Made by a program: the position numbers and the translations under genes
Assembly (NCBI RefSeq): GCF_000217715.1
Contig: NC_015666.1
Span: 1,810,270-1,874,269, forward strand
DNA from: Halopiger xanaduensis SH-6
GTDB taxonomy: Archaea > Halobacteriota > Halobacteria > Halobacteriales > Natrialbaceae
Length of the DNA stretch: 64,000 nucleotides
Reading direction: 5' to 3'
Part shown: positions 1 to 64,000 of the stretch, piece by piece
How positions within the stretch are numbered: the stretch's first letter is position 1
How the letters are laid out: each line of letters opens with the position of its first letter
Notes under the pieces: model-generated
The model's database searches: none
What the model was told of the DNA's origin: nothing
The model's input: only the letters and a program-made list of their open reading frames with translations

Positions 1-304
1 GGAGACACGTCTCGCTACAGTAGTGGGCCTCGAGCGTCGCCGTCGCCGTCTCGACGACCCAACTGAGTCGGCGCTCGCGCGGACCGATCGTCGCGCCGCA
101 GGTCCGACACTGATCCGCAGCCGCAGCGAGTTCGAGCGGCCCGTCGGCGGCTTCCTCACCGGCGGTCGCCGACGCGTCGCCGTCGCTCGCGTCGACGGCA
201 CCGCGGCGCTCGAGTCGATCGGTACTCGCCGCGGATCGGGCGGCATCGCTCTCCAGCGAGGTCGATGTCGACGTGGAATCGGGCTTTCGGGTCACATTCC
301 GCAT
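1..304 (-). CDS. TRASH-like zinc-finger protein, partial (C-terminus off the left edge)
   Basis: An open minus-strand frame starts at ATG 304-302 and runs off the left edge after 101 codons, so only the N-terminal part is seen. The first 60 residues are low-complexity, rich in Ser, Ala, Asp and Thr and probably disordered. They are followed by a likely zinc site: C66-x2-C69, then H94, C96 and C100 in an HYCSETC context. The C-x2-C ... YCS-x2-C pattern resembles TRASH/MYM-type fingers that bind metals or nucleic acids. The function is unknown. It is divergent from the pantoate kinase gene, with about 150 bp between the starts. Confidence 0.6.
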   Translation of the reverse strand, partial: MRNVTRKPDSTSTSTSLESDAARSAASTDRLERRGAVDASDGDASATAGEEAADGPLELAAAADQCRTCGATIGPRERRLSWVVETATATLEAHYCSETCL

Positions 305-457
305 TCACCGAACGAACACAAATAGGGAACCGTGATATTCACTCACTGATGACGTTCAGGGAGCGGAACAGTCACCCGGTGGGCCTCGAGTCCGCGCCTC
401 GAACGGCGGACGCGAAAAATCTTCAACGTTATACCGCTCGGACCGAAATCATGGGTA

Positions 458-1291
458 ATGCGCGACGAGGCGACGGCGTTCGTTCCGGGCCACATCACCG
501 GTTTCTTCAGCGCCCATCCGGACGAAGATCCGACGAAAGCCGGCTCGCGAGGCGCCGGCCTGACGCTCACCGACGGCGTCGAGGTGACGGTCGAACCCGC
601 AGCGGGTTCGGAGCCGACGGTCGTCCTCGAGGGTGAGGAAATCGAGGTCGAACCAGTAACCACCGTCCTCGAGACGCTCGACGCGCCCGCGCGGGTCGAG
701 GCGACCTCGGACCTGCCGCTGGGCGCCGGCTTCGGCGTCTCCGGGGCGCTGGCGCTGGGGACCGCGCTCGCGGCGAACCGCGTTTTCGACCGGAAGCTCT
801 CGATGAACGAACTCGTGACGATCGCTCACGGCGCCGAAGTACAGGCGGGAACCGGACTGGGGGACGTAGTTGCGCAGGCCCGCGGCGGCGTCCCGATCCG
901 ACTCGAGCCGGGCGGTCCGCAGGACAACAAACTCGATTCGATTCCCGCGCGCGCTCGAGTGGAGTACGTCTCCTTCGGGGAACTGTCGACGGCCGACGTC
1001 CTCTCGGGCGATACCGAGCAGTTGACCGAGGCCGGTACGGAGGCGCTGTCGCGGGTGGTCGAGGAGCCGACCCTGCTATCCTTCATGTACGCGTCGCGGC
1101 TGTTCGCGCGCGAAGCCGAGTTGTTGACCGAGCGCGTGAGCGAAACGATCGGCGACGTGGCGGCCGTCGACGGCCAGGCGTCGATGGCCATGCTCGGCGA
1201 AACCGTCTTCGCGCTCGGGACGGGGCTCTCGGACGCCGGGTACGAGCCGTCCGTCTGTGCGACCCATCCGGCGGGCGCGATGCTGAAGTAG
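458..1291 (+). CDS. pok: Pantoate kinase (archaeal CoA biosynthesis, GHMP kinase fold)
   Basis: ATP-dependent phosphorylation of pantoate to 4-phosphopantoate, the first step of the archaeal route to phosphopantothenate. The 277-aa length fits the family. The GHMP kinase phosphate-binding loop is visible as LPLGAGFGVSGALALG at about residues 86-101, and a C-terminal glycine-rich GHMP motif lies near the end. The partner enzyme, phosphopantoate--beta-alanine ligase, is at 4596 on the same strand, which supports the assignment over other GHMP kinases. The large DUF1508-repeat gene separates them. The Asp/Glu-rich composition is normal for a haloarchaeal cytoplasmic enzyme. Confidence 0.9.
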   Translation: MRDEATAFVPGHITGFFSAHPDEDPTKAGSRGAGLTLTDGVEVTVEPAAGSEPTVVLEGEEIEVEPVTTVLETLDAPARVEATSDLPLGAGFGVSGALALGTALAANRVFDRKLSMNELVTIAHGAEVQAGTGLGDVVAQARGGVPIRLEPGGPQDNKLDSIPARARVEYVSFGELSTADVLSGDTEQLTEAGTEALSRVVEEPTLLSFMYASRLFAREAELLTERVSETIGDVAAVDGQASMAMLGETVFALGTGLSDAGYEPSVCATHPAGAMLK

Positions 1292-1520
1292 GCCACCCGG
1301 CGCTCGTCGCGGGACAGCTGCAGCCACTCGCTGGCACCCTGACGAGTTCGACCGGTCCGCTGACGGTTTTCGGGGGACCGAACCGAGGTCCCCGTTCTGT
1401 CGGCACTCCGTTACGTCTGTGCCGTCCAATTATCAAATCTGGGAATTTAGCCGACTAACGCGTTCTCGAGGCTGAATGCGTGCAAGAATATCCGTAATAA
1501 ATCGAACAATTGGCCGAAGC

Positions 1521-1530
1521 TTTATTATAA
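1521..1530 (+). promoter_or_regulatory. TATA box of the DUF1508-repeat gene
   Basis: The AT-rich element TTTATTATAA stands in GC-rich DNA. Haloarchaeal transcription normally begins about 22-27 nt downstream, here around 1549-1553. That lies after the ATG at 1543 but before the ATG at 1561, and it decides the start chosen for the next gene. Confidence 0.6.
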
Positions 1531-1560
1531 TACGTTCGAGTTATGTACTCGAATTTACGA

Positions 1561-4518
1561 ATGTCATTCAGCAGTGAACTTCACCGGAGCCTGTTTCGGC
1601 TGTACGAGCACTACGTCGGGGAACCGGATTCGGGAAAGGACGTCTACGGCTACTGGCTGTTCATTCTCGGGTACATCATCGGAGCGGCCGGCGTCGTGGC
1701 GTTCGTCGTCGGCTACGCCGGCAGTTTCGGCGAAGAACCGATAATCCGGGTCACCGGCGTCACGTCGGCGGCGGGACTGGCGATCTGTCTGTTCGGGATC
1801 GGACTCATGTTGCCGGTGCGCAGGCGCGGCATTCAGGCCAGCGTCGTCGGACTGTTCGTCGCTCTCGTCGGCGTCGCGGCGTTCGGCGTCGTCTACCCGA
1901 ACAACTGGCGCCACCTCGGGATGGGGCTCGACGTCGAAGTCATCAGCGTCTACACGACGGGCATCGCGATCATCACCGGCGTAACGGCGCTCGTCCCCGT
2001 GCTCACCGGGCAGAAGGGGCTGTTCGTCGAGGAGGAAGGGACGACCGAAGACCCGCCGATTCTCACCGGCGACGCGCTCGAGGACGCGCAGTTCGCCGTC
2101 TTCCGCGACGAGCAGGGCGACTGGAAGTGGAACGTCCTGCACCGGGAGGCGCTGGCGACGAGCGAGGGCAGCGCCGCGACCCGCCCGGACGCTCGAGAGG
2201 GGATCGAACGCGTCAAGTCCCAGATCAGCTCCGCGGGGCTGCTGGAACTGACGACGTCGGCGTTCCGACTCTACGAGGACCGCGACGGCACCTGGCAGTG
2301 GACGCTCGCGCGCGAGGACGGTAGCGTCGTGGGTACCTGCGACCGCGAGTTCGACGACCGCGACGGCGCCGAGGAGTCCGTCAGCTTCCTCAAAGACCGC
2401 GGGCCCGAGGCGGACATCATCGAAATCGAGGGGGCCGCGTTCACCTACACCGAGGAACGGGACCGGTGGTACTGGCAACTGGTCGACGACGAGCACGCGG
2501 TGCTGGCGACGAGCGACCGCGGCCACGACGATCAGGCGAGCGCCGAGGAAGCCGCCCGTACGTTCGCCGAACGGTTCGAACAGGCGCGCGTACTGGACGT
2601 CGAGCACTTCGGCGTCGAACTCCGCGAAGCCGAGACCGGCGACGGCTGGACGTGGCGCTTCGTCGACGAGACGGATACCGTCATCGCGACCGCAGCGGAC
2701 ACCGCCGAGACGCGCCGCGGGGCCGAGGAAGCCGCCGAAACGCTGCTCGCCGAACTCAGTTCGGCGTCCGTGACGGTGTCCGGCGACCCCACCTACGAAC
2801 AGTACACGTCCGACGAGGAGTGGGAATGGCGGCTCGTCGACGAGTCCGAGCACGTCGTCGCCCGCGGTCCCGAAAGCTACGCCGACCACGGGGAGACGAC
2901 CCGGGAAACCGAACAGTTCGCCGAGAACGCCCGCGACGCCGACGTCGTCGAAATCGACGATGCGGCCTACGAAGTGTATCCCGCCTCGGAGCTGCCGACG
3001 ACGCCGTCGTCGTCCGACGGCGACGATCTGCCGGTCCTCGAGGAGCCGACGGCGACCGACGGCGGAACGGCGACTGCGGACGGCGCCGATCCCGACGGCG
3101 CCGGCCCCGCGACGCAGGACTGGCACTGGCGGCTCGTCACCGACGACCGCGAGGTCGTCGCCGCGAGCACCGAACCCCACGCCGACGCCGAAACCGCGAC
3201 GGCGGCGATCGAACGGGTCCGCGAACAGGCCAGCGAGGCCGACCTCATCGAGTTCGAGGAGGCGGCCTTCCAGGTCTACGAGGCCGACTCCGGCGAGTGG
3301 CGCTGGCGGCTGATCGACGAGGACGGCAACGTCCTCGCGGACAGCGGCGAGGAGCACGCGAGCCGCAGCGAGGCCGCCGAGGCCATGATGACGCTGAAGG
3401 AGCAGGCCCCCGACGCCGAACTCCTCGAGATCGAGACCGCCGCCTTCGAGCTGTTCGTCGACGAGAACGACGAGTGGGGCTGGCGGCTCATCGACGAAGG
3501 CGGCAAACTCGTCGCCGAGGATCCGGCGACGCACCCGACCCGCGACGCCGCTCGCGACGCGATGAACCGCCTGCTCGAGCACCTCGAGTCCGAGGTGCGG
3601 ACGATGGACGACGCGATCTTCCAGCCCTACGCCGACGAGGAGTGGCACTGGCGGTTCGTGCTGCCGTCGGGTGACACGGTCGCGGTCGACGCCGACGGTG
3701 CGGCGACGCGAGACGAACTCCGCGATCGGCTGGAAAGCGTCCGCGACGCCGCCGCGTCGGCCCAGCGCTGTACGATCGGCGACGTGACGGTGCAACTCTA
3801 CGACGCCGGCACCGACGACTGGAGCTGGCGGCTGCTCGATCGCGACCGCGAGGAACTCGCGGACGCGACGGTCACCTACGAGGGCCGCGAGACCGCGCTC
3901 GGCCGCGTCTCCGCGCTCACCGAACGCGCGGATGCAGCGCCGATCTTCGCGATCGAGGACGCGGTGATCCGCGTCCAGCGCGACGCCAGCGGCGACGAGG
4001 CGGCCAGCGGGGCCAAAACCGACGCCTGGCGCTGGGATCTCGTCGACGCGGATCGAGACGTGCTCGCGAGTGCAGCCGGCGCCGCGCCGACGAAGGACGA
4101 ACTGCTGTCGACGGTCGAGGAGGTCAAACAACTCGCGCCGATGGCCGGCCGCGTCGACTTCGACGTTGCCTCGTTCGAACTCGTCGCCGACGAGGACGAC
4201 CGCTGGTCCTGGCGGCTGCTCGACGAGGACGGCCGGCCGGTCGCGACCGGCACCGAGACCTACGAGTCGAACGCGGCCGCCCGCAAGGGACTCGAGCAGG
4301 TGCGCGATCTGATCGAGGCCGCGAGCATCCTCGAGATCGACAGCGTCTCCTTCGAGCTGCACCGGGACGAGGACGGCTGGGTGTGGCGGCTGGTCGACGA
4401 GTACGGCTCGCGGATGGCCGAGAGCACGCAGACCTACGAGAGCCGGACGGCGGCCCGCGAGGCGATGAACGACGTGAAGTCCCACGCGCCGGACGGGTGG
4501 ATTACCTTCACGGAGTAG
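1561..4518 (+). CDS. Membrane protein with 13 tandem DUF1508/YegP-like repeats
   Basis: A 985-aa protein. The N-terminal ~150 residues hold about five hydrophobic segments (residues about 27-145), so it is anchored in the membrane. The rest is a tandem array of about 13 units of 55-70 residues, each with an aromatic start (AF.VY-like), a W-x-W-R-L/V-V/I/L-D-E core, then an alpha-helical A-x-x-A-I-x-x-V segment. This pattern matches DUF1508 (YegP/HVO_2922-type) domains. The sixth unit carries a Pro/Thr/Asp-rich insertion of about 40 residues. An in-frame ATG at 1543 is possible but lies upstream of the predicted transcription start. The function is unknown; it sits between two CoA genes without obvious metabolic linkage. 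Confidence 0.85.
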   Translation: MSFSSELHRSLFRLYEHYVGEPDSGKDVYGYWLFILGYIIGAAGVVAFVVGYAGSFGEEPIIRVTGVTSAAGLAICLFGIGLMLPVRRRGIQASVVGLFVALVGVAAFGVVYPNNWRHLGMGLDVEVISVYTTGIAIITGVTALVPVLTGQKGLFVEEEGTTEDPPILTGDALEDAQFAVFRDEQGDWKWNVLHREALATSEGSAATRPDAREGIERVKSQISSAGLLELTTSAFRLYEDRDGTWQWTLAREDGSVVGTCDREFDDRDGAEESVSFLKDRGPEADIIEIEGAAFTYTEERDRWYWQLVDDEHAVLATSDRGHDDQASAEEAARTFAERFEQARVLDVEHFGVELREAETGDGWTWRFVDETDTVIATAADTAETRRGAEEAAETLLAELSSASVTVSGDPTYEQYTSDEEWEWRLVDESEHVVARGPESYADHGETTRETEQFAENARDADVVEIDDAAYEVYPASELPTTPSSSDGDDLPVLEEPTATDGGTATADGADPDGAGPATQDWHWRLVTDDREVVAASTEPHADAETATAAIERVREQASEADLIEFEEAAFQVYEADSGEWRWRLIDEDGNVLADSGEEHASRSEAAEAMMTLKEQAPDAELLEIETAAFELFVDENDEWGWRLIDEGGKLVAEDPATHPTRDAARDAMNRLLEHLESEVRTMDDAIFQPYADEEWHWRFVLPSGDTVAVDADGAATRDELRDRLESVRDAAASAQRCTIGDVTVQLYDAGTDDWSWRLLDRDREELADATVTYEGRETALGRVSALTERADAAPIFAIEDAVIRVQRDASGDEAASGAKTDAWRWDLVDADRDVLASAAGAAPTKDELLSTVEEVKQLAPMAGRVDFDVASFELVADEDDRWSWRLLDEDGRPVATGTETYESNAAARKGLEQVRDLIEAASILEIDSVSFELHRDEDGWVWRLVDEYGSRMAESTQTYESRTAAREAMNDVKSHAPDGWITFTE

Positions 4519-4562
4519 ACGGTTCAAGCGGAGCGATTCGAACCGGAAACGGATAATCAGTC

Positions 4563-4572
4563 GACTTTTTTA
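4563..4572 (+). promoter_or_regulatory. TATA-like element for the phosphopantoate ligase gene
   Basis: GACTTTTTTA is centred about 28 nt before the GTG start at 4596. This fits a leaderless haloarchaeal transcript and supports the GTG start. Confidence 0.5.
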
Positions 4573-4595
4573 GCAGCCGACCCGAGACACCGGCC

Positions 4596-5372
4596 GTGAG
4601 CGACTACGACACCGTCTCGGCCGACGTCGACGAGGAGGAGGAGATTCCGGAGGACCACCCGCGGTACCAGGACCTGCTCACCCGTCACCGGATCGAGAAG
4701 GGCGTCGAGAAGGGGATTACGCACCTGCAGGGGATGCACGCCGAGGGGCGGGGTAGCGCCTTCGACTACCTGCTCGGCGAGGAAACCATTCCCAGCGCCG
4801 ACGAGGCCGAACGCGCCGCCGCCGCGCACCTGCTGCTTGCCGAAAAGCCGGTGCTCTCGATCAACGGCAACGTCGCCGCCCTCGTGCCCGGCGAGATGGT
4901 CGACCTCGCCGACGCCACCGGCGCCGACCTCGAGGTCAACCTCTTCAACCGCACCGAGGAACGGCTCGAGGCCATCGCCGACCACCTCCGCGAGCACGGC
5001 GCCGAGGACGTGAAGGGACTCGAGGCCGACGCGCGCATCCCGAACCTCGACCACCAGCGCGCGAAGGTCGACGCCGAGGGCATCTACGCGGCCGACGTGG
5101 TCCTCGTGCCGCTCGAGGACGGCGACCGCGCGGAGGCGCTCGAGGCGATGGGCAAGACCGAAATCGTGATCGACCTCAACCCCCTGTCGCGTTCGCCGCA
5201 GGTCGCCGAGGTGCCGATCGTCGACAACATCATCCGCGCCGTGCCGAACATGACCGAGCACGCGCGGGAGCTGGCGGACGCCGACGAGTCGGAAGTGCGG
5301 GCGATCGTCGAGGCGTTCGACCGGGAGGCGGCGCTCGAGGCGGCCGAAGAGCGGATTCGGAACGGGCTGTAG
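4596..5372 (+). CDS. 4-phosphopantoate--beta-alanine ligase (phosphopantothenate synthetase)
   Basis: Joins 4-phosphopantoate and beta-alanine using ATP to make 4'-phosphopantothenate, the step after pantoate kinase in archaeal CoA synthesis. The product is 258 aa with a GTG start placed by the TATA element at 4563. Characteristic segments include an N-terminal HPRYQDLLTRHRIEKGVEKGI-like helix region, GNVAALVPGEMVDLA near residues 90-105, and DLNPLSRSPQVAEVPIVDNI-type sequence near 190-210. The kinase that supplies its substrate is at 458 on the same strand. Confidence 0.9.
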   Translation: MSDYDTVSADVDEEEEIPEDHPRYQDLLTRHRIEKGVEKGITHLQGMHAEGRGSAFDYLLGEETIPSADEAERAAAAHLLLAEKPVLSINGNVAALVPGEMVDLADATGADLEVNLFNRTEERLEAIADHLREHGAEDVKGLEADARIPNLDHQRAKVDAEGIYAADVVLVPLEDGDRAEALEAMGKTEIVIDLNPLSRSPQVAEVPIVDNIIRAVPNMTEHARELADADESEVRAIVEAFDREAALEAAEERIRNGL

Positions 5373-5424
5373 AGCGGCCGCTGGGCGGTTCGATTCCGGA
5401 CGAGACGGAAATTCCCTTCTTCTC

Positions 5425-6417
5425 CTACCGCTCGAGTAGGGTCGACGGCTCGAGCGGCCACCAGTTGCGGTTCCTGACGACAAGGTGAACTTGTGCGATC
5501 ACGCCTAACAGCGGCAGCTCCAGCAGCGGGCCGATGACCAGCGCCAGCGGAATCAGCGGCTCGGCCGGGAAGGCGACGACCGCGATCGCCAGCGCGGTCG
5601 GCGAGTTCCGCGAGAGGATCGTGTTGTTGAAACAGACCATCTCGTCGTAGGAGAACGACAGGAGGCGGCCGACGCCGAAACCGACGGCGAGGTTGATCGC
5701 GTAGAAGCCGATCACGGGCACGGCGAGCAGCGCGAGGAGTTCCGGACGCTCGAGGACGACCTCGCCCTGCGAGGCGAACATCGCGCCGATGGCGAGACAG
5801 AGGCTGCCGATCTGCAGCGGACTCAGCTTCGGGAGGACGCGCCGTCGGAACCACTCCGTGCCGCGCCGGCGGAGCAGTACCCAGCGCACGCAGCCCGCCA
5901 GCGCGAGCGGCACGACCAACACGAGCGCGACGCTCTCGAGTAACACCTCGAGCGGGAGATCGACGAGCTCTCCGGCGAACAGGTAGAGGTAGACCGGCAG
6001 CAGGATCAGCTGGAGCACGAGGTTGTACGGCAACAGCGAGGTCGCCAGCGCCACGTTTCCGTCCGCGATGTCGGTGAAAATCAGGTACCAGTCGGTACAG
6101 GGCGTGACCAGCAGCATGAGCAGTCCGACCCAGAGCGCGGGGTGGTCGCGGAGAAAGACCGCGCCGAGGCCGAGCGCCAGCAGCGGATTCCAGACGAAGT
6201 TGACCAGCAGACTCGAGCCGACGACGCGGCGGTTACCGAAGGCTGCGCGCAACTGCGAGCGCGGAATTCCGGCGAACGCGGCGAACAGCATCACCATCAG
6301 AATCGGGAGGATCAGGGTGTCCGCGGCTGCGGGAACGCCGGGGAGTTGGCCGACGGCGAGGCCGCCGAGGATCGCCGCGAAGACGAGGACCGACTGGTAC
6401 TTCTCGACGAGATCCAT
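5425..6417 (-). CDS. ACR3/bile acid:sodium symporter superfamily transporter
   Basis: A 330-aa integral membrane protein with about ten hydrophobic helices. The motif LVTPCTDWYLIFT around residues 100-115 contains the conserved Pro-Cys of ACR3-type arsenite carriers. FNNTILSRNSPTALAIAV near residues 255-275 matches the cross-over region of the BASS fold. The likely start is MDLVEKYQ; 41 extra in-frame upstream codons lack membrane character and were not included. No arsR, arsC or arsM gene is nearby, so the substrate (arsenite or an organic anion) is open. It converges with the CoA ligase gene. Confidence 0.8.
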   Translation of the reverse strand: MDLVEKYQSVLVFAAILGGLAVGQLPGVPAAADTLILPILMVMLFAAFAGIPRSQLRAAFGNRRVVGSSLLVNFVWNPLLALGLGAVFLRDHPALWVGLLMLLVTPCTDWYLIFTDIADGNVALATSLLPYNLVLQLILLPVYLYLFAGELVDLPLEVLLESVALVLVVPLALAGCVRWVLLRRRGTEWFRRRVLPKLSPLQIGSLCLAIGAMFASQGEVVLERPELLALLAVPVIGFYAINLAVGFGVGRLLSFSYDEMVCFNNTILSRNSPTALAIAVVAFPAEPLIPLALVIGPLLELPLLGVIAQVHLVVRNRNWWPLEPSTLLER

Positions 6418-6673
6418 TCGGCGGAGGTTGGGGGACGACGGCCGTAAGCCTGCGGATCTGCAGGGGAACGGATCAAAGGGTCCGCTTCTCGAGTGAATTG
6501 GCGGATTATCGATCGTTAATGAACCGATTGCCGATATCACGAATCGTCCAGGAGTGGCGACTCACCGAGAGATACCACCACACTTCGGATCGAACTCGAA
6601 CGGGAGACGAGTGACCGTAGCGAATTAGTAGTTATCGGCCTTTTCCGAGCCGAATTCGGCCGTTCGGCATTTC

Positions 6674-7318
6674 TCACCGCTCGACGATCGAAGCGGAGAG
6701 GTCGTCATCCCCAGTTCGGTCGATCTCGAGCGAGACGTCCTCGAGCAGAGGGACTCGGTTTTCGACCGTCGCGATCAGATCCTCGAGCCGGTAGTACGAC
6801 AGTGAGAGGGTTTCGCTCGCGCGTCGAGAGAACGAACTGTCGATCTCGTAGGGGACCTCGGTGCCCGCGAGTTCGCCCCTGCCGTAGCTGGTGAGCCAGC
6901 GGCGGGCCAGTTGGACGCCGATCCGGGCGTCGTACCCGCGAGCGATGTAGTGTTTGTAGGGGTGGCGAATCCAGGAGTACTCCCAGTGGGCGTAGACGTC
7001 CACCCCGGTCCCGTCCTCCAGCGCGTGGAGCACGACGTGCAACTGGCCGTCGGCCAGCGGCGACGGCCGCCAGACCCACGATCCCTCCGAGGTGTTGCCG
7101 TCGACTCGCACCTTCAGGGAGGCGATCGGATTGCGGGAAAAGCCGACCTCGTCGAGGATCCTCTCGAGACGCGTTTCCGAGCAGTGGGCGGTCAGCGCGT
7201 ACTCCGCGGCGGTGGTGTGGCTGACGGCGTAGCCGCCGAAGGAGCCCCGAAAGAGGTAGTGCAGTTGCGGGAGAAGGCTCCGCCGGACGGCGTTGACCAA
7301 GTCCTCCGAGTCGAGCAT
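6674..7318 (-). CDS. Conserved haloarchaeal hypothetical protein
   Basis: A 214-aa soluble protein starting MLDSEDLVNAVRRSL. Upstream in-frame codons to 7405 exist but overlap the region before a neighbouring TATA box and were not used. Notable features are an aromatic- and His-rich middle (HWEYSWIRHPYKHY near residues 110-125) and an acidic C-terminus. No catalytic motif was recognised and no signal peptide or membrane segment is present. It is divergent from the small glycine-zipper gene at 7439. Confidence 0.6.
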   Translation of the reverse strand: MLDSEDLVNAVRRSLLPQLHYLFRGSFGGYAVSHTTAAEYALTAHCSETRLERILDEVGFSRNPIASLKVRVDGNTSEGSWVWRPSPLADGQLHVVLHALEDGTGVDVYAHWEYSWIRHPYKHYIARGYDARIGVQLARRWLTSYGRGELAGTEVPYEIDSSFSRRASETLSLSYYRLEDLIATVENRVPLLEDVSLEIDRTGDDDLSASIVER

Positions 7319-7408
7319 CGATCGGTCGCTACGCGAGTGGTTCAAATGAGCCTTCGGCAAGCAGCCACGGGCCGGTATCGATACCGGTACTGATGTCGGT
7401 GACAACAG

Positions 7409-7419
7409 TTATTCATATT
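7409..7419 (+). promoter_or_regulatory. TATA box of the small glycine-zipper gene
   Basis: TTATTCATATT is centred about 25 nt upstream of the ATG at 7439, the normal distance for a leaderless haloarchaeal gene. It is the main support that this small ORF is expressed. Confidence 0.5.
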
Positions 7420-7438
7420 CGGGCTGAACGAACCGACG

Positions 7439-7633
7439 ATGCCATCGCTCGAGCCACCGTGTCTGCGATCGGAGCACGCGTCGAAAGGAGCCGCGAAGGG
7501 AGCGAAAGTCGGCGGCAAGGTCGGCGGACTCGCCGGACCGGCCGGCGGCGCGGTCGGCGCCGGCGTCGGCGCGGCGACCGGCTACCTCGCGGGGACGGCC
7601 CGCGATCGGGTCGACTCGCTGACGCCGTTCTGA
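7439..7633 (+). CDS. Small glycine-zipper-like protein
   Basis: A 64-aa product. Residues 15-55 are almost entirely Gly, Ala, Val and Lys with G-x3-G spacing (GAKVGGKVGGLAGPAGGAVG), typical of glycine-zipper membrane-associated peptides. The short N-terminus contains one Cys and no clear lipobox. The TATA box at 7409 fits the start. The function is unknown. Confidence 0.55.
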   Translation: MPSLEPPCLRSEHASKGAAKGAKVGGKVGGLAGPAGGAVGAGVGAATGYLAGTARDRVDSLTPF

Positions 7634-7686
7634 GATCGTCGGCGCGAGTGTGCGACCGTCCGGTACACTACCAACGTTCACAAAGG

Positions 7687-7693
7687 CATAAAT
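7687..7693 (+). promoter_or_regulatory. TATA-like element of tyrS
   Basis: CATAAAT is centred about 30 nt before the ATG at 7720 and consistent with a leaderless or very short-leader transcript. Confidence 0.45.
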
Positions 7694-7719
7694 TCGTCCG
7701 CTGATTCCACTCAGACAGA

Positions 7720-8706
7720 ATGGATACCTACGACCTGATCACCCGCAACGCCGAGGAGGTCGTGACCGACGAGGAGGTGCGCGAACTCGCCGCCGATCCC
7801 GAGGGCAAGCGCGCCTACGTCGGCTACGAGCCCTCCGGCGTACTCCACCTGGGGCACCTGCTGACGGCGAACAAGCTCATCGACCTCCAGGAGGCCGGCA
7901 TGGAGGTCGTCGTCCTGCTCGCGGACGTCCACGCTTACCTCAACGACAAGGGCACGTTCGAGGAGATTCGCGACACCGCCGAGCAGATGAAGGCCCAGTT
8001 CATCGCCTACGGTCTCGAGGAGGACCAGACGGAGTTCGTCTACGGCTCGGAGTTCCAGCTCGACGAGGAGTACGTGCTCGACCTGCACGAACTCGAGGTG
8101 TCGACGACGCTCAACCGCGCCCAGCGCGCGATGGCCGAGATCCAGGGCGGCGAGACCGCGAAGGTCAGCCACGTCGTCTACCCGCTGATGCAGACCCTGG
8201 ACATCGAGTACCTCGATCTGGACCTCGCCGTGGGCGGCCTCGACCAGCGGAAGGTCCACATGCTCGCCCGCGAGGAACTGCCCGAACTGGGCTACGACGT
8301 CCGACCGGCGCTGCACACGCCCATCGTCGCCGACCTCACCAGCGGCGAGGGCAAGATGTCCTCGAGCGGGGGCGTCACCATCTCGATGGAGGACTCCACC
8401 GACGAACTCGAGGAGAAGGTCAACTCCGCCTACTGTCCGCCGACCCGCGATCCGGAGGGCGACCTCGAGAATCCCGTCCTCGAACTCTTCGAGTACCACG
8501 TCTTCCCGCGCTTCGAGGAGATCACGGTCGAACGCCCAGAGAAGTACGGTGGCGACCTCACCTACGAGGCCTACGAGTCGCTCGCCGAGGACCTCGAGTC
8601 GGGCGAACTCCACCCCGCCGACGCCAAGGGAACGCTCGCGACCTACCTCGACGAACTGATCGCGTCGGGCCGCGAGAAGCTGCGCGAACTGCGAGCGGAA
8701 GAATAG
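7720..8706 (+). CDS. tyrS: Tyrosine--tRNA ligase
   Basis: Class I aminoacyl-tRNA synthetase that charges tRNA-Tyr in the cytoplasm. At 328 aa it has the compact archaeal/eukaryotic length, without a bacterial S4 tail. The HIGH-type motif is HLGH at residues 43-46 and the KMSKS-type motif is KMSSS at about residue 212. YVGYEPSGVLHLGHLLT and VGGLDQRKVHMLARE are standard active-site stretches; the latter has the tyrosine/tryptophan-class QR element. The gene is free-standing with its own promoter. Confidence 0.95.
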   Translation: MDTYDLITRNAEEVVTDEEVRELAADPEGKRAYVGYEPSGVLHLGHLLTANKLIDLQEAGMEVVVLLADVHAYLNDKGTFEEIRDTAEQMKAQFIAYGLEEDQTEFVYGSEFQLDEEYVLDLHELEVSTTLNRAQRAMAEIQGGETAKVSHVVYPLMQTLDIEYLDLDLAVGGLDQRKVHMLAREELPELGYDVRPALHTPIVADLTSGEGKMSSSGGVTISMEDSTDELEEKVNSAYCPPTRDPEGDLENPVLELFEYHVFPRFEEITVERPEKYGGDLTYEAYESLAEDLESGELHPADAKGTLATYLDELIASGREKLRELRAEE

Positions 8707-8712
8707 TCGACG

Positions 8713-8883
8713 TTAGAATTCGACCGCGCCGATCCACTGTTCGTCGCCGCAGCGCCGGCACTCGACGGTCGTCTCGTACTCCCGGCACGGTTCGTGGAGT
8801 CCCCGGCCGCACGTCTCGCAGTACTGGAGTTCGTTCTCTTCGATGCGCTCGCCGCAGGTCGTACAGATCGTCCCGAGTTTCAT
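8713..8883 (-). CDS. Small RING-like/zinc-ribbon protein
   Basis: A 56-aa protein with cysteines in four pairs: C7-x2-C10, C22-x2-C25, H30/C33 and C42-x2-C45, a cross-brace-like pattern able to bind two zinc ions. ELQYCETCGRGLHEPCREYE resembles RING/PHD or haloarchaeal small zinc-finger proteins. It ends only 7 bp after tyrS on the opposite strand. The start is the only ATG before the first cysteine pair; longer upstream frames overlap the DUF305 promoter region. Role unknown. Confidence 0.65.
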   Translation of the reverse strand: MKLGTICTTCGERIEENELQYCETCGRGLHEPCREYETTVECRRCGDEQWIGAVEF

Positions 8884-9103
8884 GAGTGTGTCACCCCGTA
8901 GCAACCTCCGATCGAACCTCCGGGAACCACCGGCAAAAGCGTCCGGATCGGCCGGTCGAGGGACCGGTCGCCGGAGTGACCGGTCGAACGATCCGATCAC
9001 GGCGAGCGCCGACGATCCGTACCACACCGTCGTTGGAACGTATCGCATCTCGTGGGACTGGATAGTATTATCCCCCGATTCGGTGGACGGGCAACCGCTG
9101 TTC

Positions 9104-9751
9104 ATGTCCGACGACACGAATTCCGACGAGACGCACGACGCGACGCGACGGTCGGTCCTGCGGAACGGACCGCTCGCATCGGCCGGCCTCGCGCTCGGGC
9201 TGGCGGGAACGGCACCCGCCGCTGCCGACAGTAAGGGGACCCGATCGGCCGCGAGCGGGTCCGACCTGAACCTCGCCGACGTCACCTTCCTTCAGACGAT
9301 GGCCTACCACCACCGCGGCGGCATCGAAGCCGCCCAGTTGGTGCCCGAGCGGACGGGCCACGACGCGCTGCGCGAGTTCTCCCAGACCGTGATTCGAAAT
9401 CAGCGCCAGGGGATCGACCGGATCGAACGGATACTGACCGACGCCGGCCTCGAGCCGGGGCAGCTACTCGAGGTCGACCTCGACGCCGTCAGGGATCTCG
9501 TCACCTCGATCCCCGGTAACCTCCGACCGAACGAACTCGCGTACCTGCGCACGCTCGAGGGGACGGCGTTCGATCTGCGGTTCGTCGAGCGGTTCGCGAA
9601 CCACCACAGCGGCGCGATCCAGCTCTCGCAGCTCGTACTGCAGGAGGGCCAATCTCCGGCGGTCGAGGAGATGGCGACCGACATCATCGACGCGCAGCGG
9701 GCCGATATCGTGCAGATGTACCGGTGGTACCTCGACTGGGCGTCGCAGTAG
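9104..9751 (+). CDS. Exported DUF305 family protein
   Basis: A 215-aa protein. The N-terminus has a paired Arg followed by a hydrophobic stretch (TRRSVLRNGPLASAGLALGLAG) and an AxA-type end, suggesting Tat export. The mature part is a duplicated DUF305 ferritin-like helical domain: TMAYHHRGGIEAAQLVPERT near residue 68 and FANHHSGAIQLSQLVL near residue 165, each with the conserved double His. DUF305 proteins are often linked to metal or copper handling, but none is proven here. A TATA-like TAGTATTA lies at 9063-9070. Confidence 0.8.
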   Translation: MSDDTNSDETHDATRRSVLRNGPLASAGLALGLAGTAPAAADSKGTRSAASGSDLNLADVTFLQTMAYHHRGGIEAAQLVPERTGHDALREFSQTVIRNQRQGIDRIERILTDAGLEPGQLLEVDLDAVRDLVTSIPGNLRPNELAYLRTLEGTAFDLRFVERFANHHSGAIQLSQLVLQEGQSPAVEEMATDIIDAQRADIVQMYRWYLDWASQ

Positions 9752-9877
9752 CACGCGGTCCGTCCTCCGGGCTGGCTGTCCACGGTGGGATCCGGGACTC
9801 GAGCGGGCCGCCGGCGCCGGCGACGTCGCAGCCGGTAATCCCGCCGATTCAAGTGCGCGCGCTCCCCTCCCACCCCT

Positions 9878-10819
9878 ATGAACGAGACGCGACGAGCGAT
9901 CCTCGAGGCGATCGCGGACGGGCCGGTCTCGGGACCCGACCTGGCCGCGTCGCTCGAGGTTTCGCGGGCGGCCGTCTGGAAGCACGTCGACGAGCTACGG
10001 GAGGCCGGCTTCGAGATCGACAGCGGCCCCGGCGGCTACGAACTTGCCACGGTTCCCGAGTTCGGCGGCGAAGCGGTCGAGTACGATCTCGAGGCGCCGT
10101 TTTCGGTCGAGTACCACGACGCGATCGGCAGTACGAACGACCGCGCGCGGGAACTGGCCGTCGAGGGCGCGTCGGACGTCGTCGTCCTCGCGGACGAGCA
10201 AACGGGCGGCCGCGGCCGCCTCGAGCGCGAGTGGGCGGCGCCGTCGGGCGGGATCTGGACGAGCGTCGTGAATCGGCCGGCGATTGCACCGGCCCGGGCA
10301 CCGTTGTACACGCTCGCGGCGTCGGTGGCGACGGCGCGGGCGGCCCGCGAGGCGGGTGTCGACGCCCGGATCAAGTGGCCCAACGACGTTGTCGTTCCGG
10401 TCGGCGACGAGGGCGACTACCGGAAGCTCGCGGGAATTTTGACGGAGATGGAAGGCGAAACCGACCGCGTCGCGTGGCTCGTCGTCGGCATCGGCGTCAA
10501 CGCGAATATCGACGCCGACTCTCTGCCGGAGGGCGCGACCAGCGTCCGCGACGAGGCGGGCGACGTGACTCGTCGGCGGTTCGTCCAGCGACTCCTCGAG
10601 GAGTTCGATGCGCTTCGATCGGATCTCGAGGCGGTCGTCCCCGCCTGGCGCGACCTCGCGCTGACGCTGGGCCAGCGCGTGCGGGTCGACCGGCCGGCGG
10701 GCGAGGTCGTCGGCGACGCCGTCGATATTACTGAAACGGGCGCGCTCGTACTCGAGACGGACGACGGTGAGCGCGCGACGGTGTCGGCGGGCGATTGCGA
10801 ACACTTGCGACCCGTCTAA
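9878..10819 (+). CDS. birA: Biotin--[acetyl-CoA-carboxylase] ligase with N-terminal HTH (BirA)
   Basis: Attaches biotin to carboxylase subunits and may repress biotin genes. Residues 1-60 form a winged helix (RAILEAIADGPVSGPDLAAS and VSRAAVWKHVDELREAGFEI). The catalytic core carries TNDRARELA, the biotinyl-AMP loop GGRGRLEREW at about residues 108-117 and KWPNDVV near 167. A C-terminal SH3-like domain begins near residue 265. The 313-aa length fits a full-length repressor-ligase. No biotin genes adjoin it. Confidence 0.93.
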   Translation: MNETRRAILEAIADGPVSGPDLAASLEVSRAAVWKHVDELREAGFEIDSGPGGYELATVPEFGGEAVEYDLEAPFSVEYHDAIGSTNDRARELAVEGASDVVVLADEQTGGRGRLEREWAAPSGGIWTSVVNRPAIAPARAPLYTLAASVATARAAREAGVDARIKWPNDVVVPVGDEGDYRKLAGILTEMEGETDRVAWLVVGIGVNANIDADSLPEGATSVRDEAGDVTRRRFVQRLLEEFDALRSDLEAVVPAWRDLALTLGQRVRVDRPAGEVVGDAVDITETGALVLETDDGERATVSAGDCEHLRPV

Positions 10820-10974
10820 CGGTAGGACGGATTCAGCACGGTCGGCGCGTTCTGTTCAGAACTGACCGTCCGAATCAGCCGTTACGTGCGACTGCAGACC
10901 GATCATTCCTTTTCGTTCGTGCGACGCTCCACCGCTCCGCTGCGGGTCGCGACTAAGCGAGGGACCGTCCGCGC

Positions 10975-11334
10975 TTACAGCTCGAGCGGAGCTTCAAACG
11001 CCGGATCGGCTTCGATGAGAGTCGACAGTTGCGGCTTGACCCGATCGAACTTCGCCGTCGGTTCGATAATCCCTTTTTCCGGCTCGTACTCGATGAGCCC
11101 CGCCTCCGTCATTTTCGGGAGGTGAACGTGATGGAGTGAAATCTGGATCTGCGCGAGGACATCGGTCGACACCTCGGTTATCGACGCCTGCGAGACGTGT
11201 TTTACCACTGTTTTCGTGAGATCGTTCACCGTGAGCGACCGTTGTTCGTCGATGAGAACGGCGAGGACTACTCGACGATGCCGATCTCGACACAACTCGA
11301 GCACCGTCTCGAAGTCGCCGGAGTCTCCACTCAT
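10975..11334 (-). CDS. DUF7344 wHTH-like regulator (module 1)
   Basis: A 119-aa protein with a small winged-helix-like fold: CRDRHRRVVLAVL, a helix pair, then SLHHVHLPKMTEAGLIEYEP as recognition helix and wing. Two paralogues in the same window (46965 and 50218) share the HHVH-(L/I)-PK core and the final EP(T)E region. It lies 58 bp downstream of an HTH-10 gene on the same strand, the same arrangement as at 50218/50649, so the two are probably co-transcribed. The start MSGDSGDF was chosen by alignment to the 50218 copy; 39 upstream in-frame codons are ignored. Confidence 0.8.
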   Translation of the reverse strand: MSGDSGDFETVLELCRDRHRRVVLAVLIDEQRSLTVNDLTKTVVKHVSQASITEVSTDVLAQIQISLHHVHLPKMTEAGLIEYEPEKGIIEPTAKFDRVKPQLSTLIEADPAFEAPLEL

Positions 11335-11392
11335 TAGTGGGTAGAAGACGGCTGCTATTGTTGAGTTTGATTTTTGAATAGCTAACCCGTTT

Positions 11393-12052
11393 TTAGGGGA
11401 CGGAATGAGATGCTTCGGATAGAGTCCGTTCGAGAACGTGTTTCGTTCCACGACGGAGGCGAGACGCGACGGCTTGCGAGGAGATGTCGAGTTCGTCGCC
11501 GAGGTCCGCCAGCGTCACTTCGCGCGGCGACTCGAAGTAGCCGCGGTCGTAGGCGAGTGCCAGCGCTTCTTGCTGGGGGGTAGTCAGGCCGCTTTTCGCT
11601 TCCGCCTTCGCCGGCGTGAGCGCGTGGAGTTCCGTTAACGTAATCGGAATGTCCAACTCCCGACAACGGTCTTGGAAGGTCGCAATCGCCCGGCGATCGT
11701 CGCCGCGGATCTCGAACGTCCACTGCCGGCTCGTGCCGGTGGCCTTGATGAGTGCGATTTCCGTCTCCGTAAGCGTCTGCAACACGCCGGTGTATTCGAC
11801 CGTCCACTCGACCCGCAGCAGCGACTCGTCCTCGACGGAATCGACGAATCGGATCTCCTCGACACCCGGATGGTCGGCGAACGCGCTCTCGATGTCGTCG
11901 ACGGCGGTGCCGCGAACCCAGAAGTACGGGATCACCACGTCCTGGGCCGGGATAATGCGCTCGAGTTCGACCGTCACGTCCGGATGCTTCTCGAACACGC
12001 TCCCGAGCGGGAACTCGCCGGACGGTACCGTAAACGTTGCTTCAGACGCCAT
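11393..12052 (-). CDS. HTH-10 (bacterio-opsin activator-type) regulator (module 1)
   Basis: A 219-aa transcription regulator. The N-terminal ~150 residues form the Bat-associated sensory region (TFTVPSGEFPLGSVFEKHPD and IPYFWVRGT). The C-terminus is an HTH-10 domain: LTTPQQEALALAYDRGYFES then a recognition helix in ISSQAVASRLRRGTKHVLE. It is visibly close to the copy at 50649 along its whole length. Start MASEATF matches the paralogues. DUF7344 follows immediately downstream. Confidence 0.85.
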   Translation of the reverse strand: MASEATFTVPSGEFPLGSVFEKHPDVTVELERIIPAQDVVIPYFWVRGTAVDDIESAFADHPGVEEIRFVDSVEDESLLRVEWTVEYTGVLQTLTETEIALIKATGTSRQWTFEIRGDDRRAIATFQDRCRELDIPITLTELHALTPAKAEAKSGLTTPQQEALALAYDRGYFESPREVTLADLGDELDISSQAVASRLRRGTKHVLERTLSEASHSVP

Positions 12053-12168
12053 GTCGGGCCTGTGGGACGCCGGCCCTAAATGCCTAGCATAGATAGTGCC
12101 AACCGACAGCATGTCGCTCTCCCGTGCTGAGCGTTCGGTTTTCTGCGCTGATCGCCCCGCAGTCTATA

Positions 12169-12195
12169 CCGCATTCGCACCCTGCGTTCGGCACG
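12169..12195. repeat. Divergent copy of the dispersed short repeat
   Basis: CGCATTCGCACCCTGCGTTCGGCACG resembles the sequence CACATTCGCGCCCTGTATTCAGCACG ending at 52091. It lies about 120 bp upstream of the module-1 HTH-10 gene, in a 295-bp gene-free gap. Confidence 0.35.
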
Positions 12196-12347
12196 ACCGA
12201 CAGAACCTCGGCATCTTCTGACAAAAGCCGACGCCTGTGCGACCATCTGCTGCTACGGGCGAGCGGCGACGCCGAACTGGCACGACTGCCCGTCAAAAGG
12301 AGGTTCGATTCTCGTCCCGAGGTAATTCCACCGGCCGCCGGATCCGC

Positions 12348-12824
12348 CTACTCCACGACGACCTGCGGTTCCCCTTCGGCTTCGTCCGGAACGTCCGGAT
12401 CGACCTGCACCGTCAACACCGGGACGTCGCAGCGCCGGACGACCCGCTCGGTGACGCTGCCCAGCAGGAGCCGGTCGATGCCGCCGCGGCCGTGCGTGCC
12501 CATCACGACGAGGTCGCACTCGCCGGGCGAGGCCTCCTGCACGATGACGCGGCTGGGCGAGCCTTCGAGCACCTTCGTTTCCACGTCGATATCCTCGGGC
12601 GCGAGTTCTTCGGCTCGCTCGACGGCCGATCGGCCCTCCTCGCGGAGCGCGTCGCTGATCCCCTCCCACGCGGTCTCCATCGGCAGCCCCCCGTAGCCCG
12701 CGGCGTTGACGACGTAGACCGCACGGATCGTCGCGTCGTGGGCTCGCGCGAGGTCGAACGCGTACTCGAGGGCGCGCTCGACCTCCGGCGATCCATCGGT
12801 CGGAACGAGAATGCAATCGTACAT
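12348..12824 (-). CDS. Universal stress protein (UspA family)
   Basis: A 158-aa single-domain UspA fold. It starts with ILVPTDGSPEVERALEYAFD and carries the nucleotide-binding motif G-x2-G-x9-G-S at about residues 111-124 (GTHGRGGIDRLLLGS), so it probably belongs to the ATP-binding subclass. It stands alone, 300 bp from the HTH-10 module. One of three stand-alone UspA proteins in the window. Confidence 0.9.
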   Translation of the reverse strand: MYDCILVPTDGSPEVERALEYAFDLARAHDATIRAVYVVNAAGYGGLPMETAWEGISDALREEGRSAVERAEELAPEDIDVETKVLEGSPSRVIVQEASPGECDLVVMGTHGRGGIDRLLLGSVTERVVRRCDVPVLTVQVDPDVPDEAEGEPQVVVE

Positions 12825-12968
12825 GGAATATGATAACGATTCGCACTCTGTCTATAATAACGTTGTCGTGGGCCCGACGGAACGTCTGTCGGGGTGATAG
12901 GTACGGTCCGACGATCTGACGGGCTGGCGATCGGCCTACCGAACCGCCGGCGGGCCGTACTAAACCGG

Positions 12969-13391
12969 CTACCGGTGCCGTTGGAGGAACTCCTCGAGCG
13001 CGTCCGCCACGTCGGCCGGACGCCGGTACTCGAGGAGTTCGACGGCGTCGTTGCCGCGGACCATGGCGGACAGGTCGTGTTCCGCGTCGGGACGGTAGAG
13101 ACAGAGGACGGGTTTCTCCCACGCGACCGCGCGGCCGATTTCGTAGCCGACGCCGAGGCTGGGCGTGGTGACCTCGGCGACGACGCCGTCCGCCTGCCGG
13201 AGCCAGGCGACGTCCTGATCGTGGATGTCGCCGTCGGTGAGCCCTGCTTCCGCCTCCTTCTCCTCGACGTCCTCGGTGCCGACGTGTTCGGTGAGGACCG
13301 TGCCGTGGCGCTCGAGGAGGTCGATGAGTTCGGCGTACAGGTCGACGTCGTCGCGGCCGCCGCGGATGGAGCCGCTGAAGAAGATGTCCAT
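12969..13391 (-). CDS. Nucleoside 2-deoxyribosyltransferase-like / deoxynucleoside 5'-phosphate N-hydrolase
   Basis: A 140-aa protein of the NDT/DNPH1 (Rcl) fold. The glycine-rich phosphate loop GSIRGGRDD is at residues 7-15. The catalytic Glu lies within AEVTTPSLGVGYEIGRAV near residues 71-88, the family pattern with the active-site acid before the ribose-binding loop. DNPH1 members hydrolyse the base from deoxynucleoside monophosphates, a nucleotide-sanitation role. The length is close to Rcl enzymes. Its neighbour at 13443, an HD hydrolase, is co-directional, 51 bp away. Confidence 0.8.
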   Translation of the reverse strand: MDIFFSGSIRGGRDDVDLYAELIDLLERHGTVLTEHVGTEDVEEKEAEAGLTDGDIHDQDVAWLRQADGVVAEVTTPSLGVGYEIGRAVAWEKPVLCLYRPDAEHDLSAMVRGNDAVELLEYRRPADVADALEEFLQRHR

Positions 13392-13442
13392 ACGCTGGCG
13401 TCCGGACTCGAGCAGTATTACTGTGGTCGTCTCGACTACGAC

Positions 13443-14132
13443 TCACCGCTGCGCGCTCCCTTCTGATCCCTCGAGTTCTCGCGCGAACTGTGCGAAGAAC
13501 TCCTCCATGAACTGCCACCGGGACTCGCCGACGCGGCGGCCGGGCGAGGTGTACAGCGCGTCTAGCCGCTCTCGCGCCCACTCCCGAAGGAGCGTAACGT
13601 CCGGTCGATCGGACGACCCCGCGTCGGTCGCTGCGGTCGCTGCGGCGTCGTCGATCACCGCGTACGCTTCGTTCGCCCGTCCCGATCGTTCGCCGACGAT
13701 ACAGGCCAGTCGAACGAGTCCGCGCGCCCCGGCGGCGTCCAGTTTATCCGCGTCGAAGAGCAGTTTCGCCTCGAGCGTCTCCGGCTCCGGCGACGACGCT
13801 CGGATGCTGTGAGCGCGGATACAACGTTCGACGGCTGCGATCCGGTCCGCCGACGCGGCCTCGACCTCGCGCTCGAGCCGCGCTTTCGCCTCCGTGGCGC
13901 CCCACGCGGCGTGGTCGTCGATTTCGCCGGCTCGCTCGAGCGGCCGGCCCGCGTCGTGGAACCACGCGGCGGCGGCGAGCACGTCCCGATCGACGGGCTC
14001 CTCGCACTCGTCGGCCAGTCGCAGCGCCACGTCGTGGACGCGTCCGGCGTGGAACCGATCGTGCGCCGGGAGCGCGTCCGCGTAGTAAGGCAGTGCCAGC
14101 GCTCGGGCGCGGGAGCCCAATTCCCGGGTCAT
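13443..14132 (-). CDS. HD domain phosphohydrolase
   Basis: A 229-aa protein. The metal-binding HD signature is H25-x3-H (HDRFHAGRVHDVALRLA), then AAWFHDAGRP near residues 55-64, and a later FDADKLDAAGARGLVR. This matches HD-superfamily nucleotide or phosphoester hydrolases of the YedJ/predicted-nuclease type. It precedes and is probably co-transcribed with the NDT-like gene at 12969, giving a possible two-gene nucleotide clean-up unit (inference). Confidence 0.8.
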   Translation of the reverse strand: MTRELGSRARALALPYYADALPAHDRFHAGRVHDVALRLADECEEPVDRDVLAAAAWFHDAGRPLERAGEIDDHAAWGATEAKARLEREVEAASADRIAAVERCIRAHSIRASSPEPETLEAKLLFDADKLDAAGARGLVRLACIVGERSGRANEAYAVIDDAAATAATDAGSSDRPDVTLLREWARERLDALYTSPGRRVGESRWQFMEEFFAQFARELEGSEGSAQR

Positions 14133-14210
14133 GAAGGAATAATAACAGTTGTGTCGGATAGGTGCTGCGACCTCGCTATCCGATGGTGCCGCTAGGTAGT
14201 CGACCAGCCG

Positions 14211-15248
14211 CTACCGCGATTCGGGCTCGAGTACGGTTTCTTTTACGTCGTCGACGCCGGCCCGACGGACGACCGCTCGGACGGGGTCGCGCGCCCCCGC
14301 GAGGTTGTTCGTCCCGCCGTCCAGCACCAGCAGGCGGGCCTCCTTGCCGGCCTCGAGCACGCCGTAGTCGAGGTCGGCGATTTCGGCGCCGTTGACGGTG
14401 GCCATCCGCAGGATTTCGTCGGCCGTCAGATCCGAGAGCTTCGCGAGGAACTCCATCTCCCGGAACATCGACGGCGAGTTGAGCATCACGTTGTCCGTCC
14501 CGAGCGCAAGCGTCGTCAGCTCGTTCAGTTCGGAGTAGGGAGAGAGCCCGACGTCCGTGACGAGGTTCGAGCGCGGACAGACGACGATCGGCACCGGATC
14601 GTCCTCGAGGCGCTCGAGGTGGGCCGGCTGCGGGTGGACCATGTGGACGAGGAAGTCCGGCTCGAGATCCAGCGCGGGGTCGATGTCGCTCTCGTCGACC
14701 TCGCCCGCGTGGATGCCGAAGGGTTTGCCCGCCTCGCGTGTGGCGGCGCGCTCCTCGTCGAAGGTGTCGTCGTTGGCGCCGCTAGCGCCGAAGCCGTCGC
14801 CGGCTTCCATCGCCTCGATGGAGCCGCGGGCGAACGATAGCGCGTCGATCGGCAGGCCGTCCTGGGCGTCCTCGAGCATCTCGACGCCCTCGACGTCGCC
14901 CTCGCGGAAGTCCAGGCAGGCGGCCGTGCCGCCCTGTTGCATGAACCGCAGCGAGGTCCGCATCGCGGAGACCAGTTCCTCGCGATCGGCGTTGCGCAGC
15001 AGGCGGTGTTTGAGGCCGTCCGGCGGCGCGACCAGTTCCTCGAGGGAGAGGCCGCGGCCGGCCTCCTTCGCGATCGAGTCCCCGATGTGGGTGTGGGCGT
15101 TGATGAACGCCGGGAGGATGATGTCGGCCCCGTCGACCGACGCCTCTTCGATAGCCTCGATGCGACCGTCCTCGTCGACGACCAGTCGGCCCTCGACGGG
15201 ATCGAACTCGCTGCCGCGGAGGATCGTCCCCGTGTACTCCGTCGCCAT
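14211..15248 (-). CDS. Amidohydrolase (cytosine deaminase/chlorohydrolase-like)
   Basis: A 345-aa metal-dependent TIM-barrel hydrolase. The metal site shows NAHTHIGDS at about residues 49-57, GIHAGE near 170, HMVHPQ near 195 and LGTDN near 247. This is the subtype-III arrangement of cytosine deaminase, chlorohydrolase and 5'-methylthioadenosine deaminase relatives. Substrate cannot be fixed from the sequence. At 345 aa it is shorter than MTA/SAH deaminases (about 430). Confidence 0.8.
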   Translation of the reverse strand: MATEYTGTILRGSEFDPVEGRLVVDEDGRIEAIEEASVDGADIILPAFINAHTHIGDSIAKEAGRGLSLEELVAPPDGLKHRLLRNADREELVSAMRTSLRFMQQGGTAACLDFREGDVEGVEMLEDAQDGLPIDALSFARGSIEAMEAGDGFGASGANDDTFDEERAATREAGKPFGIHAGEVDESDIDPALDLEPDFLVHMVHPQPAHLERLEDDPVPIVVCPRSNLVTDVGLSPYSELNELTTLALGTDNVMLNSPSMFREMEFLAKLSDLTADEILRMATVNGAEIADLDYGVLEAGKEARLLVLDGGTNNLAGARDPVRAVVRRAGVDDVKETVLEPESR

Positions 15249-15363
15249 ACGCGAGTGTTCGGGGGCAGTCCCTTCAACGGTTCGGGGTCGGACGCGGGAG
15301 ACTCGAGTTCGGGCCGGATCCGGTCGGCGTTTTAACTCTGAACGACGGGGGTCCGGCGCTCGG

Positions 15364-16575
15364 CTACGAGTCGAGCGCTCGCAACGCGGCCCCGGCCAGG
15401 ACGACGACCAGCGCGCCGCCGGCGAGGATCGCGAGTCCGGGGCCGAACGAGCCGGTCGCGTCCCGGAGCGTGCCGACGAGCACCGGCCCGAGGAAGCCGC
15501 CGATCTCGCCGACGGCGAAGATGAAACTCACCGCGGTGCCGGTCAGCCGCGGGCCGATCCCCTCGAGATCCGGCGGGATCGCGCGGACGAGCGGCGAGAT
15601 GCCGCCGGTGCCGACGCCGGTCGCGACGATCCCGGCGACCGCCAGCGCGCTCGTCCCGCCGACGGTCACGCCCGTGACACCGAGACAGGCGAGTGCGCCG
15701 CAGCCGGTCAGCGCGAGCCGCCGCGTCCCGAACCGGTCGGCGAGTTCGGGGACCGAGAGGATGCCGGCGACGTAGGCGCCGATGAGGAGGCTGGTCGCCC
15801 GTCCCGCCAGTCCCGCCGAGAGGCCCCGCGACTCGAGGATCGTCGGGAGCCACCCCTGCATGCCGTGGTTGAGCAGCAGGTACATCGTTCCGATCACGAC
15901 GACCAGTTGCAGTTCGCGGTGGGTGAGCACCAGCCGGAGGTCGCTAGCGATCGACTCGAGGGCGAAGGATACGTCGTCGGCCGCGCCGTCCAGTTCGGTT
16001 CGGCGGACGAGGGCGAGCCAGGCAAGCCCGTAGCAGATCGCGACGACGCCGCTCCAGAAGAATAGTGGACGCCAGCCGCCGAGCGCGGGACCGATGACGG
16101 GCCGGCCGACGCCGAAGACGAGCGCGGAGCCCGTCGACGCGCCGACGAGGTAGATCGCCGACGGACGGCCGGTCTTCGCGGGCGGAAACAGCACCGAGAC
16201 GAGCTTCGGGAGCCCGAAGGTGATCGTCGTCGCGCCGACGCCGATCAGGATCGTGCAGGCCAGCAGCGCGGGGAAGTCGGGTGCGACGCTCCGGCCGATC
16301 TGTCCCGTCCCGTAGACCAACACGCCGGCGCCGATGATCCGTCCGGGGCCGATTCGATCGACCGCGAGTCCGGTGGCCAGTGCGAGCGGGATGTAGGTCA
16401 GCGGCACCGCCCCCGTCAGCACGCCGGCCTGGGTCCCCGTCAACCCCACCTCGGCGATGATCGTCGAGAGGTACGCCGGCAGCGAGAACCAGACGAACAT
16501 GAGCAGGAGGTAGCTCAGCGTCCCGGCGACGACGAGGGCGTATGCGCGGCGGGACGACCGGGGGTGGCGTTCCAT
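15364..16575 (-). CDS. Major facilitator superfamily transporter
   Basis: A 403-aa protein with about 12 transmembrane helices in two six-helix halves. LATGLAVDRIGPGRIIGAG near residue 65 is the conserved loop 2-3 motif of MFS carriers, mirrored by ELADRFGTRRLALTGCG in the second half. Overall similarity is to the CynX/NNP-like or general anion subfamily, but the substrate is not identifiable. It lies 115 bp from the amidohydrolase on the same strand. Confidence 0.85.
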   Translation of the reverse strand: MERHPRSSRRAYALVVAGTLSYLLLMFVWFSLPAYLSTIIAEVGLTGTQAGVLTGAVPLTYIPLALATGLAVDRIGPGRIIGAGVLVYGTGQIGRSVAPDFPALLACTILIGVGATTITFGLPKLVSVLFPPAKTGRPSAIYLVGASTGSALVFGVGRPVIGPALGGWRPLFFWSGVVAICYGLAWLALVRRTELDGAADDVSFALESIASDLRLVLTHRELQLVVVIGTMYLLLNHGMQGWLPTILESRGLSAGLAGRATSLLIGAYVAGILSVPELADRFGTRRLALTGCGALACLGVTGVTVGGTSALAVAGIVATGVGTGGISPLVRAIPPDLEGIGPRLTGTAVSFIFAVGEIGGFLGPVLVGTLRDATGSFGPGLAILAGGALVVVLAGAALRALDS

Positions 16576-16691
16576 GCGACGTCAGCGTACGCGTACGAGA
16601 CTCGAGGTGGAAAACGGACGCGATGCGGCAGCGTCGTCCGGCAGCGGCCTACCGACGAAAAAGAGCGGCCCCGGTTCCCGCCACGCGACGG

Positions 16692-19136
16692 CTACATCAG
16701 GTAGAACAGCGGGAACAGGAACACCCACACGATGTCGACGAAGTGCCAGTAGAGCCCGAAGAACTCCACCGGCCGGTGGTCCTCGAGGTAGGCGTCGACG
16801 GACGCGACCCGGTAGATCATGAATCCGGCGATGAGCAGCCCGAAGATGACGTGGAGCGCGTGCAGCCCGGTCGTCACGAAATAGACCGAGTCGTGGAGGT
16901 TGGTAAACCAGTAGATCCCGTGGGAGAACTCGTAGCTCCACTCCCAGCCCTTCACGCCGAGGAACGTGAGCCCGAGCAGCAGCGTCGCGCCCAGCGACGC
17001 GAGGAGGCCCCGCTTGTTCTCGCGTTCGGCCATGACGAGCGCGAGGACGACCGTGAAACTCGAGGTCAGCAACACGTAGGTGTTGATCAGGCCGACGGTC
17101 GACGACGGCGGGATCGTCTCCCAGTTCTCCCACCCGGTGTGGAGCCGCAGGAAGACGAACGCGCCGATGGCGGCCCCGAAGACGATCACGTCGGAGGCGA
17201 TGAAGAACCAGACGCCGAGCTTCGTGGTCCCGACACCGCCGAACGGCCAGCGTTCGGCGATCGCCATATCGGGCGCGTTGAAGCGTTCACGGCCGTACTC
17301 GAACAGCGTGTATCCGAGGATCGCCACGCCGAGGACCGCGATCAGCGGATAGGCGATGTTCGGCTCGGCACCGGTCCCGGGGACGGAGTGGCCGCGCGCC
17401 TCGGCGAAGTTGACGAGGTACGGCGTGATCCCCGAGAGGCCGAGGAAGAGGACGAAAACGCCGATTCCGATGCCGAACGGCCAGATGCTCGCGTGGTCGG
17501 CGTGCTGTTCCTGCTCGACGTCCGCCGTCACGACGCCGCCGTCCGCGGCCGCGTCGTCGACGAACTCGAGGCGGCCGCTCGCGTAGCTCGGCCGGCCGTC
17601 CCAGTTCTCGAGCGGCGGCGGCGAGGGGATTGCCCACTCGGCCGTCCGGGAGAACTTCCAGGGATTGTTCGGCGCCGTGGGGCCGGTAAACCAGCTCTTC
17701 CCGAGCGTGTAGAACGTAAGCAGGAACGAGAGCGCGAAGACGAACGCGCCGACCGTCGCGGATTGATGGTAGAGCTGGTAGCTCTCGGGGTACTCGAAGA
17801 CGCGGCGGGGCGTCTCCCAGGCGAGGAACATCGGGAAGTACAGCAGGTTGAAGCCGACGAAGTAAATCGCGAAGCTGAGTTTGCCCAACGTTTCGTCGTA
17901 CATCTTGCCGCTTAACTTCGGCCACCAGTAGTAGAGCCCGCCGACGAGAGCCGTGACGCCCGAGACCATCACGTAGTGGAAGTGCGCGACGACCCAGTAG
18001 GTGCCGCGGAACTCGTAGTCGAGCACGACCGCCCCGAGGAAAACCCCGGTAATTCCCCCGAGAATGAACAGGACGAGCGCACCCATGGCGTACAGGAACG
18101 GCGTCGTGAACCGAACGCGGCCCTTCACCATCGTATAGATCAGCGAGAAGACCATCAGGTCGAACGGCAACGAAATCCCGATGGTCGTCGCCATGTAGAG
18201 CGTCTTGATCTCGAGGTTGATGGTCGTCAGGAACATGTGGTGCATCCAGACGAGGAACGACTGGACTGCCACGAGGACCATCGCGATGATGACCCACTTG
18301 CGGCCGACCAGCCGGCGACCGGTGAACGTCTGGAACGTCTCGAACATGATCCCCAGCGCGGGGAAGAAGACGATGTAGACCTCCGGATGGCCGAAGAACC
18401 AGAACAGGTGCGCCCACAGGAGACTCGAGCCCTCGTCGGTGGCCATGTACTGCGTGAGCAGCAGTCGGTCGCTCAGTTGGAGCAACAGGGCGGCGAGCAG
18501 CGCGGAGAACGCGAACAGCATCATCCAGACGGTCAGCAGCCACGACCAGGTGAAAAGCGGCATGTTCCAGAGGCCGAGCCCCTCGGCGCGCGAGCGGTGG
18601 ATCGTCGTGAGGAAGTTCACCGTCCCGATAGTGACCGAGAGGACGAACAGGATCGTCGCGAGGATAGCCGCGTTGCCGCCGATGGCGGCCTCCATCGCCG
18701 TCGTGTACATCGGGACGTTCAGCGGCGCGTACATCGTCCAGCCGCCGGCGAACGTGTGGCCCTGGAAGTACGAGATCGCGAACAGCACTCCGGAAAAGAG
18801 GTAGAACCAGTAGCTCATCGCGTTCAACCGCGGGAACGCGAGATCGTTCGCCCCGATCTGGAGGGGCACGAAGTAGTTCGCGAAGCCGGTCGCGATCGGC
18901 GAGAGGAACCAGAACACCATCAGCAATCCGTGGCTCGTCACGGCCTGGTTGTACTCCATGCCGTCCAGAATCCCGAGTCCGCCGGGCTGCCAGAGTTGGA
19001 CCCGGAACAGCAGCGCCATGATGCCGCCGAACAGCAAGAAAAACAGCGCCGTCACTATGTAGAGGATGCCGACGTCCTTGTGGTTGGTCGTGACTAGCCA
19101 CCGCTTGAGTGTCGTTCGTGGGGGGAGCTCGCTCAT
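16692..19136 (-). CDS. Cytochrome c oxidase subunit I/III fusion lacking the K-channel Lys/Thr
   Basis: An 814-aa membrane fusion. Residues 1-530 are subunit I: low-spin haem ligands H69 and H387, CuB ligands H250, H299 and H300, high-spin haem ligand H385, and cross-link Tyr254 in GHPEVY. D-channel D98 and N105 (GANDLAFPRLN) and E252 are present. In the K-channel helix the bovine T316 and K319 positions are F325 and M328 (LPFDLMVF), in an ungapped alignment from the HHMF motif. Residues about 550-620 add two helices. The last 190 residues are subunit III, with Asp in place of the usual Glu in helix III (FFIASDVIVF). No subunit II gene is in the window. The gene is divergent from hisC. Confidence 0.93.
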   Translation of the reverse strand: MSELPPRTTLKRWLVTTNHKDVGILYIVTALFFLLFGGIMALLFRVQLWQPGGLGILDGMEYNQAVTSHGLLMVFWFLSPIATGFANYFVPLQIGANDLAFPRLNAMSYWFYLFSGVLFAISYFQGHTFAGGWTMYAPLNVPMYTTAMEAAIGGNAAILATILFVLSVTIGTVNFLTTIHRSRAEGLGLWNMPLFTWSWLLTVWMMLFAFSALLAALLLQLSDRLLLTQYMATDEGSSLLWAHLFWFFGHPEVYIVFFPALGIMFETFQTFTGRRLVGRKWVIIAMVLVAVQSFLVWMHHMFLTTINLEIKTLYMATTIGISLPFDLMVFSLIYTMVKGRVRFTTPFLYAMGALVLFILGGITGVFLGAVVLDYEFRGTYWVVAHFHYVMVSGVTALVGGLYYWWPKLSGKMYDETLGKLSFAIYFVGFNLLYFPMFLAWETPRRVFEYPESYQLYHQSATVGAFVFALSFLLTFYTLGKSWFTGPTAPNNPWKFSRTAEWAIPSPPPLENWDGRPSYASGRLEFVDDAAADGGVVTADVEQEQHADHASIWPFGIGIGVFVLFLGLSGITPYLVNFAEARGHSVPGTGAEPNIAYPLIAVLGVAILGYTLFEYGRERFNAPDMAIAERWPFGGVGTTKLGVWFFIASDVIVFGAAIGAFVFLRLHTGWENWETIPPSSTVGLINTYVLLTSSFTVVLALVMAERENKRGLLASLGATLLLGLTFLGVKGWEWSYEFSHGIYWFTNLHDSVYFVTTGLHALHVIFGLLIAGFMIYRVASVDAYLEDHRPVEFFGLYWHFVDIVWVFLFPLFYLM

Positions 19137-19389
19137 TTGTCCGTCGGTTCAGGTTGTTCGGTTGATCGTGCGCCACTCCGCGCGAATTCTGACGGCAGTT
19201 CGACGGTTTCGGATGCTACCGTCCGCCACAGCGTCATGGAGTGTTCTCACTGCTGCCGGTATGAATGTGTCCAGCGCATATGCAAGGCGGGCGGCGGTGC
19301 CCCGAGGTTGGTCAGGACCGCTGATCGACGCCACGACCGCGCCGGGACAGGTAAGCACGCTTAAGAGCCGCGACGGACTGGGTTGGCGT

Positions 19390-20544
19390 ATGCAACCGCG
19401 CGACCTGTCCGATCACGTCGCATACGAGGCGGGTCGAGGCATCGAGGAGGTCGCCCGGGAACTCGACCGGGACCCCTCGGAGTTCGTCAAACTCGCCTCG
19501 AACGAGAACCCGCACGGGCCCTCGCCGGCGGCCGCCGTGGCCATCCGCGAGGCCGCCTCGAGCGTCAGTTCCTATCCGAAGGCCGCCCACGCCGACCTCA
19601 CGGAGGCGGTCGCCGAGCGGTGGGACGTCGCCGACGAGCAGGTCTGGCTCGCCAACGGCGGCGACGGGGCCCTCGACTACCTCCACCGGGCGATGCTCGA
19701 GCCCGACGACGCCGTCCTCGTCCCCGAACCGGGCTTCGCCTACTACGGGATGAGCGCCCGGTACCACCACGGCGACGTCCGCGAGTACGAGCTCTCGAAG
19801 GCCGACGACTTCGCCCAGGACGCCGACGCCGTTCTCGAGCACTACGACGCCGACCGGGATCGGATCGTCTTCCTGACCAGCCCGCACAACCCGTCGGGGT
19901 CGACGATTCCGCTCGAGGAAGTCGAGCGGCTGGCCGACGAGACGAGCGACGAGACGCTGATCGTCGTCGACGAGGCCTACGGCGAGTTCGCCGACCGTGA
20001 CAGCGCCCTCGCGCTGATCGAGGGCCGAGACGGGTTCGACGCCCGCGACGACGTCGCCATCTTGCGAACGTTCTCGAAGGCCTACGGGCTGGCCGGCGTG
20101 CGACTCGGCTACGCCGTCGTCCCCGAGGAGTGGGCCGACGCCTACGCCCGCGTGAACACCCCCTTCGCCGCCAGCGAAATCGCCTGCCGGGCCGGACTGG
20201 CAGCCATCGACGACGAGGAACACGTCGAGCGGACCGTCGAGACGGCCCGCGACGCCCGCGCGTACATGCGCGAATACATCGATGCTCACGTCTGGGACAG
20301 CGAGGGCAACTTCGTCCTCGTCGAGGTCGGCGACGCTGCGGCGGTCGCCGAGGAGATGCAACGGCGCGGCGTCATCGTCCGGGACTGCTCGAGCTTCGGT
20401 CTGCCGGGCTGTATCCGGATTACCTGCGGCACCGAGGAGGAAACCGAGCGCGCCGTCGAGACGTGCAACGCGGTGCTCGCGGATTTAGACGTCGAGCCGG
20501 ATGCCGGCGACGCGACCACCGAAGCGGAGGTGCCCGACACGTGA
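19390..20544 (+). CDS. hisC: Histidinol-phosphate aminotransferase
   Basis: PLP-dependent fold-type I aminotransferase converting imidazole-acetol phosphate to histidinol phosphate. The 384-aa protein has LASNENPHGPSP near residue 34, SPHNPSGS near 165, and the PLP lysine in TFSKAYGLAGVRLGYAV near 230. A TATA-like CTTAAGA at 19359 is about 30 nt before this ATG, which rules out longer upstream starts. The stop overlaps the GTG start of the next gene (GTGA), so they form an operon. Confidence 0.92.
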   Translation: MQPRDLSDHVAYEAGRGIEEVARELDRDPSEFVKLASNENPHGPSPAAAVAIREAASSVSSYPKAAHADLTEAVAERWDVADEQVWLANGGDGALDYLHRAMLEPDDAVLVPEPGFAYYGMSARYHHGDVREYELSKADDFAQDADAVLEHYDADRDRIVFLTSPHNPSGSTIPLEEVERLADETSDETLIVVDEAYGEFADRDSALALIEGRDGFDARDDVAILRTFSKAYGLAGVRLGYAVVPEEWADAYARVNTPFAASEIACRAGLAAIDDEEHVERTVETARDARAYMREYIDAHVWDSEGNFVLVEVGDAAAVAEEMQRRGVIVRDCSSFGLPGCIRITCGTEEETERAVETCNAVLADLDVEPDAGDATTEAEVPDT

Positions 20545-21077
20545 GGGTTGCCATCACGGGAACGCCCGGCACCGGAAAGACGACCGCGACCGAACTGCTC
20601 GAGGAGCGACTCGCCGAGGACGACTCCCTGCCCGACCTCGAGGTGGTACACCTCAACCGGGTCCTCGAGGACGAAGGGCTCTACACCGAGGTCGATGCCG
20701 ACAGAGAGAGCAAGATCGCCGACCTCGATGCGCTCGCCGACTGGCTCGAGGATCGGGACGAGGCCGTGATCGAATCGCACCTCGCGCACCACTTCGACGC
20801 CGACCGCGTGGCCGTCCTCCGCTGCGAGCCGGCGGCGCTCGAGGAGCGCCTGCTCGAGCGGGGGGAAACCGAAGCCAAAGCGCGGGAGAACGCCGAGAGC
20901 GAGGCGCTCGACGTCATCCTCTCGGAGGCCGCCGAGCAGCACGGCCTCGAGTCGATCTACGAGGTCGACACGACCGACCGCGAGCCCGAGGACGTGGCGG
21001 ACGCGCTCGAGGCGGTCGTCACTGGAGAGCGGGAACCGAGCGCCGGCGAGGTCGACTTCGTGGGGTATCTCGGATGA
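20541..21077 (+). CDS. Adenylate kinase-like P-loop NMP kinase (Fap7/AK6 type)
   Basis: A 178-aa kinase. The Walker A motif GTPGTGKTT is at residues 7-15, and DRVAVLRCEPAALEERLLERG near residues 92-112 is the AK6/Fap7-type core. Fap7 relatives are broad adenylate kinases/ATPases linked to small-subunit ribosome maturation. It begins at a GTG overlapping the hisC stop and ends in an ATGA overlap with the next gene, evidence of translational coupling. The start is fixed by the P-loop, which follows five residues later. Confidence 0.85.
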   Translation: MRVAITGTPGTGKTTATELLEERLAEDDSLPDLEVVHLNRVLEDEGLYTEVDADRESKIADLDALADWLEDRDEAVIESHLAHHFDADRVAVLRCEPAALEERLLERGETEAKARENAESEALDVILSEAAEQHGLESIYEVDTTDREPEDVADALEAVVTGEREPSAGEVDFVGYLG

Positions 21078-21688
21078 CGCTCGATCAGCTTCGGCCGTAC
21101 GTCTCGCGGTTTCTGGACCCGTTCGTGCGGGGATTCGACCGAATCGGCCTGACGCCCGACGGGGTGAGCGTCATCGCGTTCGGGATGGCAGTCCTGGCCG
21201 CCGTCGCCTTCTTCTTGGGCGGGCACGCGTCGCCGGTCTGGTACGTCGTCGCGGCGGCGCTGGTCTTCCTGAACGGCTGGCTGGACATCGTCGACGGCGC
21301 CTTGGCCCGCGAGCAGGAGAGCGCTTCCTCGGCGGGGGACCTGCTGGATCACGTCCTCGATCGCTACGCCGACATCGTCGTCATCGCCGGGCTCGCGGCG
21401 GGCATCGAGCACTACCTGCTCGGCTTTCTCGCGGTCACCGGGGTCGTGATGACCTCGTACCTGGGGACCCAGGCCCAGGCGGTCGGCCTCGACCGCGTCT
21501 ACGGCGGGCTCGTCGGTCGCGCGGACCGGTTGGCGATCATCGGGGTCGTCGGCTTCCTCGCCTACCCGCTCGAGGGCGCGGCCCCCGCCGGGCTCACGAT
21601 CGTCGGCTGGCTGCTGGTCTTCCTCGCGGTCGTCGGCCACCTGACCGCGCTCCAGCGGTTTGCCTACTCCTGGTCGGCGCTCGACTGA
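21074..21688 (+). CDS. CDP-alcohol phosphatidyltransferase family membrane protein
   Basis: A 204-aa integral membrane enzyme with about six helices. The signature D-G-x2-A-R-x8-G-x3-D-x3-D is seen as DGALAREQESASSAGDLLDHVLDRYAD around residues 75-101. These enzymes transfer a phosphoalcohol headgroup from a CDP-lipid; in archaea this may be archaetidylserine, -glycerol or -inositol phosphate synthesis, not resolvable here. The ATG overlaps the kinase stop, so it is the last gene of the hisC operon. Confidence 0.85.
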   Translation: MTLDQLRPYVSRFLDPFVRGFDRIGLTPDGVSVIAFGMAVLAAVAFFLGGHASPVWYVVAAALVFLNGWLDIVDGALAREQESASSAGDLLDHVLDRYADIVVIAGLAAGIEHYLLGFLAVTGVVMTSYLGTQAQAVGLDRVYGGLVGRADRLAIIGVVGFLAYPLEGAAPAGLTIVGWLLVFLAVVGHLTALQRFAYSWSALD

Positions 21689-21762
21689 GCGGCCCTGCAA
21701 TCGCGATCGGGGTCCACGCGGGGCCGCGCCGCCGTTTTTTCGAGCCAGGGAACGCCGCATGC

Positions 21763-21768
21763 TTTATA
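21763..21768 (+). promoter_or_regulatory. TATA box of mbf1
   Basis: TTTATA in GC-rich surroundings, about 27 nt before the ATG at 21793, a textbook leaderless haloarchaeal spacing. Confidence 0.65.
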
Positions 21769-21792
21769 GCTCGCCGGGCTATAGCTACTCCC

Positions 21793-22344
21793 ATGGTTCA
21801 GTGCGAGATGTGTGGCGCCGAGACGTCGTCTCCGAAGACCATCAAAGTCGAGGGCGCGAAGCTCGACGTGTGCGCCGACTGCACCGACTTCGGCACTGAA
21901 GTCAGGCAGACCTCGAGCTCCGGCTCGTCGACGAAGTACTCGACCGGCTCGAGTTCGTCCTCCTCGTCTTCCAGTTCCGGGGACAGTTCGTCGACCGGTG
22001 GCACCGGTTCCAGCTCCTCCAGTTCCTCGAGTCAGCGCCGGTCGGACATGTTCGACGACATGGACGAGCTCGCGACCGACTACGACGAGCGCGTCCGGAC
22101 GGCCCGCGAGCAGAAGGGGCTCAGCCAGTCCGACCTCGCGAACGAGCTCAACGAGAAGGCGAGTCTCATCCGCAAGATCGAGCGCGGCGACACCCTTCCG
22201 AGCGACCGCGTCCAGTCGAAGCTCGAGCGGTTCCTCGAGATCGACCTGAGCGCCGAGGGCAGTTCCGGCGACGATTCGGAGTGGTCGGGCGGCTCCTCGT
22301 CGGGGAGTTACACGCTCGGCGACGTCGTCAAGCGGAAGGACTGA
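21793..22344 (+). CDS. mbf1: Multiprotein bridging factor 1 (aMBF1) with serine-rich linker
   Basis: A 183-aa transcriptional coactivator. An N-terminal zinc ribbon C4-x2-C7 / C27-x2-C30 (MVQCEMCGAETSS, DVCADCTDF) is followed by a serine/glycine/threonine linker of about 45 residues, then a HTH_3-type domain (ARTAREQKGLSQSDLANELN, region 95-150). The C-terminus SYTLGDVVKRKD matches the archaeal MBF1 tail. Bridging of TBP is known for eukaryotic MBF1; in archaea the protein associates with the ribosome. The long Ser run is unusual. Confidence 0.92.
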   Translation: MVQCEMCGAETSSPKTIKVEGAKLDVCADCTDFGTEVRQTSSSGSSTKYSTGSSSSSSSSSSGDSSSTGGTGSSSSSSSSQRRSDMFDDMDELATDYDERVRTAREQKGLSQSDLANELNEKASLIRKIERGDTLPSDRVQSKLERFLEIDLSAEGSSGDDSEWSGGSSSGSYTLGDVVKRKD

Positions 22345-22503
22345 GGCCGCTACGCGTAGCCGGCGGCTGCTAAGCGGCGTCGACTGACAGCGGGCGGCTA
22401 CAGACTCGTAACCCGAGACCCGCGACTCGAGGAGCGCGCCGATATGCGACCGGCACAGTGACGACTCGCAAGCTATTTCTTACCGGCGACTGCCGTTGCA
22501 GGT

Positions 22504-23148
22504 ATGTTCGTTCTCGTTAACCTGAAGACCTACCCCTGCGACCCGCTCGAGGTTGCAGCGGCGGTCCGCGACGTCGACGAAGAAACCGACGCGCGCATCG
22601 CGGTCGCGCCGCAGGCGGCCCACCTCGAGCGCGTCGCCGAGACGGGCGCCGAGACGTGGGCCCAGCACGTCGATCCGATCGACTACGGCAGCAACACCGG
22701 CCACACCCTCGCGGAGACGGTCGCCGACGCCGGCGCCGACGGGACGCTGATCAACCACTCCGAACAGCGGCTGAAACTCGCCGACATCGACGGTGCAGTT
22801 CGGGCGGCCCAGCGGGCCGACCTCGAGACGATCGTCTGCGCGAACAACCCCGCACAGATCGGCGCGGCCGCCGCGCTCGGGCCGGACGCCGTCGCCGTCG
22901 AGCCGCCGGAACTCATCGGGACCGGGACGCCGGTCAGCCAGGCCGACCCCGATATCGTCGAGGACGCCGTCGACGCCGCGGCGAACGTCGACGACGACGT
23001 GGACGTCCTCTGTGGCGCCGGGATCAGCACCGGCGACGACGTCGTCGCTGCGAGCGACCTCGGCGCCGAGGGCGTTCTACTCGCCAGCGGCGTCGCGAAG
23101 GCCGACGACCCGCGGGCGGCGCTCGAGGACCTCGTCGACCCGCTCTGA
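22504..23148 (+). CDS. tpiA: Triosephosphate isomerase
   Basis: Interconverts dihydroxyacetone phosphate and glyceraldehyde 3-phosphate in the cytoplasm. The 214-aa archaeal short form has K8 in NLKTY, catalytic H85 in INHSEQR and general base E133 in [19 protein letters not shown] near residue 172 and the final phosphate-binding [12 protein letters not shown] near 190-200 complete the site. TATA-like ATTTCTTA lies about 30 nt upstream. The gene is single. Confidence 0.95.
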
Positions 23149-23242
23149 TCGGCGACGTCCGTTCGCCGCTCCGCCGACTCGGCGGCGCTGCACGAGGTGT
23201 GGTAACCGACCACTTTTCTCTCCGCTCGTCGAACTGCCCGTT

Positions 23243-23659
23243 ATGACCGAGTCCGACGCCGGGTCCGACGAGCGACCGGTCGGAGTGGCGCTCGAGAACC
23301 GACTGATGAGCCACGGCATCTACGTGAACGAGGTGGAGCGACTCGCGGACGAACACGAGCCGGACGGCGAGCCGATCGCCGCCGGGGACGGCACCGACGT
23401 CCGCCTCGAGTACGAGACCATCGCCGAGGTCGACGTCGTCACGAGCGACGAGGTCGGCGCCGTCGTCCGCACACTCCTCGAGATCGCCGACGAACGCGAG
23501 TGGACGCCGGGACAGCTCGAGGTCACGTCGCTGACGACCGACGGCGACCTGCGGGGCCGCTGGCACGTCGAGGGCGAGTGGTTCGACCGCCTCGGCGACG
23601 ACCTCTCGGAACTCGAGTTCTCCGAGCGGGTCCTCGAGACGATCGAGTCGCCTCGCTGA
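23243..23659 (+). CDS. Conserved haloarchaeal hypothetical protein
   Basis: A 138-aa acidic soluble protein. A central GIYVNEVERLADEHEPDGEP is followed by VDVVTSDEVGAVVRTLLEIADERE and C-terminal GRWHVEGEWFDRLGDDLSELEFSERVLETI. The fold looks alpha/beta without cysteine pairs. No domain was recognised. It is 94 bp after tpiA, on the same strand, but has its own AT-rich upstream (ACTTTTCTC at about 23211). Confidence 0.6.
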   Translation: MTESDAGSDERPVGVALENRLMSHGIYVNEVERLADEHEPDGEPIAAGDGTDVRLEYETIAEVDVVTSDEVGAVVRTLLEIADEREWTPGQLEVTSLTTDGDLRGRWHVEGEWFDRLGDDLSELEFSERVLETIESPR

Positions 23660-23699
23660 ACGGATAGATTAATGCTAACTGCGGCGCGTCTCGGAGACG

Positions 23700-24362
23700 A
23701 TGACCCGGGAGCAGCTGTACGTCTCGCACGCACCCGGCGACCTCGAACTCGTCCGAGAGCTGTTCTCGACCGTCGAGAACTTCCCGATCGGGGTTCACAT
23801 CGCCGCGGAGGAGGCCGACTCCGGTCGCGCCCGGACGCGGCTCGCGGGACGGATCGCGAACAGCGACCTCGTCGTCGCGGTGCTGACCGAGCGATCGGCG
23901 ACCGATCGGTGGATCAATCAGGAGATCGGCTACGCGCGGGCGAAGGGCATTCCGGTGTTGCCCCTGTCCGACCGCGACGTCCGCCACGGCGGGTACATCG
24001 ACGACGTCGACGGCGTGACGATCGATCGCAGCGATCTACCCGCGACCGTCTTCGAGTTGCTCTGCCAGCTCCGCCGCGAACTCTCGCCGCTGGGCGCCCT
24101 GTCCGTGCCGAACTGGTACGTTCGGTTTCCGTGTACGGTCTCCGACTGCGACCGGCCGGTGACCCTCGAAATCGAGCACGAGCAGTCGAAACTCTGGAAG
24201 CTCCACCGACGCGGCCGCCGGCTCTCGGCGGACTGCGAGGGGTGCGGCTCGCGCTACTACTTCGATCCGGGGACGATCGGCTTCGTCGGGCGCGGTGAGC
24301 CCGACTCCACGGGCGGATCCGAAGCCGGATCGAACTCGAGGTCGTCGGAAGGGCGCCGGTAA
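23700..24362 (+). CDS. TIR domain protein with C-terminal zinc ribbon
   Basis: A 220-aa protein. Residues 1-125 form a TIR-like domain: start LYVSHAPGDLELVRELF, then SDLVVAVLTERSATDRWINQ and EIGYARAKGIPVLPL. E75 lies in the usual TIR NADase glutamate position. Residues 140-190 hold a probable zinc ribbon C145-x4-C150 / C179-x2-C182. TIR domains can hydrolyse NAD in immunity systems or mediate protein contacts; no Thoeris or CBASS partner gene is adjacent. Converges with the J-domain gene at 24412. Confidence 0.75.
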   Translation: MTREQLYVSHAPGDLELVRELFSTVENFPIGVHIAAEEADSGRARTRLAGRIANSDLVVAVLTERSATDRWINQEIGYARAKGIPVLPLSDRDVRHGGYIDDVDGVTIDRSDLPATVFELLCQLRRELSPLGALSVPNWYVRFPCTVSDCDRPVTLEIEHEQSKLWKLHRRGRRLSADCEGCGSRYYFDPGTIGFVGRGEPDSTGGSEAGSNSRSSEGRR

Positions 24363-24411
24363 CGCAGGCGATTCGCTGCGAGACGAGAAATCGACGGGAG
24401 GGAACCGACCG

Positions 24412-25149
24412 CTACTGACCGCTCGCGTCGCGGCGAAGTCGTTCGTAGGCGTCCGTCACGAGTTGGAACGCCGATCGGCTCCCGCTCTTTCGGTCCGGAT
24501 GGGCGCGCTTGACCTGCTGGTGGTACGCGGCCCGAATCTCGGCGAGGGTGGCGTCGGATTCGACGCCGAGCACGTCCCGCGCTCGTGACGCGCGCATTTC
24601 GACGTCTTTGATGATACCGTCGGCCTCCGCGTTCTCCTTGCAGGCTCGGCACAGTCGCTCGGTCCGGCCGTCGACGGTCGTCACGCGGAACGGTTCGGTC
24701 GCGATCGGGTCGGTACACTGGCTACAGCGAGCCGGTTCGTCGTCACCGTCGTCGACCCGCCCGCCGTCGGCCTCGGCGTCAGCGGTGGCAGCGCCGGCAG
24801 CCCTGTCGTTGGCACTATTGCCGTTGCCGCCGGCCGTTTCCCCCGTCTCGGAATCGCCGGACGGCGCTTCCGCCGCACACGACGGACAGCAGGAGATAAC
24901 GGCCCCGTCGGGCAGCCGGACGTCCTCGAGTTCGGCCTCGAGGAAACTCCCGCGACAGCCGTCGCAGGCGGCGCGTCGCTGGTCGAGCGTCGCTTCGCCG
25001 TCGGCGGCGGCGTCGGTCACCGCTCGAGCGTGCGGCGCACACTGCGGACAGCAGGTCACCTGCTCGCCGTTCGGCATCGCCACCGTCGCCGCCTCTTCGG
25101 AGGGGATCGAGCGACCGCACCCGTCACAGCCAGTTTCACCCGCGGCCAT
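24412..25149 (-). CDS. Three zinc-finger + J-domain protein
   Basis: A 245-aa protein. Three C-x2-C...C-x2-C modules appear at residues 8-37, 62-91 and 142-170, the first two separated from the third by a disordered Gly/Ala/Asp stretch (about 95-140). Residues 190-243 form a J domain with HPD at 217-219 (VKRAHPDRKSGSRSAFQLV) and start VLGVESDATLAEIRAAYHQQ. J domains stimulate Hsp70 (DnaK) ATPase; here the fingers may select clients or nucleic acid. No DnaK gene is adjacent. Confidence 0.85.
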   Translation of the reverse strand: MAAGETGCDGCGRSIPSEEAATVAMPNGEQVTCCPQCAPHARAVTDAAADGEATLDQRRAACDGCRGSFLEAELEDVRLPDGAVISCCPSCAAEAPSGDSETGETAGGNGNSANDRAAGAATADAEADGGRVDDGDDEPARCSQCTDPIATEPFRVTTVDGRTERLCRACKENAEADGIIKDVEMRASRARDVLGVESDATLAEIRAAYHQQVKRAHPDRKSGSRSAFQLVTDAYERLRRDASGQ

Positions 25150-25257
25150 CGGGCGCGTAATTTGGACGGTCCCGTCTTAGTTCTGCCGCTGTCATGTTTC
25201 GATCGGACCGTAATCGGTGGGTGGACCCTCGAAACGCTCCGGAACCGGGACACCAAT

Positions 25258-25719
25258 ATGGTCGCGGTCCCGACCTCCGATATGGACACGGGAGTACGAG
25301 CGGAGGGCGCGGGCGGCACCGCCGATCGGACGACGCTGTTGCTGGCCGTCGGCGACGTCGTCTTTCTCGCCGGTCTCGTCCTCGTCGGCCAACTCAGCCA
25401 CGGCGTCACGCCGATCGAACAGCCCGTCGCGGCCCTCGAGACGGTCGCGCCGTTCGTTCTCGGCTGGCTGCTCGTCGCAGCGATCGCGGGACTCTACACG
25501 AACGCGGGCGCCGTCGCGACGTCGGTCCCGCGAACGGCCCGCACCACGGCGGTCACCTGGATCGCAGCGGCGAACGTGGGCTTTATCCTGCGCAACGGGC
25601 TCTTCGGCGAGAGCACACTGTGGCCGTTCCCGCTGGTGATGACCGGCTTCGGCCTGCTCGTTCTCGTCGGCTGGCGGGTCGGCTACGCGGTTTTCGCCGA
25701 CTCGAGCGGCCGACCATAA
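25258..25719 (+). CDS. DUF3054 family membrane protein
   Basis: A 153-aa protein with four hydrophobic segments: about residues 27-48, 60-82, 95-112 and 128-147. The pattern LLLAVGDVVFLAGLVLVGQL and ALETVAPFVLGWLLVAAIAGLY is characteristic of DUF3054. Start at ATG 25258 or at the in-frame ATG 25282; the upstream sequence does not decide. Functions of this family are unknown. Confidence 0.75.
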   Translation: MVAVPTSDMDTGVRAEGAGGTADRTTLLLAVGDVVFLAGLVLVGQLSHGVTPIEQPVAALETVAPFVLGWLLVAAIAGLYTNAGAVATSVPRTARTTAVTWIAAANVGFILRNGLFGESTLWPFPLVMTGFGLLVLVGWRVGYAVFADSSGRP

Positions 25720-26026
25720 GCGGCCATCTCCGCGGGGATCGACCGTATCACCCCATGCGATTGCGTTCGATCTCGATTTTCACTTTTCGGACAAACGTGG
25801 GATCTGTCAGTTCTGCTATCGTCCTCGGCTTCGAACTGTAAACGCCCCGGACTACAGCCACGAATAATAATTATCGACTCTCGTGGACTGTATCGTACCT
25901 TTCGTTCTCCAAGGTCGCTCCTTTCACGCGATTCCGAGGGGATACTGTAGTTTCACAAATATTATACTATATACAGAAACCCGATTTTGCTGTAAAATCC
26001 AGCACAGTCCAGTCACTCGATAACCA

Positions 26027-26043
26027 TCTCATAAGTTATGAGA
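26027..26043. repeat. Perfect 17-bp palindrome TCTCATAA-G-TTATGAGA
   Basis: Two 8-bp arms around a single central G. It sits about 60 bp upstream of the TATA box of the small membrane gene at 26138. The size and placement suit a regulator binding site, or an RNA hairpin if transcribed. Confidence 0.55.
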
Positions 26044-26102
26044 ATCTAGCGGGTAGAATACGAATTAGAAACGGATCTGGTATCGACCGATTATGGGAAA
26101 CA

Positions 26103-26110
26103 CTTATATG
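26103..26110 (+). promoter_or_regulatory. TATA box of the small membrane gene
   Basis: CTTATATG about 31 nt upstream of the ATG at 26138. Confidence 0.55.
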
Positions 26111-26137
26111 CCTATTTGCCATAGTATAGGATAGATT

Positions 26138-26353
26138 ATGACTGGATACTACGACATTGTTCTTGGCCTCATCCCAGTCGCACTGCTCGGTATCACCGCC
26201 GCCCTGTCGCTCGTGGGACTCTCATTCACGGCAGCGGTACCGATCGGCGCGTTCGTCTCGATGGGAATTATCGGCCATGCAATGTTCGTCAATACGCCGT
26301 CCGACGGCGCCGACGAGGCTCGGTCCGCACGGCCGCCGATCAACGCGGACTAA
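26138..26353 (+). CDS. Small two-helix membrane protein
   Basis: A 71-aa protein. Hydrophobic segments at residues 7-29 (VLGLIPVALLGITAALSLVG) and 32-50 are followed by a polar tail rich in Asp, Arg and Ala. It has a clear TATA box and is preceded by the AT-rich gap with a palindrome, so it is likely to be an expressed, regulated small membrane protein. No function is known. Confidence 0.65.
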   Translation: MTGYYDIVLGLIPVALLGITAALSLVGLSFTAAVPIGAFVSMGIIGHAMFVNTPSDGADEARSARPPINAD

Positions 26354-26501
26354 ATCCAGTCACGCTCTCGCTTTCTCGATTTTCTCGTCGTTTCGTTCCG
26401 GTTCGTCTCGCTTCGTTCCCACCTCGTTCTCACCCGTTCGACCCCATCCGTAGTGGCCGGTGTCGTCAGCTTTTCCCTGATTGCGTTCGTTAGTGTCGCC
26501 G

Positions 26502-27500
26502 ATGACCGACGCGCTATTTCTCACCAGTAGCGACGTAACGGAACTTGCGACGCCAGCCGACTATGTCGACGCCGTCCGCGACGGCTACCGACAACGCGGC
26601 GAGGGCGCACCCGCCCAGCCCCGCTCGAAGTTCTTCCGGAGCGAGCCGGCCGGGATGCTCACCAGCTACGCCGCCGTGCTCCCCGACACGGGTGCGATGG
26701 GCGGCTACATGTACAGCGCCGGCTTCGGGGCCGAAGACGCCTGGTTCATGACGCCGCTGTTCGACGCCGAGAGCGGCGAACCGCTCGCGCTGCTGGACGG
26801 CGCGAGCATGAACCCGTTCAAAACCGGCGCGGCCGGCGCCGTCGGCGTCGACGCGCTCGCTCGCGAGGACACCGACACCCTCGGGATCATCGGCACCGGC
26901 GCGCAGGCTCGCGGCCAACTCTGGGCGACGGCGACGGTGCGGGAGTTTACCGACGTCCGCGTCTACTCGCCGACGCCCGAAAGCCGCGAGGCGTTCGCCG
27001 CCGACTTCGACGACCGACTCGAGGCTGACGTCCGGGCGGTCGACTCGAGCGAGGCGGCCGTCACCGGCGCGGACGTCGTCGTCACGGCGACGACCGCGAG
27101 CGAGCCGGTGTTCGACGGGGCGGCTCTCGAGCCCGGAACGCACGTGACGGCGATGGGGCAGTACAACCCCGAGAAGCGCGAACTGGATACGACGACGATC
27201 GAGCGCGCGACCTACGTGCCGGACCTCCGCGAGCGAGCGACGTTCGACGCCGGCTCCTTCATCGCGGCCCTCGAGGACGGCGTCGTCACCGAAGACCACG
27301 TCCACGCGGAACTGGGCGAGATCGTCGCGGGCGAGGCGCCCGGCCGGACGAGCGACGATGAGATCACGGTGTTCGACAGCGGCGGCACGGGGATCGAGAC
27401 GGTCGCCGGCGCGCACCTGCTCTACGAGCGGGCGCTCGAGGAGGGCGTCGGCACCGAGATCGAGTTCGCGCCGGCGAGCGAGGCGCTGACCGGAGAATAA
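26502..27500 (+). CDS. Ornithine cyclodeaminase/mu-crystallin family dehydrogenase
   Basis: A 332-aa NAD(P)-binding enzyme of the OCD/archaeal alanine dehydrogenase family. The Rossmann motif GIIGTGAQARGQLWA is at about residues 128-142, with SMNPFKTGAAGAVG near 105-118 and a C-terminal VFDSGGTGIETVAGAHLLYERA. Members are ornithine cyclodeaminase, alanine dehydrogenase or ketimine reductase; the sequence does not distinguish them. The start MTDALF was preferred over seven more upstream codons. It is convergent with the HTH gene at 27519. Confidence 0.88.
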   Translation: MTDALFLTSSDVTELATPADYVDAVRDGYRQRGEGAPAQPRSKFFRSEPAGMLTSYAAVLPDTGAMGGYMYSAGFGAEDAWFMTPLFDAESGEPLALLDGASMNPFKTGAAGAVGVDALAREDTDTLGIIGTGAQARGQLWATATVREFTDVRVYSPTPESREAFAADFDDRLEADVRAVDSSEAAVTGADVVVTATTASEPVFDGAALEPGTHVTAMGQYNPEKRELDTTTIERATYVPDLRERATFDAGSFIAALEDGVVTEDHVHAELGEIVAGEAPGRTSDDEITVFDSGGTGIETVAGAHLLYERALEEGVGTEIEFAPASEALTGE

Positions 27501-27518
27501 TCGAAGATCGGTCGGCGG

Positions 27519-27995
27519 CTACCGCTCCCCCGGATCTGGTTCGGCGACCGGTTCGCGGTCGGTGCCGGTTGCCCCCGGTTCGGCGTCCGAACCCGAACCC
27601 GAACCTGAACCCGAACCCGAGCTCGAGTCCGCGGCCGACTCGCGAGCCGCCTCGACAACCGCCTGGATAAGCGTCGATTCGGCCGCCCGGAGCCGCTGTG
27701 AGACGGCCGATTTCGAGATCGAAAGCACCGTCGCGAGCGTCTCGAGGTCGACTCGCCGCGGACGGTCGAAGTAGCCCAACTCGCCGGCTAACTCGAGGGC
27801 TTCCCACTGTTTCGGCGTCACCTCGCCGACGTCGATTCGAAGCACCGGCGGCCGACGGTTCGGATTCGATTCGGCGTCCTCGACGACGCGGGCGTCCAGA
27901 ACGTCGTCCACGCATTCGACGAGCCGCTCGATGGAGTCGTCGTCCGTGATCGCCACTGTGACGCGGATGCGGTCGCCGCCGGTGTCGTCGTTCAT
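27519..27995 (-). CDS. HTH-10-type regulator adjacent to nirK
   Basis: A 158-aa regulator with a C-terminal-half helix-turn-helix: LRIDVGEVTPKQWEALELAG, LGYFDRPRRVDLETLATVLS and ISKSAVSQRLRAAESTLIQA. The remaining tail is an S-G repeat (SSSGSGSGSGSGSD) encoded by a GAACCC-like tandem repeat at about 27584-27630 (plus strand), followed by an acidic Pro-rich end. It is downstream of nirK on the same strand and is its likely regulator (inference). Confidence 0.75.
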   Translation of the reverse strand: MNDDTGGDRIRVTVAITDDDSIERLVECVDDVLDARVVEDAESNPNRRPPVLRIDVGEVTPKQWEALELAGELGYFDRPRRVDLETLATVLSISKSAVSQRLRAAESTLIQAVVEAARESAADSSSGSGSGSGSGSDAEPGATGTDREPVAEPDPGER

Positions 27996-28179
27996 TGGAA
28001 TCCACCGCGTTGACTGTGATCGTGGTCGTGGTTGGCCATCGGGCTCGCTCGCCTACCGGAGACTTGGCCGTGACGTCGCTTTTCGGCTCGCATCGTTCCG
28101 ACCGCGCTGGAAACGGGTGTCGTTCACCCGCCGTACGACGGTTTTTGACGGAGTCTCGTCGCGGACTCGGAGCGCCCCG

Positions 28180-29289
28180 TCACGGATTCGGATCGTAGAC
28201 CTCGGGCTGTTCCTCGCCCTCGACGTCGATGACGGCCAGCGCCCCGCGCCGCCCCGCTCGCGTGAGCGCGTGGTCGACGATTTTGACCGGCCCGGGCACG
28301 GGGAACTCCATCTCGGCCGCGGCGGTCGTTCCGGGTGCGACGGGCGCGGTTTCGATGTTGCGATCGGGCTCGGTCAGGAGGTCGCCGTCGCGGTAGAAGC
28401 GGCTCCAGACGTTGCCGATCGGGTGCCACGAACTCAGAAGGTTCGGGCCGCCGTTGGCGAAGTAAACGCGGGCGGTCTCGCCGACTTCGGCGTGCATCGG
28501 GCCGACGCCGTCTTCGGTGAAGCCGTAGGCCTGGCCGTTGAAGACGACGTAGGTCGGCTGTTCGGCGAGCATGGCGTCGAAGTCGAAGCCGTGGTGCCCT
28601 TCCTCGCCGAGGCCGCCGTCGGTGTAGATCTCGTGCTGTCCCAGGTAGTACTCGCGGTCGACTTCGGGGAGCCCGTCTTCGGGCTCGACGAGGATCGAGC
28701 CGAACATGCCAGAACTGATGTGCTGGTCCATGTTCGGGATCGCGCAGTGGTAGATGAACACGCCGGCGTACTCGGCGGTGAAGCTGATCTGCGCCGGATC
28801 GTCGCCGGGGGCGATCGTCGTCGCGTCGGCGCCGCCGCCGGGGCCGTAGACCGCGTGGAAGTCCATGTTGTGGGCCTCGAGATTTATCTCATCGGGAACG
28901 TCGAAGGTGAGGTTCACCCGGTCGCCCTGACGGACCCGGACCATCGGCCCGGGGACCTGCCCCTCGAAGGTCATGTAGTCGAACGTGACGCCGGGTTCGA
29001 TTTCCGCGGTCAGCCGCTCAGTTTCGATCGTGATGTCGTGCTCGCGGGGCTTCGCCCAGTCGACCGGGGCCGGGATATCGGTCGGATCGCGGGCGATCCG
29101 GTCGACGTCGATGCTCGCCGCCGCCGTCGAACTCGCCTCGGTTGCGGTTTCGGTGTCGTCGCTCGTCGATCGGTCGTCACCGTCGCCGTCCGAACCGGAA
29201 CCGAGACAGCCGGCGACCGCCAGCGCCGTCGCCGAACCGGCCGTTTGCAGGAACCGTCGTCGGGATCGGGGTTGGGTACGTCGGGTCAT
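28180..29289 (-). CDS. nirK: Copper-containing nitrite reductase
   Basis: Reduces nitrite to nitric oxide in denitrification on the cell surface. The 369-aa protein has a Tat/lipoprotein N-terminus: RRRFLQ then a hydrophobic run ending in AGC (lipobox) at C28, followed by a Ser/Asp/Thr-rich linker. Two cupredoxin domains carry type-1 copper ligands H140, C182, H190 and M195, type-2 ligands H145, H181 and H340, and the catalytic D143 (HNMDFH) and H289 (SSWHPIG). All key residues are intact. No nor, nos or nar genes are in the window. Confidence 0.93.
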   Translation of the reverse strand: MTRRTQPRSRRRFLQTAGSATALAVAGCLGSGSDGDGDDRSTSDDTETATEASSTAAASIDVDRIARDPTDIPAPVDWAKPREHDITIETERLTAEIEPGVTFDYMTFEGQVPGPMVRVRQGDRVNLTFDVPDEINLEAHNMDFHAVYGPGGGADATTIAPGDDPAQISFTAEYAGVFIYHCAIPNMDQHISSGMFGSILVEPEDGLPEVDREYYLGQHEIYTDGGLGEEGHHGFDFDAMLAEQPTYVVFNGQAYGFTEDGVGPMHAEVGETARVYFANGGPNLLSSWHPIGNVWSRFYRDGDLLTEPDRNIETAPVAPGTTAAAEMEFPVPGPVKIVDHALTRAGRRGALAVIDVEGEEQPEVYDPNP

Positions 29290-29422
29290 CGTCTGCCATC
29301 GAATCCTCGATTGGTTTGACTATTGAATCGGGACGCGCGTTTCTCCGGCGTGAGAAGCGTTCTTGAGGGGTTCAGCCCCGTTACCTCCCGCTGAGAACGC
29401 CGCCGAAGATGTTCCGAAATGA

Positions 29423-29430
29423 TATATAAA
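29423..29430. promoter_or_regulatory. Strong TATA element between nirK and the DHH gene
   Basis: TATATAAA lies in a nearly symmetric ATATATA context about 135 bp before nirK (minus strand) and 120 bp before the DHH gene (plus strand). Either gene would then have a long leader, or it may serve both. Confidence 0.4.
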
Positions 29431-29548
29431 TCGATACGACGATCGTCCGAGCACAGCGGAGCCACTCCTGTTGCCGTCGCGGCGGTCGTCGTATCGCCTC
29501 CCTGAGAGGCGACGCGGGATTCAAGCGTCTCGTCGTCGTACACCGGGT

Positions 29549-30553
29549 ATGTCCCGTGCGGCCGAGCTCGCGTCCGTCCTCGAGACGGCCGACTCGCTGG
29601 CGATCGTTTGTCACGACAATCCCGATCCGGACTGCCTCGCTAGCGCGCTCGCGCTCGAGGCCATCGCCGTAAAACAGGACGTCGACGACGTGACGATCGT
29701 CTACGGCGGCGAGATCTCCCACCAGCAGAATCGCGCGTTCGTCAACATGCTCGACATCTCCCTGGAGCCGGTCGAGGACGCGGCGATCGACGACTACGGC
29801 TGCATCGGCTTCGTCGATCACGCGCGACCCGGGGCGAACACGCAGCTTTCCGACGACATCACGCCGGACATCGTCGTCGATCACCACCCGGGCGATCCGG
29901 GAGACGCCCGCTTTACCGACGTCCGGACGCGGTACGGCGCGACCGCGACGATCTTCGTCGAATACCTGGGGGAACTCGGCGTCGAACCCACGACGCGACT
30001 CGCCTCCGCGCTGCTGTTCGCCCTCCACCGCGAGCGCCTGGACTTCGTCCGCGAGCCGACCCGCCGCGAGTACGAGGCCGCGCTCGCCGTCTACCCGAAC
30101 GCGGATCTCGAGACGCTCGAGCAGCTGTACGGCAGCGCGTTCTCGCCGGGGACGATCGACGCCATCGGGCGAGCGATCGCGACCCGCGAACGGCGGGGAT
30201 CGTCGCTCGTGGCGAGCGTCGGCAAGACGGCCGAGACCGACGCGCTCCCGCAGGCGGCGGACTACCTGCTCAATCTCGAGGGCGTGGATACGGTGCTCGT
30301 CTACGGCATCGTCGACGACGCGATCCGGCTGAGCGGCCGCTCGATCGATCCGCGCGTCCACATGGGCGAGACGCTCGAGGACGGGTTCGACGGGCTCGGC
30401 GCGGTCGGCGGCCACCACGACATGGCCGGCGGCCGAATCCAGTTGGGGCTGTTCGCCGACGAGGCCGGCGACGACGAGGAGTTACTCGAGTTTATCGGCG
30501 GACGGCTGACCCGGCGGTTCTTCGACGCGCTGAATCTCGACGGTGACGGATGA
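29549..30553 (+). CDS. DHH family phosphoesterase (NrnA/pAp phosphatase-like)
   Basis: A 334-aa protein with DHH domain motifs: ADSLAIVCHDNPDPDCLASALALE (residues 14-37, motif I D-x-D), VDHARPG (motif II), VVDHHPGD (motif III DHH) at about residue 112 and a DHHA1 C-terminal GGHHDMAGGRI near 290. This matches bifunctional nano-RNase/pAp phosphatase NrnA-type enzymes rather than full-length RecJ. Start MSRAAEL chosen; longer upstream reading is not supported. Confidence 0.87.
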   Translation: MSRAAELASVLETADSLAIVCHDNPDPDCLASALALEAIAVKQDVDDVTIVYGGEISHQQNRAFVNMLDISLEPVEDAAIDDYGCIGFVDHARPGANTQLSDDITPDIVVDHHPGDPGDARFTDVRTRYGATATIFVEYLGELGVEPTTRLASALLFALHRERLDFVREPTRREYEAALAVYPNADLETLEQLYGSAFSPGTIDAIGRAIATRERRGSSLVASVGKTAETDALPQAADYLLNLEGVDTVLVYGIVDDAIRLSGRSIDPRVHMGETLEDGFDGLGAVGGHHDMAGGRIQLGLFADEAGDDEELLEFIGGRLTRRFFDALNLDGDG

Positions 30554-30559
30554 GAGCAA

Positions 30560-31036
30560 TTAGTCGATGTCGATCGACGTCGACTCGTCCGAGGGCTCGC
30601 GCTTCGGCAGTCGGACCGTCAGAATGCCGTTGTTGACCGTCGCGCTGACGTCGTCGACCTCGACGGGGTCGGGAAGCTGTAGCTGTCGGTTGAACGACTG
30701 TACCGCCCGTTCGCGGCGGATGTACTGTTCGTCGGCCCCGCCCTGTTCCGCTTCGTGCTCGCGTTCGCCTCTGATCGATAACGTCTCGCCGGAGAGGCGG
30801 ATCTCGAGGTCCTCGGTGTCGTAGCCGGGAACGTCGACGGTGACGACGAACTCGCTGCCCTCGTCGGCGAGGTCGAGGCTCGGCGACGACTGCGTCATCG
30901 AGAAGTCGAACCGGCTTCGACCTCCGTCCCGGACGTCCATCTCAGTCTCCCACGAGCGCGCGGCCGTCTCGAGTTGCCGGGAGAGTCGCTCGAACAGTTC
31001 CGTGATGCTGTCGAAAGGGTCCGATCGATCTGGCAT
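30560..31036 (-). CDS. Small heat shock protein (Hsp20/alpha-crystallin)
   Basis: A 158-aa ATP-independent chaperone. The alpha-crystallin domain at residues 53-150 includes FVVTVDVPGYDTEDLEIRLSG, LSIRGERE and the A-x-x-x-n-G-I-L-T-V motif (VNNGILTVRLPK). The N-terminal arm is rich in charged residues. It ends 7 bp from the DHH gene in a convergent arrangement. Confidence 0.92.
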   Translation of the reverse strand: MPDRSDPFDSITELFERLSRQLETAARSWETEMDVRDGGRSRFDFSMTQSSPSLDLADEGSEFVVTVDVPGYDTEDLEIRLSGETLSIRGEREHEAEQGGADEQYIRRERAVQSFNRQLQLPDPVEVDDVSATVNNGILTVRLPKREPSDESTSIDID

Positions 31037-31192
31037 GGTAGCACTTAGCGTCCCTACGCGGGCAGCGGCGAAAAAGACTGTTCGCGATCGCCCTGACGAT
31101 CACCGTCTCGAACAGGTTATCCGCCCGGATTGCGGCAGAATCGAGGGGTGGGCTGGACGTTTTTAGGCTGCTTCCCCTAGGGCCGAACACGC

Positions 31193-31873
31193 ATGACTGA
31201 CGCACTGTTCGTCGTCAGCGAAGAGGGGTACTGGGGAGAGGAATGCGTCGAACCGCTCGAGACGCTCTCGGCGGCGGGCGTCGAGATCACGGTCGCCACG
31301 CCGTCGGGCAACCCGCCGAAGATCGACGAGCGCTCGATCGATCCCGAGGAGGTCGGCGAGGAGACCGCCGAGCACATCCAGGAGGTCCACGAGACCGACG
31401 AGCGCCTGAACGATCCGATCCCGACCGCGCAGGCCGACGCCGAGGGGTACGACGTCGTCGTCTTCCCCGGCGGCCACGGCACCGAGTGGGACGTCAACCA
31501 GGACCACGACGCGCGGCGACTCCTGCGGGACGCCGTCGAGGGCGACGACGGCAAGGCGCTGGTCGTCTGCCACGCCGTCGGCATCCTCGCGTTCACCCGC
31601 GACAGCCACGGCGCGTTCCTCGTCAACGGCCGCGACGTGACCGGCTTCCCCAACGAGTGGGAGGAAGGCATCGTCGACGAGAACGACCTGATGCCCAGCG
31701 GGCGAAAGCTTCCCTACTGGGTCGAAGACGAGGTCGAAGCCGCCGGCGGCAACTGGGACGCCGAACTCGAGCAGGATACGAGCGTCACCGTCGACGGCGA
31801 CCTGCTCACCGCCCGCGGCCCCGAATCCTCGAGCGCGGCGGCGCAGACGCTGCTCGAGGAACTCGGGCTCTAA
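31193..31873 (+). CDS. DJ-1/PfpI superfamily class I glutamine amidotransferase-like protein
   Basis: A 226-aa protein with the Cys nucleophile in the elbow VVCHAVGIL at about residue 125 followed directly by His, and VVFPGGHGTEWDV near residue 90. These fit the Hsp31/glyoxalase III-like branch with a 35-residue insertion after the first beta-alpha. It probably repairs or removes reactive carbonyl damage (inference). The start follows a short upstream AT region. Confidence 0.85.
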   Translation: MTDALFVVSEEGYWGEECVEPLETLSAAGVEITVATPSGNPPKIDERSIDPEEVGEETAEHIQEVHETDERLNDPIPTAQADAEGYDVVVFPGGHGTEWDVNQDHDARRLLRDAVEGDDGKALVVCHAVGILAFTRDSHGAFLVNGRDVTGFPNEWEEGIVDENDLMPSGRKLPYWVEDEVEAAGGNWDAELEQDTSVTVDGDLLTARGPESSSAAAQTLLEELGL

Positions 31874-32106
31874 CGGCGCTCGGGGGCAAGGCACAGTTCC
31901 ATCGATATCGAACGTTCGCGAACGATCCACACGCTACCAACTGATTCGTCCGGAGTCCCGGATCGCTCTTCTGTCATCGAATCCGGTGATTACGAGCGAA
32001 ACGGCGTCACTACTCGATGCCTACACGGCGTTACCGGGGAAACGGTTATGAAGCTCGATTAGATTCGGCTCCCGAACTGCGCTTTCTCTCCCTCGGGTCC
32101 GACCGG

Positions 32107-32415
32107 TCACCAGCCCGGCGGCTCGAGGCCCGCCGTCTCGAGTCGACCCTTCCAGTGTTGTTGAATGGACAGCCGGGAGACGTCCGCGGCGTCGGCGACC
32201 GCGCCCTGCGTTCGACCGTCGCCGGCGACGAGCGAGCCGGCGTAGACGCTCGCGGCCAGCATCGCGCGTTTGGAGCGGTCGTCGTCGGGCACGTCCGCGA
32301 GAAAGAGATCGACCGCACACGACCGCGCCTCGGTCGACAGCTCCAGCCGCTCGGCGACCTGCTCGAGTTCCTCGAGCCACGGTTCGTACTCGATCCGATC
32401 CCGGGCGCTGTGCAT
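32107..32415 (-). CDS. Single-cyclin-fold TFIIB-related protein
   Basis: A 102-aa protein with one cyclin-like repeat: ERLELSTEARSCAVDLFLAD then KRAMLAASVYAGSLVAGDGRTQGAVADAADVSRLSIQQHWKG. This is the TFB core repeat pattern, but the N-terminal zinc ribbon, B-finger and second repeat are absent. It could bind DNA or antagonise TFB. The ATG at 32415 was preferred to 43 upstream codons of low-quality sequence; another in-frame ATG lies at 32442. Confidence 0.7.
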   Translation of the reverse strand: MHSARDRIEYEPWLEELEQVAERLELSTEARSCAVDLFLADVPDDDRSKRAMLAASVYAGSLVAGDGRTQGAVADAADVSRLSIQQHWKGRLETAGLEPPGW

Positions 32416-32956
32416 ACGACGCGGTACCGTCCCCACCGGCATAAGTCCGCGGTGTGGGTCTCGAGTCGGCCGCTTCGATCGTGACAGGATCGCGCTCGTC
32501 GCCGCGACGTCGCAAGCTCGTATCGCCACCGACAATTTCGGCACCGACTCGCCGGCACAGCCGTTCCATCAATCGCCCATCAAACGATCGCGTACTGTTC
32601 GTCGTAAAGACCGCTTTTACCGGGCGTCCGGTCGCAACTGGCGATTCTCCGTGAGGAGTCACGGAGTAACGCCGCGAGAAGGACCCGGTAACCCCGGTGA
32701 AACGGCGACCAGAGCCGTCCTTTCGCCGCAGAATGGCCGAATCAATCCACCGGGAAATAACGTCGTCCGTTTCCCCCCGAAATCGTTCCATGTCGCCGCA
32801 AGACGGTGCTACTCCCGCCAACGTTCAGCTAGTAACGAGTCGGTGAATCGGCCGTTCTTCCTTCGTTTCACTAGGAGACGACTACTAAAGCCCGACAGGA
32901 CCGAACCGCCGTCTACCGCCGACGCCCGGCTCCGTCGGGCCTGTTCGCCACACGCT
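32416..32956. other. 541-bp intergenic gap with a hairpin
   Basis: No credible coding frame. It contains a perfect stem-loop at 32647-32666 and several unlinked AT-rich patches. It separates the TFIIB-like gene (minus) and the zinc-finger gene (plus). Confidence 0.5.
32647..32666. repeat. Perfect 8-bp stem with 4-nt loop
   Basis: CTCCGTGA-GGAG-TCACGGAG. It could be a small-RNA hairpin, terminator or binding site; the T-rich tail of a bacterial-type terminator is absent. Confidence 0.45.
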
Positions 32957-33130
32957 ATGAAGGAACCAACCTGCAAACTCGTCTGTACCGGGTGCGGCCT
33001 CGAGATGCCGTACCGCGACCGCTCGCTGGCCGAACAGGCTGCGGAGCTGCACCAGCTTCGCGATCCGGAGCACGTCACGTTCATCGTTCCGCCCGACTGG
33101 TCCCCGGAAGAGCCGGTGAAACATCAGTAG
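32957..33130 (+). CDS. Small zinc-binding protein
   Basis: A 57-aa protein with C10-x2-C13 and two later His residues, in the context KLVCTGCGLEMPYRDRSLAE. A short helix and a PPDWSPEEPVKHQ tail follow. It is a haloarchaeal small zinc-finger-type protein of unknown role. The ORF is too short for a strong statistical case; it is included because of the C-x2-C pair and position. Confidence 0.5.
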   Translation: MKEPTCKLVCTGCGLEMPYRDRSLAEQAAELHQLRDPEHVTFIVPPDWSPEEPVKHQ

Positions 33131-33187
33131 TGCAGCGGTCTCGCGGATCGACAGCTTCTTACTCGGGTCGGCAAAAGCCGTGTGTGA

Positions 33188-33272
33188 GCGCGGGTAGCCA
33201 AGCTAGGCCAACGGCGCAGCGCTTAGGACGCTGTCCCGTAGGGGTCCGCCGGTTCGAATCCGGTCCCGCGCA
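33188..33272 (+). tRNA. tRNA-Leu(UAG)
   Basis: An 85-nt class II cloverleaf. The acceptor GCGCGGG (33188-33194) pairs with CCCGCGC (33265-33271) and A at 33272 is the discriminator. D-arm GCCAAGCTAGGCCAACGGC and anticodon stem CAGCG/CGCTG surround the loop CTTAGGA, giving anticodon TAG at 33224-33226. A long variable arm fits leucine. The T-arm loop TTCGAAT is present. CCA is not encoded. Confidence 0.95.
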
Positions 33273-33389
33273 TGGTTCTGCGGCGAGCAATCCCGCGAGC
33301 CGCAGGTTCTGCATCGGGCCGGATTCGAACGAGAGAAGACGCGCGCAGCGATGCGAGCACGCCTTCGCGTAGTTCGAATCCGGTCCCGC
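33252..33389. repeat. Att-like repeats of the tRNA-Leu 3' end
   Basis: GTTCGAATCCGGTCCCGC at 33252-33269 (inside the tRNA) recurs exactly at 33372-33389, an 18-bp direct repeat 120 bp apart. A 12-nt inverted piece, CCGGATTCGAAC at 33319-33330, lies between. tRNA 3' ends are classical integrase targets, so this may be the scar of an integration. No integrase or cargo remains between the copies. Confidence 0.55.
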
Positions 33390-33545
33390 ACGACGCTCGA
33401 GCCCTGTTCGGACTTTGTCGTGGAATTCGCGGTGCAGGCGGGTGACGAACTAATCGACCGACGCGAACGCCTCGAGGCCGATTCCCGGCGAGTGCAGCCT
33501 CGTTCCCTTTACTTGGCGGGCGACTCTCCTCGCGTGGAGGCAACT

Positions 33546-33989
33546 ATGAGTGAAACACCGACCGATCCGGAAGCGAACCGCACCGCCGAGACTGACCGTC
33601 ACCGTAATACCCTCAATACGGACACGATGCAGTGGGTGAGCGCGATCGTCGCCCTGGCGGGACTGGGGCTGGTCGCCTACCCGTTCATATTCGAGTCGAC
33701 GGATACGGCGACCTGGAACGACACCCTCACGGGGACGGGCATCTTCCTGCTCGCCGGCTACAACTTCTACCGGCTGTCGAAGGACCGGCTGGCGAGCGTC
33801 GGCGTCGCCTCGCTGGCCGCGGTACTCGGGCTCTGGGCGCTCGTCTCGCCGGCGGTTATCGAGATGGGCAGCAGCGAACTCGCGATGACCACCGCCGGGG
33901 GCGGACTGCTCGTAGCAGCCCTTTCGGCCTACAACGCCTACGCGAACAGCAAGGCTGACGCGCCCGATCACGCCCACGCTCGCGCGTAA
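33546..33989 (+). CDS. SPW-repeat membrane protein
   Basis: A 147-aa protein with two SPW-type repeats, each giving two helices: MQWVSAIVALAGLGLVAYPF ... and ASLAAVLGLWALVSPAVIE. It has four transmembrane segments from about residue 28 to 130 and a His/Ala-rich tail. The SPW family's function is unknown. ATG at 33546 follows an AT-containing upstream region. It is 273 bp after the tRNA. Confidence 0.8.
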   Translation: MSETPTDPEANRTAETDRHRNTLNTDTMQWVSAIVALAGLGLVAYPFIFESTDTATWNDTLTGTGIFLLAGYNFYRLSKDRLASVGVASLAAVLGLWALVSPAVIEMGSSELAMTTAGGGLLVAALSAYNAYANSKADAPDHAHARA

Positions 33990-34078
33990 ATAACCCAATT
34001 TTCACCGCTGAGGCGGGACGCACGCCGTCGAGTCGTGGGACGGCCACGCGGAGTGCGACAAATCGAACTCGAGAGCGG

Positions 34079-34202
34079 TCAGCGCCGACGGAAGAGCGCG
34101 CCGCCGAGCGAACCGGCGGTGAGACGGCGATCGCCGCGGCGGTGCCGAAGACGCCGGGGAGCCGAACGCGGCGACGAACAGACCGAGAATCGCGCCGACC
34201 AT
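34079..34202 (-). pseudogene. Frameshifted remnant of a small membrane protein
   Basis: Reading the minus strand from ATG 34202 gives MVGAILGLFVAAFGSP. A frame change then continues as VFGTAAAIAVSP, and a second change gives AGSLGGALFRRR ending at TGA 34081-34079. The pieces join into one plausible Gly/Ala-rich membrane peptide, but no single frame is intact. Either two frameshifts or coincidence; the intact ancestor is not in the window. Confidence 0.4.
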
Positions 34203-34326
34203 CACCGTCGGCGTCGCGGACCTCGCAGCGGGTGACGCCGTATCGCCGGCAGGAGTGCCTCGAGAGCGGGGACGGGCCGTCGAACGCGGCCGAACATTTA
34301 CCTCCGCGGTCGTCGGAGACCGACGT

Positions 34327-34821
34327 ATGTCACTGCTCGTCCCGTTCGACGCGTCGCGGCTCGCGACCGACGCCCTCGAGCGAGCCACGACGTTCGGCGA
34401 GGCGCTCGAGGAGGAGGTAGTCGTGCTGACGGTGATTCCGGACGATCCGGAGTACGCCAGGGATCGCGGCTGGATCACGGAGGGAGAACCGTTCGCTCCC
34501 GACGCGATCGAAGCGGGGATCCGGGAGCGAGTGATGGACGTCGCGCCCGAGGCGACGTTCCACACGGAGCGGGTGAGTTCCGACGAGCCGACGGCGACGT
34601 CGACGACGAACGTGGTTCGGGAGATCCGCCGCGTCGCGGCCGAGATCGAGGCGAGCGTGGTGTTCATCGGCTCGGAGAACGCCGGCTCCGTGATCGCGCC
34701 GCAGTCGAGCGTCGGGAGCCCCGTCGCGAGCGACCAGCGGTACGACGTCTACGTCGTTCGCCGGCCGGGCGAAGGCGTCGACGAGGCCGACGTCTCCGAC
34801 ATCGACTCGACGTCGGTGTAA
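34327..34821 (+). CDS. Universal stress protein-like protein
   Basis: A 164-aa protein starting MSLLVPFDASRLATDALERA and containing the core ASVVFIGSENAGSVIAP near residue 120, corresponding to the UspA phosphate loop but without the G-x2-G-x9-G motif of ATP-binding members. The acidic C-terminus is specific to this protein. It sits 233 bp before the antiporter gene, which ends in a UspA-like region. Confidence 0.75.
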   Translation: MSLLVPFDASRLATDALERATTFGEALEEEVVVLTVIPDDPEYARDRGWITEGEPFAPDAIEAGIRERVMDVAPEATFHTERVSSDEPTATSTTNVVREIRRVAAEIEASVVFIGSENAGSVIAPQSSVGSPVASDQRYDVYVVRRPGEGVDEADVSDIDSTSV

Positions 34822-35056
34822 GGGCGGTCTCCTCGAGTGCCGGCCGCTCTCGCGGCGGCACGCGAGCGGACCGACGGATAAAGCGACCGCCGTAGGCGGC
34901 GCTTAGTAATCGGGCCGCTCGTCGCGGATCGGAAACGAACGGCCGCGACCGGCGCGGACGCCGAGTCGTTCCGCGTCGTCCGACGTCGACGGGACCGGAA
35001 CGGCCGCGTTCGAACTGCCGGTCGGATCGACAGGATACTCCGATGGGGAGCGGGTG

Positions 35057-37147
35057 ATGCTACTGCTATCGCTACCGACGCTGTCGTCGCTTGCCGCTTC
35101 GACCCCCGGTGCTGTGCCCGTCCGCGATCCGATCCTCATCTTCGGGCTGGCGATGCTCGTCTTCCTGACCGCGCCGCTGGTCCTCCAGCGCTACCGGCTC
35201 CCGGGGATCGTCGGCATCATCGTCGTCGGCGCGGCGATCGGACCCAACGGCGCCGGCCTGCTCGAGCGCGACGAGACGATCGTGCTGCTGGGCGAGGTGG
35301 GGATCGTCTACCTGATGTTCGTCGCCGGCCTCGAGATCAACCTCTCGCAGTTTATCGCGTACAAGGACCGGAGCGTCGTCTTCGGGCTGCTCTCGTTCGT
35401 CGTCCCGCAGGCGGTCGGCACCCTCGTCGGGGTCGCCGCGCTCGACCTGTCGCTCGGCGCCGCGTCGCTGTTCGCCGCGATCTTCTCCTCGCACACCCTG
35501 CTGGCCTATCCGATCGTCAGTCGGCTCGGCATCGCGAGGGTCGAGAGCGTGACCGCGACGATCGGCGGGACGATCGTCACCGACACGCTCGCCTTGCTCG
35601 TGCTCGCGGTCGTCGTCGCCGCCGAACGGGGCGCGATCGGCCCGCTGTTCTGGCTCGAGCTGACCGGCAAGCTCGCGCTGTTTTTCGCGGGCGTCTGGCT
35701 GCTCGTTCCGCGGCTCGGCCGGTGGTTCTTCCGGACGGTCGAGCAGGAGAGCTACTTCGAGTTCCTGTTCGTGATGGTCGTGCTGTTCGCCGCCGCCTCG
35801 AGCGCCGCGGCCGCCGGCGTCGAGGGGATTATCGGCGCGTTCCTCGCGGGCCTCGCGCTCAACCGGCTGGTCCCCGAGAGCGGCCCGCTGATGAACCGGA
35901 TCGAGTTCGTCGGAAACGCACTGTTCATCCCCTTCTTCCTGCTGTCGGTCGGGATGCTCGTCGACGTGCGGGTCCTGACCGCGGGCCTCGAAACGGTGAC
36001 GATCGCCGTCGCCTTCCTCGCGCTGGTGACGACGACGAAGTACGCCGCGGCGTGGCTGACGGCCGAACGCTACGGCTACACGCACGACGAGACGATGGTC
36101 ATGTTCGGCCTCTCGGTCGGGCAGGCCGCGGCGGCGCTGGCGATCGTCCTGATCGGCTTCGAAACGGGACTGCTCGACGAGGCGATGGTCAACGCCGTCG
36201 TGGTGATGATCCTCGTCGTCAGCGTCTTCAGCCCCGCGGTCGTCGACCGCTACGGGCGAGCGCTCGTTTCGGACCGCGCCGAGTACGATCCGGCGACGGC
36301 GCCCCAGCGGCTCATGCTCGCGTTTCCGGGACCGTCGGATCGCACCCCGAACCGCCAGCGGCTGGTGGACCTCGCCGTGGCCGTCCGCGAGCCCGAGGCG
36401 GCCCAACCGCTCTATGCAGCGACCGTCGCCCGCCCGGATCCCGGCGAGCCCGCGCGCCGGACGGAGGCCGAAATCGCCGAGATCGAGGCGTCGTTCGCCG
36501 AAACCGAGGCCTACACCGCCGGCGCCGAGGTCCCGATCGAACTCGAGACCCGGATCGACGACGACGTCGCCGACGGAATCAGTCGCGCCGCCGTCGAGAA
36601 TCGGATCACGACGCTGCTCGTCGGCTGGGACGGCAGCCCCTCGCCGCGTCGAACGTTCGGCACCGTGATCGATCGCCTCCTCGGGCGGACGAGCCAGCAG
36701 GTGCTGGTCGCGCGCCTCTCGCAGCCGCTCAACACGACCGACGAGATCGTCGCGGTCCTGCCGCCGGGGATCGACCGCAACGAGGGGTTCTACGGGACGG
36801 TCCGTACGCTCGCGCACCTCGCGGACGGGATCGACGCGTCGATCCGCGCGGTCGCCGTCGGGCGGACGGCCGACCGGTACGAGCGACTCTTCGAACTGGT
36901 CGATCCGGACGTCCCCGTGACCGTCGACGGCGCGGACGGCTGGCCCGGCGCTCGCGACCGGCTTCGAACCGTCGGCGAGACGGATCTCGCCGTCCTGGTG
37001 AGCGCGCGCCGCGGCGCGACGGGCTGGCACTCCGAACTGGAGACGCTGCCCGCCGACCTCGCGCAGACGATCGACGGAAACGTCGTCGTCATGTATCCGT
37101 CGGGCGACGGCCGCGGGGACGATCGGCAGTTCCTCCGGTTCGACTGA
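35057..37147 (+). CDS. Cation:proton antiporter (CPA2/KefB-like) with UspA-like C-terminus
   Basis: A 696-aa protein. The first ~400 residues have 12-13 membrane segments with [20 protein letters not shown] and [19 protein letters not shown], typical of CPA2 monovalent cation:H+ exchangers. The cytoplasmic tail (about 415-696) contains a UspA-like alpha/beta domain ([19 protein letters not shown]) and a second, weaker repeat. It may couple ion exchange to a nucleotide signal. A GTG codon at 35054 precedes the ATG; the ATG at 35057 is used. Confidence 0.85.
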
Positions 37148-37211
37148 GCCGACCGGGCGGGCCGGCGCCGGCCGCAGTGTCACCGCGATATCAAATCGAT
37201 TCGGAGGAACG

Positions 37212-37217
37212 TTTATT
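37212..37217 (+). promoter_or_regulatory. TATA box of the first acs gene
   Basis: TTTATT about 29 nt before ATG 37243, consistent with a leaderless transcript. Confidence 0.55.
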
Positions 37218-37242
37218 CCGCTGACCGACTTCGGTTCGAAAC

Positions 37243-39219
<1,977 letters not shown>

Positions 39220-39348
39220 ATATCGTTTCGCAGATTCTACGGAAGCGAAATCGAATCGGGCGGTACGATCGCGATTTTCGTGAGAAGCGCTCGAGAACGG
39301 CGATGAGAGACGACACAATTATGTTCGCGACGCCGGAAATAGCGAAAT

Positions 39349-41715
39349 ATGAGTCAGTTGGAGGCCGGCTCGCCGGTGCTTTCCCGACGGCAGTACGAGG
39401 CGCTGCTCGACGCCGCCGAAACGTACCGGGAGGCGCTCGTCGTTCGGCTCTGCGGCGACGTCGGTCTCCGGCCCGCCGAGTTAGCGCAACTGACGGTCGA
39501 CGACGTCGAGCAGGTGCGGATCGACCCGCCGCGGTATCTCGTACGCGTACCCGCGATCGACGACCGCGACCGCCGCGCCGCCTACCTGCCGACCCACGTC
39601 GAACGGGAGCTTCGGCGGTACGCGCGGAGTAACGGGCTCTCGACCGACGATCGGATCTTTTCGGTGACGCCGCGACGCCTCCAGATGCTCGTCTCGGAGG
39701 TCGCCGACCGGGCGAGCGACACGGTCGACGATCCCGCACTCAAGGACGTCTCCTCGAGCGACCTCCGGCGCTACTTCGCGCGGCGCGCGCTGGTCGACCA
39801 CGACGTCAACCCACGCGCCGTCAAGGCCGCCGGCGGCTGGCGGAGCTTCGAGGCGCTCGAGCCGTACCTCGCCGAGCCGACGGAGGCGGAGCTCGTCGAC
39901 GCCTTCGAGACCGTCGAACGGCCGTCCGGGCCCCGCGACGGCCGCACCGAGTCCGGCGCCGGTCCCGTGATCGGCGACGACAGCGTGATACGGCTGCTGC
40001 TGGCCGCGAGCGACCGGTACGCGCTCGTTCGCCTCGACGAGGACGGCTACGTCGAGCGCTGGAACCGCAGCGCCGCCGCGATGTTCGGCTACCGGGCCGG
40101 CGAGATCGTCGGCACCCACGTCTCGACGTTCTATCCCGACGAGGCGGTCGAGGAGGGCGCGCCCGAGCAGGTGCTGTCAGCGGCCCTCGAGGAGTCGGGC
40201 TACGAGGATGACGGCTGGCGGGTCCACAAGGACGGGACACGGTTTCGCGCGACCGAGGTGATCTCGCCGCTTCGAGACGATCGGGGTCGTCACCGAGGGT
40301 TCGCGGTCTTCCTGCGGGATATCTCGGCCTACCAGGAGGAACTCGAGTCGATCCGCTCGGAGCGGGACGGCCTCGAGCGCCGCGCGGCGATCGCCCGCCG
40401 CCACCGCGAGCTGACGCGCGCCCTGCTGGACGCGACCGACCACGAGACGGTCGAGACGACGACCTGCGAGACGCTGGTCGACGGCCCCGCCTACGCGTTC
40501 GCCTGGATCGACCGACCGACGGTCGGCGATCGGCCTCACGCTCGAGACCGACCGCGGGAGTGGCGCGTCTCGAGCGGTATCGACCCCGGCGACGTCGACC
40601 GACTGCACCCGGAGGAGCGGCGCCAGCGACCGGCGACCGGCGAGGGGACCGATGCCGATCCGTCGATCGAACCCCCGACGCTCGATGCGAACGCGCCGTC
40701 GGACTCGGCCTCGGCGGAGGGGGCGGACGGCGAACCGGCCCGCTCCGCGGCGAACGACGGCGCCGCAGCCGCGGTGACGGTCGAAACCGACGTCGAGGCG
40801 GACGTCGACGGGACGTCGTTCGACGGGGCGATCGCCCGCGTGCCGCTCGCGTACGGCGACACCGTCTACGGGACGCTCGCGGTCGCGACCGAGCGTCCGG
40901 GCGCGTTCGACGATTCGGAGCGCGCGTGGCTCGAGACGATCGGCCGACTGGTCGGCTACGTTATCACCGCCGTTCGGCGCCGGAACCTGCTGCTGTCCGA
41001 TCGGGTCGTCGAACTCGAGATCGCCTGCCGGGACGACCGTTCCTTCTTCGTCGACGCCTCGAAGCAACTCGGCTGCCGGTTCGAACTCGACTCGCTCGTC
41101 CCCGTCTCGGAGTCGACGCACCTCTACTATCTGGACCTCGAGGGGGCCTCACCCGCCGACGTCTTCGAACTCGCCGAGGCCGATCCCGGAATCACGGACT
41201 GGCGGCTGGTCGAAACCGAGGCCGACGGCGGCCGCCTCGAGTTCGTCGTCGAAGGCTCGGCGCCGACGCTGACGCTCACCGAGTACGGCGTGACCGTCCG
41301 CGAGGCGGTCGTCGAGGACGGGACGGCGACGATCACCGGCGAGTGCGCGGCCGACGCCGACCTCCGGACGATCATGGACGGCCTCCGAGCAGCGTACCCG
41401 GACAGCGAACTCATCGGCAAGCGCGAGGCCGAACGGACGGTCCAGACGGCCCGGCAGTTCCGGGAGGGACTCGAGGATCGCCTGACCGACCGCCAGGAGG
41501 CGACGCTGCGGGCGGCGTACTTCGGCGGCTACTACGACTGGCCCCGCGAGAGCACGGCCGAGGAGATCGCCGACGCGATGGGCGTCTCCTCGCCGACGCT
41601 GCACAACCACCTCCGGAAGGCCCAGCACGAACTGCTGCGGACGTTCTTCGACGATCCGTCGGAGGGACATCGCCGGACGGACGACCGGGCGAGTGCGGAG
41701 GCCGACGCCGAGTGA
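39349..41715 (+). CDS. Integrase-like–PAS–GAF–HTH-10 regulator
   Basis: A 788-aa multidomain protein. Residues 1-195 resemble a tyrosine recombinase catalytic domain: GDVGLRPAELAQLTVDDVEQ with R41, SSSDLRRYFARR with R140 and GWRSFEALEPYL with Y173; the motif-II His is Ser and the GH-box His is Trp, so activity is doubtful. Residues 205-325 form a PAS domain (LLLAASDRYALVRLDEDGYV), 370-545 a GAF-like region with an insert rich in Ser, Ala, Asp, and about 560-710 the Bat-type sensory domain. The C-terminus is HTH-10 (LTDRQEATLRAAYFGGYYDW, VSSPTLHNHLRKAQHELL). It lies between the two acs genes. Confidence 0.85.
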   Translation: MSQLEAGSPVLSRRQYEALLDAAETYREALVVRLCGDVGLRPAELAQLTVDDVEQVRIDPPRYLVRVPAIDDRDRRAAYLPTHVERELRRYARSNGLSTDDRIFSVTPRRLQMLVSEVADRASDTVDDPALKDVSSSDLRRYFARRALVDHDVNPRAVKAAGGWRSFEALEPYLAEPTEAELVDAFETVERPSGPRDGRTESGAGPVIGDDSVIRLLLAASDRYALVRLDEDGYVERWNRSAAAMFGYRAGEIVGTHVSTFYPDEAVEEGAPEQVLSAALEESGYEDDGWRVHKDGTRFRATEVISPLRDDRGRHRGFAVFLRDISAYQEELESIRSERDGLERRAAIARRHRELTRALLDATDHETVETTTCETLVDGPAYAFAWIDRPTVGDRPHARDRPREWRVSSGIDPGDVDRLHPEERRQRPATGEGTDADPSIEPPTLDANAPSDSASAEGADGEPARSAANDGAAAAVTVETDVEADVDGTSFDGAIARVPLAYGDTVYGTLAVATERPGAFDDSERAWLETIGRLVGYVITAVRRRNLLLSDRVVELEIACRDDRSFFVDASKQLGCRFELDSLVPVSESTHLYYLDLEGASPADVFELAEADPGITDWRLVETEADGGRLEFVVEGSAPTLTLTEYGVTVREAVVEDGTATITGECAADADLRTIMDGLRAAYPDSELIGKREAERTVQTARQFREGLEDRLTDRQEATLRAAYFGGYYDWPRESTAEEIADAMGVSSPTLHNHLRKAQHELLRTFFDDPSEGHRRTDDRASAEADAE

Positions 41716-42030
41716 CGACCCGGAAACCGGCTCGGTGGCCGTCGCGAGCGGCCGACTCTACGCACCTAGAATGCCCCTACTATCTATAATCTAATACTAA
41801 CTCTCTAGGGTGGGCGTCGAATCGTCGACGCGTACCGGGGTAACGGCCTCGAATTGCGCTACCGTGCCGTGTCCGTCGCTCGCCGATCCGGTCGATCGTA
41901 TCACTTCGATCGATTGTTTCACGCATTGATGTGGTGGAATAACCGTTCAGGGTCGCTCAGTCCAGCGATCGATTTTGTACAACTAGAGGCTCCTTTTAGT
42001 ATCATGGTTGTGCATTGATTGTGTTGTACC
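41716..42030. other. 315-bp regulatory gap before the second acs gene
   Basis: No gene. An AT-rich patch (CTATAATCTAATACT) lies at about 41782-41797. A TATA-like CTTTTAGTA (41993-42001) and paired inverted repeats lie close to the start of acs copy 2. Confidence 0.5.
41977..42029 (+). promoter_or_regulatory. Inverted repeats around the acs copy 2 promoter and start
   Basis: GTACAAC at 41977-41983 and GTTGTAC at 42023-42029 are perfect 7-bp inverted repeats flanking the TATA-like element. CATGGT (42003-42008) and ACCATG (42028-42033, containing the start codon) form a second, 6-bp pair. A regulator or RNA structure could use them. Confidence 0.4.
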
Positions 42031-44007
<1,977 letters not shown>

Positions 44008-44063
44008 TCTTCCCCCATTAATTATTAATAACATACACGAGAAGACGATTCACGCACGATACT

Positions 44064-44525
44064 ATGCCAGATAATAACTCACGCAACGAGGCGCAAGATG
44101 GCCGTCCGGAGGGGTCGAGAGACCTCGAGACGGACGGCGGGGTGGCCGGCCACGGCCAAGCCCATCGAAATACCGACTACCTCAGTCAGGAGGTCAACCT
44201 GCTCAAGCCGAGCACGCCGTTCATGCGCGATCACCTGCGGATCGTCTGGACGGGCTTTGTCATCTGGGTACTCGCCGTCTGGGGGCCGGTGACGCTGACG
44301 TACCTGGCGACGGACGTGATGACGACCCAGATGCCGGTGCTCGGCTTCCCGCTGCACTACTTCCTGGTCGCGTTCGGCGCGCCGACGAGCGCGCTGATCC
44401 TCTCGTTCTGGTACTCGCGCAAGCGGGACGCGCTCGATGAGAAGTACGGCATCGATCACGCGACCGTCGAGACGACCGAGCGCGGCGGCGGTGCGACCGC
44501 CGCCGACGGAGGTGCCGACGAATGA
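44064..44525 (+). CDS. DUF4212 small subunit of sodium:solute symporter
   Basis: A 153-aa protein with a disordered acidic N-terminus (about 55 residues), then two helices: IVWTGFVIWVLAVWGPVTLT and MPVLGFPLHYFLVAFGAPTS, and a soluble C-terminus. DUF4212 proteins pair with VC_2705-type sodium:solute symporters; here the stop overlaps the start of that symporter (ATGA). TATA-like TTATTAATAA lies about 40 nt upstream at 44017-44026. Confidence 0.88.
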   Translation: MPDNNSRNEAQDGRPEGSRDLETDGGVAGHGQAHRNTDYLSQEVNLLKPSTPFMRDHLRIVWTGFVIWVLAVWGPVTLTYLATDVMTTQMPVLGFPLHYFLVAFGAPTSALILSFWYSRKRDALDEKYGIDHATVETTERGGGATAADGGADE

Positions 44526-46213
44526 CGGGGATTCCGGCCGTTCCGCTGCAGGAGAGTCTCCTGCCGGAGTCGCTCGACATCTCGTTCAAGTTGCTCCCGG
44601 CCGCTCTGGTCATCGGGATGCTCGGGCTGTTCCTCGCGATCGGGTTCGTCTTCCGCGTGGCCGACACCGAGAACATGTGGGTCGCCGGCCGCTCGATCGG
44701 GAACGTCGAGAACGGGATGGCGATCGGCGCCAACTGGATGTCGGCAGCGTCGTACCTCGGGATGGCGGCCTCGATCGCGCTGGCCGGCTTCTACGGGCTG
44801 GTGTACGTCGTCGGCTGGACGACGGGGTACTTCATCCTGCTCATCTTCATGGCCGCGCAACTGCGACGATTCGGGAAGTACACGGCGCCCGACTTCGTCG
44901 GCGACCGATTCAACTCCGACACCGCGCGCGCGATCGCCGCGATCACGACGTTCCTCATCGGGTTCGTCTACGCCATCGGCCAGGCGAAGGGCATGGCCCT
45001 CGTCGGGCTGTACGTCTTCGGCGACTACGGTGGCCTCATCCCCGGCCTCGACGGCTACCAGGTGATGGTCGTCGCCATGATGACGATCACCGTCGGCTAC
45101 CTGACGCTGTCGGGGATGCTGGGCGCGACGAAGAACCAGGCCGTCCAGTACACCATCCTCATCATCGCGTTCGTGGCCGGGCTCTACGCCGTCGGCTGGA
45201 CGCAGGGCTACTCGACGGTCCTGCCCCAGCTCGAGTACGGCATGCTGATCGACAGCCTCGGCGAAGAGTTCAGCGAGCCGTTCGCGACCTCGAGTTACTA
45301 CCTGTGGGTCGCGACGACGTTCTCGCTGATCGTCGGGACCTGCGGACTGCCCCACGTGCTGGTGCGGTTCTACACGGTCGAAAGCGAGCGGACGGCCCGC
45401 TGGTCGACCGTCTGGGGGCTGTTCTTCATCTGCATCCTGTACTGGAGCGCCCCCGCGTTCGCGGCGTTCGGGACGAGTCTCTACTCGGAGAACGTCCGCG
45501 CGACGTACGGCGATCCCGGCATGGCCAGCGCGGCCAGCGAGGTCATCGTCGTGCTGGCGGCTCAGCTAGCGGAACTCCCGCAGTGGTTCGTCGGACTGGT
45601 TGCTGCCGGCGGTATCGCCGCGGCGATCGCGACGATTGCCGGCCTGTTCATCGCCGGCTCCTCGGCGATCAGCCACGACATCTACACGAACATCATCAAC
45701 GAGGACGCGACGCAGCGCCAGCAGATCCTCGTCGGGCGCCTCTCGATCGTCGCGCTGGGCGCGCTGACTACGCTGGCCGCGCTCGACCCGGCGTCGTCGA
45801 TCGCCGCGCTAGTCGGCTACGCGTTCGCGCTGGCCGGCTCCGTGCTGTTCCCGATGTTCTTCCTCGGAATGTGGTGGGAGAACACCAACCGTCCGGGCGC
45901 CCTCGCGGGGATGACCACCGGGCTGGTCGGCTGGTCGATTCCGATGATCAACGAGATCGTCCCGACCTACATATCCTCGCTCGAGGCACCGCTGTCGGCG
46001 GGACTGGCCCAGTGGATGCCGGCTATCGGCTCGGCGCTGATCACCCTGCCGGTAGTCTTCATCGTCACCATCGCGGTCTCGCTGGTGACCGACGAACCGG
46101 ACATGGAGACTAAGCGAGTCGTCAGACAGTGCCACAGCCCCGAACCGATGGCACAGCAACAGACCGCCGAAGACGTCGTGACCGACGGGGGCGAGACCCC
46201 CGCGGACGACTGA
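44522..46213 (+). CDS. Sodium:solute symporter (ActP/VC_2705-type acetate permease)
   Basis: A 563-aa membrane protein with about 13 helices. Family signature segments include GVAISANW-equivalent GANWMSAASYLGMAASIALA near residue 62-80 and IGFVYAIGQAKGMALVGLYV near 145. The neighbouring acs and DUF4212 genes point to acetate or another small monocarboxylate as substrate (inference). Co-transcribed with UspA at 46218, four bases away. Confidence 0.9.
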   Translation: MTGIPAVPLQESLLPESLDISFKLLPAALVIGMLGLFLAIGFVFRVADTENMWVAGRSIGNVENGMAIGANWMSAASYLGMAASIALAGFYGLVYVVGWTTGYFILLIFMAAQLRRFGKYTAPDFVGDRFNSDTARAIAAITTFLIGFVYAIGQAKGMALVGLYVFGDYGGLIPGLDGYQVMVVAMMTITVGYLTLSGMLGATKNQAVQYTILIIAFVAGLYAVGWTQGYSTVLPQLEYGMLIDSLGEEFSEPFATSSYYLWVATTFSLIVGTCGLPHVLVRFYTVESERTARWSTVWGLFFICILYWSAPAFAAFGTSLYSENVRATYGDPGMASAASEVIVVLAAQLAELPQWFVGLVAAGGIAAAIATIAGLFIAGSSAISHDIYTNIINEDATQRQQILVGRLSIVALGALTTLAALDPASSIAALVGYAFALAGSVLFPMFFLGMWWENTNRPGALAGMTTGLVGWSIPMINEIVPTYISSLEAPLSAGLAQWMPAIGSALITLPVVFIVTIAVSLVTDEPDMETKRVVRQCHSPEPMAQQQTAEDVVTDGGETPADD

Positions 46214-46217
46214 ACCC

Positions 46218-46670
46218 ATGTACGAGAAAATACTCGTTCCGACGGACGGGAGCGAGACATCCGAGGCGGCGGTCGCTCACGCGATCGACCTCGCCGAGAA
46301 ATACGAAGCCGGGCTCCACGCCCTATACGTAGTCGATACCGATTCGATGAGTCTCACCCTCGGTGGTGAACAGCTCGATCGCATCGAGCAAGGACGCTTC
46401 GGCGAGATGGAGGAGGTCCGCGAGCGCGCCGAGCGAGCGACTGGCTACGTGGCCGATCGTGCGGCCGAACGGGGACTCGAAACCGTCGAGCACATCTCGG
46501 CGGGCCGACCCCACTCCCAGATCGCCGACTACGTCGACGATAACGGGATCGACCTCGTCGTCATGGGATCGCACGGCCGCACCGGCGTCCGTCGGGCGTT
46601 GCTCGGTAGCGTCACCGAGCGAACGCTCCGGTCGGTCCGCGTGCCGGTACTCGTCATCGACGAAGACTGA
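46218..46670 (+). CDS. Universal stress protein (UspA), acetate operon
   Basis: A 150-aa single-domain UspA with ILVPTDGSETSEAAVAHAID, and the ATP-binding pattern GSHGRTGVRRALLGSVTERT at about residues 117-136. It begins 4 bp after the symporter stop and is the last gene of the acetate operon. Confidence 0.9.
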   Translation: MYEKILVPTDGSETSEAAVAHAIDLAEKYEAGLHALYVVDTDSMSLTLGGEQLDRIEQGRFGEMEEVRERAERATGYVADRAAERGLETVEHISAGRPHSQIADYVDDNGIDLVVMGSHGRTGVRRALLGSVTERTLRSVRVPVLVIDED

Positions 46671-46772
46671 GCCGTATCGGCACTCGAGACGACGTTTTTG
46701 TTTGGCGACGCTAAAGAGCGACGCCGACGGTATTGGAGGCCTATTGAAACATTCAAAAGTTGATGGGAAGGG

Positions 46773-46826
46773 CGTGCTGCATACAGAGGATAAGTTCAGC
46801 ACGACGACTTTGGTTGTTTCACGCCG
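46773..46826 (+). repeat. Dispersed repeat, copy A
   Basis: 54 bp starting CGTGCTGCATACAGAGGATA and ending TTTGTTTCACGCCG-type. The inner 31 bp has near inverted ends (CGTGCTGCA / TTCAGCACG). It aligns without gaps with copy B at 49489. It lies between the acetate operon and the module-2 DUF7344 gene, at the left edge of the AT-rich island. Confidence 0.6.
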
Positions 46827-46964
46827 AAAGTAGTGAACCAACCCCTCCCCGTAAGTGTAAACTGGCTGAAAAGGGCATTCACCCACATAATCGAAACATA
46901 TTTTCAAATAGGTTGGGGGAGAACTTTATACGCATTGATGCCTGTCTCTCGTCCATGGAGAACA

Positions 46965-47336
46965 ATGAATGAGGAAACCAGAGAGAGTGGAGAAATTCCA
47001 AAAGCGGAAATAGCCACGCCAGTAGAGGACATTTCGGTAGATGTAATCTTCGAATTGATCTCTCACCAACGTCGGCATGCAATTCTTGATCTCCTTCTAA
47101 CTTACGACCAATCATTAACTATCACTGATCTTCGTAACGAGATCGTCGAAAAGGAGGAGGACACAGAAATAACCGAGATCTCCAGCGAACAGGTGAAACA
47201 GGTTCATATATCATTGCACCACGTTCACATTCCAAAATTAGAGGAGAAAGGAATCGTCAACTATGACTCGGACCGGAGTATCGTTGAGCCAACGGAGAAA
47301 CTTAGCCAACTGGAACCGTTCCTCAGTCAACTATAA
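46965..47336 (+). CDS. DUF7344 regulator (module 2)
   Basis: A 123-aa protein with ISHQRRHAILDLLLTYDQSL, a helix pair and the recognition segment SLHHVHIPKLEEKGIVNYDS, as in the copies at 10975 and 50218. The TATA box CTTTATA (46924-46930) puts transcription near 46952, which favours this ATG over an in-frame ATG at 46938. Codons such as AGA, TTA and ATA make it visibly less GC-rich than most of the window, consistent with transfer. Unlike the other modules, its HTH-10 partner (47787) is on the opposite strand. Confidence 0.8.
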   Translation: MNEETRESGEIPKAEIATPVEDISVDVIFELISHQRRHAILDLLLTYDQSLTITDLRNEIVEKEEDTEITEISSEQVKQVHISLHHVHIPKLEEKGIVNYDSDRSIVEPTEKLSQLEPFLSQL

Positions 47337-47357
47337 ATCACCTGGAGAGACTTCCGA

Positions 47358-47708
47358 TCACGTGTTCTCCATCGGTTTAACTTCAATCGTTCCTTCACTA
47401 AATGTGGTCACTGCAAATCCCTCATACGAAAAAGAGAAACAGACATTTTTCTGATCGTCGGTAGCTGTTCCCGATAGAAGATCATCGAGAGCCCCTGTAT
47501 CGATCGCAGAATGAAGAGGAGACAGTTCGTTAGGATCGCTGTTGGCAGCAGCCGCTACCACGGCAACTATTGCAAGACTCGGCTGATCACGACTGCTGTC
47601 GTACTCTGCCCGGAAGATATTCGCATCTATATCGAACTCTACGCTGTTCATCGAGCCTACGGCCTCAACGGCACCGAGGGCACCGATTTCTTTGTGGGAA
47701 GGAGTCAT
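47358..47708 (-). CDS. HalOD1 domain protein
   Basis: A 116-aa protein with the HalOD1 output-domain pattern: AEYDSSRDQPSLAIVAVVAA, a middle SPLHSAIDTGALDDLLSG, and C-terminal VCFSFSYEGFAVTTFSEGTI. The palindromic TATA-like CGTTTAAACG (47764-47773) places the transcript start before ATG 47708, chosen over the ATG at 47762. HalOD1 is a haloarchaeal output domain, usually C-terminal to receiver domains; here it is single. It lies between the DUF7344 and HTH-10 genes. Confidence 0.8.
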   Translation of the reverse strand: MTPSHKEIGALGAVEAVGSMNSVEFDIDANIFRAEYDSSRDQPSLAIVAVVAAAANSDPNELSPLHSAIDTGALDDLLSGTATDDQKNVCFSFSYEGFAVTTFSEGTIEVKPMENT

Positions 47709-47786
47709 CACCCGAATAGAGGAGTCCCACTGGGATGACGCTGAGTTTTGCTCGCGCAACATTCGTTTAAACGGGGTCTCTATGAG

Positions 47787-48437
47787 TTACTCTTGAGTCG
47801 TTATCAGAGTGCTTGCTACGAGGCGTCGAAGACCGCGCTGCAAACGCGATGAAACCGCTTGTCGGCTGACCTGGAGTTCGTCAGCGATATCGTCTTGCGT
47901 GGCTTTTCGCGGCGAATCGAAGTACCCACGAGAGTAGGCAAGTACCAATGCTGACCGCTGTCCCTCGGTTAAATCGAATTCTCGATCGGATTTGAGTGGC
48001 GAGAGTGCGTGGAGTTGGGTGAGTTCAATGAGGATATCATTCTCCCGGCAGTACGATTGGAATTCGGAGAGACTCTCTTGATCGCTACTTCTAACTTCAA
48101 ATGTCCAGTTCTTCTGTTCTCCCAGTCCGGAAAGGAGTGTGACTTCAGTGTTGACGATGGCGGTTAGAATGCTTTCGTGGTCGAGATTCCACTTGATGCG
48201 GACGAGCATCTCCTCCTCTAATTCGTCGATCTTTTTGAACTCATCAACCCCCTTATCATCACTCAAATCAGTTGTGAGCCCTCCAAGATTTTTCGAGTGA
48301 ATCCAGAAGTACGGTATGATGGCATCGTCCGTTGGAACAACGCGATCTAATTCAATGGTTACGTCTGGCAACTGTTCAAAAATTGTATTCAAAGGGAACT
48401 CGGGTTGTGGGACAGTAAATGAAGCTTCAATCGCCAT
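47787..48437 (-). CDS. HTH-10 regulator (module 2)
   Basis: A 216-aa protein of the same architecture as those at 11393 and 50649: TFTVPQPEFPLNTIFEQLPD, then the HTH-10 LTEGQRSALVLAYSRGYFDS and VSRQAVSSRLQRGLRRLVAS. It is more divergent and more AT-rich than the other two copies. Start MAIEASF matches MASEATF/MATEATF of the paralogues; 53 upstream codons were excluded. Confidence 0.85.
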   Translation of the reverse strand: MAIEASFTVPQPEFPLNTIFEQLPDVTIELDRVVPTDDAIIPYFWIHSKNLGGLTTDLSDDKGVDEFKKIDELEEEMLVRIKWNLDHESILTAIVNTEVTLLSGLGEQKNWTFEVRSSDQESLSEFQSYCRENDILIELTQLHALSPLKSDREFDLTEGQRSALVLAYSRGYFDSPRKATQDDIADELQVSRQAVSSRLQRGLRRLVASTLITTQE

Positions 48438-48650
48438 AGACTCGAGTAGTAGAAACCGCCTTTTGTGCTTCTCGCTGCTACTGCTTGTACTGAACTTCCG
48501 CTCTCTGGTTGTCCGAATTTTATCCCTTCGGTGAAATGCCTGTACTGAACGGCAACTACACGTGCGTACTGTTCGGTGTTCTCCAGGACATGACACTCAG
48601 ATTACTCCGTCACCAGAACCGCTTATGGAGCGAGGAGATGTCTCTCCTCT

Positions 48651-49370
48651 ATGACCGACTCGAGTAACGACGAGTTCGACCCAACAGCACCAGACCAGCG
48701 GGAGATCGGCCGCGAAATGGTTGACGACAGTACGGGGCTCGGTTCGGTGATGGCCCACGTCTATCGTGGAGAGATCGACCGAGTGGGGACGTGGCGACAG
48801 CGCCTCGACCAGACGACGACGTGGGCGGTGACGCTGATGGCAGCAATCTTGACGTGGGCGTTTTCGAGTACCGATAACCCGCACTATCTCTTGCTGATCG
48901 GGATCGTTGTCGTCACTATCTTTCTGGGCATCGAAGCACGGCGGTACCGGGACTACGATGTCTTTCGCTCTCGTGCTCGAGTCATCCAAGAGAACCTGTT
49001 CGCAAACGCCCTCGATCCGTCCCAAGGCACTGAAAGTCACGACTGGCGGGCGGAACTAAGTAGGGACTATCGCAGGCCGACGCTGAAAGTCTCGGTATCC
49101 GAAGCACTCGCAAACCGACTCCAGCGTGTGTACCTTGCGCTGCTCAGTGTCCTACTGGTCGCATGGGTCTTCAGGATTACAGCGTTCGCGCCGCGCCAAG
49201 ACTGGCTGACAACCGCTGAAATCGGCCGTATCCCCGGGATTGCTGTGGTTGCCATTGTGGGTGTGTTCTACGTCGTACTGCTTGGCGTTACCTTCTGGCC
49301 CCGTGAGCGCCATGCCAAGGGTGAATTCCGTGAAGGGGACCCAGACGACTGGAAAGAGACAGACCGATAA
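48651..49370 (+). CDS. DUF2270 membrane protein
   Basis: A 239-aa protein. Two helices near residues 58-75 and 82-98 (TTWAVTLMAAILTWAFSS, YLLLIGIVVVTIFLGIEARR) and two near 165-182 and 203-222 leave a soluble loop with YRDYDVFRSRARVIQENLFA. This is the DUF2270 pattern. The function is unknown. Located inside the island between two repeat copies. Confidence 0.85.
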   Translation: MTDSSNDEFDPTAPDQREIGREMVDDSTGLGSVMAHVYRGEIDRVGTWRQRLDQTTTWAVTLMAAILTWAFSSTDNPHYLLLIGIVVVTIFLGIEARRYRDYDVFRSRARVIQENLFANALDPSQGTESHDWRAELSRDYRRPTLKVSVSEALANRLQRVYLALLSVLLVAWVFRITAFAPRQDWLTTAEIGRIPGIAVVAIVGVFYVVLLGVTFWPRERHAKGEFREGDPDDWKETDR

Positions 49371-49488
49371 ATCCGCCCTCTGTACTGAACGATCACCACT
49401 TTCGCAGATCGAGCCGAATCTCGTGCTACAGTCGCGCCTTGTATGCAGCACGCTCGCAGAAACCTACCCAGTTTCCGTTAGAAGTCGC

Positions 49489-49542
49489 GTGCTGAATACA
49501 GAGGATGGATTCAGCACGACTGGTTCGTTTGTTTCACGCCGG
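49489..49542 (+). repeat. Dispersed repeat, copy B (best inverted ends)
   Basis: Begins CGTGCTGAATACAGAGGATG; its first 31 bp end in TTCAGCACG, giving a perfect 9-bp inverted repeat CGTGCTGAA / TTCAGCACG. It continues in register with copy A through TTTGTTTCACGCCG. Located between DUF2270 and the second HalOD1 gene. Confidence 0.65.
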
Positions 49543-49639
49543 ATCTACTGGATAGGGCATTCAGTAGACGTGCGAACTGACTGCTCGACAGGACGCGACT
49601 CACGAGTGAGGGAACAAACGCCGGTAGCCGGTTCGAATA

Positions 49640-49948
49640 CTACGCGTTTATCAGTAGTGGTTCTTCACTTGGGGCGATTCGAAGCTCGCCATCCGCATCA
49701 ATCTTCACTGTGTATCCCTGATACTCGAAGGCAAGTCGACACGGGGTTTCGGTCTCCTCAGCGCGGGCAACAAACGAATCCAGCGCTTCCGGATCCACGC
49801 TGTCCCACAATGGTTCGAGTTCGTCCGGCTCCTGTCCAGTCAACTCTGTGATGGTTTGGATCACTATGGCACTCGTTGATTGATCGGTGGCCTCTAAATC
49901 GACTTTGTACACGGGGATTATTTCATCCAAGTTGTCGTGGTTAGTCAT
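49640..49948 (-). CDS. HalOD1 domain protein
   Basis: A 102-aa protein: VYKVDLEATDQSTSAIVIQT, then ELEPLWDSVDPEALDSFVARA and RLAFEYQGYTVKIDADGELR, matching HalOD1 and the protein at 47358. It is monodomain and downstream of repeat copy B. Target and signal are unknown. Confidence 0.8.
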   Translation of the reverse strand: MTNHDNLDEIIPVYKVDLEATDQSTSAIVIQTITELTGQEPDELEPLWDSVDPEALDSFVARAEETETPCRLAFEYQGYTVKIDADGELRIAPSEEPLLINA

Positions 49949-50217
49949 GATGAGGAAACCGAGAAACTCGTCACTTATCCTGCAGTCTGAATAGTATCTC
50001 AGATATGAAAAACCTGATTACCAATCTATTTGGGACAATTACTGGTCAACCCCGTCCGAGAGATATACCGTCTGTACTGAACGTTGGCACCTGTGTCGTA
50101 GAAGACAGAGAGCTTCACAAGCCCAACTGCTCAGTATACGTGCGTATTGTTCGTCGCCCTCATTCCCTCAATGGAACGGTCTGGCACCAGACCAGAATGG
50201 AGAGCGGTTGATCGACG

Positions 50218-50577
50218 TTAGAGTTCGATCGGCGCTTCAAGTGTGGGGTCAACATCAACGATCGTAGACACGGTCGGCTGTATCCGCTCAAACTGCTCGG
50301 TCGGTTCGACGAGCTGTCGGTCCGGATCATAGGTAATAATCCCTTCCGAAGCTAGCTTTGGAAGGTGGACGTGATGGAGTGAGAGGTGAATCTCGGTTAG
50401 TACGTCCTCAGAGACCTCTGTAATTGACGTCTGATGGTTGTACTTGAGGACGGTTTGCGCAAGGTCATTCAGCGTTAGCGACCGCTGTTCTGCTGCGAGT
50501 ATCCCCAGCACGATCCGACGATGTTGGTGTTGACAGAGGTCGAGGACCGAATCGAAGGCGGAGGAAGCCTCACTCAT
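50218..50577 (-). CDS. DUF7344 regulator (module 3)
   Basis: A 119-aa protein, the same length as the copy at 10975, and clearly homologous over its full length: CQHQHRRIVLGILAAEQRSL, TSITEVSEDVLTEIHLSLHH, and the shared ending E-A-P-(L/I)-E-L. It follows an HTH-10 gene by 71 bp, the same order as in module 1. Confidence 0.85.
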   Translation of the reverse strand: MSEASSAFDSVLDLCQHQHRRIVLGILAAEQRSLTLNDLAQTVLKYNHQTSITEVSEDVLTEIHLSLHHVHLPKLASEGIITYDPDRQLVEPTEQFERIQPTVSTIVDVDPTLEAPIEL

Positions 50578-50648
50578 TATCTGTAGTGCAGACGACTGAC
50601 GCCAATCACACTGGCTTTTTCATATACAAACCGCTTTTACGTAGCCGA

Positions 50649-51305
50649 TCAAGATCGGTATTCGACAGCGGAGAGCGTACTCCCGAGGATGTGGTTGATC
50701 CCACCTCGGATGCGGGATCCAACGGCCTGTTGTGAGATGCCAAGCTCCTCACCGAGCACCTCTAGCGTGGCCTCACGAGGGGACTCAAAGTAGCCACGCT
50801 CGTAGGCGAGTACCAGCGCCTCTTGCTGGGTGTCGGTGAGGGCGGCTTCGGTCCCCGTTTCGACCGGTGTGAGCGCGTGCAACTCTGTCAGCGTGGTCGG
50901 GATGTCCAGTTCTCGACAGCGTTGTTGAAATTCGGCGATGTCGCTTCGGTCGTCACCGCGGATCTCGAACGTCCACTGGTGGTTCGTACCGGTGGCCTCG
51001 ATGAGCGGTACCTCCGTCTCCGCCAGTACGGTGAGCACGTCGTCGTAGTCCATTGCCCACTCGACTCGTAACAGATACTCGTCTTCGACGGAGTCCACGA
51101 GTCGAATCTCTTTCGTGCCGGGATGCTCGGTGAACGCGCTCTCAATGTCATCAACTTCGGTTCCCCGTACCCAGAAATAGGGAATCACTACGTCCCGTGC
51201 GGGGATAATGCGCTCAAGCTCAACCGTCACGTCCGGCAATTGGTTGAACACTGTCCCCAGCGGGAACTGGTCGGACGGAACCGTGAACGTCGCCTCAGTA
51301 GCCAT
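50649..51305 (-). CDS. HTH-10 regulator (module 3)
   Basis: A 218-aa protein very like the one at 11393: MATEATFTVPSDQFPLGTVF, IPARDVVIPYFWVRGTEVDD and the C-terminal HTH-10 AYERGYFESPREATLEVLGE with ISQQAVGSRIRGGINHIL. Conservation extends across both domains, so modules 1 and 3 probably come from a recent duplication or a shared transfer. Confidence 0.88.
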   Translation of the reverse strand: MATEATFTVPSDQFPLGTVFNQLPDVTVELERIIPARDVVIPYFWVRGTEVDDIESAFTEHPGTKEIRLVDSVEDEYLLRVEWAMDYDDVLTVLAETEVPLIEATGTNHQWTFEIRGDDRSDIAEFQQRCRELDIPTTLTELHALTPVETGTEAALTDTQQEALVLAYERGYFESPREATLEVLGEELGISQQAVGSRIRGGINHILGSTLSAVEYRS

Positions 51306-51709
51306 TGTCAGTACCAGTGGCTCCCACCGGGAAAGGTCTACGACCGAGTGCTCGTGACGCCGTTGTTCGTGGATGCCTGCTTTCTTGGACCATACCTCGA
51401 TTGTAGGTGAGTCTCAACACCAACAGTGGGATCAGTGATGAGGTGCTTGAGGTCGTTCTCTGCTTCCCTTGTAGTGAGCAGCTCATCGCATTTCGTTTCA
51501 TCTCGTATTGGAGAGATCACGCAGATTAGTACAGGACAAGCAAATAACGGTATGGTACAGAATCTCACTGATCACGATCAAGAACGCCGTGCTGAATACA
51601 GAGGATGGATGCACCACTATATCCCTTCATCTCCGTAATTTTCCCGAAATAGAAACGGACGAACTGACCGGGACATTTTGTGGCCAAGAACAGTCGGGGA
51701 GAAACCGGA
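51306..51709. other. 404-bp gap with repeat copy C
   Basis: No supported gene. A minus-strand reading (51568-51338, 76 codons) is not recognisable as a protein. A truncated copy of the dispersed repeat lies at 51588-51617. Confidence 0.5.
51588..51617 (+). repeat. Dispersed repeat, copy C (truncated)
   Basis: CGTGCTGAATACAGAGGATG then GATGCACCAC, losing the second inverted arm (TTCAGCACG) after the shared left half. Confidence 0.55.
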
Positions 51710-51958
51710 TTATTTGATCGACTGGAGAAATTCGTCCAGCGGATCTGTGAGTTCATCCACCTCCTCTCCGTTGATTTCAGCTGAGTACCGGATAATGACC
51801 ACATCCTTCTCATCAGTATGTCGGGCTTTATCAATATTCTCAACACCTTTCCAAATTCCTGTAACTTCAACTTGGCCATGTTTGGCGTGGTTGTACGTTT
51901 CACCACGGCTCACGACCATCTCTGAATCAGAACCCGGTAGATCGTCAGAATCGCCCAT
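51710..51958 (-). CDS. Conserved small haloarchaeal protein
   Basis: An 82-aa protein: SRGETYNHAKHGQVEVTGIW, VENIDKARHTDEKDVVIIRY and an acidic tail EEVDELTDPLDEFLQSIK. The fold looks like a small beta-rich domain. No family name can be assigned. The gene sits at the right edge of the AT-rich island. Confidence 0.55.
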   Translation of the reverse strand: MGDSDDLPGSDSEMVVSRGETYNHAKHGQVEVTGIWKGVENIDKARHTDEKDVVIIRYSAEINGEEVDELTDPLDEFLQSIK

Positions 51959-52077
51959 ACGAACCTCTGATAGCCGCTGAACCTTGTCCCTGTTGGTTGA
52001 TGTAGTCTATTGTTCGCCTCTACTGACCGTTCGCTCCTCCTCGTGAATCCGCCTTCGGCTTATGGCACATTCGCGCC

Positions 52078-52091
52078 CTGTATTCAGCACG
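52078..52091 (-). repeat. Dispersed repeat, inverted fragment (copy D)
   Basis: CTGTATTCAGCACG is the reverse complement of CGTGCTGAATACAG, the left end of copies B and C. Its flank CACATTCGCGCC matches the fragment at 12169-12195. It marks the right end of the island. Confidence 0.5.
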
Positions 52092-52190
52092 GCTTCGACA
52101 ACCGATCACCAATTAGGGATTTCAACGCGACCTATCGAGACGAATTACAGGCGCGGAGAACGATAGCAGCGCTGGACCGACGCTCGATCC

Positions 52191-52412
52191 CTACTGTTTC
52201 TGGCGTTCGGTTGCGAGTTCGAAGTTCCACACGAATCCGAAGTAGGCGACGATCCCGGCGAGCATGAGCGTGTAGTACACCAGCGTCGGCGGGCCGAGCA
52301 GGTAGTTGATGGTCTCGACGATCGTTACCCAGACGACGGCGAAGGCCAGATCCGTCAGGATTCCCCACCGTTCCTCGCGGGCAGTCTGGAGCCACTCGCG
52401 GACGCCGCTCAT
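52191..52412 (-). CDS. Small two-helix membrane protein
   Basis: A 73-aa protein with helices ILTDLAFAVVWVTIVETINY (about 18-37) and VYYTLMLAGIVAYFGFVWNF (about 45-64), and a charged tail. It is a conserved-looking small haloarchaeal membrane protein with no recognised family. GC content returns to the chromosomal average here. Confidence 0.65.
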   Translation of the reverse strand: MSGVREWLQTAREERWGILTDLAFAVVWVTIVETINYLLGPPTLVYYTLMLAGIVAYFGFVWNFELATERQKQ

Positions 52413-52580
52413 CGCTCGCTCACCCGGTCCGGTTCCCGTTTCCGTCTCCCATCGGCAGCAGTAACGGCGATCATTGTGCGACTATCTCGCACGCACCGGA
52501 AAAAGCCTATCGGCGCGCTCGAGCGGGGCGCTTTCGCCGCTGCACCTGTGACATGAACCCGTTGGGCGATCGCCTCACCA

Positions 52581-53057
52581 CTACGCGTCCCAGTACGGCA
52601 CGTCGTCGTCCATATCGTAATAGCCCTCGAGCGACCGCTCGTCCCGGCCGCCGGGCGGCGAGCCGACGAAGACGCCGAGTTTGTTCATCTCCGGGTAGAC
52701 GGTGACGTCGGGCTCGTTCATCGTCGAAATTGCCAGATAGCGCAGCGGTTTGTCGCCGTCGTTGACGACGCGGTGGCCGCCGCTCGCGTCCGCCGGCAGC
52801 GTCACGTAGTCGCCCGCCGTCAGCGGGGCGGGACCGTCGTCGGTCCGTAGCTGTCCGTCGCCGGCCAGCACGTACAGCGCCTCCTCGTTCGCCGTGTGGT
52901 AGTGGTAGGGCCACGAGCGGGTGCCGGGCGGGAGTTCGTAGAGACTACAGCCCAACTCGTCGGCGTCGACGGCGTTCGAGAGTTCCTTCCGGCGAAACGT
53001 CGTCTCCTCGCGATCGTACGCCTGCCACTCGAGGTCGCGTTCGTTGACTTTCTCCAT
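52581..53057 (-). CDS. Cupin domain protein
   Basis: A 158-aa single cupin. The metal-site motif PYHYHTANEEALYVLAGDGQ at about residues 49-68 is followed by GDYVTLPADASGGHRVVNDG near 82-101, the two conserved cupin boxes. A C-terminal extension of about 45 residues ends DMDDDVPYWDA. Similar proteins bind small sugars or metals; the substrate is not identifiable. Confidence 0.85.
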   Translation of the reverse strand: MEKVNERDLEWQAYDREETTFRRKELSNAVDADELGCSLYELPPGTRSWPYHYHTANEEALYVLAGDGQLRTDDGPAPLTAGDYVTLPADASGGHRVVNDGDKPLRYLAISTMNEPDVTVYPEMNKLGVFVGSPPGGRDERSLEGYYDMDDDVPYWDA

Positions 53058-53203
53058 AGGTTGTGCTGCACCCGCAGCCGGATAATGATACTCGAGCGAA
53101 ATGAACGGGTGCGGCGACGGCCGCTGTCACCGAAGCGCGCCGTCGGGCGTCCGCTGACCGCGAAAACGAAACCCCCTAACCGCGCCCGGGAGTGGGTACG
53201 AGC

Positions 53204-53806
53204 ATGCACGACGAACCCGACGTCGCCGTCCTCCGGCTCGGCCACCGGCCCGGACGCGACGACAGGATGACGACCCATGTCGGCCTCACGGCCCGCGCGC
53301 TGGGCGCCGACCGGGTCTGGTTCCCCGACAACGCCGGCCAGTCGCTCGAGACCGTCGCCGATATCACCGACCGCTTCGGCGGCCCGTTCGAGGCCGAACT
53401 GACGGACTCGCCGAAGGCGCTCATCCGCAACTGGGAGGGCCGAGTCGTCCACCTCACGATGTACGGCGAGCGCGTGCAGGACGTGGAAGACGACATTCGG
53501 GCAGCCCGCTCGAACGGGGACGAAAGCGAGAGCGACGTCGACAGCGAGGGCGACGACGAAGGCGAGCCGCTACTGATCGTCGTCGGCTCCGAGAAGGTCC
53601 CCTTCGACGTCTACGAGGAAGCCGACTGGAACGTCGGCGTCACGAACCAGCCCCACTCCGAAGTGGCCGGCCTCGCCGTCTTCCTCGACCGGCTGTTCGA
53701 AGGCCGCGAACTCGAGCAGGAGTGGGAAGGCGCCGACCGCACGGTAATTCCGATGGAGACGGGCAAGCGCGTCGAACCGGCAGGGGAGGAAGACGCGTCC
53801 GACTAG
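53204..53806 (+). CDS. tRNA (cytidine(56)-2'-O)-methyltransferase (aTrm56)
   Basis: Methylates the 2'-OH of C56 in the T-loop of archaeal tRNAs. A 200-aa SPOUT protein with VLRLGHRPGRDDRMTTHVGL at the N-terminus and the AdoMet knot LLIVVGSEKVPFDVYEEADW and VGVTNQPHSEVAGLAVFLDR. An Asp/Ser/Glu-rich insertion of about 18 residues precedes the knot. Start MHDEPDV used. It may belong with tfe (58489) in the archaeal arrangement, with an oxidase block inserted between (inference). Confidence 0.88.
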   Translation: MHDEPDVAVLRLGHRPGRDDRMTTHVGLTARALGADRVWFPDNAGQSLETVADITDRFGGPFEAELTDSPKALIRNWEGRVVHLTMYGERVQDVEDDIRAARSNGDESESDVDSEGDDEGEPLLIVVGSEKVPFDVYEEADWNVGVTNQPHSEVAGLAVFLDRLFEGRELEQEWEGADRTVIPMETGKRVEPAGEEDASD

Positions 53807-53957
53807 TCGACTCGCCGCTTTTTCGGTATTCGACGTCCGGAACAGCCTCGCGTCGCAGCAGCCGTGCTCTCGGTTCCGACGGCCACGAGGTGGTGATTTT
53901 CACGGGTTGTTGATCCCCCCAAAGCATCTGTACTAGAACGGAATAGCGGTCCGTATT

Positions 53958-55889
53958 GTGACGGAGGACGATGCGTTCACTCGCCGAAAATACTTGAAAT
54001 TGGCCGCGATCGGCGGCGCCAGCGCAGCGATCGCAGGGTGTAGCGAGTTCGGACGGGGCCAGGAATCACAGAACGCCTCGGAGTCGACGGACGAACCGCC
54101 GACGGTGGACGTCCCGGCACTCCGGATGGAAACTGCCGACTTCGCCTCCGTCCGGCAGTTTTCCAACCGGAACTACGAGCGAATGCACGCCTATCGAAAG
54201 CGACAGGCGATCGAGACGCTGCTGTCCGATCCGGCGGTCAACGACATCGTCACCGACTGGGTCGGCGGATTCGAAGCGTATGAAGTGCTCACGAACCATC
54301 TCGAGACGATTAGTCTCCAGGGACCGACGGACATGACCGTTCAGGTAGACGGGTTTCCCGACGGCGAGGAAGCCCAGTTCGACGTGACCGCGAAGAACCG
54401 ACGAACCGTCTACGGACTCGTCGACCGCCGTCGCGACGAGATCGTCGCCCTCCAGATCACCGACCCCCAGGACGTCGAGTGGACGGTGACCCAGACGCCC
54501 GGCCAGATGGTGATCGGCGAGGCGATCCACGACCTCGAGGTGGTCCGCGACGCCTTCGGCGACTTGAGCGAACGGGACTGGTATCCCTCGTGGAAGGGCG
54601 CAACCGGGGGGTACACCGGGCTCGGCCAGGCGGAGCTCCGACACGGCTACGGCGGCACCGCGGTCCTGCACGTAAAGGACGGCGACGAAGTACGGATAAT
54701 TAGCGCGTTTATCGACGGTTCGGACCCCGAAAACCCCGAGATCATCGAGGCCGCGGTGCTCGACCACGCCGTGGAGTTTCCGCCGTACGAACTCGCCGCG
54801 TCCATCGAACCGGCCTCGGAATCGGTGCTCGAGGCCGTCCCGGACGTACCGACCGAACAGCGCCCGTACTACACGGCCAATGAGGGGTACCACCGGATCG
54901 AACCGCCGTCGGAGTCGTTCGAACAGGACGGGTGGGAGATCGAGTGGACGCCCGCCGACACCCAGGGGGTAACCGTCGCGGCGTCGTTCCAGGGGAGCCC
55001 GGTATTCGAGGCGATGGACACGCCGTACACGTTCACGGGGTACTACCTCCCGCCGCGGGAGGGGCGGAACACGCGAGAGTGGTACTTCCCGGACGACGAC
55101 ACGGTGTTCAGCGGCGATCTCCTCTTCTGGGACATCCACTCGTCGAACCCTGGCGGCCCGGGGATGCTCGCAAAACTCGACTTTCCGGCCCGCGGCGAGA
55201 CGCCGACCGGGTTCCAACTCAAGAGTCACTTCCACTCGAGCGCGATCGGTCAGGAGAGCGTCGACTTTCACTCCGGGTTCCGCTTCGGCCCGTACAACTA
55301 CGATCTCGCGTACGAGTTCTACTCGGACGGCGTCCTGCTGCCCGTGTTCCGACGCGCCGGCCCGGGGTTCGTCACGCAGTTCGTTCGGAAGGTCGAAGAA
55401 TCCGCCGAGTCGTACGGCGAGAACGGCTCCTACGAGGAGCCGGTCGTCCAACACTACACGTCGGCCAAGGCTATCGACATCACGCCCGGCACCACGGACG
55501 GCGTCGCGGTGGAACTCTTCGACGGGGACGAGTGGACGACGCCCGAATCGGAGTTCTACCTCGAGGGCGAGCCGGGGATGATCGCCCGGTTCAGTAACCC
55601 CGACGGGACGGAAACGATCGACATTCCGCTCCGAGACGATCAGGAACTCGTCGTCGTCAGACGGGACGAGTCGGAGATCGGGCCGGGTGAGTATCAGGCC
55701 CAGCGGCTGTACGACGAGGAGATTCCCTCTCGCCACTATCACCCGGCACAGTACGTCGACGACCAGCCGATCCAGGGCGAACGGGTCATCGTCTGGCTGC
55801 TCATGCTCGGAGCGATCGGTCAGATGCCCCACCCGTCGGGAACGTCGAACTTCGTCACGAAAGGGCGGATGGAGCTGTCAGGATACTAA
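53958..55889 (+). CDS. Exported copper amine oxidase-like protein
   Basis: A 643-aa protein with a twin-arginine, lipobox N-terminus (RRKYLKLAAIGG, AGC at C28). The middle and C-terminal parts resemble copper amine oxidases: a candidate TPQ tyrosine in YNYDL at Y448 and surrounding GPYNYDLAYEFYSDGVLLPV. Where the HxH copper ligands are expected, VQHYT (V497-Q498-H499) keeps only one His, and the C-terminal His position (near G621) is not obvious. It may therefore be a non-copper homologue. GTG start. A DyP-like gene follows after 26 bp. Confidence 0.6.
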   Translation: MTEDDAFTRRKYLKLAAIGGASAAIAGCSEFGRGQESQNASESTDEPPTVDVPALRMETADFASVRQFSNRNYERMHAYRKRQAIETLLSDPAVNDIVTDWVGGFEAYEVLTNHLETISLQGPTDMTVQVDGFPDGEEAQFDVTAKNRRTVYGLVDRRRDEIVALQITDPQDVEWTVTQTPGQMVIGEAIHDLEVVRDAFGDLSERDWYPSWKGATGGYTGLGQAELRHGYGGTAVLHVKDGDEVRIISAFIDGSDPENPEIIEAAVLDHAVEFPPYELAASIEPASESVLEAVPDVPTEQRPYYTANEGYHRIEPPSESFEQDGWEIEWTPADTQGVTVAASFQGSPVFEAMDTPYTFTGYYLPPREGRNTREWYFPDDDTVFSGDLLFWDIHSSNPGGPGMLAKLDFPARGETPTGFQLKSHFHSSAIGQESVDFHSGFRFGPYNYDLAYEFYSDGVLLPVFRRAGPGFVTQFVRKVEESAESYGENGSYEEPVVQHYTSAKAIDITPGTTDGVAVELFDGDEWTTPESEFYLEGEPGMIARFSNPDGTETIDIPLRDDQELVVVRRDESEIGPGEYQAQRLYDEEIPSRHYHPAQYVDDQPIQGERVIVWLLMLGAIGQMPHPSGTSNFVTKGRMELSGY

Positions 55890-55915
55890 TATTCTGGGGA
55901 GACTGGATCGCCGAT

Positions 55916-57256
55916 ATGACAGACGACACGACACCGGACCGATCGCGACGGGCGTTCGTCCGCGCGGCGGTCGCGGCCGGCGCGAGCGCCGCGCTCGTCG
56001 GCTGTCTCGAGGACGGGACGACGCTGCAGGCACCCGCCGGCGTCGAAGCGCCGTCGTCGCTCCCCGACCGACAACACGCCTGGAACGACGCGCTCCACGA
56101 GGATCGGGACGGGAACGTCAGCCCGCCCGAACACCACGTCTTCCTCGGGTTGTCGCTCTCGGCGGAGCCGGACGAGACGGCCCGCGAAACCGTGCGAACG
56201 GCGTTGCGAGAAGTCGAGAAAGCGATCGCGTGGGGCCCCGACGGCGTCCTCTTCACGCTCGGGTACACCCCCGCGTACTTCGATCGGTTCGACGCGCCCC
56301 TCGGCGACGCCGTCGACCTTCCGGAGCCGGAGCCGATCCTCGCGCTCACCGCCGAGAGCGACGTGACGGTCGACACGAACGACGCGCTCTTGCACCTCGC
56401 GAGCGACGACGGCGCGGCGGTACTCGCCGTCGAACAGGCCCTGTTCGGCGATCGCGACCGGCTCAACGGCCGTTCGCTGTCGGCGTCGCTCGAGGGCGTC
56501 TTCGACCGGACGGCCCGTCGAACGGGCTTCGTCGGGCCCGGCCTGCCGGCCGATCGACAGGACGGGCTGGACGGCATCCCCGACGGCGAGCCGGTACCCG
56601 ACGAAGCGCCGTTCTTCATGGGGTTTCGATCCGGCTTTCGGGAAAGCCAGGCGACCGAGGACCGGGTAACGATCCGGGAGGGGCCGTTCGCCGGCGGCTC
56701 GACGCAGCACTTCGAAACCCTCGAGCTCGACCTCGAGGTATGGTACGACGAGAGCGACCACGAGCAACGCGTCGCGCGGCTGTTCAGCCCCGCACACGCC
56801 GAACGGGAGGCGGTCGGCGAGGTCGGCGAGCGGCTCGGGACCGAAACCGGCGTCGCGTCGGTCGCCGACGACGTCCGCGACCACGCTCGCGACGAGGGCG
56901 TCGTCGGCCACGCACAGAAGCTCGCTCGAGCCCGGGACGACGGGACGCCGACGCTGCTCCGACGGGACGTGAACACGACCGACGACGACGTCTGCGGCGT
57001 CCACTTCGTCTCCCTGCAACGGGAAATGTCGGAGTTTACCCGCGTCCGGGAGGCGATGCTCGGCGAGGAGTTCGGCCGGTACGGGCTCGGTCCGCGTCAG
57101 GGTAACGGTATCCTCCGGTACCTCCGGGTACGGCGCTGGGGAAGCTACCTCGTTCCGCCGCGGCCCCGCCGGGCGCTCCCGCGACCTGACCCGGACGGTG
57201 AGGACTCCGAAGCGGACGACGCCCCGAAGGAAAAAGACGGTAGCGGCGACGGCTAG
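55916..57256 (+). CDS. Exported DyP-type peroxidase-like protein
   Basis: A 446-aa protein with a Tat-type signal (RSRRAFVRAA, then a hydrophobic run and VGC at the end) and a DyP-like body: GFVGPGLPADRQDGLDGIPD (residues about 203-222, G-x2-D-G type), FFMGFRSGF, and a probable proximal-haem segment GSTQHFETLELDLEVWYDES. C-terminal LLRRDVNTTDDDVCGVHFVS and ending polar tail. DyP family assignment is from motif order; the haem ligand needs confirmation. Co-transcribed with the amine-oxidase-like gene. Confidence 0.7.
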   Translation: MTDDTTPDRSRRAFVRAAVAAGASAALVGCLEDGTTLQAPAGVEAPSSLPDRQHAWNDALHEDRDGNVSPPEHHVFLGLSLSAEPDETARETVRTALREVEKAIAWGPDGVLFTLGYTPAYFDRFDAPLGDAVDLPEPEPILALTAESDVTVDTNDALLHLASDDGAAVLAVEQALFGDRDRLNGRSLSASLEGVFDRTARRTGFVGPGLPADRQDGLDGIPDGEPVPDEAPFFMGFRSGFRESQATEDRVTIREGPFAGGSTQHFETLELDLEVWYDESDHEQRVARLFSPAHAEREAVGEVGERLGTETGVASVADDVRDHARDEGVVGHAQKLARARDDGTPTLLRRDVNTTDDDVCGVHFVSLQREMSEFTRVREAMLGEEFGRYGLGPRQGNGILRYLRVRRWGSYLVPPRPRRALPRPDPDGEDSEADDAPKEKDGSGDG

Positions 57257-57295
57257 GACGGCGGCGTCCGACGAGAACGCGCGGTCGATTCGGTC

Positions 57296-58018
57296 TCACC
57301 CGGACGGGCGCAGCAGCCGGAACGGTCGGAGCAATCGCCCGCCGACTAACCGAACGGCGGCCCGGAGAAACGGGACGAGTCCCGTATCGCTCTCGTCGAG
57401 GACGTAGCCGTTGCCGACGCGGTCGATCGGTCCCGACTCGCCGCGAGCGTGCTCCGAAAGCACGCGCTCGAGATCGGCTTCGCTCAGCCCGGTTCGCGAC
57501 CGCAATTCCGCCGTCGTCAACGGCCGATCGGCGTCGCGGAGCGCCTTCGTCACGCGGCGATTGTGTCCCGCCATGCGGGCGACCTCGGCTCGCGACGGGT
57601 CGTCGGTGTCGGTATCAGTGTCGGCGTCCGCGTCCGCAGTGGCCCCTCGAGCGTCCGCATCGGCCGATCCCCCGTGTTGCCAGCTGTAGAGCCCGTCGAG
57701 CCAGATCCAGCAGCCGATCGCGAGGAGGGCGCTCCCGAGCCACGGACTGCGCGCTCGCAGTTGCACGACACCGGCGGCGAGCCAGGCGAGGCCGAAGGCC
57801 GTCCACGCGAGCCCCGGCGGCGGATCGAACCGCTCGAGGACGGTCTCGACGATCGGCGTGACTACGACGAGTGCGAGAAAGAGCGCGATCAGATCGGTCG
57901 AAAACCCGACCGCTGAGAAGAGGCCCGCGACAGCGATCGAAACGCCGATATCGACCGGATCGTACCGCTCGCGTATCCAGGGGACGACCTGCTGGAGCAC
58001 GTGTTCTTCGTACGACAC
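57296..58018 (-). CDS. Membrane protein with C-terminal wHTH
   Basis: A 240-aa protein from GTG 58018 (VSYEEHVLQQ...). About four hydrophobic segments cover residues about 25-120 (VSIAVAGLFSAVGFSTDLIA, WLGSALLAIGCWIWL). A Thr/Asp/Ala-rich linker follows, then RVTKALRDADRPLTTAELRS, RTGLSEADLERVLSEH, a winged-helix-like region. This could be a membrane-bound transcription regulator. The alternative ATG at 58120 lies inside the divergent gene's start and was not used. Confidence 0.6.
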   Translation of the reverse strand: MSYEEHVLQQVVPWIRERYDPVDIGVSIAVAGLFSAVGFSTDLIALFLALVVVTPIVETVLERFDPPPGLAWTAFGLAWLAAGVVQLRARSPWLGSALLAIGCWIWLDGLYSWQHGGSADADARGATADADADTDTDTDDPSRAEVARMAGHNRRVTKALRDADRPLTTAELRSRTGLSEADLERVLSEHARGESGPIDRVGNGYVLDESDTGLVPFLRAAVRLVGGRLLRPFRLLRPSG

Positions 58019-58103
58019 GATCGCCCCTAAACGTACCGCCGTGGCGGAACGCGAGCGGGGGTCCGTCCGAACTTCTTTGTAGCCGGTCGTTGGGGCTGTC
58101 ACC

Positions 58104-58382
58104 ATGGCGGAGACGACCACGTATCAGGACGACGTGACGCGCGACGAGGCCGCCGATCTGGTGCAAGAGCTGGCCGCCGAACTGCGCGGCCAGGGCCCCG
58201 CACAGGTACAGGTCGGCAACAAACTGCTGACCCTGACACCGGCGTCGACGCTCGAGTACGATATCGAAGTCGAGGAGCGCTCGCCGATGCTCGGCGGGGA
58301 TCGCGAGGAGATTACGGTCTCGATCGGCTGGGAGGTACCGGAAGGCGGCGACGACCTCGAGGACGACCAGGATATCGAGTAG
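58104..58382 (+). CDS. amphi-Trp domain protein
   Basis: A 92-aa protein: TTTYQDDVTRDEAADLVQEL, VQVGNKLLTLTPASTLEYDI and ITVSIGWEVPE, with the conserved amphipathic Trp near the end and an acidic tail. This matches the amphi-Trp family of short archaeal/bacterial proteins. Role unknown. Confidence 0.8.
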   Translation: MAETTTYQDDVTRDEAADLVQELAAELRGQGPAQVQVGNKLLTLTPASTLEYDIEVEERSPMLGGDREEITVSIGWEVPEGGDDLEDDQDIE

Positions 58383-58488
58383 CACCGCCGGCCCGAATCT
58401 GCGTCGCACACGGATAGCGATCGGTAGCTACCGCACGGAGCAGGGCAGTTGGCAAGACTTAATGGCCACATGCCGTTACACGTAGGTA

Positions 58489-59016
58489 ATGGCTTTTGAG
58501 GACCTGCTCGAGGACCCGGTCATCCAGAAGTACTTGCACGAGTTGGTCGGTCCCAAGGGGATGCCCGTCGCGGCGGCCCCGCCGGACGGCGAAGTGACCG
58601 ACGAGGAGCTCGCCGAGGAGCTCGACCTCGAGTTGAACGACGTGCGGCGCGCGCTGTTTATTCTCTACGAGAACGATCTCGCCAGCTACCGCCGCCTGCG
58701 CGACGAGGACTCGGGCTGGCTCACCTACCTCTGGACCTTCGAGTACGACAACATTCCGGAGAACTTAGAGGAAGAGATGTACCGGCTCCACGACGCCTTA
58801 GAGGAGCGCCAGGAGTACGAACGGAACCACGAGTTCTACCTCTGTGAGATCTGTTCGATCCGGTTCGAGTTCGGCGAAGCCATGGACTTCGGCTTCGAGT
58901 GCCCCGAGTGCGGCTCGCCGCTGGAATCGATGGACAACGACCGGCTCGTCAACGCGATGGACGAGCGCCTCGAGGCCCTCGAGGAGGAACTCAACATCGA
59001 CGGCGCGGACGCCTAA
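58489..59016 (+). CDS. tfe: Transcription factor E (TFE alpha)
   Basis: Archaeal homologue of TFIIE-alpha that stabilises the open promoter complex. The 175-aa protein has an N-terminal winged helix (residues 1-85: FEDLLEDPVIQKYLHELVG, VTDEELAEELDLELNDVRRA) and a zinc ribbon C119-x2-C122 / C138-x2-C141 (FYLCEICSIRFEF, FECPECGSPL). A TATA-like TTAATGG lies upstream. Followed immediately by the DUF2110 and DUF5803 genes. Confidence 0.93.
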   Translation: MAFEDLLEDPVIQKYLHELVGPKGMPVAAAPPDGEVTDEELAEELDLELNDVRRALFILYENDLASYRRLRDEDSGWLTYLWTFEYDNIPENLEEEMYRLHDALEERQEYERNHEFYLCEICSIRFEFGEAMDFGFECPECGSPLESMDNDRLVNAMDERLEALEEELNIDGADA

Positions 59017-59020
59017 TCGA

Positions 59021-59695
59021 ATGGTCGTACTCGCAACCAAACTGTACGTCGAAGGCGACGCCCGCGAGCGATCGCTCGACTCGCTGCGGTCGCTGGTGAA
59101 CAACGAGATCGGCGACCTCGAAGTCGAGTTCGAACTCGGCGTGCGCCACGACGACTTCCCCTCGGTCACGATCGAGGGCGAGGACGCCACCGTCGCGCGC
59201 AACGTCCTCCGCGAGGAGTTCGGCGAGATCGTCCCCGATCTCGAGGCCGGCGAAACCTACGTCGGCACGCTCGAGTCGTGGGACGACGAGGGGTTCGTCC
59301 TCGACGCCGGACAAGCGGTGCGGATTCCGGCCGACGAACTCGATCTGGGTCCCGGCTCCCCGACGCAGATTCGGGAGCGGTTCGGACTCGTCCAGCACGT
59401 GCCGCTGCGATTCGTCTACGGCGGAGAGGGCGAGGCGTCGACCCTCGCCGACGAGGAAGTCGACCGCCTCTTCGAGTGGACCCGCGGCGACGGGCGGCTC
59501 AACGTCAACAGCGCCACGCGGGCGGAGGTCCGCGCGACGCTCAACCGCGCGGGCCACGCCCAGGACTACGTCACCGTCGAACGGCTCGGACTCCTCGAGC
59601 AGAGCGTGATCTGTACCGACGATACGGACCCGCCGGGGCTGCTGGCCAGCGTCGGCGAGTACCTCCCGGCGGAACTGCGCTGCGTCGTTCCCTAA
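59021..59695 (+). CDS. DUF2110 family protein
   Basis: A 224-aa protein beginning MVVLATKLYVEGDARERSLD and with GTLESWDDEGFVLDAGQAVR, RLNVNSATRAEVRATLNRAG and a C-terminal RLGLLEQSVICTDDTDPPG. Characteristic of haloarchaeal DUF2110, often next to tfe. It starts 4 bp after tfe and 1 bp separates it from the next gene. The role is unknown. Confidence 0.85.
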   Translation: MVVLATKLYVEGDARERSLDSLRSLVNNEIGDLEVEFELGVRHDDFPSVTIEGEDATVARNVLREEFGEIVPDLEAGETYVGTLESWDDEGFVLDAGQAVRIPADELDLGPGSPTQIRERFGLVQHVPLRFVYGGEGEASTLADEEVDRLFEWTRGDGRLNVNSATRAEVRATLNRAGHAQDYVTVERLGLLEQSVICTDDTDPPGLLASVGEYLPAELRCVVP

Positions 59696-59696
59696 C

Positions 59697-60467
59697 ATGA
59701 ATCGCCGGCTCGTTCTCGCGGTGCTCGCAGTCGGACTGCTCGCCGGTACAGCGGGCTGTACGGGATTCTTCGGCGGCATCTCCGACGAACAACTCGATCA
59801 GAACGCGAGCTACGACGATCTGCGCGACAGCGAGGCCAACGTCACGGTCGACGTCGAGGGCGGCGGCATCATCAGCGACGGCGAGTTCCGCGCCGTCTAC
59901 GACCTCAACGACACCGAGGAACTGTCGCTGTACCGGTCGCAACTCTACCGCGACGAGGCGCTCGACGTCCGCGGCGTCCGGTACTGGTACCCCAACGGGA
60001 CGGAAGTGACCGGCTCCGAACTCAACGTTGAGCAGGACCGCTCGAGCACGCAGGTCCGGGTGCCCGACGGAAACGGGACGCTCGCGTTCTCGGGCGACGC
60101 GGGCCGGCGAACCTTCCAGCTGCCGGCCTACGTCGAAGGATCCTACCGGGTCACCCTGCCGGAGGGCCACCGGACGTCGAACTTCCTGTTCGGCGACGTC
60201 AGCCCCGGCGGCTACGAGCGCGAAATCGTCGACGATCGCGAGCGGCTGACCTGGGAGAACGTCGATAGCCCGCTCTCGCTGCGATACTACCAGACCCGGG
60301 ACATTCCGCTGTTCGCCGGGTTGATCGGTGCGGTCGTGCTGCTCGGCGGCGCCGGCATCGCGTACTACTACCGGCAGATCAAACGACTGCAGGAACAGCG
60401 CGAGGAGATGGGCTTCGACATCGATATCGACGATTCGGACGACGGCCCGCCGCCCGGCATGCGATAA
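59697..60467 (+). CDS. DUF5803 lipoprotein with C-terminal membrane helix
   Basis: A 256-aa protein. Residues 1-21 form a lipoprotein signal with lipobox AGC at C21 (LLAGTAGCTGFFG), an extracellular Asp/Asn-rich beta domain follows, and a C-terminal helix IPLFAGLIGAVVLLGGAGIA near residues 203-222 ends in a charged, acidic cytoplasmic tail. Matches DUF5803. It completes the tfe-DUF2110-DUF5803 cluster. Confidence 0.82.
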   Translation: MNRRLVLAVLAVGLLAGTAGCTGFFGGISDEQLDQNASYDDLRDSEANVTVDVEGGGIISDGEFRAVYDLNDTEELSLYRSQLYRDEALDVRGVRYWYPNGTEVTGSELNVEQDRSSTQVRVPDGNGTLAFSGDAGRRTFQLPAYVEGSYRVTLPEGHRTSNFLFGDVSPGGYEREIVDDRERLTWENVDSPLSLRYYQTRDIPLFAGLIGAVVLLGGAGIAYYYRQIKRLQEQREEMGFDIDIDDSDDGPPPGMR

Positions 60468-60497
60468 TCGCTCGCGTCGGCACGGCGGTCCGCTCTT

Positions 60498-61004
60498 CTA
60501 GCCGTGAATCGCCGTCTCGTCCAGTAGAATCGCGCTCCCGTCCTCGAAGACGAATCGTCCGTCGACGTGTTTCGTGTCGGCCCGCGTCGACTCGAGGTCG
60601 GCCATTCGAACCGTTCTCGTGACGTCGACGCCGTCGACCAGCCAGCCGTAGTAGGCGCCGGTTTCGTCGGTTTCGTCGATGACCAGCAGCATCGGATCGT
60701 CGATCCGCGCGGCCGTTTCCCGCGTCCGCTCCGCGGCGAACACGCGGGGCAGATCGACGACGCGAACGCGCTCGCCGCGGACGGTGACGGTCCCCGCGTT
60801 CCAGGGGTCGTCGGCGTCCTCGAGCGGCGCCGTCTCGGAGAGGCCGAGGACGGAGGCGACGGCGTCGGTGCGGACGCAGTAGCGTTCGGACGCGAGCGAG
60901 AAGGTGAGGACCGTCAGCCGGTCGTCGTCGACGGCGTCCGCACCGTCATCGGCGGCTGCGTCGGGGCCGGGGTCAGGGTCCGCGCGGTCGACAGGGGAGG
61001 TCAT
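60498..61004 (-). CDS. cheW: Chemotaxis coupling protein CheW (divergent)
   Basis: A 168-aa protein; start MTSPVDR, preferred over longer N-termini with no CheW character. After an acidic 27-residue leader, LTVLTFSLASERYCVRTDAV, TVTVRGERVRVVDLPRVFA and LVIDETDETGAYYGWLVDGV show the CheW beta-barrel pattern. It is on the opposite strand to the other che genes and presumably shares the upstream regulatory space with the cheW at 61166. Confidence 0.85.
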   Translation of the reverse strand: MTSPVDRADPDPGPDAAADDGADAVDDDRLTVLTFSLASERYCVRTDAVASVLGLSETAPLEDADDPWNAGTVTVRGERVRVVDLPRVFAAERTRETAARIDDPMLLVIDETDETGAYYGWLVDGVDVTRTVRMADLESTRADTKHVDGRFVFEDGSAILLDETAIHG

Positions 61005-61165
61005 CGTATTCGCTCTCACCATGGAAAGACCCGAAAATAAACGTTGTGCGTCTCGCCGTCTCCTGTTTCGACAGTGGCACGACTGGCTGCGGCTGCGGGA
61101 CACGCCTGCTCCGTCGCCGCGGGAGTCAACGTTTTATCACTGGACTGGGATACACGAACGGATAC

Positions 61166-61858
61166 ATGGCCCCGGACCTCCCCGACAAGCTTCTCGGCAT
61201 CGATATCGACGGTGACGACCGCGCGCAGCAACGGTCCGACGAGTCCGACGACGAGGAAGACCTCGTGCGGCTCGTGCTGTTTACCGTCGGCGAGCACCGA
61301 CTGGCCGTCCCCGTCGACGAGGTTCGCACGACGACGGACCTCCCCGACGAACTGACGTCGGTCCCGCGAACGCCGCCGGCGGTCGAGGGCGTTACCGACC
61401 TCCGCGGCGAGATCACGGCCGTGATCGATCCGTCCGTGCACTTCCCGACGGACGAACACGGAGCGGGCGCCGGCGGCGAGCAGTTGCTGGTCTTCGATCG
61501 CGGCGCCGACGACCAGTCGGCGGCGATCCGAGTCGACGAGGTTCTGGACGTCGAGTCCGTTCCCGAGCGCAACCTCCTCGAGGCGGACGACGTCGCGTCG
61601 CGCGATTTCGAGACCGATCTGCTCGAGCACCCGCTGGTCAGCGTGCTCGCCGAACAGGAGCGGCGGCCGACCCAACGGATCGGGGAGACGGTCGTGTCGC
61701 CGACCGGGGGAGCGGCGGCCGCCGATTCGGTCGGTGAGTCGGACGCAGCGAGCGCGGACGCAACGGACGCAGCGCCGCAGGACGAGCCGGTCGTCGTCGA
61801 ACTCACGCCGGTCGTCGACGTCGACACGCTTTTGTTAGCGGCGGGGCCGCGGTCGTGA
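61166..61858 (+). CDS. cheW: Chemotaxis coupling protein CheW with acidic extension
   Basis: A 230-aa protein. The CheW core at about 33-165: LVRLVLFTVGEHRLAVPVDE, VEGVTDLRGEITAVIDPSVH and VDEVLDVESVPERNLLEA. An Ala/Asp/Ser-rich C-terminal extension follows (about 170-210), ending VVELTPVVDVDTLLLAAG. CheW links receptors to CheA. Two cheW genes in divergent orientation is the striking feature here. Confidence 0.88.
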   Translation: MAPDLPDKLLGIDIDGDDRAQQRSDESDDEEDLVRLVLFTVGEHRLAVPVDEVRTTTDLPDELTSVPRTPPAVEGVTDLRGEITAVIDPSVHFPTDEHGAGAGGEQLLVFDRGADDQSAAIRVDEVLDVESVPERNLLEADDVASRDFETDLLEHPLVSVLAEQERRPTQRIGETVVSPTGGAAAADSVGESDAASADATDAAPQDEPVVVELTPVVDVDTLLLAAGPRS

Positions 61859-61989
61859 CCGGTAACTACTGATCGTGGTAGCCGCGCGGACGGACCGCTT
61901 GCCGTCGTTTTCGTCGGTTATCACGTCTGATAATAGAGAGACAGCATTTATGGTAGTTGTATTTCTACCCGAATTTGGTGTACTAGTGA

Positions 61990-62352
61990 ATGTCGACAGG
62001 GGTGCTCATCGTAGACGACTCACATTTTATGCGGAATCTCCTCCGGCAGATTCTCGAGCAGGAATACCGCATCCTGGGTGAGGCGTCCAACGGGGCTGAA
62101 GCCGTCAAGTTGTACAAGGAACACGATCCCGATATCGTAATGATGGACATCGTGATGCCGAAGTGTAACGGCATCAAGGCGACCGCAGCCATAAAGAAAA
62201 TCGACCCCGACGCTAGCGTTATCATGTGCACGAGCGTCGGACAGCGGGAAAAGATGAAGCTCGCAGTCAAAGCGGGCGCGGACGGCTACGTGACGAAGCC
62301 GTTCGAGGAACCGAGCGTCAGAAAAGCGCTTACGGACGTCACTGCGGCATGA
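61990..62352 (+). CDS. cheY: Chemotaxis response regulator CheY
   Basis: A 120-aa single receiver domain: acidic pair D9-D10 (LIVDDSHFMRN), phosphoacceptor D53 (VMMDIVMP) and K103 in YVTKPFEE. A TATA-like GTATTTCTA at about 61960 lies about 27 nt before the ATG. It ends in an ATGA overlap with cheB. Confidence 0.93.
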   Translation: MSTGVLIVDDSHFMRNLLRQILEQEYRILGEASNGAEAVKLYKEHDPDIVMMDIVMPKCNGIKATAAIKKIDPDASVIMCTSVGQREKMKLAVKAGADGYVTKPFEEPSVRKALTDVTAA

Positions 62353-63689
62353 CGCGAGTACTCGTTGTCGACGACTCGCAGTTCTTCCGGACAGTCGTCG
62401 GCAACGCGCTCAGCGACGCCGATTACGACGTCGAAACGGCCGATACCGGTACCGAGGCGGTCGAAATCGTGAGAGACGCGGCATTCGATCCTGACGTAGT
62501 GACCATGGACGTCGAGATGCCGGACATGAACGGCATCGCGGCCGTCGAGCGGATCATGGCAGCGACGCCGACGCCGGTCATCATGGCCAGCGCGTATACC
62601 GATACGGGTGCGGAGGCGACCCTCGATGCGCTGGAAGCCGGCGCGATCGACTTCCTCCAGAAGCCCGACGGGTCGGGCTCGCGCAACATCGCTCACTTCG
62701 TGGACGACCTCCGCGAGAAGATCGATCGACTGGACGACGTCGACGTGTCGTCCCTCGCCGAGGTCCGACCGACGAGCAGTGAGACGCGCTCGGAATCGAC
62801 CGTTCGTTCTGCATCTCACTCGGACGCTTCTCCTCGCTCTCGCTCGCACTCGCCCGCGGCACGCGCCGACCGCTCGAGTCCGTCGACGGTCGGTACCGCC
62901 GGGACGACGTCGCGAGGTGAGACGGCGGTCGAATCGATCGCACCGGCCGATCTGGAAACGGATACCGACGCGCAACGGACTGCGGCGGCTGTGCCCGAGC
63001 GCAGCGACGATCCGGCGTCCGCGGTCAGTCTCGACAGTGCAGACGACGGAACGCGCGGCCCGACGATCGTCGTCGGCGCCTCGACGGGCGGTCCGAAGAT
63101 CGTCGAACGGCTGCTCCAGCGGCTCCCGATCGGCCTCGACGCGACGGTGCTGATCGTCCAGCACATGCCGGCCGACTTCACCGGGCGATTCGCCGATCGA
63201 CTCGACGCGATGGGGCCGTACGCGGTCAGCGAGGCCGGCGACGGCGACCGGGTCGGCCCCGGCGAGGCGGTCGTTGCACCCGGCAGCGCCCACCTCGAGA
63301 TCGGCGCCGACTTCGGCGACTCGCTTCGCGTCCGCCTCGACGAAGCGCGCCGCGACTACGGGATCCAGCCGGCGATCGACGTCACGATGGAAACGGCCGC
63401 CGACCGCGTCGACGGACCGCTCTGTGGCGTCGTCCTGACCGGCATGGGCGACGACGGCGCCGCCGGCATCGAGGCGATCAAAGCTGCAGGTGGGCGAACC
63501 ATCGCACAGGACGAGGCGACGAGCCCCGTTTTCGGCATCCCCTGTCAGGCGATCGAAACCGGCTGCGTCGATTCGGTCGCTCCCGCCCCCGAGATCGTCG
63601 ACGAGATCATCGCCGCGTTCGCGGACGCGACGCCCGAGCCGGACCCGAACCCGGACCCGGACGCGAAAGCGGGTGACCGCGATGACTGA
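62349..63689 (+). CDS. cheB: Chemotaxis methylesterase CheB
   Basis: A 446-aa protein. Receiver domain (1-125) with phosphoacceptor D54 and KPDG; a long Ser/Arg/Thr-rich linker of about 110 residues (SRSHSPAARADRSSPSTVGT), then the methylesterase domain with the Ser of GASTGGPKIV, His of VQHMPADF and Asp of TGMGDDGAAG forming the catalytic triad. It removes methyl groups from receptors and may also act as a glutaminase. Overlaps cheA start. Confidence 0.93.
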   Translation: MTRVLVVDDSQFFRTVVGNALSDADYDVETADTGTEAVEIVRDAAFDPDVVTMDVEMPDMNGIAAVERIMAATPTPVIMASAYTDTGAEATLDALEAGAIDFLQKPDGSGSRNIAHFVDDLREKIDRLDDVDVSSLAEVRPTSSETRSESTVRSASHSDASPRSRSHSPAARADRSSPSTVGTAGTTSRGETAVESIAPADLETDTDAQRTAAAVPERSDDPASAVSLDSADDGTRGPTIVVGASTGGPKIVERLLQRLPIGLDATVLIVQHMPADFTGRFADRLDAMGPYAVSEAGDGDRVGPGEAVVAPGSAHLEIGADFGDSLRVRLDEARRDYGIQPAIDVTMETAADRVDGPLCGVVLTGMGDDGAAGIEAIKAAGGRTIAQDEATSPVFGIPCQAIETGCVDSVAPAPEIVDEIIAAFADATPEPDPNPDPDAKAGDRDD

Positions 63690-64000
63690 GTACGAGTACT
63701 GGACCGATTTCGTCCAAGAGAGCACGGAGCGAATCACGGAACTGAACAACGCCCTGTTGACCCTCGAGCGCAATCCCGACGACGAGGCGGCGGTGGAGGA
63801 CGTCTTCCGCGTCGCCCACACGCTCAAGGGCAACTGCGGCGCCGCCGGCCTCGAGTCTGCGAGCGAACTCGCACACGCGATCGAGGACCTCCTCGACGCC
63901 GTTCGCGGCGGCGCGCTCGAGGTCTCGCCGGAGCTGATGGACGACATCTTCGACGCCGTCGACGAACTCGAGACGATCATCGAGACCGCCGACGGCGCCG
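63682..64000 (+). CDS. cheA: Chemotaxis histidine kinase CheA, partial (right edge)
   Basis: Open frame from ATG 63682, overlapping the cheB stop (ATGACTGA). The N-terminal Hpt domain is visible: FVQESTERITELNNALLTLE and phospho-accepting H46 in VAHTLKGNCGAAGLES, followed by ELAHAIEDLLDAVRGG. The remaining kinase domains lie beyond the window. Confidence 0.93.
   Translation, partial: MTEYEYWTDFVQESTERITELNNALLTLERNPDDEAAVEDVFRVAHTLKGNCGAAGLESASELAHAIEDLLDAVRGGALEVSPELMDDIFDAVDELETIIETADGA

Follow-up and report, generated by a model that had tools for sequence, protein, structure and literature searches.

Haloarchaea are well known for gene gain, and to our knowledge gene-cassette arrays have hardly been described in them. 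Several described systems come close to the elements reported here, which include an island in a 64,000-nucleotide stretch of Halopiger xanaduensis SH-6 (contig NC_015666.1; hereafter the window). Mobile insertion cassettes consist of insertion sequence (IS) ends and passenger genes without a transposase. The solo cassettes described below are alike in their IS-type inverted ends, target duplications, passenger genes and missing transposase, and differ in having one short and one long end, in forming long head-to-tail arrays and in the fixed 37-nt joint of these arrays. Haloarchaeal IS5 elements have the outer terminus GGCTCTGTTGAAA and the 8-bp target duplication in common with the cassettes, and elements of the same terminus carry an IS5 transposase, whereas most cassettes have none and add an inner block and a subterminal region, both conserved. 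MITEs, PATEs and small mobile repeats of Haloquadratum walsbyi are likewise transposase-free haloarchaeal repeats moved in trans, but they are mostly short and non-coding, while the cassettes here carry full genes and form arrays (PMC3119063).

Integrons, including those of archaea, also line up small cassettes of mixed function head to tail, with one conserved site between neighbours and a tyrosine recombinase that here, too, is found near some arrays (PMC9668308). The haloarchaeal site differs in consisting of two 12-bp inverted blocks 37 nt apart, which does not look like attC, and the haloarchaeal recombinase has 234 aa and scores far below the cut-off of the IntI model. In addition, the haloarchaeal cassettes have transposon ends and target duplications, and most of their arrays are without a recombinase. 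The archaeal integron paper (PMC9668308) contains no occurrence of Halobacter- or haloarch-, and the word "cassette" is absent from a review of archaeal tyrosine recombinases. The end words of the cassettes found no match in any relevant paper of the open-access literature. We know of no system that the arrays fit.

The island and its repeat

The low-GC stretch at 46.70-52.14 kb of the window lies between uspA and the next conserved gene, and its GC content falls from about 0.66 outside to 0.49-0.57 inside (1-kb steps). An earlier note on this DNA had described a lower-GC stretch with regulator genes and without a recognisable transposase. Both observations are borne out, as Pfam places DUF7344, HalOD1, BAT-HTH_10, DUF2270, HalOD1, DUF7344 and BAT-HTH_10 in this order (two DUF7344, two HalOD1, two BAT-HTH_10 and one DUF2270) and the island holds no transposase. 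The four copies of a 54-bp repeat also lie where they had been placed (A 46773, plus; B about 49488, plus; C 51588, plus; D inverted, 52091, minus), and an ungapped alignment of A with B covers 64 nt at 80%. The perfect ends noticed in copy B were confirmed; they belong to a pair of inverted 12-bp blocks with 5 nt between them, of which they form the outer part. The word said to recur at about 48539, 49379 and 50072 is CTGTACTGAACG (reverse complement CGTTCAGTACAG), of which the window holds three exact copies and no more, each inside the island (48540-48551, 49380-49391 and 50072-50083).

As alignment of the copies reveals, the 54-bp repeat makes up the inner portion of a cassette end. A complete end consists of GGCTCTGTTGAAA, a spacer of 24 nt ("short") or 29 nt ("long") and GTGCTGAATACA, and conservation runs past the repeat for about 36-41 nt outward to GGCTCTGTTGAAA and for 50-90 nt inward. 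L-type ends continue inward with GAGGATG.. and a second inverted block 5 nt on, and R-type ends with GCGCG. A profile search with the ends gave inverted partners at 0.8-5.4 kb, A and D among them. A stand-alone 54-bp element was dismissed because the conserved part is longer and paired. The earlier idea of a small mobile or recombination element that carries regulators was thus right in kind, but the repeat is one inner end or joint of much larger cassettes and not the element itself, and regulators, although carried, are one common cargo among many. Likewise, the inverted fragment D is correctly positioned but is no stray fragment, being the outer long end of the island. The features of the island, as read here, are the following (window coordinates).

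46738..46773, plus strand: outer short end of the array (GGCCTATTGAAAC and a 23-nt spacer), from the sequence as aligned with canonical short ends
46735-46870: end-profile match covering copy A (nhmmer, E 2.1e-27)
46774..46870, plus strand: L-type inner region of copy A, with block GTGCTGCATACA, inverted block and conserved subterminal part
46965..47336, plus strand: cargo gene, DUF7344, winged-helix-like regulator (PF24035, E 6e-22)
47358..47762, minus strand: cargo gene, HalOD1 (PF18545, E 2.7e-23)
47787..48440, minus strand: cargo gene, BAT-HTH_10 regulator (PF04967 and PF15915)
48540..48575: probable border scar, R-subterminal word CTGTACTGAACG followed by L-subterminal-like TACACGTGCGTACTG
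48651..49370, plus strand: cargo gene, DUF2270 membrane protein (PF10028, E 6.9e-76)
49380..49391, minus strand: R-subterminal word CGTTCAGTACAG, exact match
49440..49451, minus strand: R-type inner block that ends the cassette before it
49452..49488: array joint, with inverted blocks exactly 37 nt apart (G000:C3:1859709-1859769)
49489..49575, plus strand: L-type inner region of copy B; its inverted block lies at 49506-49517 and the subterminal word TCAGTAGACGTGCG at 49561
49640..49948, minus strand: cargo gene, HalOD1 (PF18545, E 1.3e-23)
50072..50144: probable border scar, R word CTGTACTGAACG followed by L word TCAGTATACGTGCG
50218..50577, minus strand: cargo gene, DUF7344 (PF24035, E 1e-17)
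50649..51305, minus strand: cargo gene, BAT-HTH_10 regulator (PF15915 and PF04967)
51589..51617, plus strand: L-type inner region of copy C, inverted block decayed (full nhmmer match 51570-51686)
51710..51958, minus strand: 82-aa ORF in the last cassette, no family found in Pfam
52079..52090, minus strand: R-type inner block of copy D, with GGGCGCG inward of the block
52091..52132, minus strand: outer long end of the array (29-nt spacer and GGTCGCGTTGAAA), also present in a genome of the same genus

The repeat is no chance occurrence: it is widespread and lies at cassette borders, not at fixed positions inside unrelated genes. The word CGTGCTGMATACAGAGGAT occurs four times in the source genome and was found in 7 of 60 relatives, against none with the reversed pattern as control. 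A public collection yielded about 20 distinct contigs of named haloarchaea that contain it, besides a few unrelated chance matches. Longer matches were found in 33 plasmid records, in unannotated DNA wherever annotation exists.

The insertion site

The low-GC stretch is an insertion. About 20 related genomes of many genera are without the island, their left flank (an acetate symporter-like gene, actP, and uspA) and right flank (a small membrane protein, a cupin and then the next gene) lying 0.1-0.5 kb apart. In one genome of the same genus, similarity to the left flank ends at 46703 and that to the right flank sets in at 52069, the two being separated by about 640 unrelated bp. This genome has the whole of end D at 87% and nothing else of the island. 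Since end D is kept there beside unrelated DNA, the right end is older than the present contents, and the contents of the island have turned over. A target duplication, which is part of the mobile insertion cassette concept, was sought for the island itself at both flanks and not found (GTATTGGA on the left, TATCGAGA on the right), and the left end is degenerate; arrival of the island as one unit is therefore left unsupported. A phage origin was dismissed, as phage records held no match.

Single cassettes and their ends

A pattern with a free spacer of 18-34 nt matches in 46 of 293 genomes of the order (reversed control, 0), and nearly all of the spacers are 24 or 29 nt. Over all ends examined, spacers of 24 nt were counted 78 times, those of 29 nt 113 times and others 18 times, in counts that are not de-duplicated. 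Inverted partners with the same 8-bp flank (at most one mismatch) were present for 23 of 60 anchors, compared with 0 of 300 in the shifted-flank control. Among the 23 distinct pairs with a target duplication, 21 combine a short and a long end, a count that is inflated by relatedness and uncorrected for kinship, where random pairing would give about half. The two exceptions are long with long (L005) and long with 31 nt (L189). Cassettes with L-short/R-long and with L-long/R-short ends both exist, so the short/long rule is not merely one inherited layout; inversion of the interior could yield both layouts without selection on spacer length. Solo cassettes have inverted ends, 8-bp target duplications and one short and one long end, and carry one or a few ordinary genes, mostly without a transposase (all but one of those examined). 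As judged from the target duplications and paired ends, the single cassettes are mobile. They fit the mobile insertion cassette concept, with cargo between inverted ends, target duplication and ends in common with autonomous IS, and would move in trans.

The outer terminus GGCTCTGTTGAAATCCTCAG also begins elements that encode a 273-aa IS5-family transposase (NF033579, 219-224 bits, cut-off 140; PF01609 also matched). Within IS5, the elements with these ends may belong to the ISH1 group. Their transposase-side end is without the inner block. The link of IS5 to the cassettes is made up of the common outer terminus, the 8-bp duplications and L191, an element of 1,535 bp with an exact target duplication (AGGGCCAA), a cassette-type long end and an IS5 transposase. 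One intact IS5-type transposase gene is present in the source genome, on another contig (G000:C1). Because the terminus is common to IS5 elements and one copy resides in the source genome, mobilization of the cassettes in trans by an IS5-type transposase is likely. The 8-bp duplication and the GG..TGTTG..AA terminus had also brought IS6 (PF13610) and IS1595 (PF12762) into consideration; both were dismissed as the source of the ends, with no GGCTCTGTTGAAA-type end in 30 and 8 loci, respectively.

Arrays and the 37-nt joint

Cassettes also occur head to tail, joined by a conserved joint (consensus nnnctgAgcgAaCTaCccAgncnCTGTCAGAAacgGC) in which inverted 12-bp blocks, TGTATTCAGCAC and GTGCTGAATACA, face away from each other exactly 37 nt apart. 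Inspected by eye, this consensus with its 12-bp blocks revealed no GTTRRRY/RYYYAAC pair. In sequence collected for different purposes, 9 of 12 gaps measured 37 nt; when 25-55 nt was allowed in the 293 genomes, 7 of 9 did so (the others, 38 and 35), two of the seven being homologous. Joints of exactly 37 nt are present in 34 of the 293 genomes (reversed control, 0). Over gaps of 5-90 nt at all loci examined, 37 nt accounts for 73 of 126, a figure partly biased by loci fetched by this spacing, and the next most frequent gap is 38 nt (n = 7). The information content of the 37 nt, derived from 76 joints, is 23.8 bits, all of it exceeding the 95th percentile of shuffles. The joint is co-linear with the short end apart from the outer ~10 bases of the latter, and in 38 of the 40 joints that were typed the short-like half is the one next to the L block. 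The largest array (G171) spans about 22 kb, holds about 20 cassettes and is bounded by a canonical short end on one side and a canonical long end on the other. Within an array, canonical outer ends are retained only by the two terminal cassettes. An exact 8-bp duplication surrounds two or three cassettes at one locus (L043), which suggests that short arrays may insert as one unit.

In the window, the outer ends are given by copy A (short) and D (long), and B (49452-49488) is a joint, the one internal border of the island with an intact joint. The R-subterminal words at 48540 and 50072 directly precede L-subterminal-like words at 48561 and 50131, and these places are probably borders stripped of blocks and joint. 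Copy C is a decayed L end. The island is thus an array of about five cassettes, partly decayed, and its DUF7344, HalOD1 and BAT-HTH_10 genes appear to have come in as cassette cargo. The 293-genome survey found no member of the 234-aa tyrosine recombinase family in the source genome, and with some of its joints lost as well the array is probably static.

Proposed mechanism of movement

We consider it probable, at roughly 0.74, that in the island about five cassettes of a mobile haloarchaeal family form a partly decayed array, carried in the following way. An IS5-type transposase would act in trans on one short and one long end and so move a single cassette or a whole array. Less certainly, arrays may grow or shuffle via recombination at joints, catalysed by a dedicated tyrosine recombinase or arising between the conserved ends through homology or microhomology.

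The first alternative is an integron-like process in which a 234-aa tyrosine recombinase, with an attachment-like half site in front of its gene, would insert cassettes at the 37-nt joint and excise them there, with IS5-type ends moving whole arrays only. The family is present in 30 of 293 genomes, and one member, annotated as a site-specific integrase, lies inside an array on a plasmid of Natrinema salinisoli. It scores 51-56 bits against PF00589, far below the curated Xer and integron cut-offs, and 21 bits against TIGR02249 (IntI; cut-off 265), so it is not an IntI-type integrase by this model. Of about 21 close homologues, about 15 have an R-type block 46-69 nt upstream of the start, whereas distant homologues hardly have it; these blocks may reflect inheritance and not selection. 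Joints lie within 1.5 kb of the recombinase in four loci, and joint and close homologue occur together in 8 genomes where about 2.4 are expected. The upstream site resembles the joint in five or six of 16 cases (p 0.002-0.05), but this likeness is missing in most subgroups. The sharply conserved length and sequence of the joint would suit such an enzyme. However, a 37-nt core is unlike the usual core sites of tyrosine recombinases. Most joint-bearing genomes, the source genome among them, are also without the family, and Pfam detected no integrase near the G171 array, which gives no support to the idea that arrays in general require an adjacent integrase. We regard this alternative as possible, with the balance tilted against it.

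Arrays could also be passive, formed by adjacent insertions that lost their outer ends through homologous or microhomology recombination between short and long ends, with a 37-nt product. Haloarchaea readily recombine homologous DNA. The joint can be read as an inner long end fused to an inner short end, co-linear with the 37-nt short end, and by our own reading recombination at the common TCAG/CCAG would yield 36-37 nt. Independent deletions, however, would not be expected to give one length in divergent joints across genera, nor sequence conservation of 23.8 bits, and intermediates, in which both outer blocks would still stand between neighbouring cassettes, were seldom seen. We find this account somewhat unlikely. 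An immobile regulatory or RNA element of regulator genes would suit the intergenic position of the repeat, its perfect hairpin and the several copies near regulators, but it is contradicted by the target duplications, the empty site, the unrelated cargo and the end-to-end arrays and is very improbable.

Beyond the decayed-array reading, one may ask whether haloarchaea own a cassette-array system apart from integrons, in which short/long-ended cassettes are joined at a 37-nt composite site, a dedicated tyrosine recombinase inserts and shuffles them, and an IS5-type transposase needing a short and a long end moves arrays between replicons. The 12/23 rule of V(D)J recombination would offer a likeness for such a length rule. 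This proposal strikes us as doubtful.

Cargo and significance

Cassettes are found on plasmids and chromosomes across many genera, and regulators, a general transcription factor (TFB) and genes of stress response and metabolism are among what they carry. Their cargo, in mechanically called ORFs, includes DUF7344, BAT-HTH_10, HalOD1, a response regulator, a FilR1-like regulator, a PAS histidine kinase and TFB as well as OsmC, globin, glyoxalase, HNH nuclease, dehydrogenase, PhoD, SnoaL and methyltransferase genes. A short and long-ended cassette of 1,913 bp (L237), with an exact target duplication (AAACGATT on its plus strand), carries a DUF7344 and a BAT-HTH_10 gene, a pairing of the kind that the window island also has. 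With ends and joints this clearly delimited, both the short/long rule and the joint mechanism lend themselves to direct experiments in a genetically tractable archaeon. If the cassettes work as proposed, they would provide a modular route for the spread of genes in Archaea.

Other cassette-like sequences in Halopiger xanaduensis

Cassette-related sequence may also be present elsewhere in the window, where positions 10824–10905 weakly match the profile of the cassette ends over its inner part (E 1.3e-4). The match contains CGTTCTGTTCAG at 10848, lies at a local dip in GC (0.60 at 11.0–12.0 kb), and is possibly another cassette remnant. A second dip in GC (0.557) at 25500–26500 is not explained by any cassette end. 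A further single cassette was found in the H. xanaduensis genome at about 213.8–214.4 kb of the contig that holds the window (7766–8410 of locus L256). Its cargo is a small lipoprotein-like ORF, and one of its ends was scored as short while the other, judged by eye, is long in appearance.

Cargo and neighboring elements in other loci

Locus L105 contains a 1.1-kb element (409–1519) with the target duplication GCGTATTC. The IS5 transposase in it is truncated and accompanied by an additional ORF, and the element may represent a transitional form between an IS and a cassette. The array in L254 carries a general transcription factor TFB (PF00382; 9027–9989) as cargo. In L249, the array is directly adjoined by a 349-aa Xer-like integrase (7471–8520) that differs from the 234-aa tyrosine recombinase family. 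L021 and L230, from different genomes, each represent a cassette with a target duplication encoding a small protein with an HNH-type motif (N-terminal starts QYPDDWDERR and DYPSDWDRRR, respectively). Some cargo families therefore recur.

Follow-up and report, generated by a model that had tools for sequence, protein, structure and literature searches.

Methylamine dehydrogenase hands its electrons to the blue copper protein amicyanin, and its cofactor is matured by the heme protein MauG. In copper amine oxidases, canonical topaquinone (TPQ) formation requires copper held by three strictly conserved histidines together with a T-X-X-N-Y-D/E motif, and zinc is no substitute for copper in this process, according to an excerpt of PMC3382800. 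A third described system, EfeUOB, is presented as an iron uptake system in an excerpt of PMC9174327. Literature searches for copper amine oxidases in haloarchaea, for halocyanin with amine dehydrogenase, and for DUF7405 found nothing. Here, we focus on a haloarchaeal gene pair. Computation establishes both folds, the lost copper ligands, the lost aspartate of dye-decolorizing peroxidases (DyPs), the conserved pairing and the partner genes of two clades.

Two adjacent exported-type genes

The window, the whole stretch of 64,000 nucleotides analyzed from Halopiger xanaduensis SH-6, contains two exported-type genes on the same strand with 26 bp between them.

53958..55889, + strand: P0001, GTG start, 643 aa; predicted copper-amine-oxidase fold, no copper site
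53958..54041, + strand: Tat signal peptide of P0001 with RR motif and lipobox Cys28 (direct reading)
55916..57256, + strand: P0002, ATG start, 446 aa; Tat/lipobox DUF7405 protein of the DyP superfamily (PF24152, E=3.4e-151)
55916..56005, + strand: Tat signal peptide of P0002 with lipobox Cys30 (direct reading)

Read directly, the N-termini (RRKYLKL...AGC in P0001 and RRAFVRA...VGC in P0002) each combine a Tat signal with a lipobox, and from these motifs both proteins are probably exported and lipid-anchored. An earlier sequence-only reading had described the N-termini and the spacing in the same way, which the coordinates confirm. The lipobox cysteine of P0001 is kept in 23 of 28 relatives, and Cys30 of P0002 is invariant in alignment A2. 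Conservation of the pair in other haloarchaea, proposed by that reading as a check, was borne out: a DUF7405 gene lies directly downstream on the same strand in 13/13 distinct subfamily-A loci examined (10 genome loci, L004, L005 and L173), and given this count the adjacency exceeds chance.

A kinship between the two proteins themselves was considered and rejected. The full profiles give an hhalign probability of 91%, which reflects the Tat signal alone: only 31 N-terminal residues pair, and the score without the signal is 17.5.

The predicted fold of P0001 and its lost copper site

Sequence searches miss the amine-oxidase fold of the P0001 family. P0001 has no Pfam family at E <= 10, PF01179 included, and PF01179 has no match at E<=1 in 28 family members. 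NCBIfam yields no family beyond a sub-threshold Tat signal (TAT_signal_seq, 14.8 bits, below the cut-off of 16.7). In the PDB, neither P0001 nor its profile found a useful sequence match; two weak matches of P0001 were taken as chance. In the annotated plasmid records inspected, members of the family are named hypothetical protein.

From the predicted structure, the relationship becomes visible. With the AlphaFold model (pTM 0.76), Foldseek reaches a best E of 1.1e-15, and among the matches listed 50/50 are copper amine oxidases; VIA-align against copper amine oxidases gives Z 21.7 with 340 aligned and rmsd 4.5, with identities of about 10-15% across the structural alignments. The mature profile scores 44.7 in hhalign against copper amine oxidases and at most 17.5 against three unrelated families, while the full profile scores 43.6 and its 60 column shuffles reach at most 29.9; the profile alignment is collinear. 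The hhalign probability is modest (41-49%) and drops to 8% with five haloarchaeal oxidases. Because this signal is modest, the claim leans mainly on the predicted structure. A copper-amine-oxidase fold in P0001 is thus supported, as modeled, by Foldseek, VIA-align and a profile signal above its controls, in agreement with the sequence-only reading. Neither of the two results named there as refuting, a missing amine-oxidase fold or three properly placed histidine ligands, was seen.

54501..55886, + strand: residues 182-643, which superpose on copper amine oxidases (VIA-align)
55137..55742, + strand: span of the conserved histidines H394, H424, H426, H438 and H595 (each His in 26-27 of 28)
55293..55295, + strand: Tyr446, aligned with the TPQ precursor tyrosine (5/5 profile comparisons; Tyr in 27/28)
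55299..55301, + strand: Tyr448, in N-Y-D (447-449; Tyr in 27/28)
55446..55454, + strand: V497-Q498-H499, where the copper HxH belongs (profile alignment and residue counts)
55815..55817, + strand: Ile620, where the third copper histidine belongs (4/5 profile comparisons; the fifth gives Gln622)

The copper-binding triad of copper amine oxidases is absent from P0001 at the aligned positions, where Val497, His499 and Ile620 stand in place of three histidines. The first and third positions (497 and 620) are histidine in 0/28 relatives, and the second (499) is histidine in 11/11 members of subfamily A and 0/17 outside it. The sequence-only reading had seen VQH for HxH and no C-terminal copper histidine; V-Q-H indeed aligns with the first two ligands, and no histidine aligns with the third. 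Its choice of Tyr448 as the TPQ tyrosine did not hold, Tyr446 being aligned instead. The site there reads F443-G444-P445-Y446-N447 and lacks the T-X-X-N-Y-D/E consensus, for which a shifted N447-Y448-D449 without the threonine is found; D449 occurs only in the 11 subfamily-A members. With the required copper histidines and motif missing, the canonical TPQ route is doubtful for P0001.

These losses fit a dead enzyme equally well, as does Pro378, which takes the catalytic-aspartate position in 4/5 profile comparisons (Asp380 in one) and is followed by acidic residues at 379-381. P0001 could then be a catalytically inactive protein on this scaffold, binding a ligand or a component of the surface and serving as a holder for the DyP-like protein; the sequence-only reading likewise offered a non-catalytic partner as its alternative. 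We consider this unlikely: Tyr446, Asn447, Tyr448, Asp392 and the five histidines are near-invariant across the family, which suggests a working site, and the association with genes for blue copper proteins and aldehyde dehydrogenases, described below, suggests redox chemistry. Judging by their conservation, the histidines may form a metal site.

P0002, DUF7405 and the iron-transport setting

P0002 scores 17.1 bits to Dyp_perox_C, for which the curated cut-off is 20; the cut-off is exceeded in 7/7 scanned relatives, six of these having been found through that family. Structure comparison of a DUF7405 model, itself of low confidence (pLDDT 47.9), by Foldseek and VIA gives lists full of DyP folds. 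It is therefore supported that P0002 belongs to a branch of the DyP superfamily and is a distant relative of dye-decolorizing peroxidases, as the sequence-only reading had suggested for the second protein. Of its enzyme-like names for the two proteins, the relationships stand and formal family membership does not, given the missing PF01179 match and the sub-threshold Dyp_perox_C score.

56630..56632, + strand: Ser239, where DyPs have the GxxDG aspartate (Pfam registration)
56909..56911, + strand: His332, aligned with a His of DyP chains, the expected heme ligand (His in 24/24)
56960..56965, + strand: Arg349-Arg350, the expected distal arginine (Arg in 24/24 each)

His332, Arg349 and Arg350 align with DyP chains at E 0.063-0.71, and from its sequence P0002 is expected to bind heme. 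The signature aspartate is a different matter. The Pfam registration places residue 235 at profile position 6 of Dyp_perox_C and the aspartate, taken from L176, at profile position 10, so that Ser239 occupies its place; 0/24 DUF7405 sequences have Asp at that column, and 24/24 have Ser, Ala or Gly. An hhalign comparison with a single DyP (E 0.11, other register) had pointed to GIPDG at residues 220-224 as the GxxDG motif. This candidate was rejected and the Pfam registration preferred, because Asp223 is found in 17/24 only and some divergent members lack this segment altogether. Many plasmid records name DUF7405 proteins Dyp-type peroxidase, a label thus given to proteins without the signature aspartate.

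The sequence-only reading had further raised the possibility of a surface pair in which hydrogen peroxide made by an amine oxidase is consumed by a DyP-like peroxidase. The fold kinship of both proteins and their strict co-location in subfamily A would suit such a pair. However, P0001 has neither the copper site nor the TPQ motif, and, as PMC3382800 states, zinc does not stand in for copper when TPQ is formed; moreover, P0002 has Ser instead of the DyP aspartate, and the DyP-like gene is absent within the searched stretches in P0001-family clades outside subfamily A. The proposal is weakly supported, and we regard it as very improbable.

DUF7405 occurs in 213/242 genomes, mostly without P0001, and its general job is therefore not tied to P0001. 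Among 18 free-standing loci, hand-picked rather than random, 13 have a DUF7350 gene (an iron-transport-type lipoprotein) within about 1.4 kb. Six such neighbors were scanned; 6/6 match DUF7350 and 5/6 also pass the Iron_transport cut-off. The source genome has a second DUF7405 copy (L152), whose neighbor, one of the proteins scanned, matches both families. For these lipoproteins, we take P19-type iron uptake as the comparison. Together with the conserved histidines of P0001, this context would be consistent with metal or heme-iron handling, with DUF7405 as the haloarchaeal EfeB counterpart and P0001 replacing a P19-like lipoprotein, its histidines binding metal without turnover. Yet none of the 12 stretches searched in subfamily A, which represent 11 distinct loci and include window positions 44001-64000, contains DUF7350, DUF7405 is not beside most P0001 relatives, and the genes that accompany the sister clade do not suggest iron uptake. 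This explanation is accordingly doubtful.

Partner genes and a reading of the pair

Outside subfamily A, the company that P0001 relatives keep is different. By tblastn with three blue-copper queries, which may miss divergent genes, a divergent blue-copper gene was found within 2 kb in 11/15 loci of the sister clade; 8/8 of those scanned are Copper-bind, and one is annotated halocyanin. Aldehyde dehydrogenases lie near 7/15 sister-clade loci (tblastn). These counts were taken from tblastn because a crude gene caller missed some genes. Neither partner is nearby in four sister-clade rows and 10 rows outside both clades. The conserved genes near L097, L099 and L159 encode a 182-192 aa Tat protein and a protein of 106-109 aa; where scanned, these gave no informative Pfam family.

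In the tree, each partner group is set apart by a branch with 100/100 support. Partner genes are thus clade markers, and each association may have arisen once. Left out of A1 were L002, L003 and L006 (assumed to come from the genomes already represented by L007, L012 and L014), L009 and L028 (near-duplicates of L005 and L027), the fragments L033 and L034, and five places without a locus, which were nevertheless included as rows in the tree. The change of redox partner between clades, with a heme-type protein in one and a blue copper protein in the other, is a clear and checkable pattern, and the blue-copper neighbors hint at an unrecognized kind of exported redox pair.

The explanation that we tentatively prefer, at clearly less than even probability, is that P0001 acts as an oxidoreductase without copper, on the scaffold of an amine oxidase, and works with an exported one-electron partner specific to each lineage. 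P0001, whose copper ligands and canonical TPQ motif are gone while the predicted fold is kept, would most likely still use the former active-site pocket to oxidize a small substrate, its cofactor being formed by other conserved residues, possibly Tyr446/Tyr448 and the conserved histidine set. The partner encoded next to it would take its electrons or service its cofactor, and would be the DyP-fold DUF7405 protein, an expected heme binder, in subfamily A and a halocyanin-type blue-copper lipoprotein in the sister clade. Heme binding, electron transfer and catalysis in the pair are what we infer, with an amine or other aldehyde-yielding compound as the presumed substrate class. If active, P0001 would be an amine-oxidase-fold enzyme lacking the copper that builds and uses the cofactor in known enzymes, and the dependence of this scaffold on copper would become testable.

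A more specific version, which we hold to be quite improbable, sees these proteins as haloarchaeal exported copper-free amine (or alcohol) dehydrogenases on the same scaffold. Once copper was lost, the protein would no longer have processed its tyrosine cofactor by itself or reacted with oxygen, and both tasks would have passed to the adjacent redox protein, a DyP-fold heme protein or a blue-copper halocyanin swapped between lineages. The DyP-fold protein might oxidize Tyr446/Tyr448 in trans, as MauG does, and the product of P0001 would be passed to aldehyde dehydrogenases.

Compared with known systems, P0001 resembles copper amine oxidases (PF01179; Arthrobacter globiformis, E. coli) in its predicted fold over residues 182-643 and in the tyrosine at the TPQ position. 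It differs from them in lacking the copper histidine triad and T-X-X-N-Y-D/E at the aligned site, in its Tat/lipobox N-terminus and in having no Pfam match. P0002 shares His332 and Arg349/Arg350 with DyP-type peroxidases (PF20628) and EfeB, and its scanned relatives lie above the Dyp_perox_C cut-off; unlike these enzymes, it lacks the GxxDG aspartate and has its own Pfam family, DUF7405. As in EfeUOB and P19-type iron uptake, free-standing DUF7405 is usually beside a DUF7350/Iron_transport lipoprotein, in contrast to the window pair, which has no such neighbor gene. From methylamine dehydrogenase, amicyanin and MauG, whose folds and cofactors differ, the pair would share the idea only, that of electron hand-over and cofactor maturation by a partner protein.

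The gene pair and its distribution

P0001, an oxidase-like protein, and P0002, which resembles dye-decolorizing peroxidases (DyPs), are encoded 26 bp apart, and a twin-arginine motif and a lipobox cysteine are found at the N-terminus of both.

53958-55889, + strand: P0001 open frame, 643 aa
55916-57256, + strand: P0002 open frame, 446 aa

The pair is preceded by a Trm56 gene (Pfam) and followed by a gene on the opposite strand; a cupin-domain protein is also encoded upstream (52581-53057, - strand). The genome containing the window spans 4.36 Mb, and the named relatives are Halobacteria. Relatives of P0001 were matched in 34 of 242 genomes of this class, and reading found full-length ones in 28 of these (33 places), the remainder being fragments or Tat-signal matches. 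With a profile search 188/242 genomes gave matches, the weak ones among those listed being confined almost entirely to the N-terminal signal region. DUF7405, the family of P0002, is present in 213/242 genomes and true copper amine oxidases in 23/242, with none found in the window's genome in this search. Decaying P0001-family copies occur in two genomes of one genus (L033 and L034, in G091 and G107) as C-terminal fragments (query residues 461-643), of which one contains an internal TAA.

Fold and copper site of P0001

Pfam returned no family for P0001 at E <= 10, and a copper-amine-oxidase match was absent from all 28 family members at E <= 1. With the AlphaFold model built from 28 sequences (pLDDT 74.4, pTM 0.76), copper amine oxidases made up all of the 50 best PDB matches listed by Foldseek (best E 1.1e-15), and VIA-align placed residues 182-643 on these enzymes with Z 21.7 (340 residues aligned, rmsd 4.5). 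The mature P0001 family scored 44.7 in profile-profile comparison with 13 copper amine oxidases, the controls being DUF7405 (17.5), aldehyde dehydrogenase (16.7) and DUF7350 (13.8); the full-length profile scored 43.6, and 60 column shuffles peaked at 29.9. P0001 is predicted to adopt an amine-oxidase fold that sequence searches missed, and the profile alignment agrees with the model.

Excerpts of one study describe the three copper-binding histidines of copper amine oxidases as strictly conserved, and report that zinc fails to support formation of the topaquinone (TPQ) cofactor (PMC3382800). The register was taken from five profile comparisons (one with the whole set, four with subsets), in which the HxH pair fell on V497/H499 in four, and the third histidine on I620 in four and Q622 in one. 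Histidine occurs in 0/28 family sequences at positions 497 and 620; at position 499 it is found in 11/11 members of subfamily A, the relatives with a DUF7405 partner, versus 0/17 others. On these alignments and counts, the copper site has been lost. The catalytic aspartate aligned less consistently, with P378 in four comparisons and D380 in one. The sequence-only reading had named Y448 as a candidate TPQ tyrosine. It does lie in N-Y-D (excerpts of PMC3382800 give the consensus T-X-X-N-Y-D/E), but this D is confined to subfamily A and the TPQ position aligned with Y446, within P-Y446-N, in all five comparisons; each tyrosine is present in 27/28 sequences. That P0001 is a pseudoenzyme is a serious rival reading, if a doubtful one, favored by the vanished ligands and opposed by these near-invariant residues. 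H229, H312, H394, H424, H426, H438 and H595 are each conserved in 26-27/28 sequences, and a new metal site here would be a guess.

P0002 and the DUF7405 family

P0002 belongs to DUF7405 (PF24152, E 3.4e-151). Its Dyp_perox_C match is sub-threshold (17.1 bits); 7/7 relatives scanned passed that cut-off, six of them having been found with the Dyp_perox_C family itself. Dyp_perox_C matches occur in 13/145 haloarchaeal genomes, and the 13 loci read all look DUF7405-type, six confirmed by Pfam. The model is poor (pLDDT 47.9); DyP structures were nevertheless all of the 50 best matches listed by both Foldseek (best E 6.6e-5) and VIA-align (best Z 11.5, 178 aligned). H332, R349 and R350, present in 24/24 DUF7405 sequences, line up with residues of DyP chains in a PDB match of low significance (E 0.063-0.71); a His holds the DyP heme iron, and the GxxDG Asp is part of a motif unique to DyPs, according to excerpts of PMC8463360. 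Its position is S239 in P0002 by Pfam registration, and Ser, Ala or Gly in 24/24 sequences. On this evidence P0002 is a DyP-superfamily member lacking the signature Asp. The peroxide relay first proposed, in which amine-oxidase peroxide is used by the DyP-like protein, matches both folds and is now judged improbable, less likely than the other readings weighed here.

Among 18 hand-picked free-standing DUF7405 loci, 13 have DUF7350 close by, and 5/6 DUF7350 proteins scanned also passed the Iron_transport cut-off, including the neighbor of the second DUF7405 copy in the window's genome; DUF7350 was found in 0/12 subfamily-A stretches searched. Metal handling by P0001/P0002 is likewise a serious rival reading, if a doubtful one. 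The second copy (L152 6358-9036; G000:C3, ~2.62 Mb) adjoins a DUF7350/Iron_transport lipoprotein gene far from the window pair. Elsewhere, a DUF7405 gene adjoins one for a Tat-type protein with a long run of DDHH-type repeats (L126 65-1375, - strand), perhaps a metal-binding stretch.

Partner genes by clade

The P0001 family was placed in a maximum-likelihood tree (37 rows, 36 different). Members followed by DUF7405 and members with a blue-copper neighbor form separate groups there, each on one side of a branch with 100/100 support once the ungrouped rows are disregarded. DUF7405 lies directly downstream in 13/13 distinct subfamily-A loci (10 genomes of the 242, plus L004, L005 and L173). In the sister clade, a divergent plastocyanin/azurin-type gene lies <= 2 kb away in 11/15 rows, and is absent within 2 kb in four rows nested there; 8/8 neighbors scanned are Copper-bind above cut-off, one annotated halocyanin. 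Since each of eight genomes has 7-19 Copper-bind matches, we estimate a chance neighbor to be rare (1-2% per locus); the 11 loci, however, are related by descent and do not count as independent events. In 7/15 sister-clade rows there are aldehyde dehydrogenases no more than 4 kb away, those scanned best matching betaine- and aminobutyraldehyde-dehydrogenase models below their cut-offs. Ten rows outside both clades have neither partner in the stretches searched.

Other arrangements recur. L092, L155, L156, L157 and L174 share a conserved block in which a P0001-type gene is joined by a convergent aldehyde dehydrogenase, a ~200-aa gene and another aldehyde dehydrogenase; the ~200-aa gene is of helix-turn-helix type in L174. 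In Haloarcula sinaiiensis, the P0001-type/aldehyde-dehydrogenase block is on plasmid pHsi540. Beside the P0001 relatives in L097, L099 and L159 lies a conserved pair of divergent small genes, of which one encodes a Tat signal; those scanned match no informative Pfam family.

P0001 retains the predicted copper amine oxidase scaffold and a near-invariant core but not the copper, and it stays next to an exported one-electron-type protein, heme-protein-like in one clade and blue copper in another. The most economical functional reading, a tentative one, is that P0001 works as an exported oxidoreductase whose electron partner differs between lineages.
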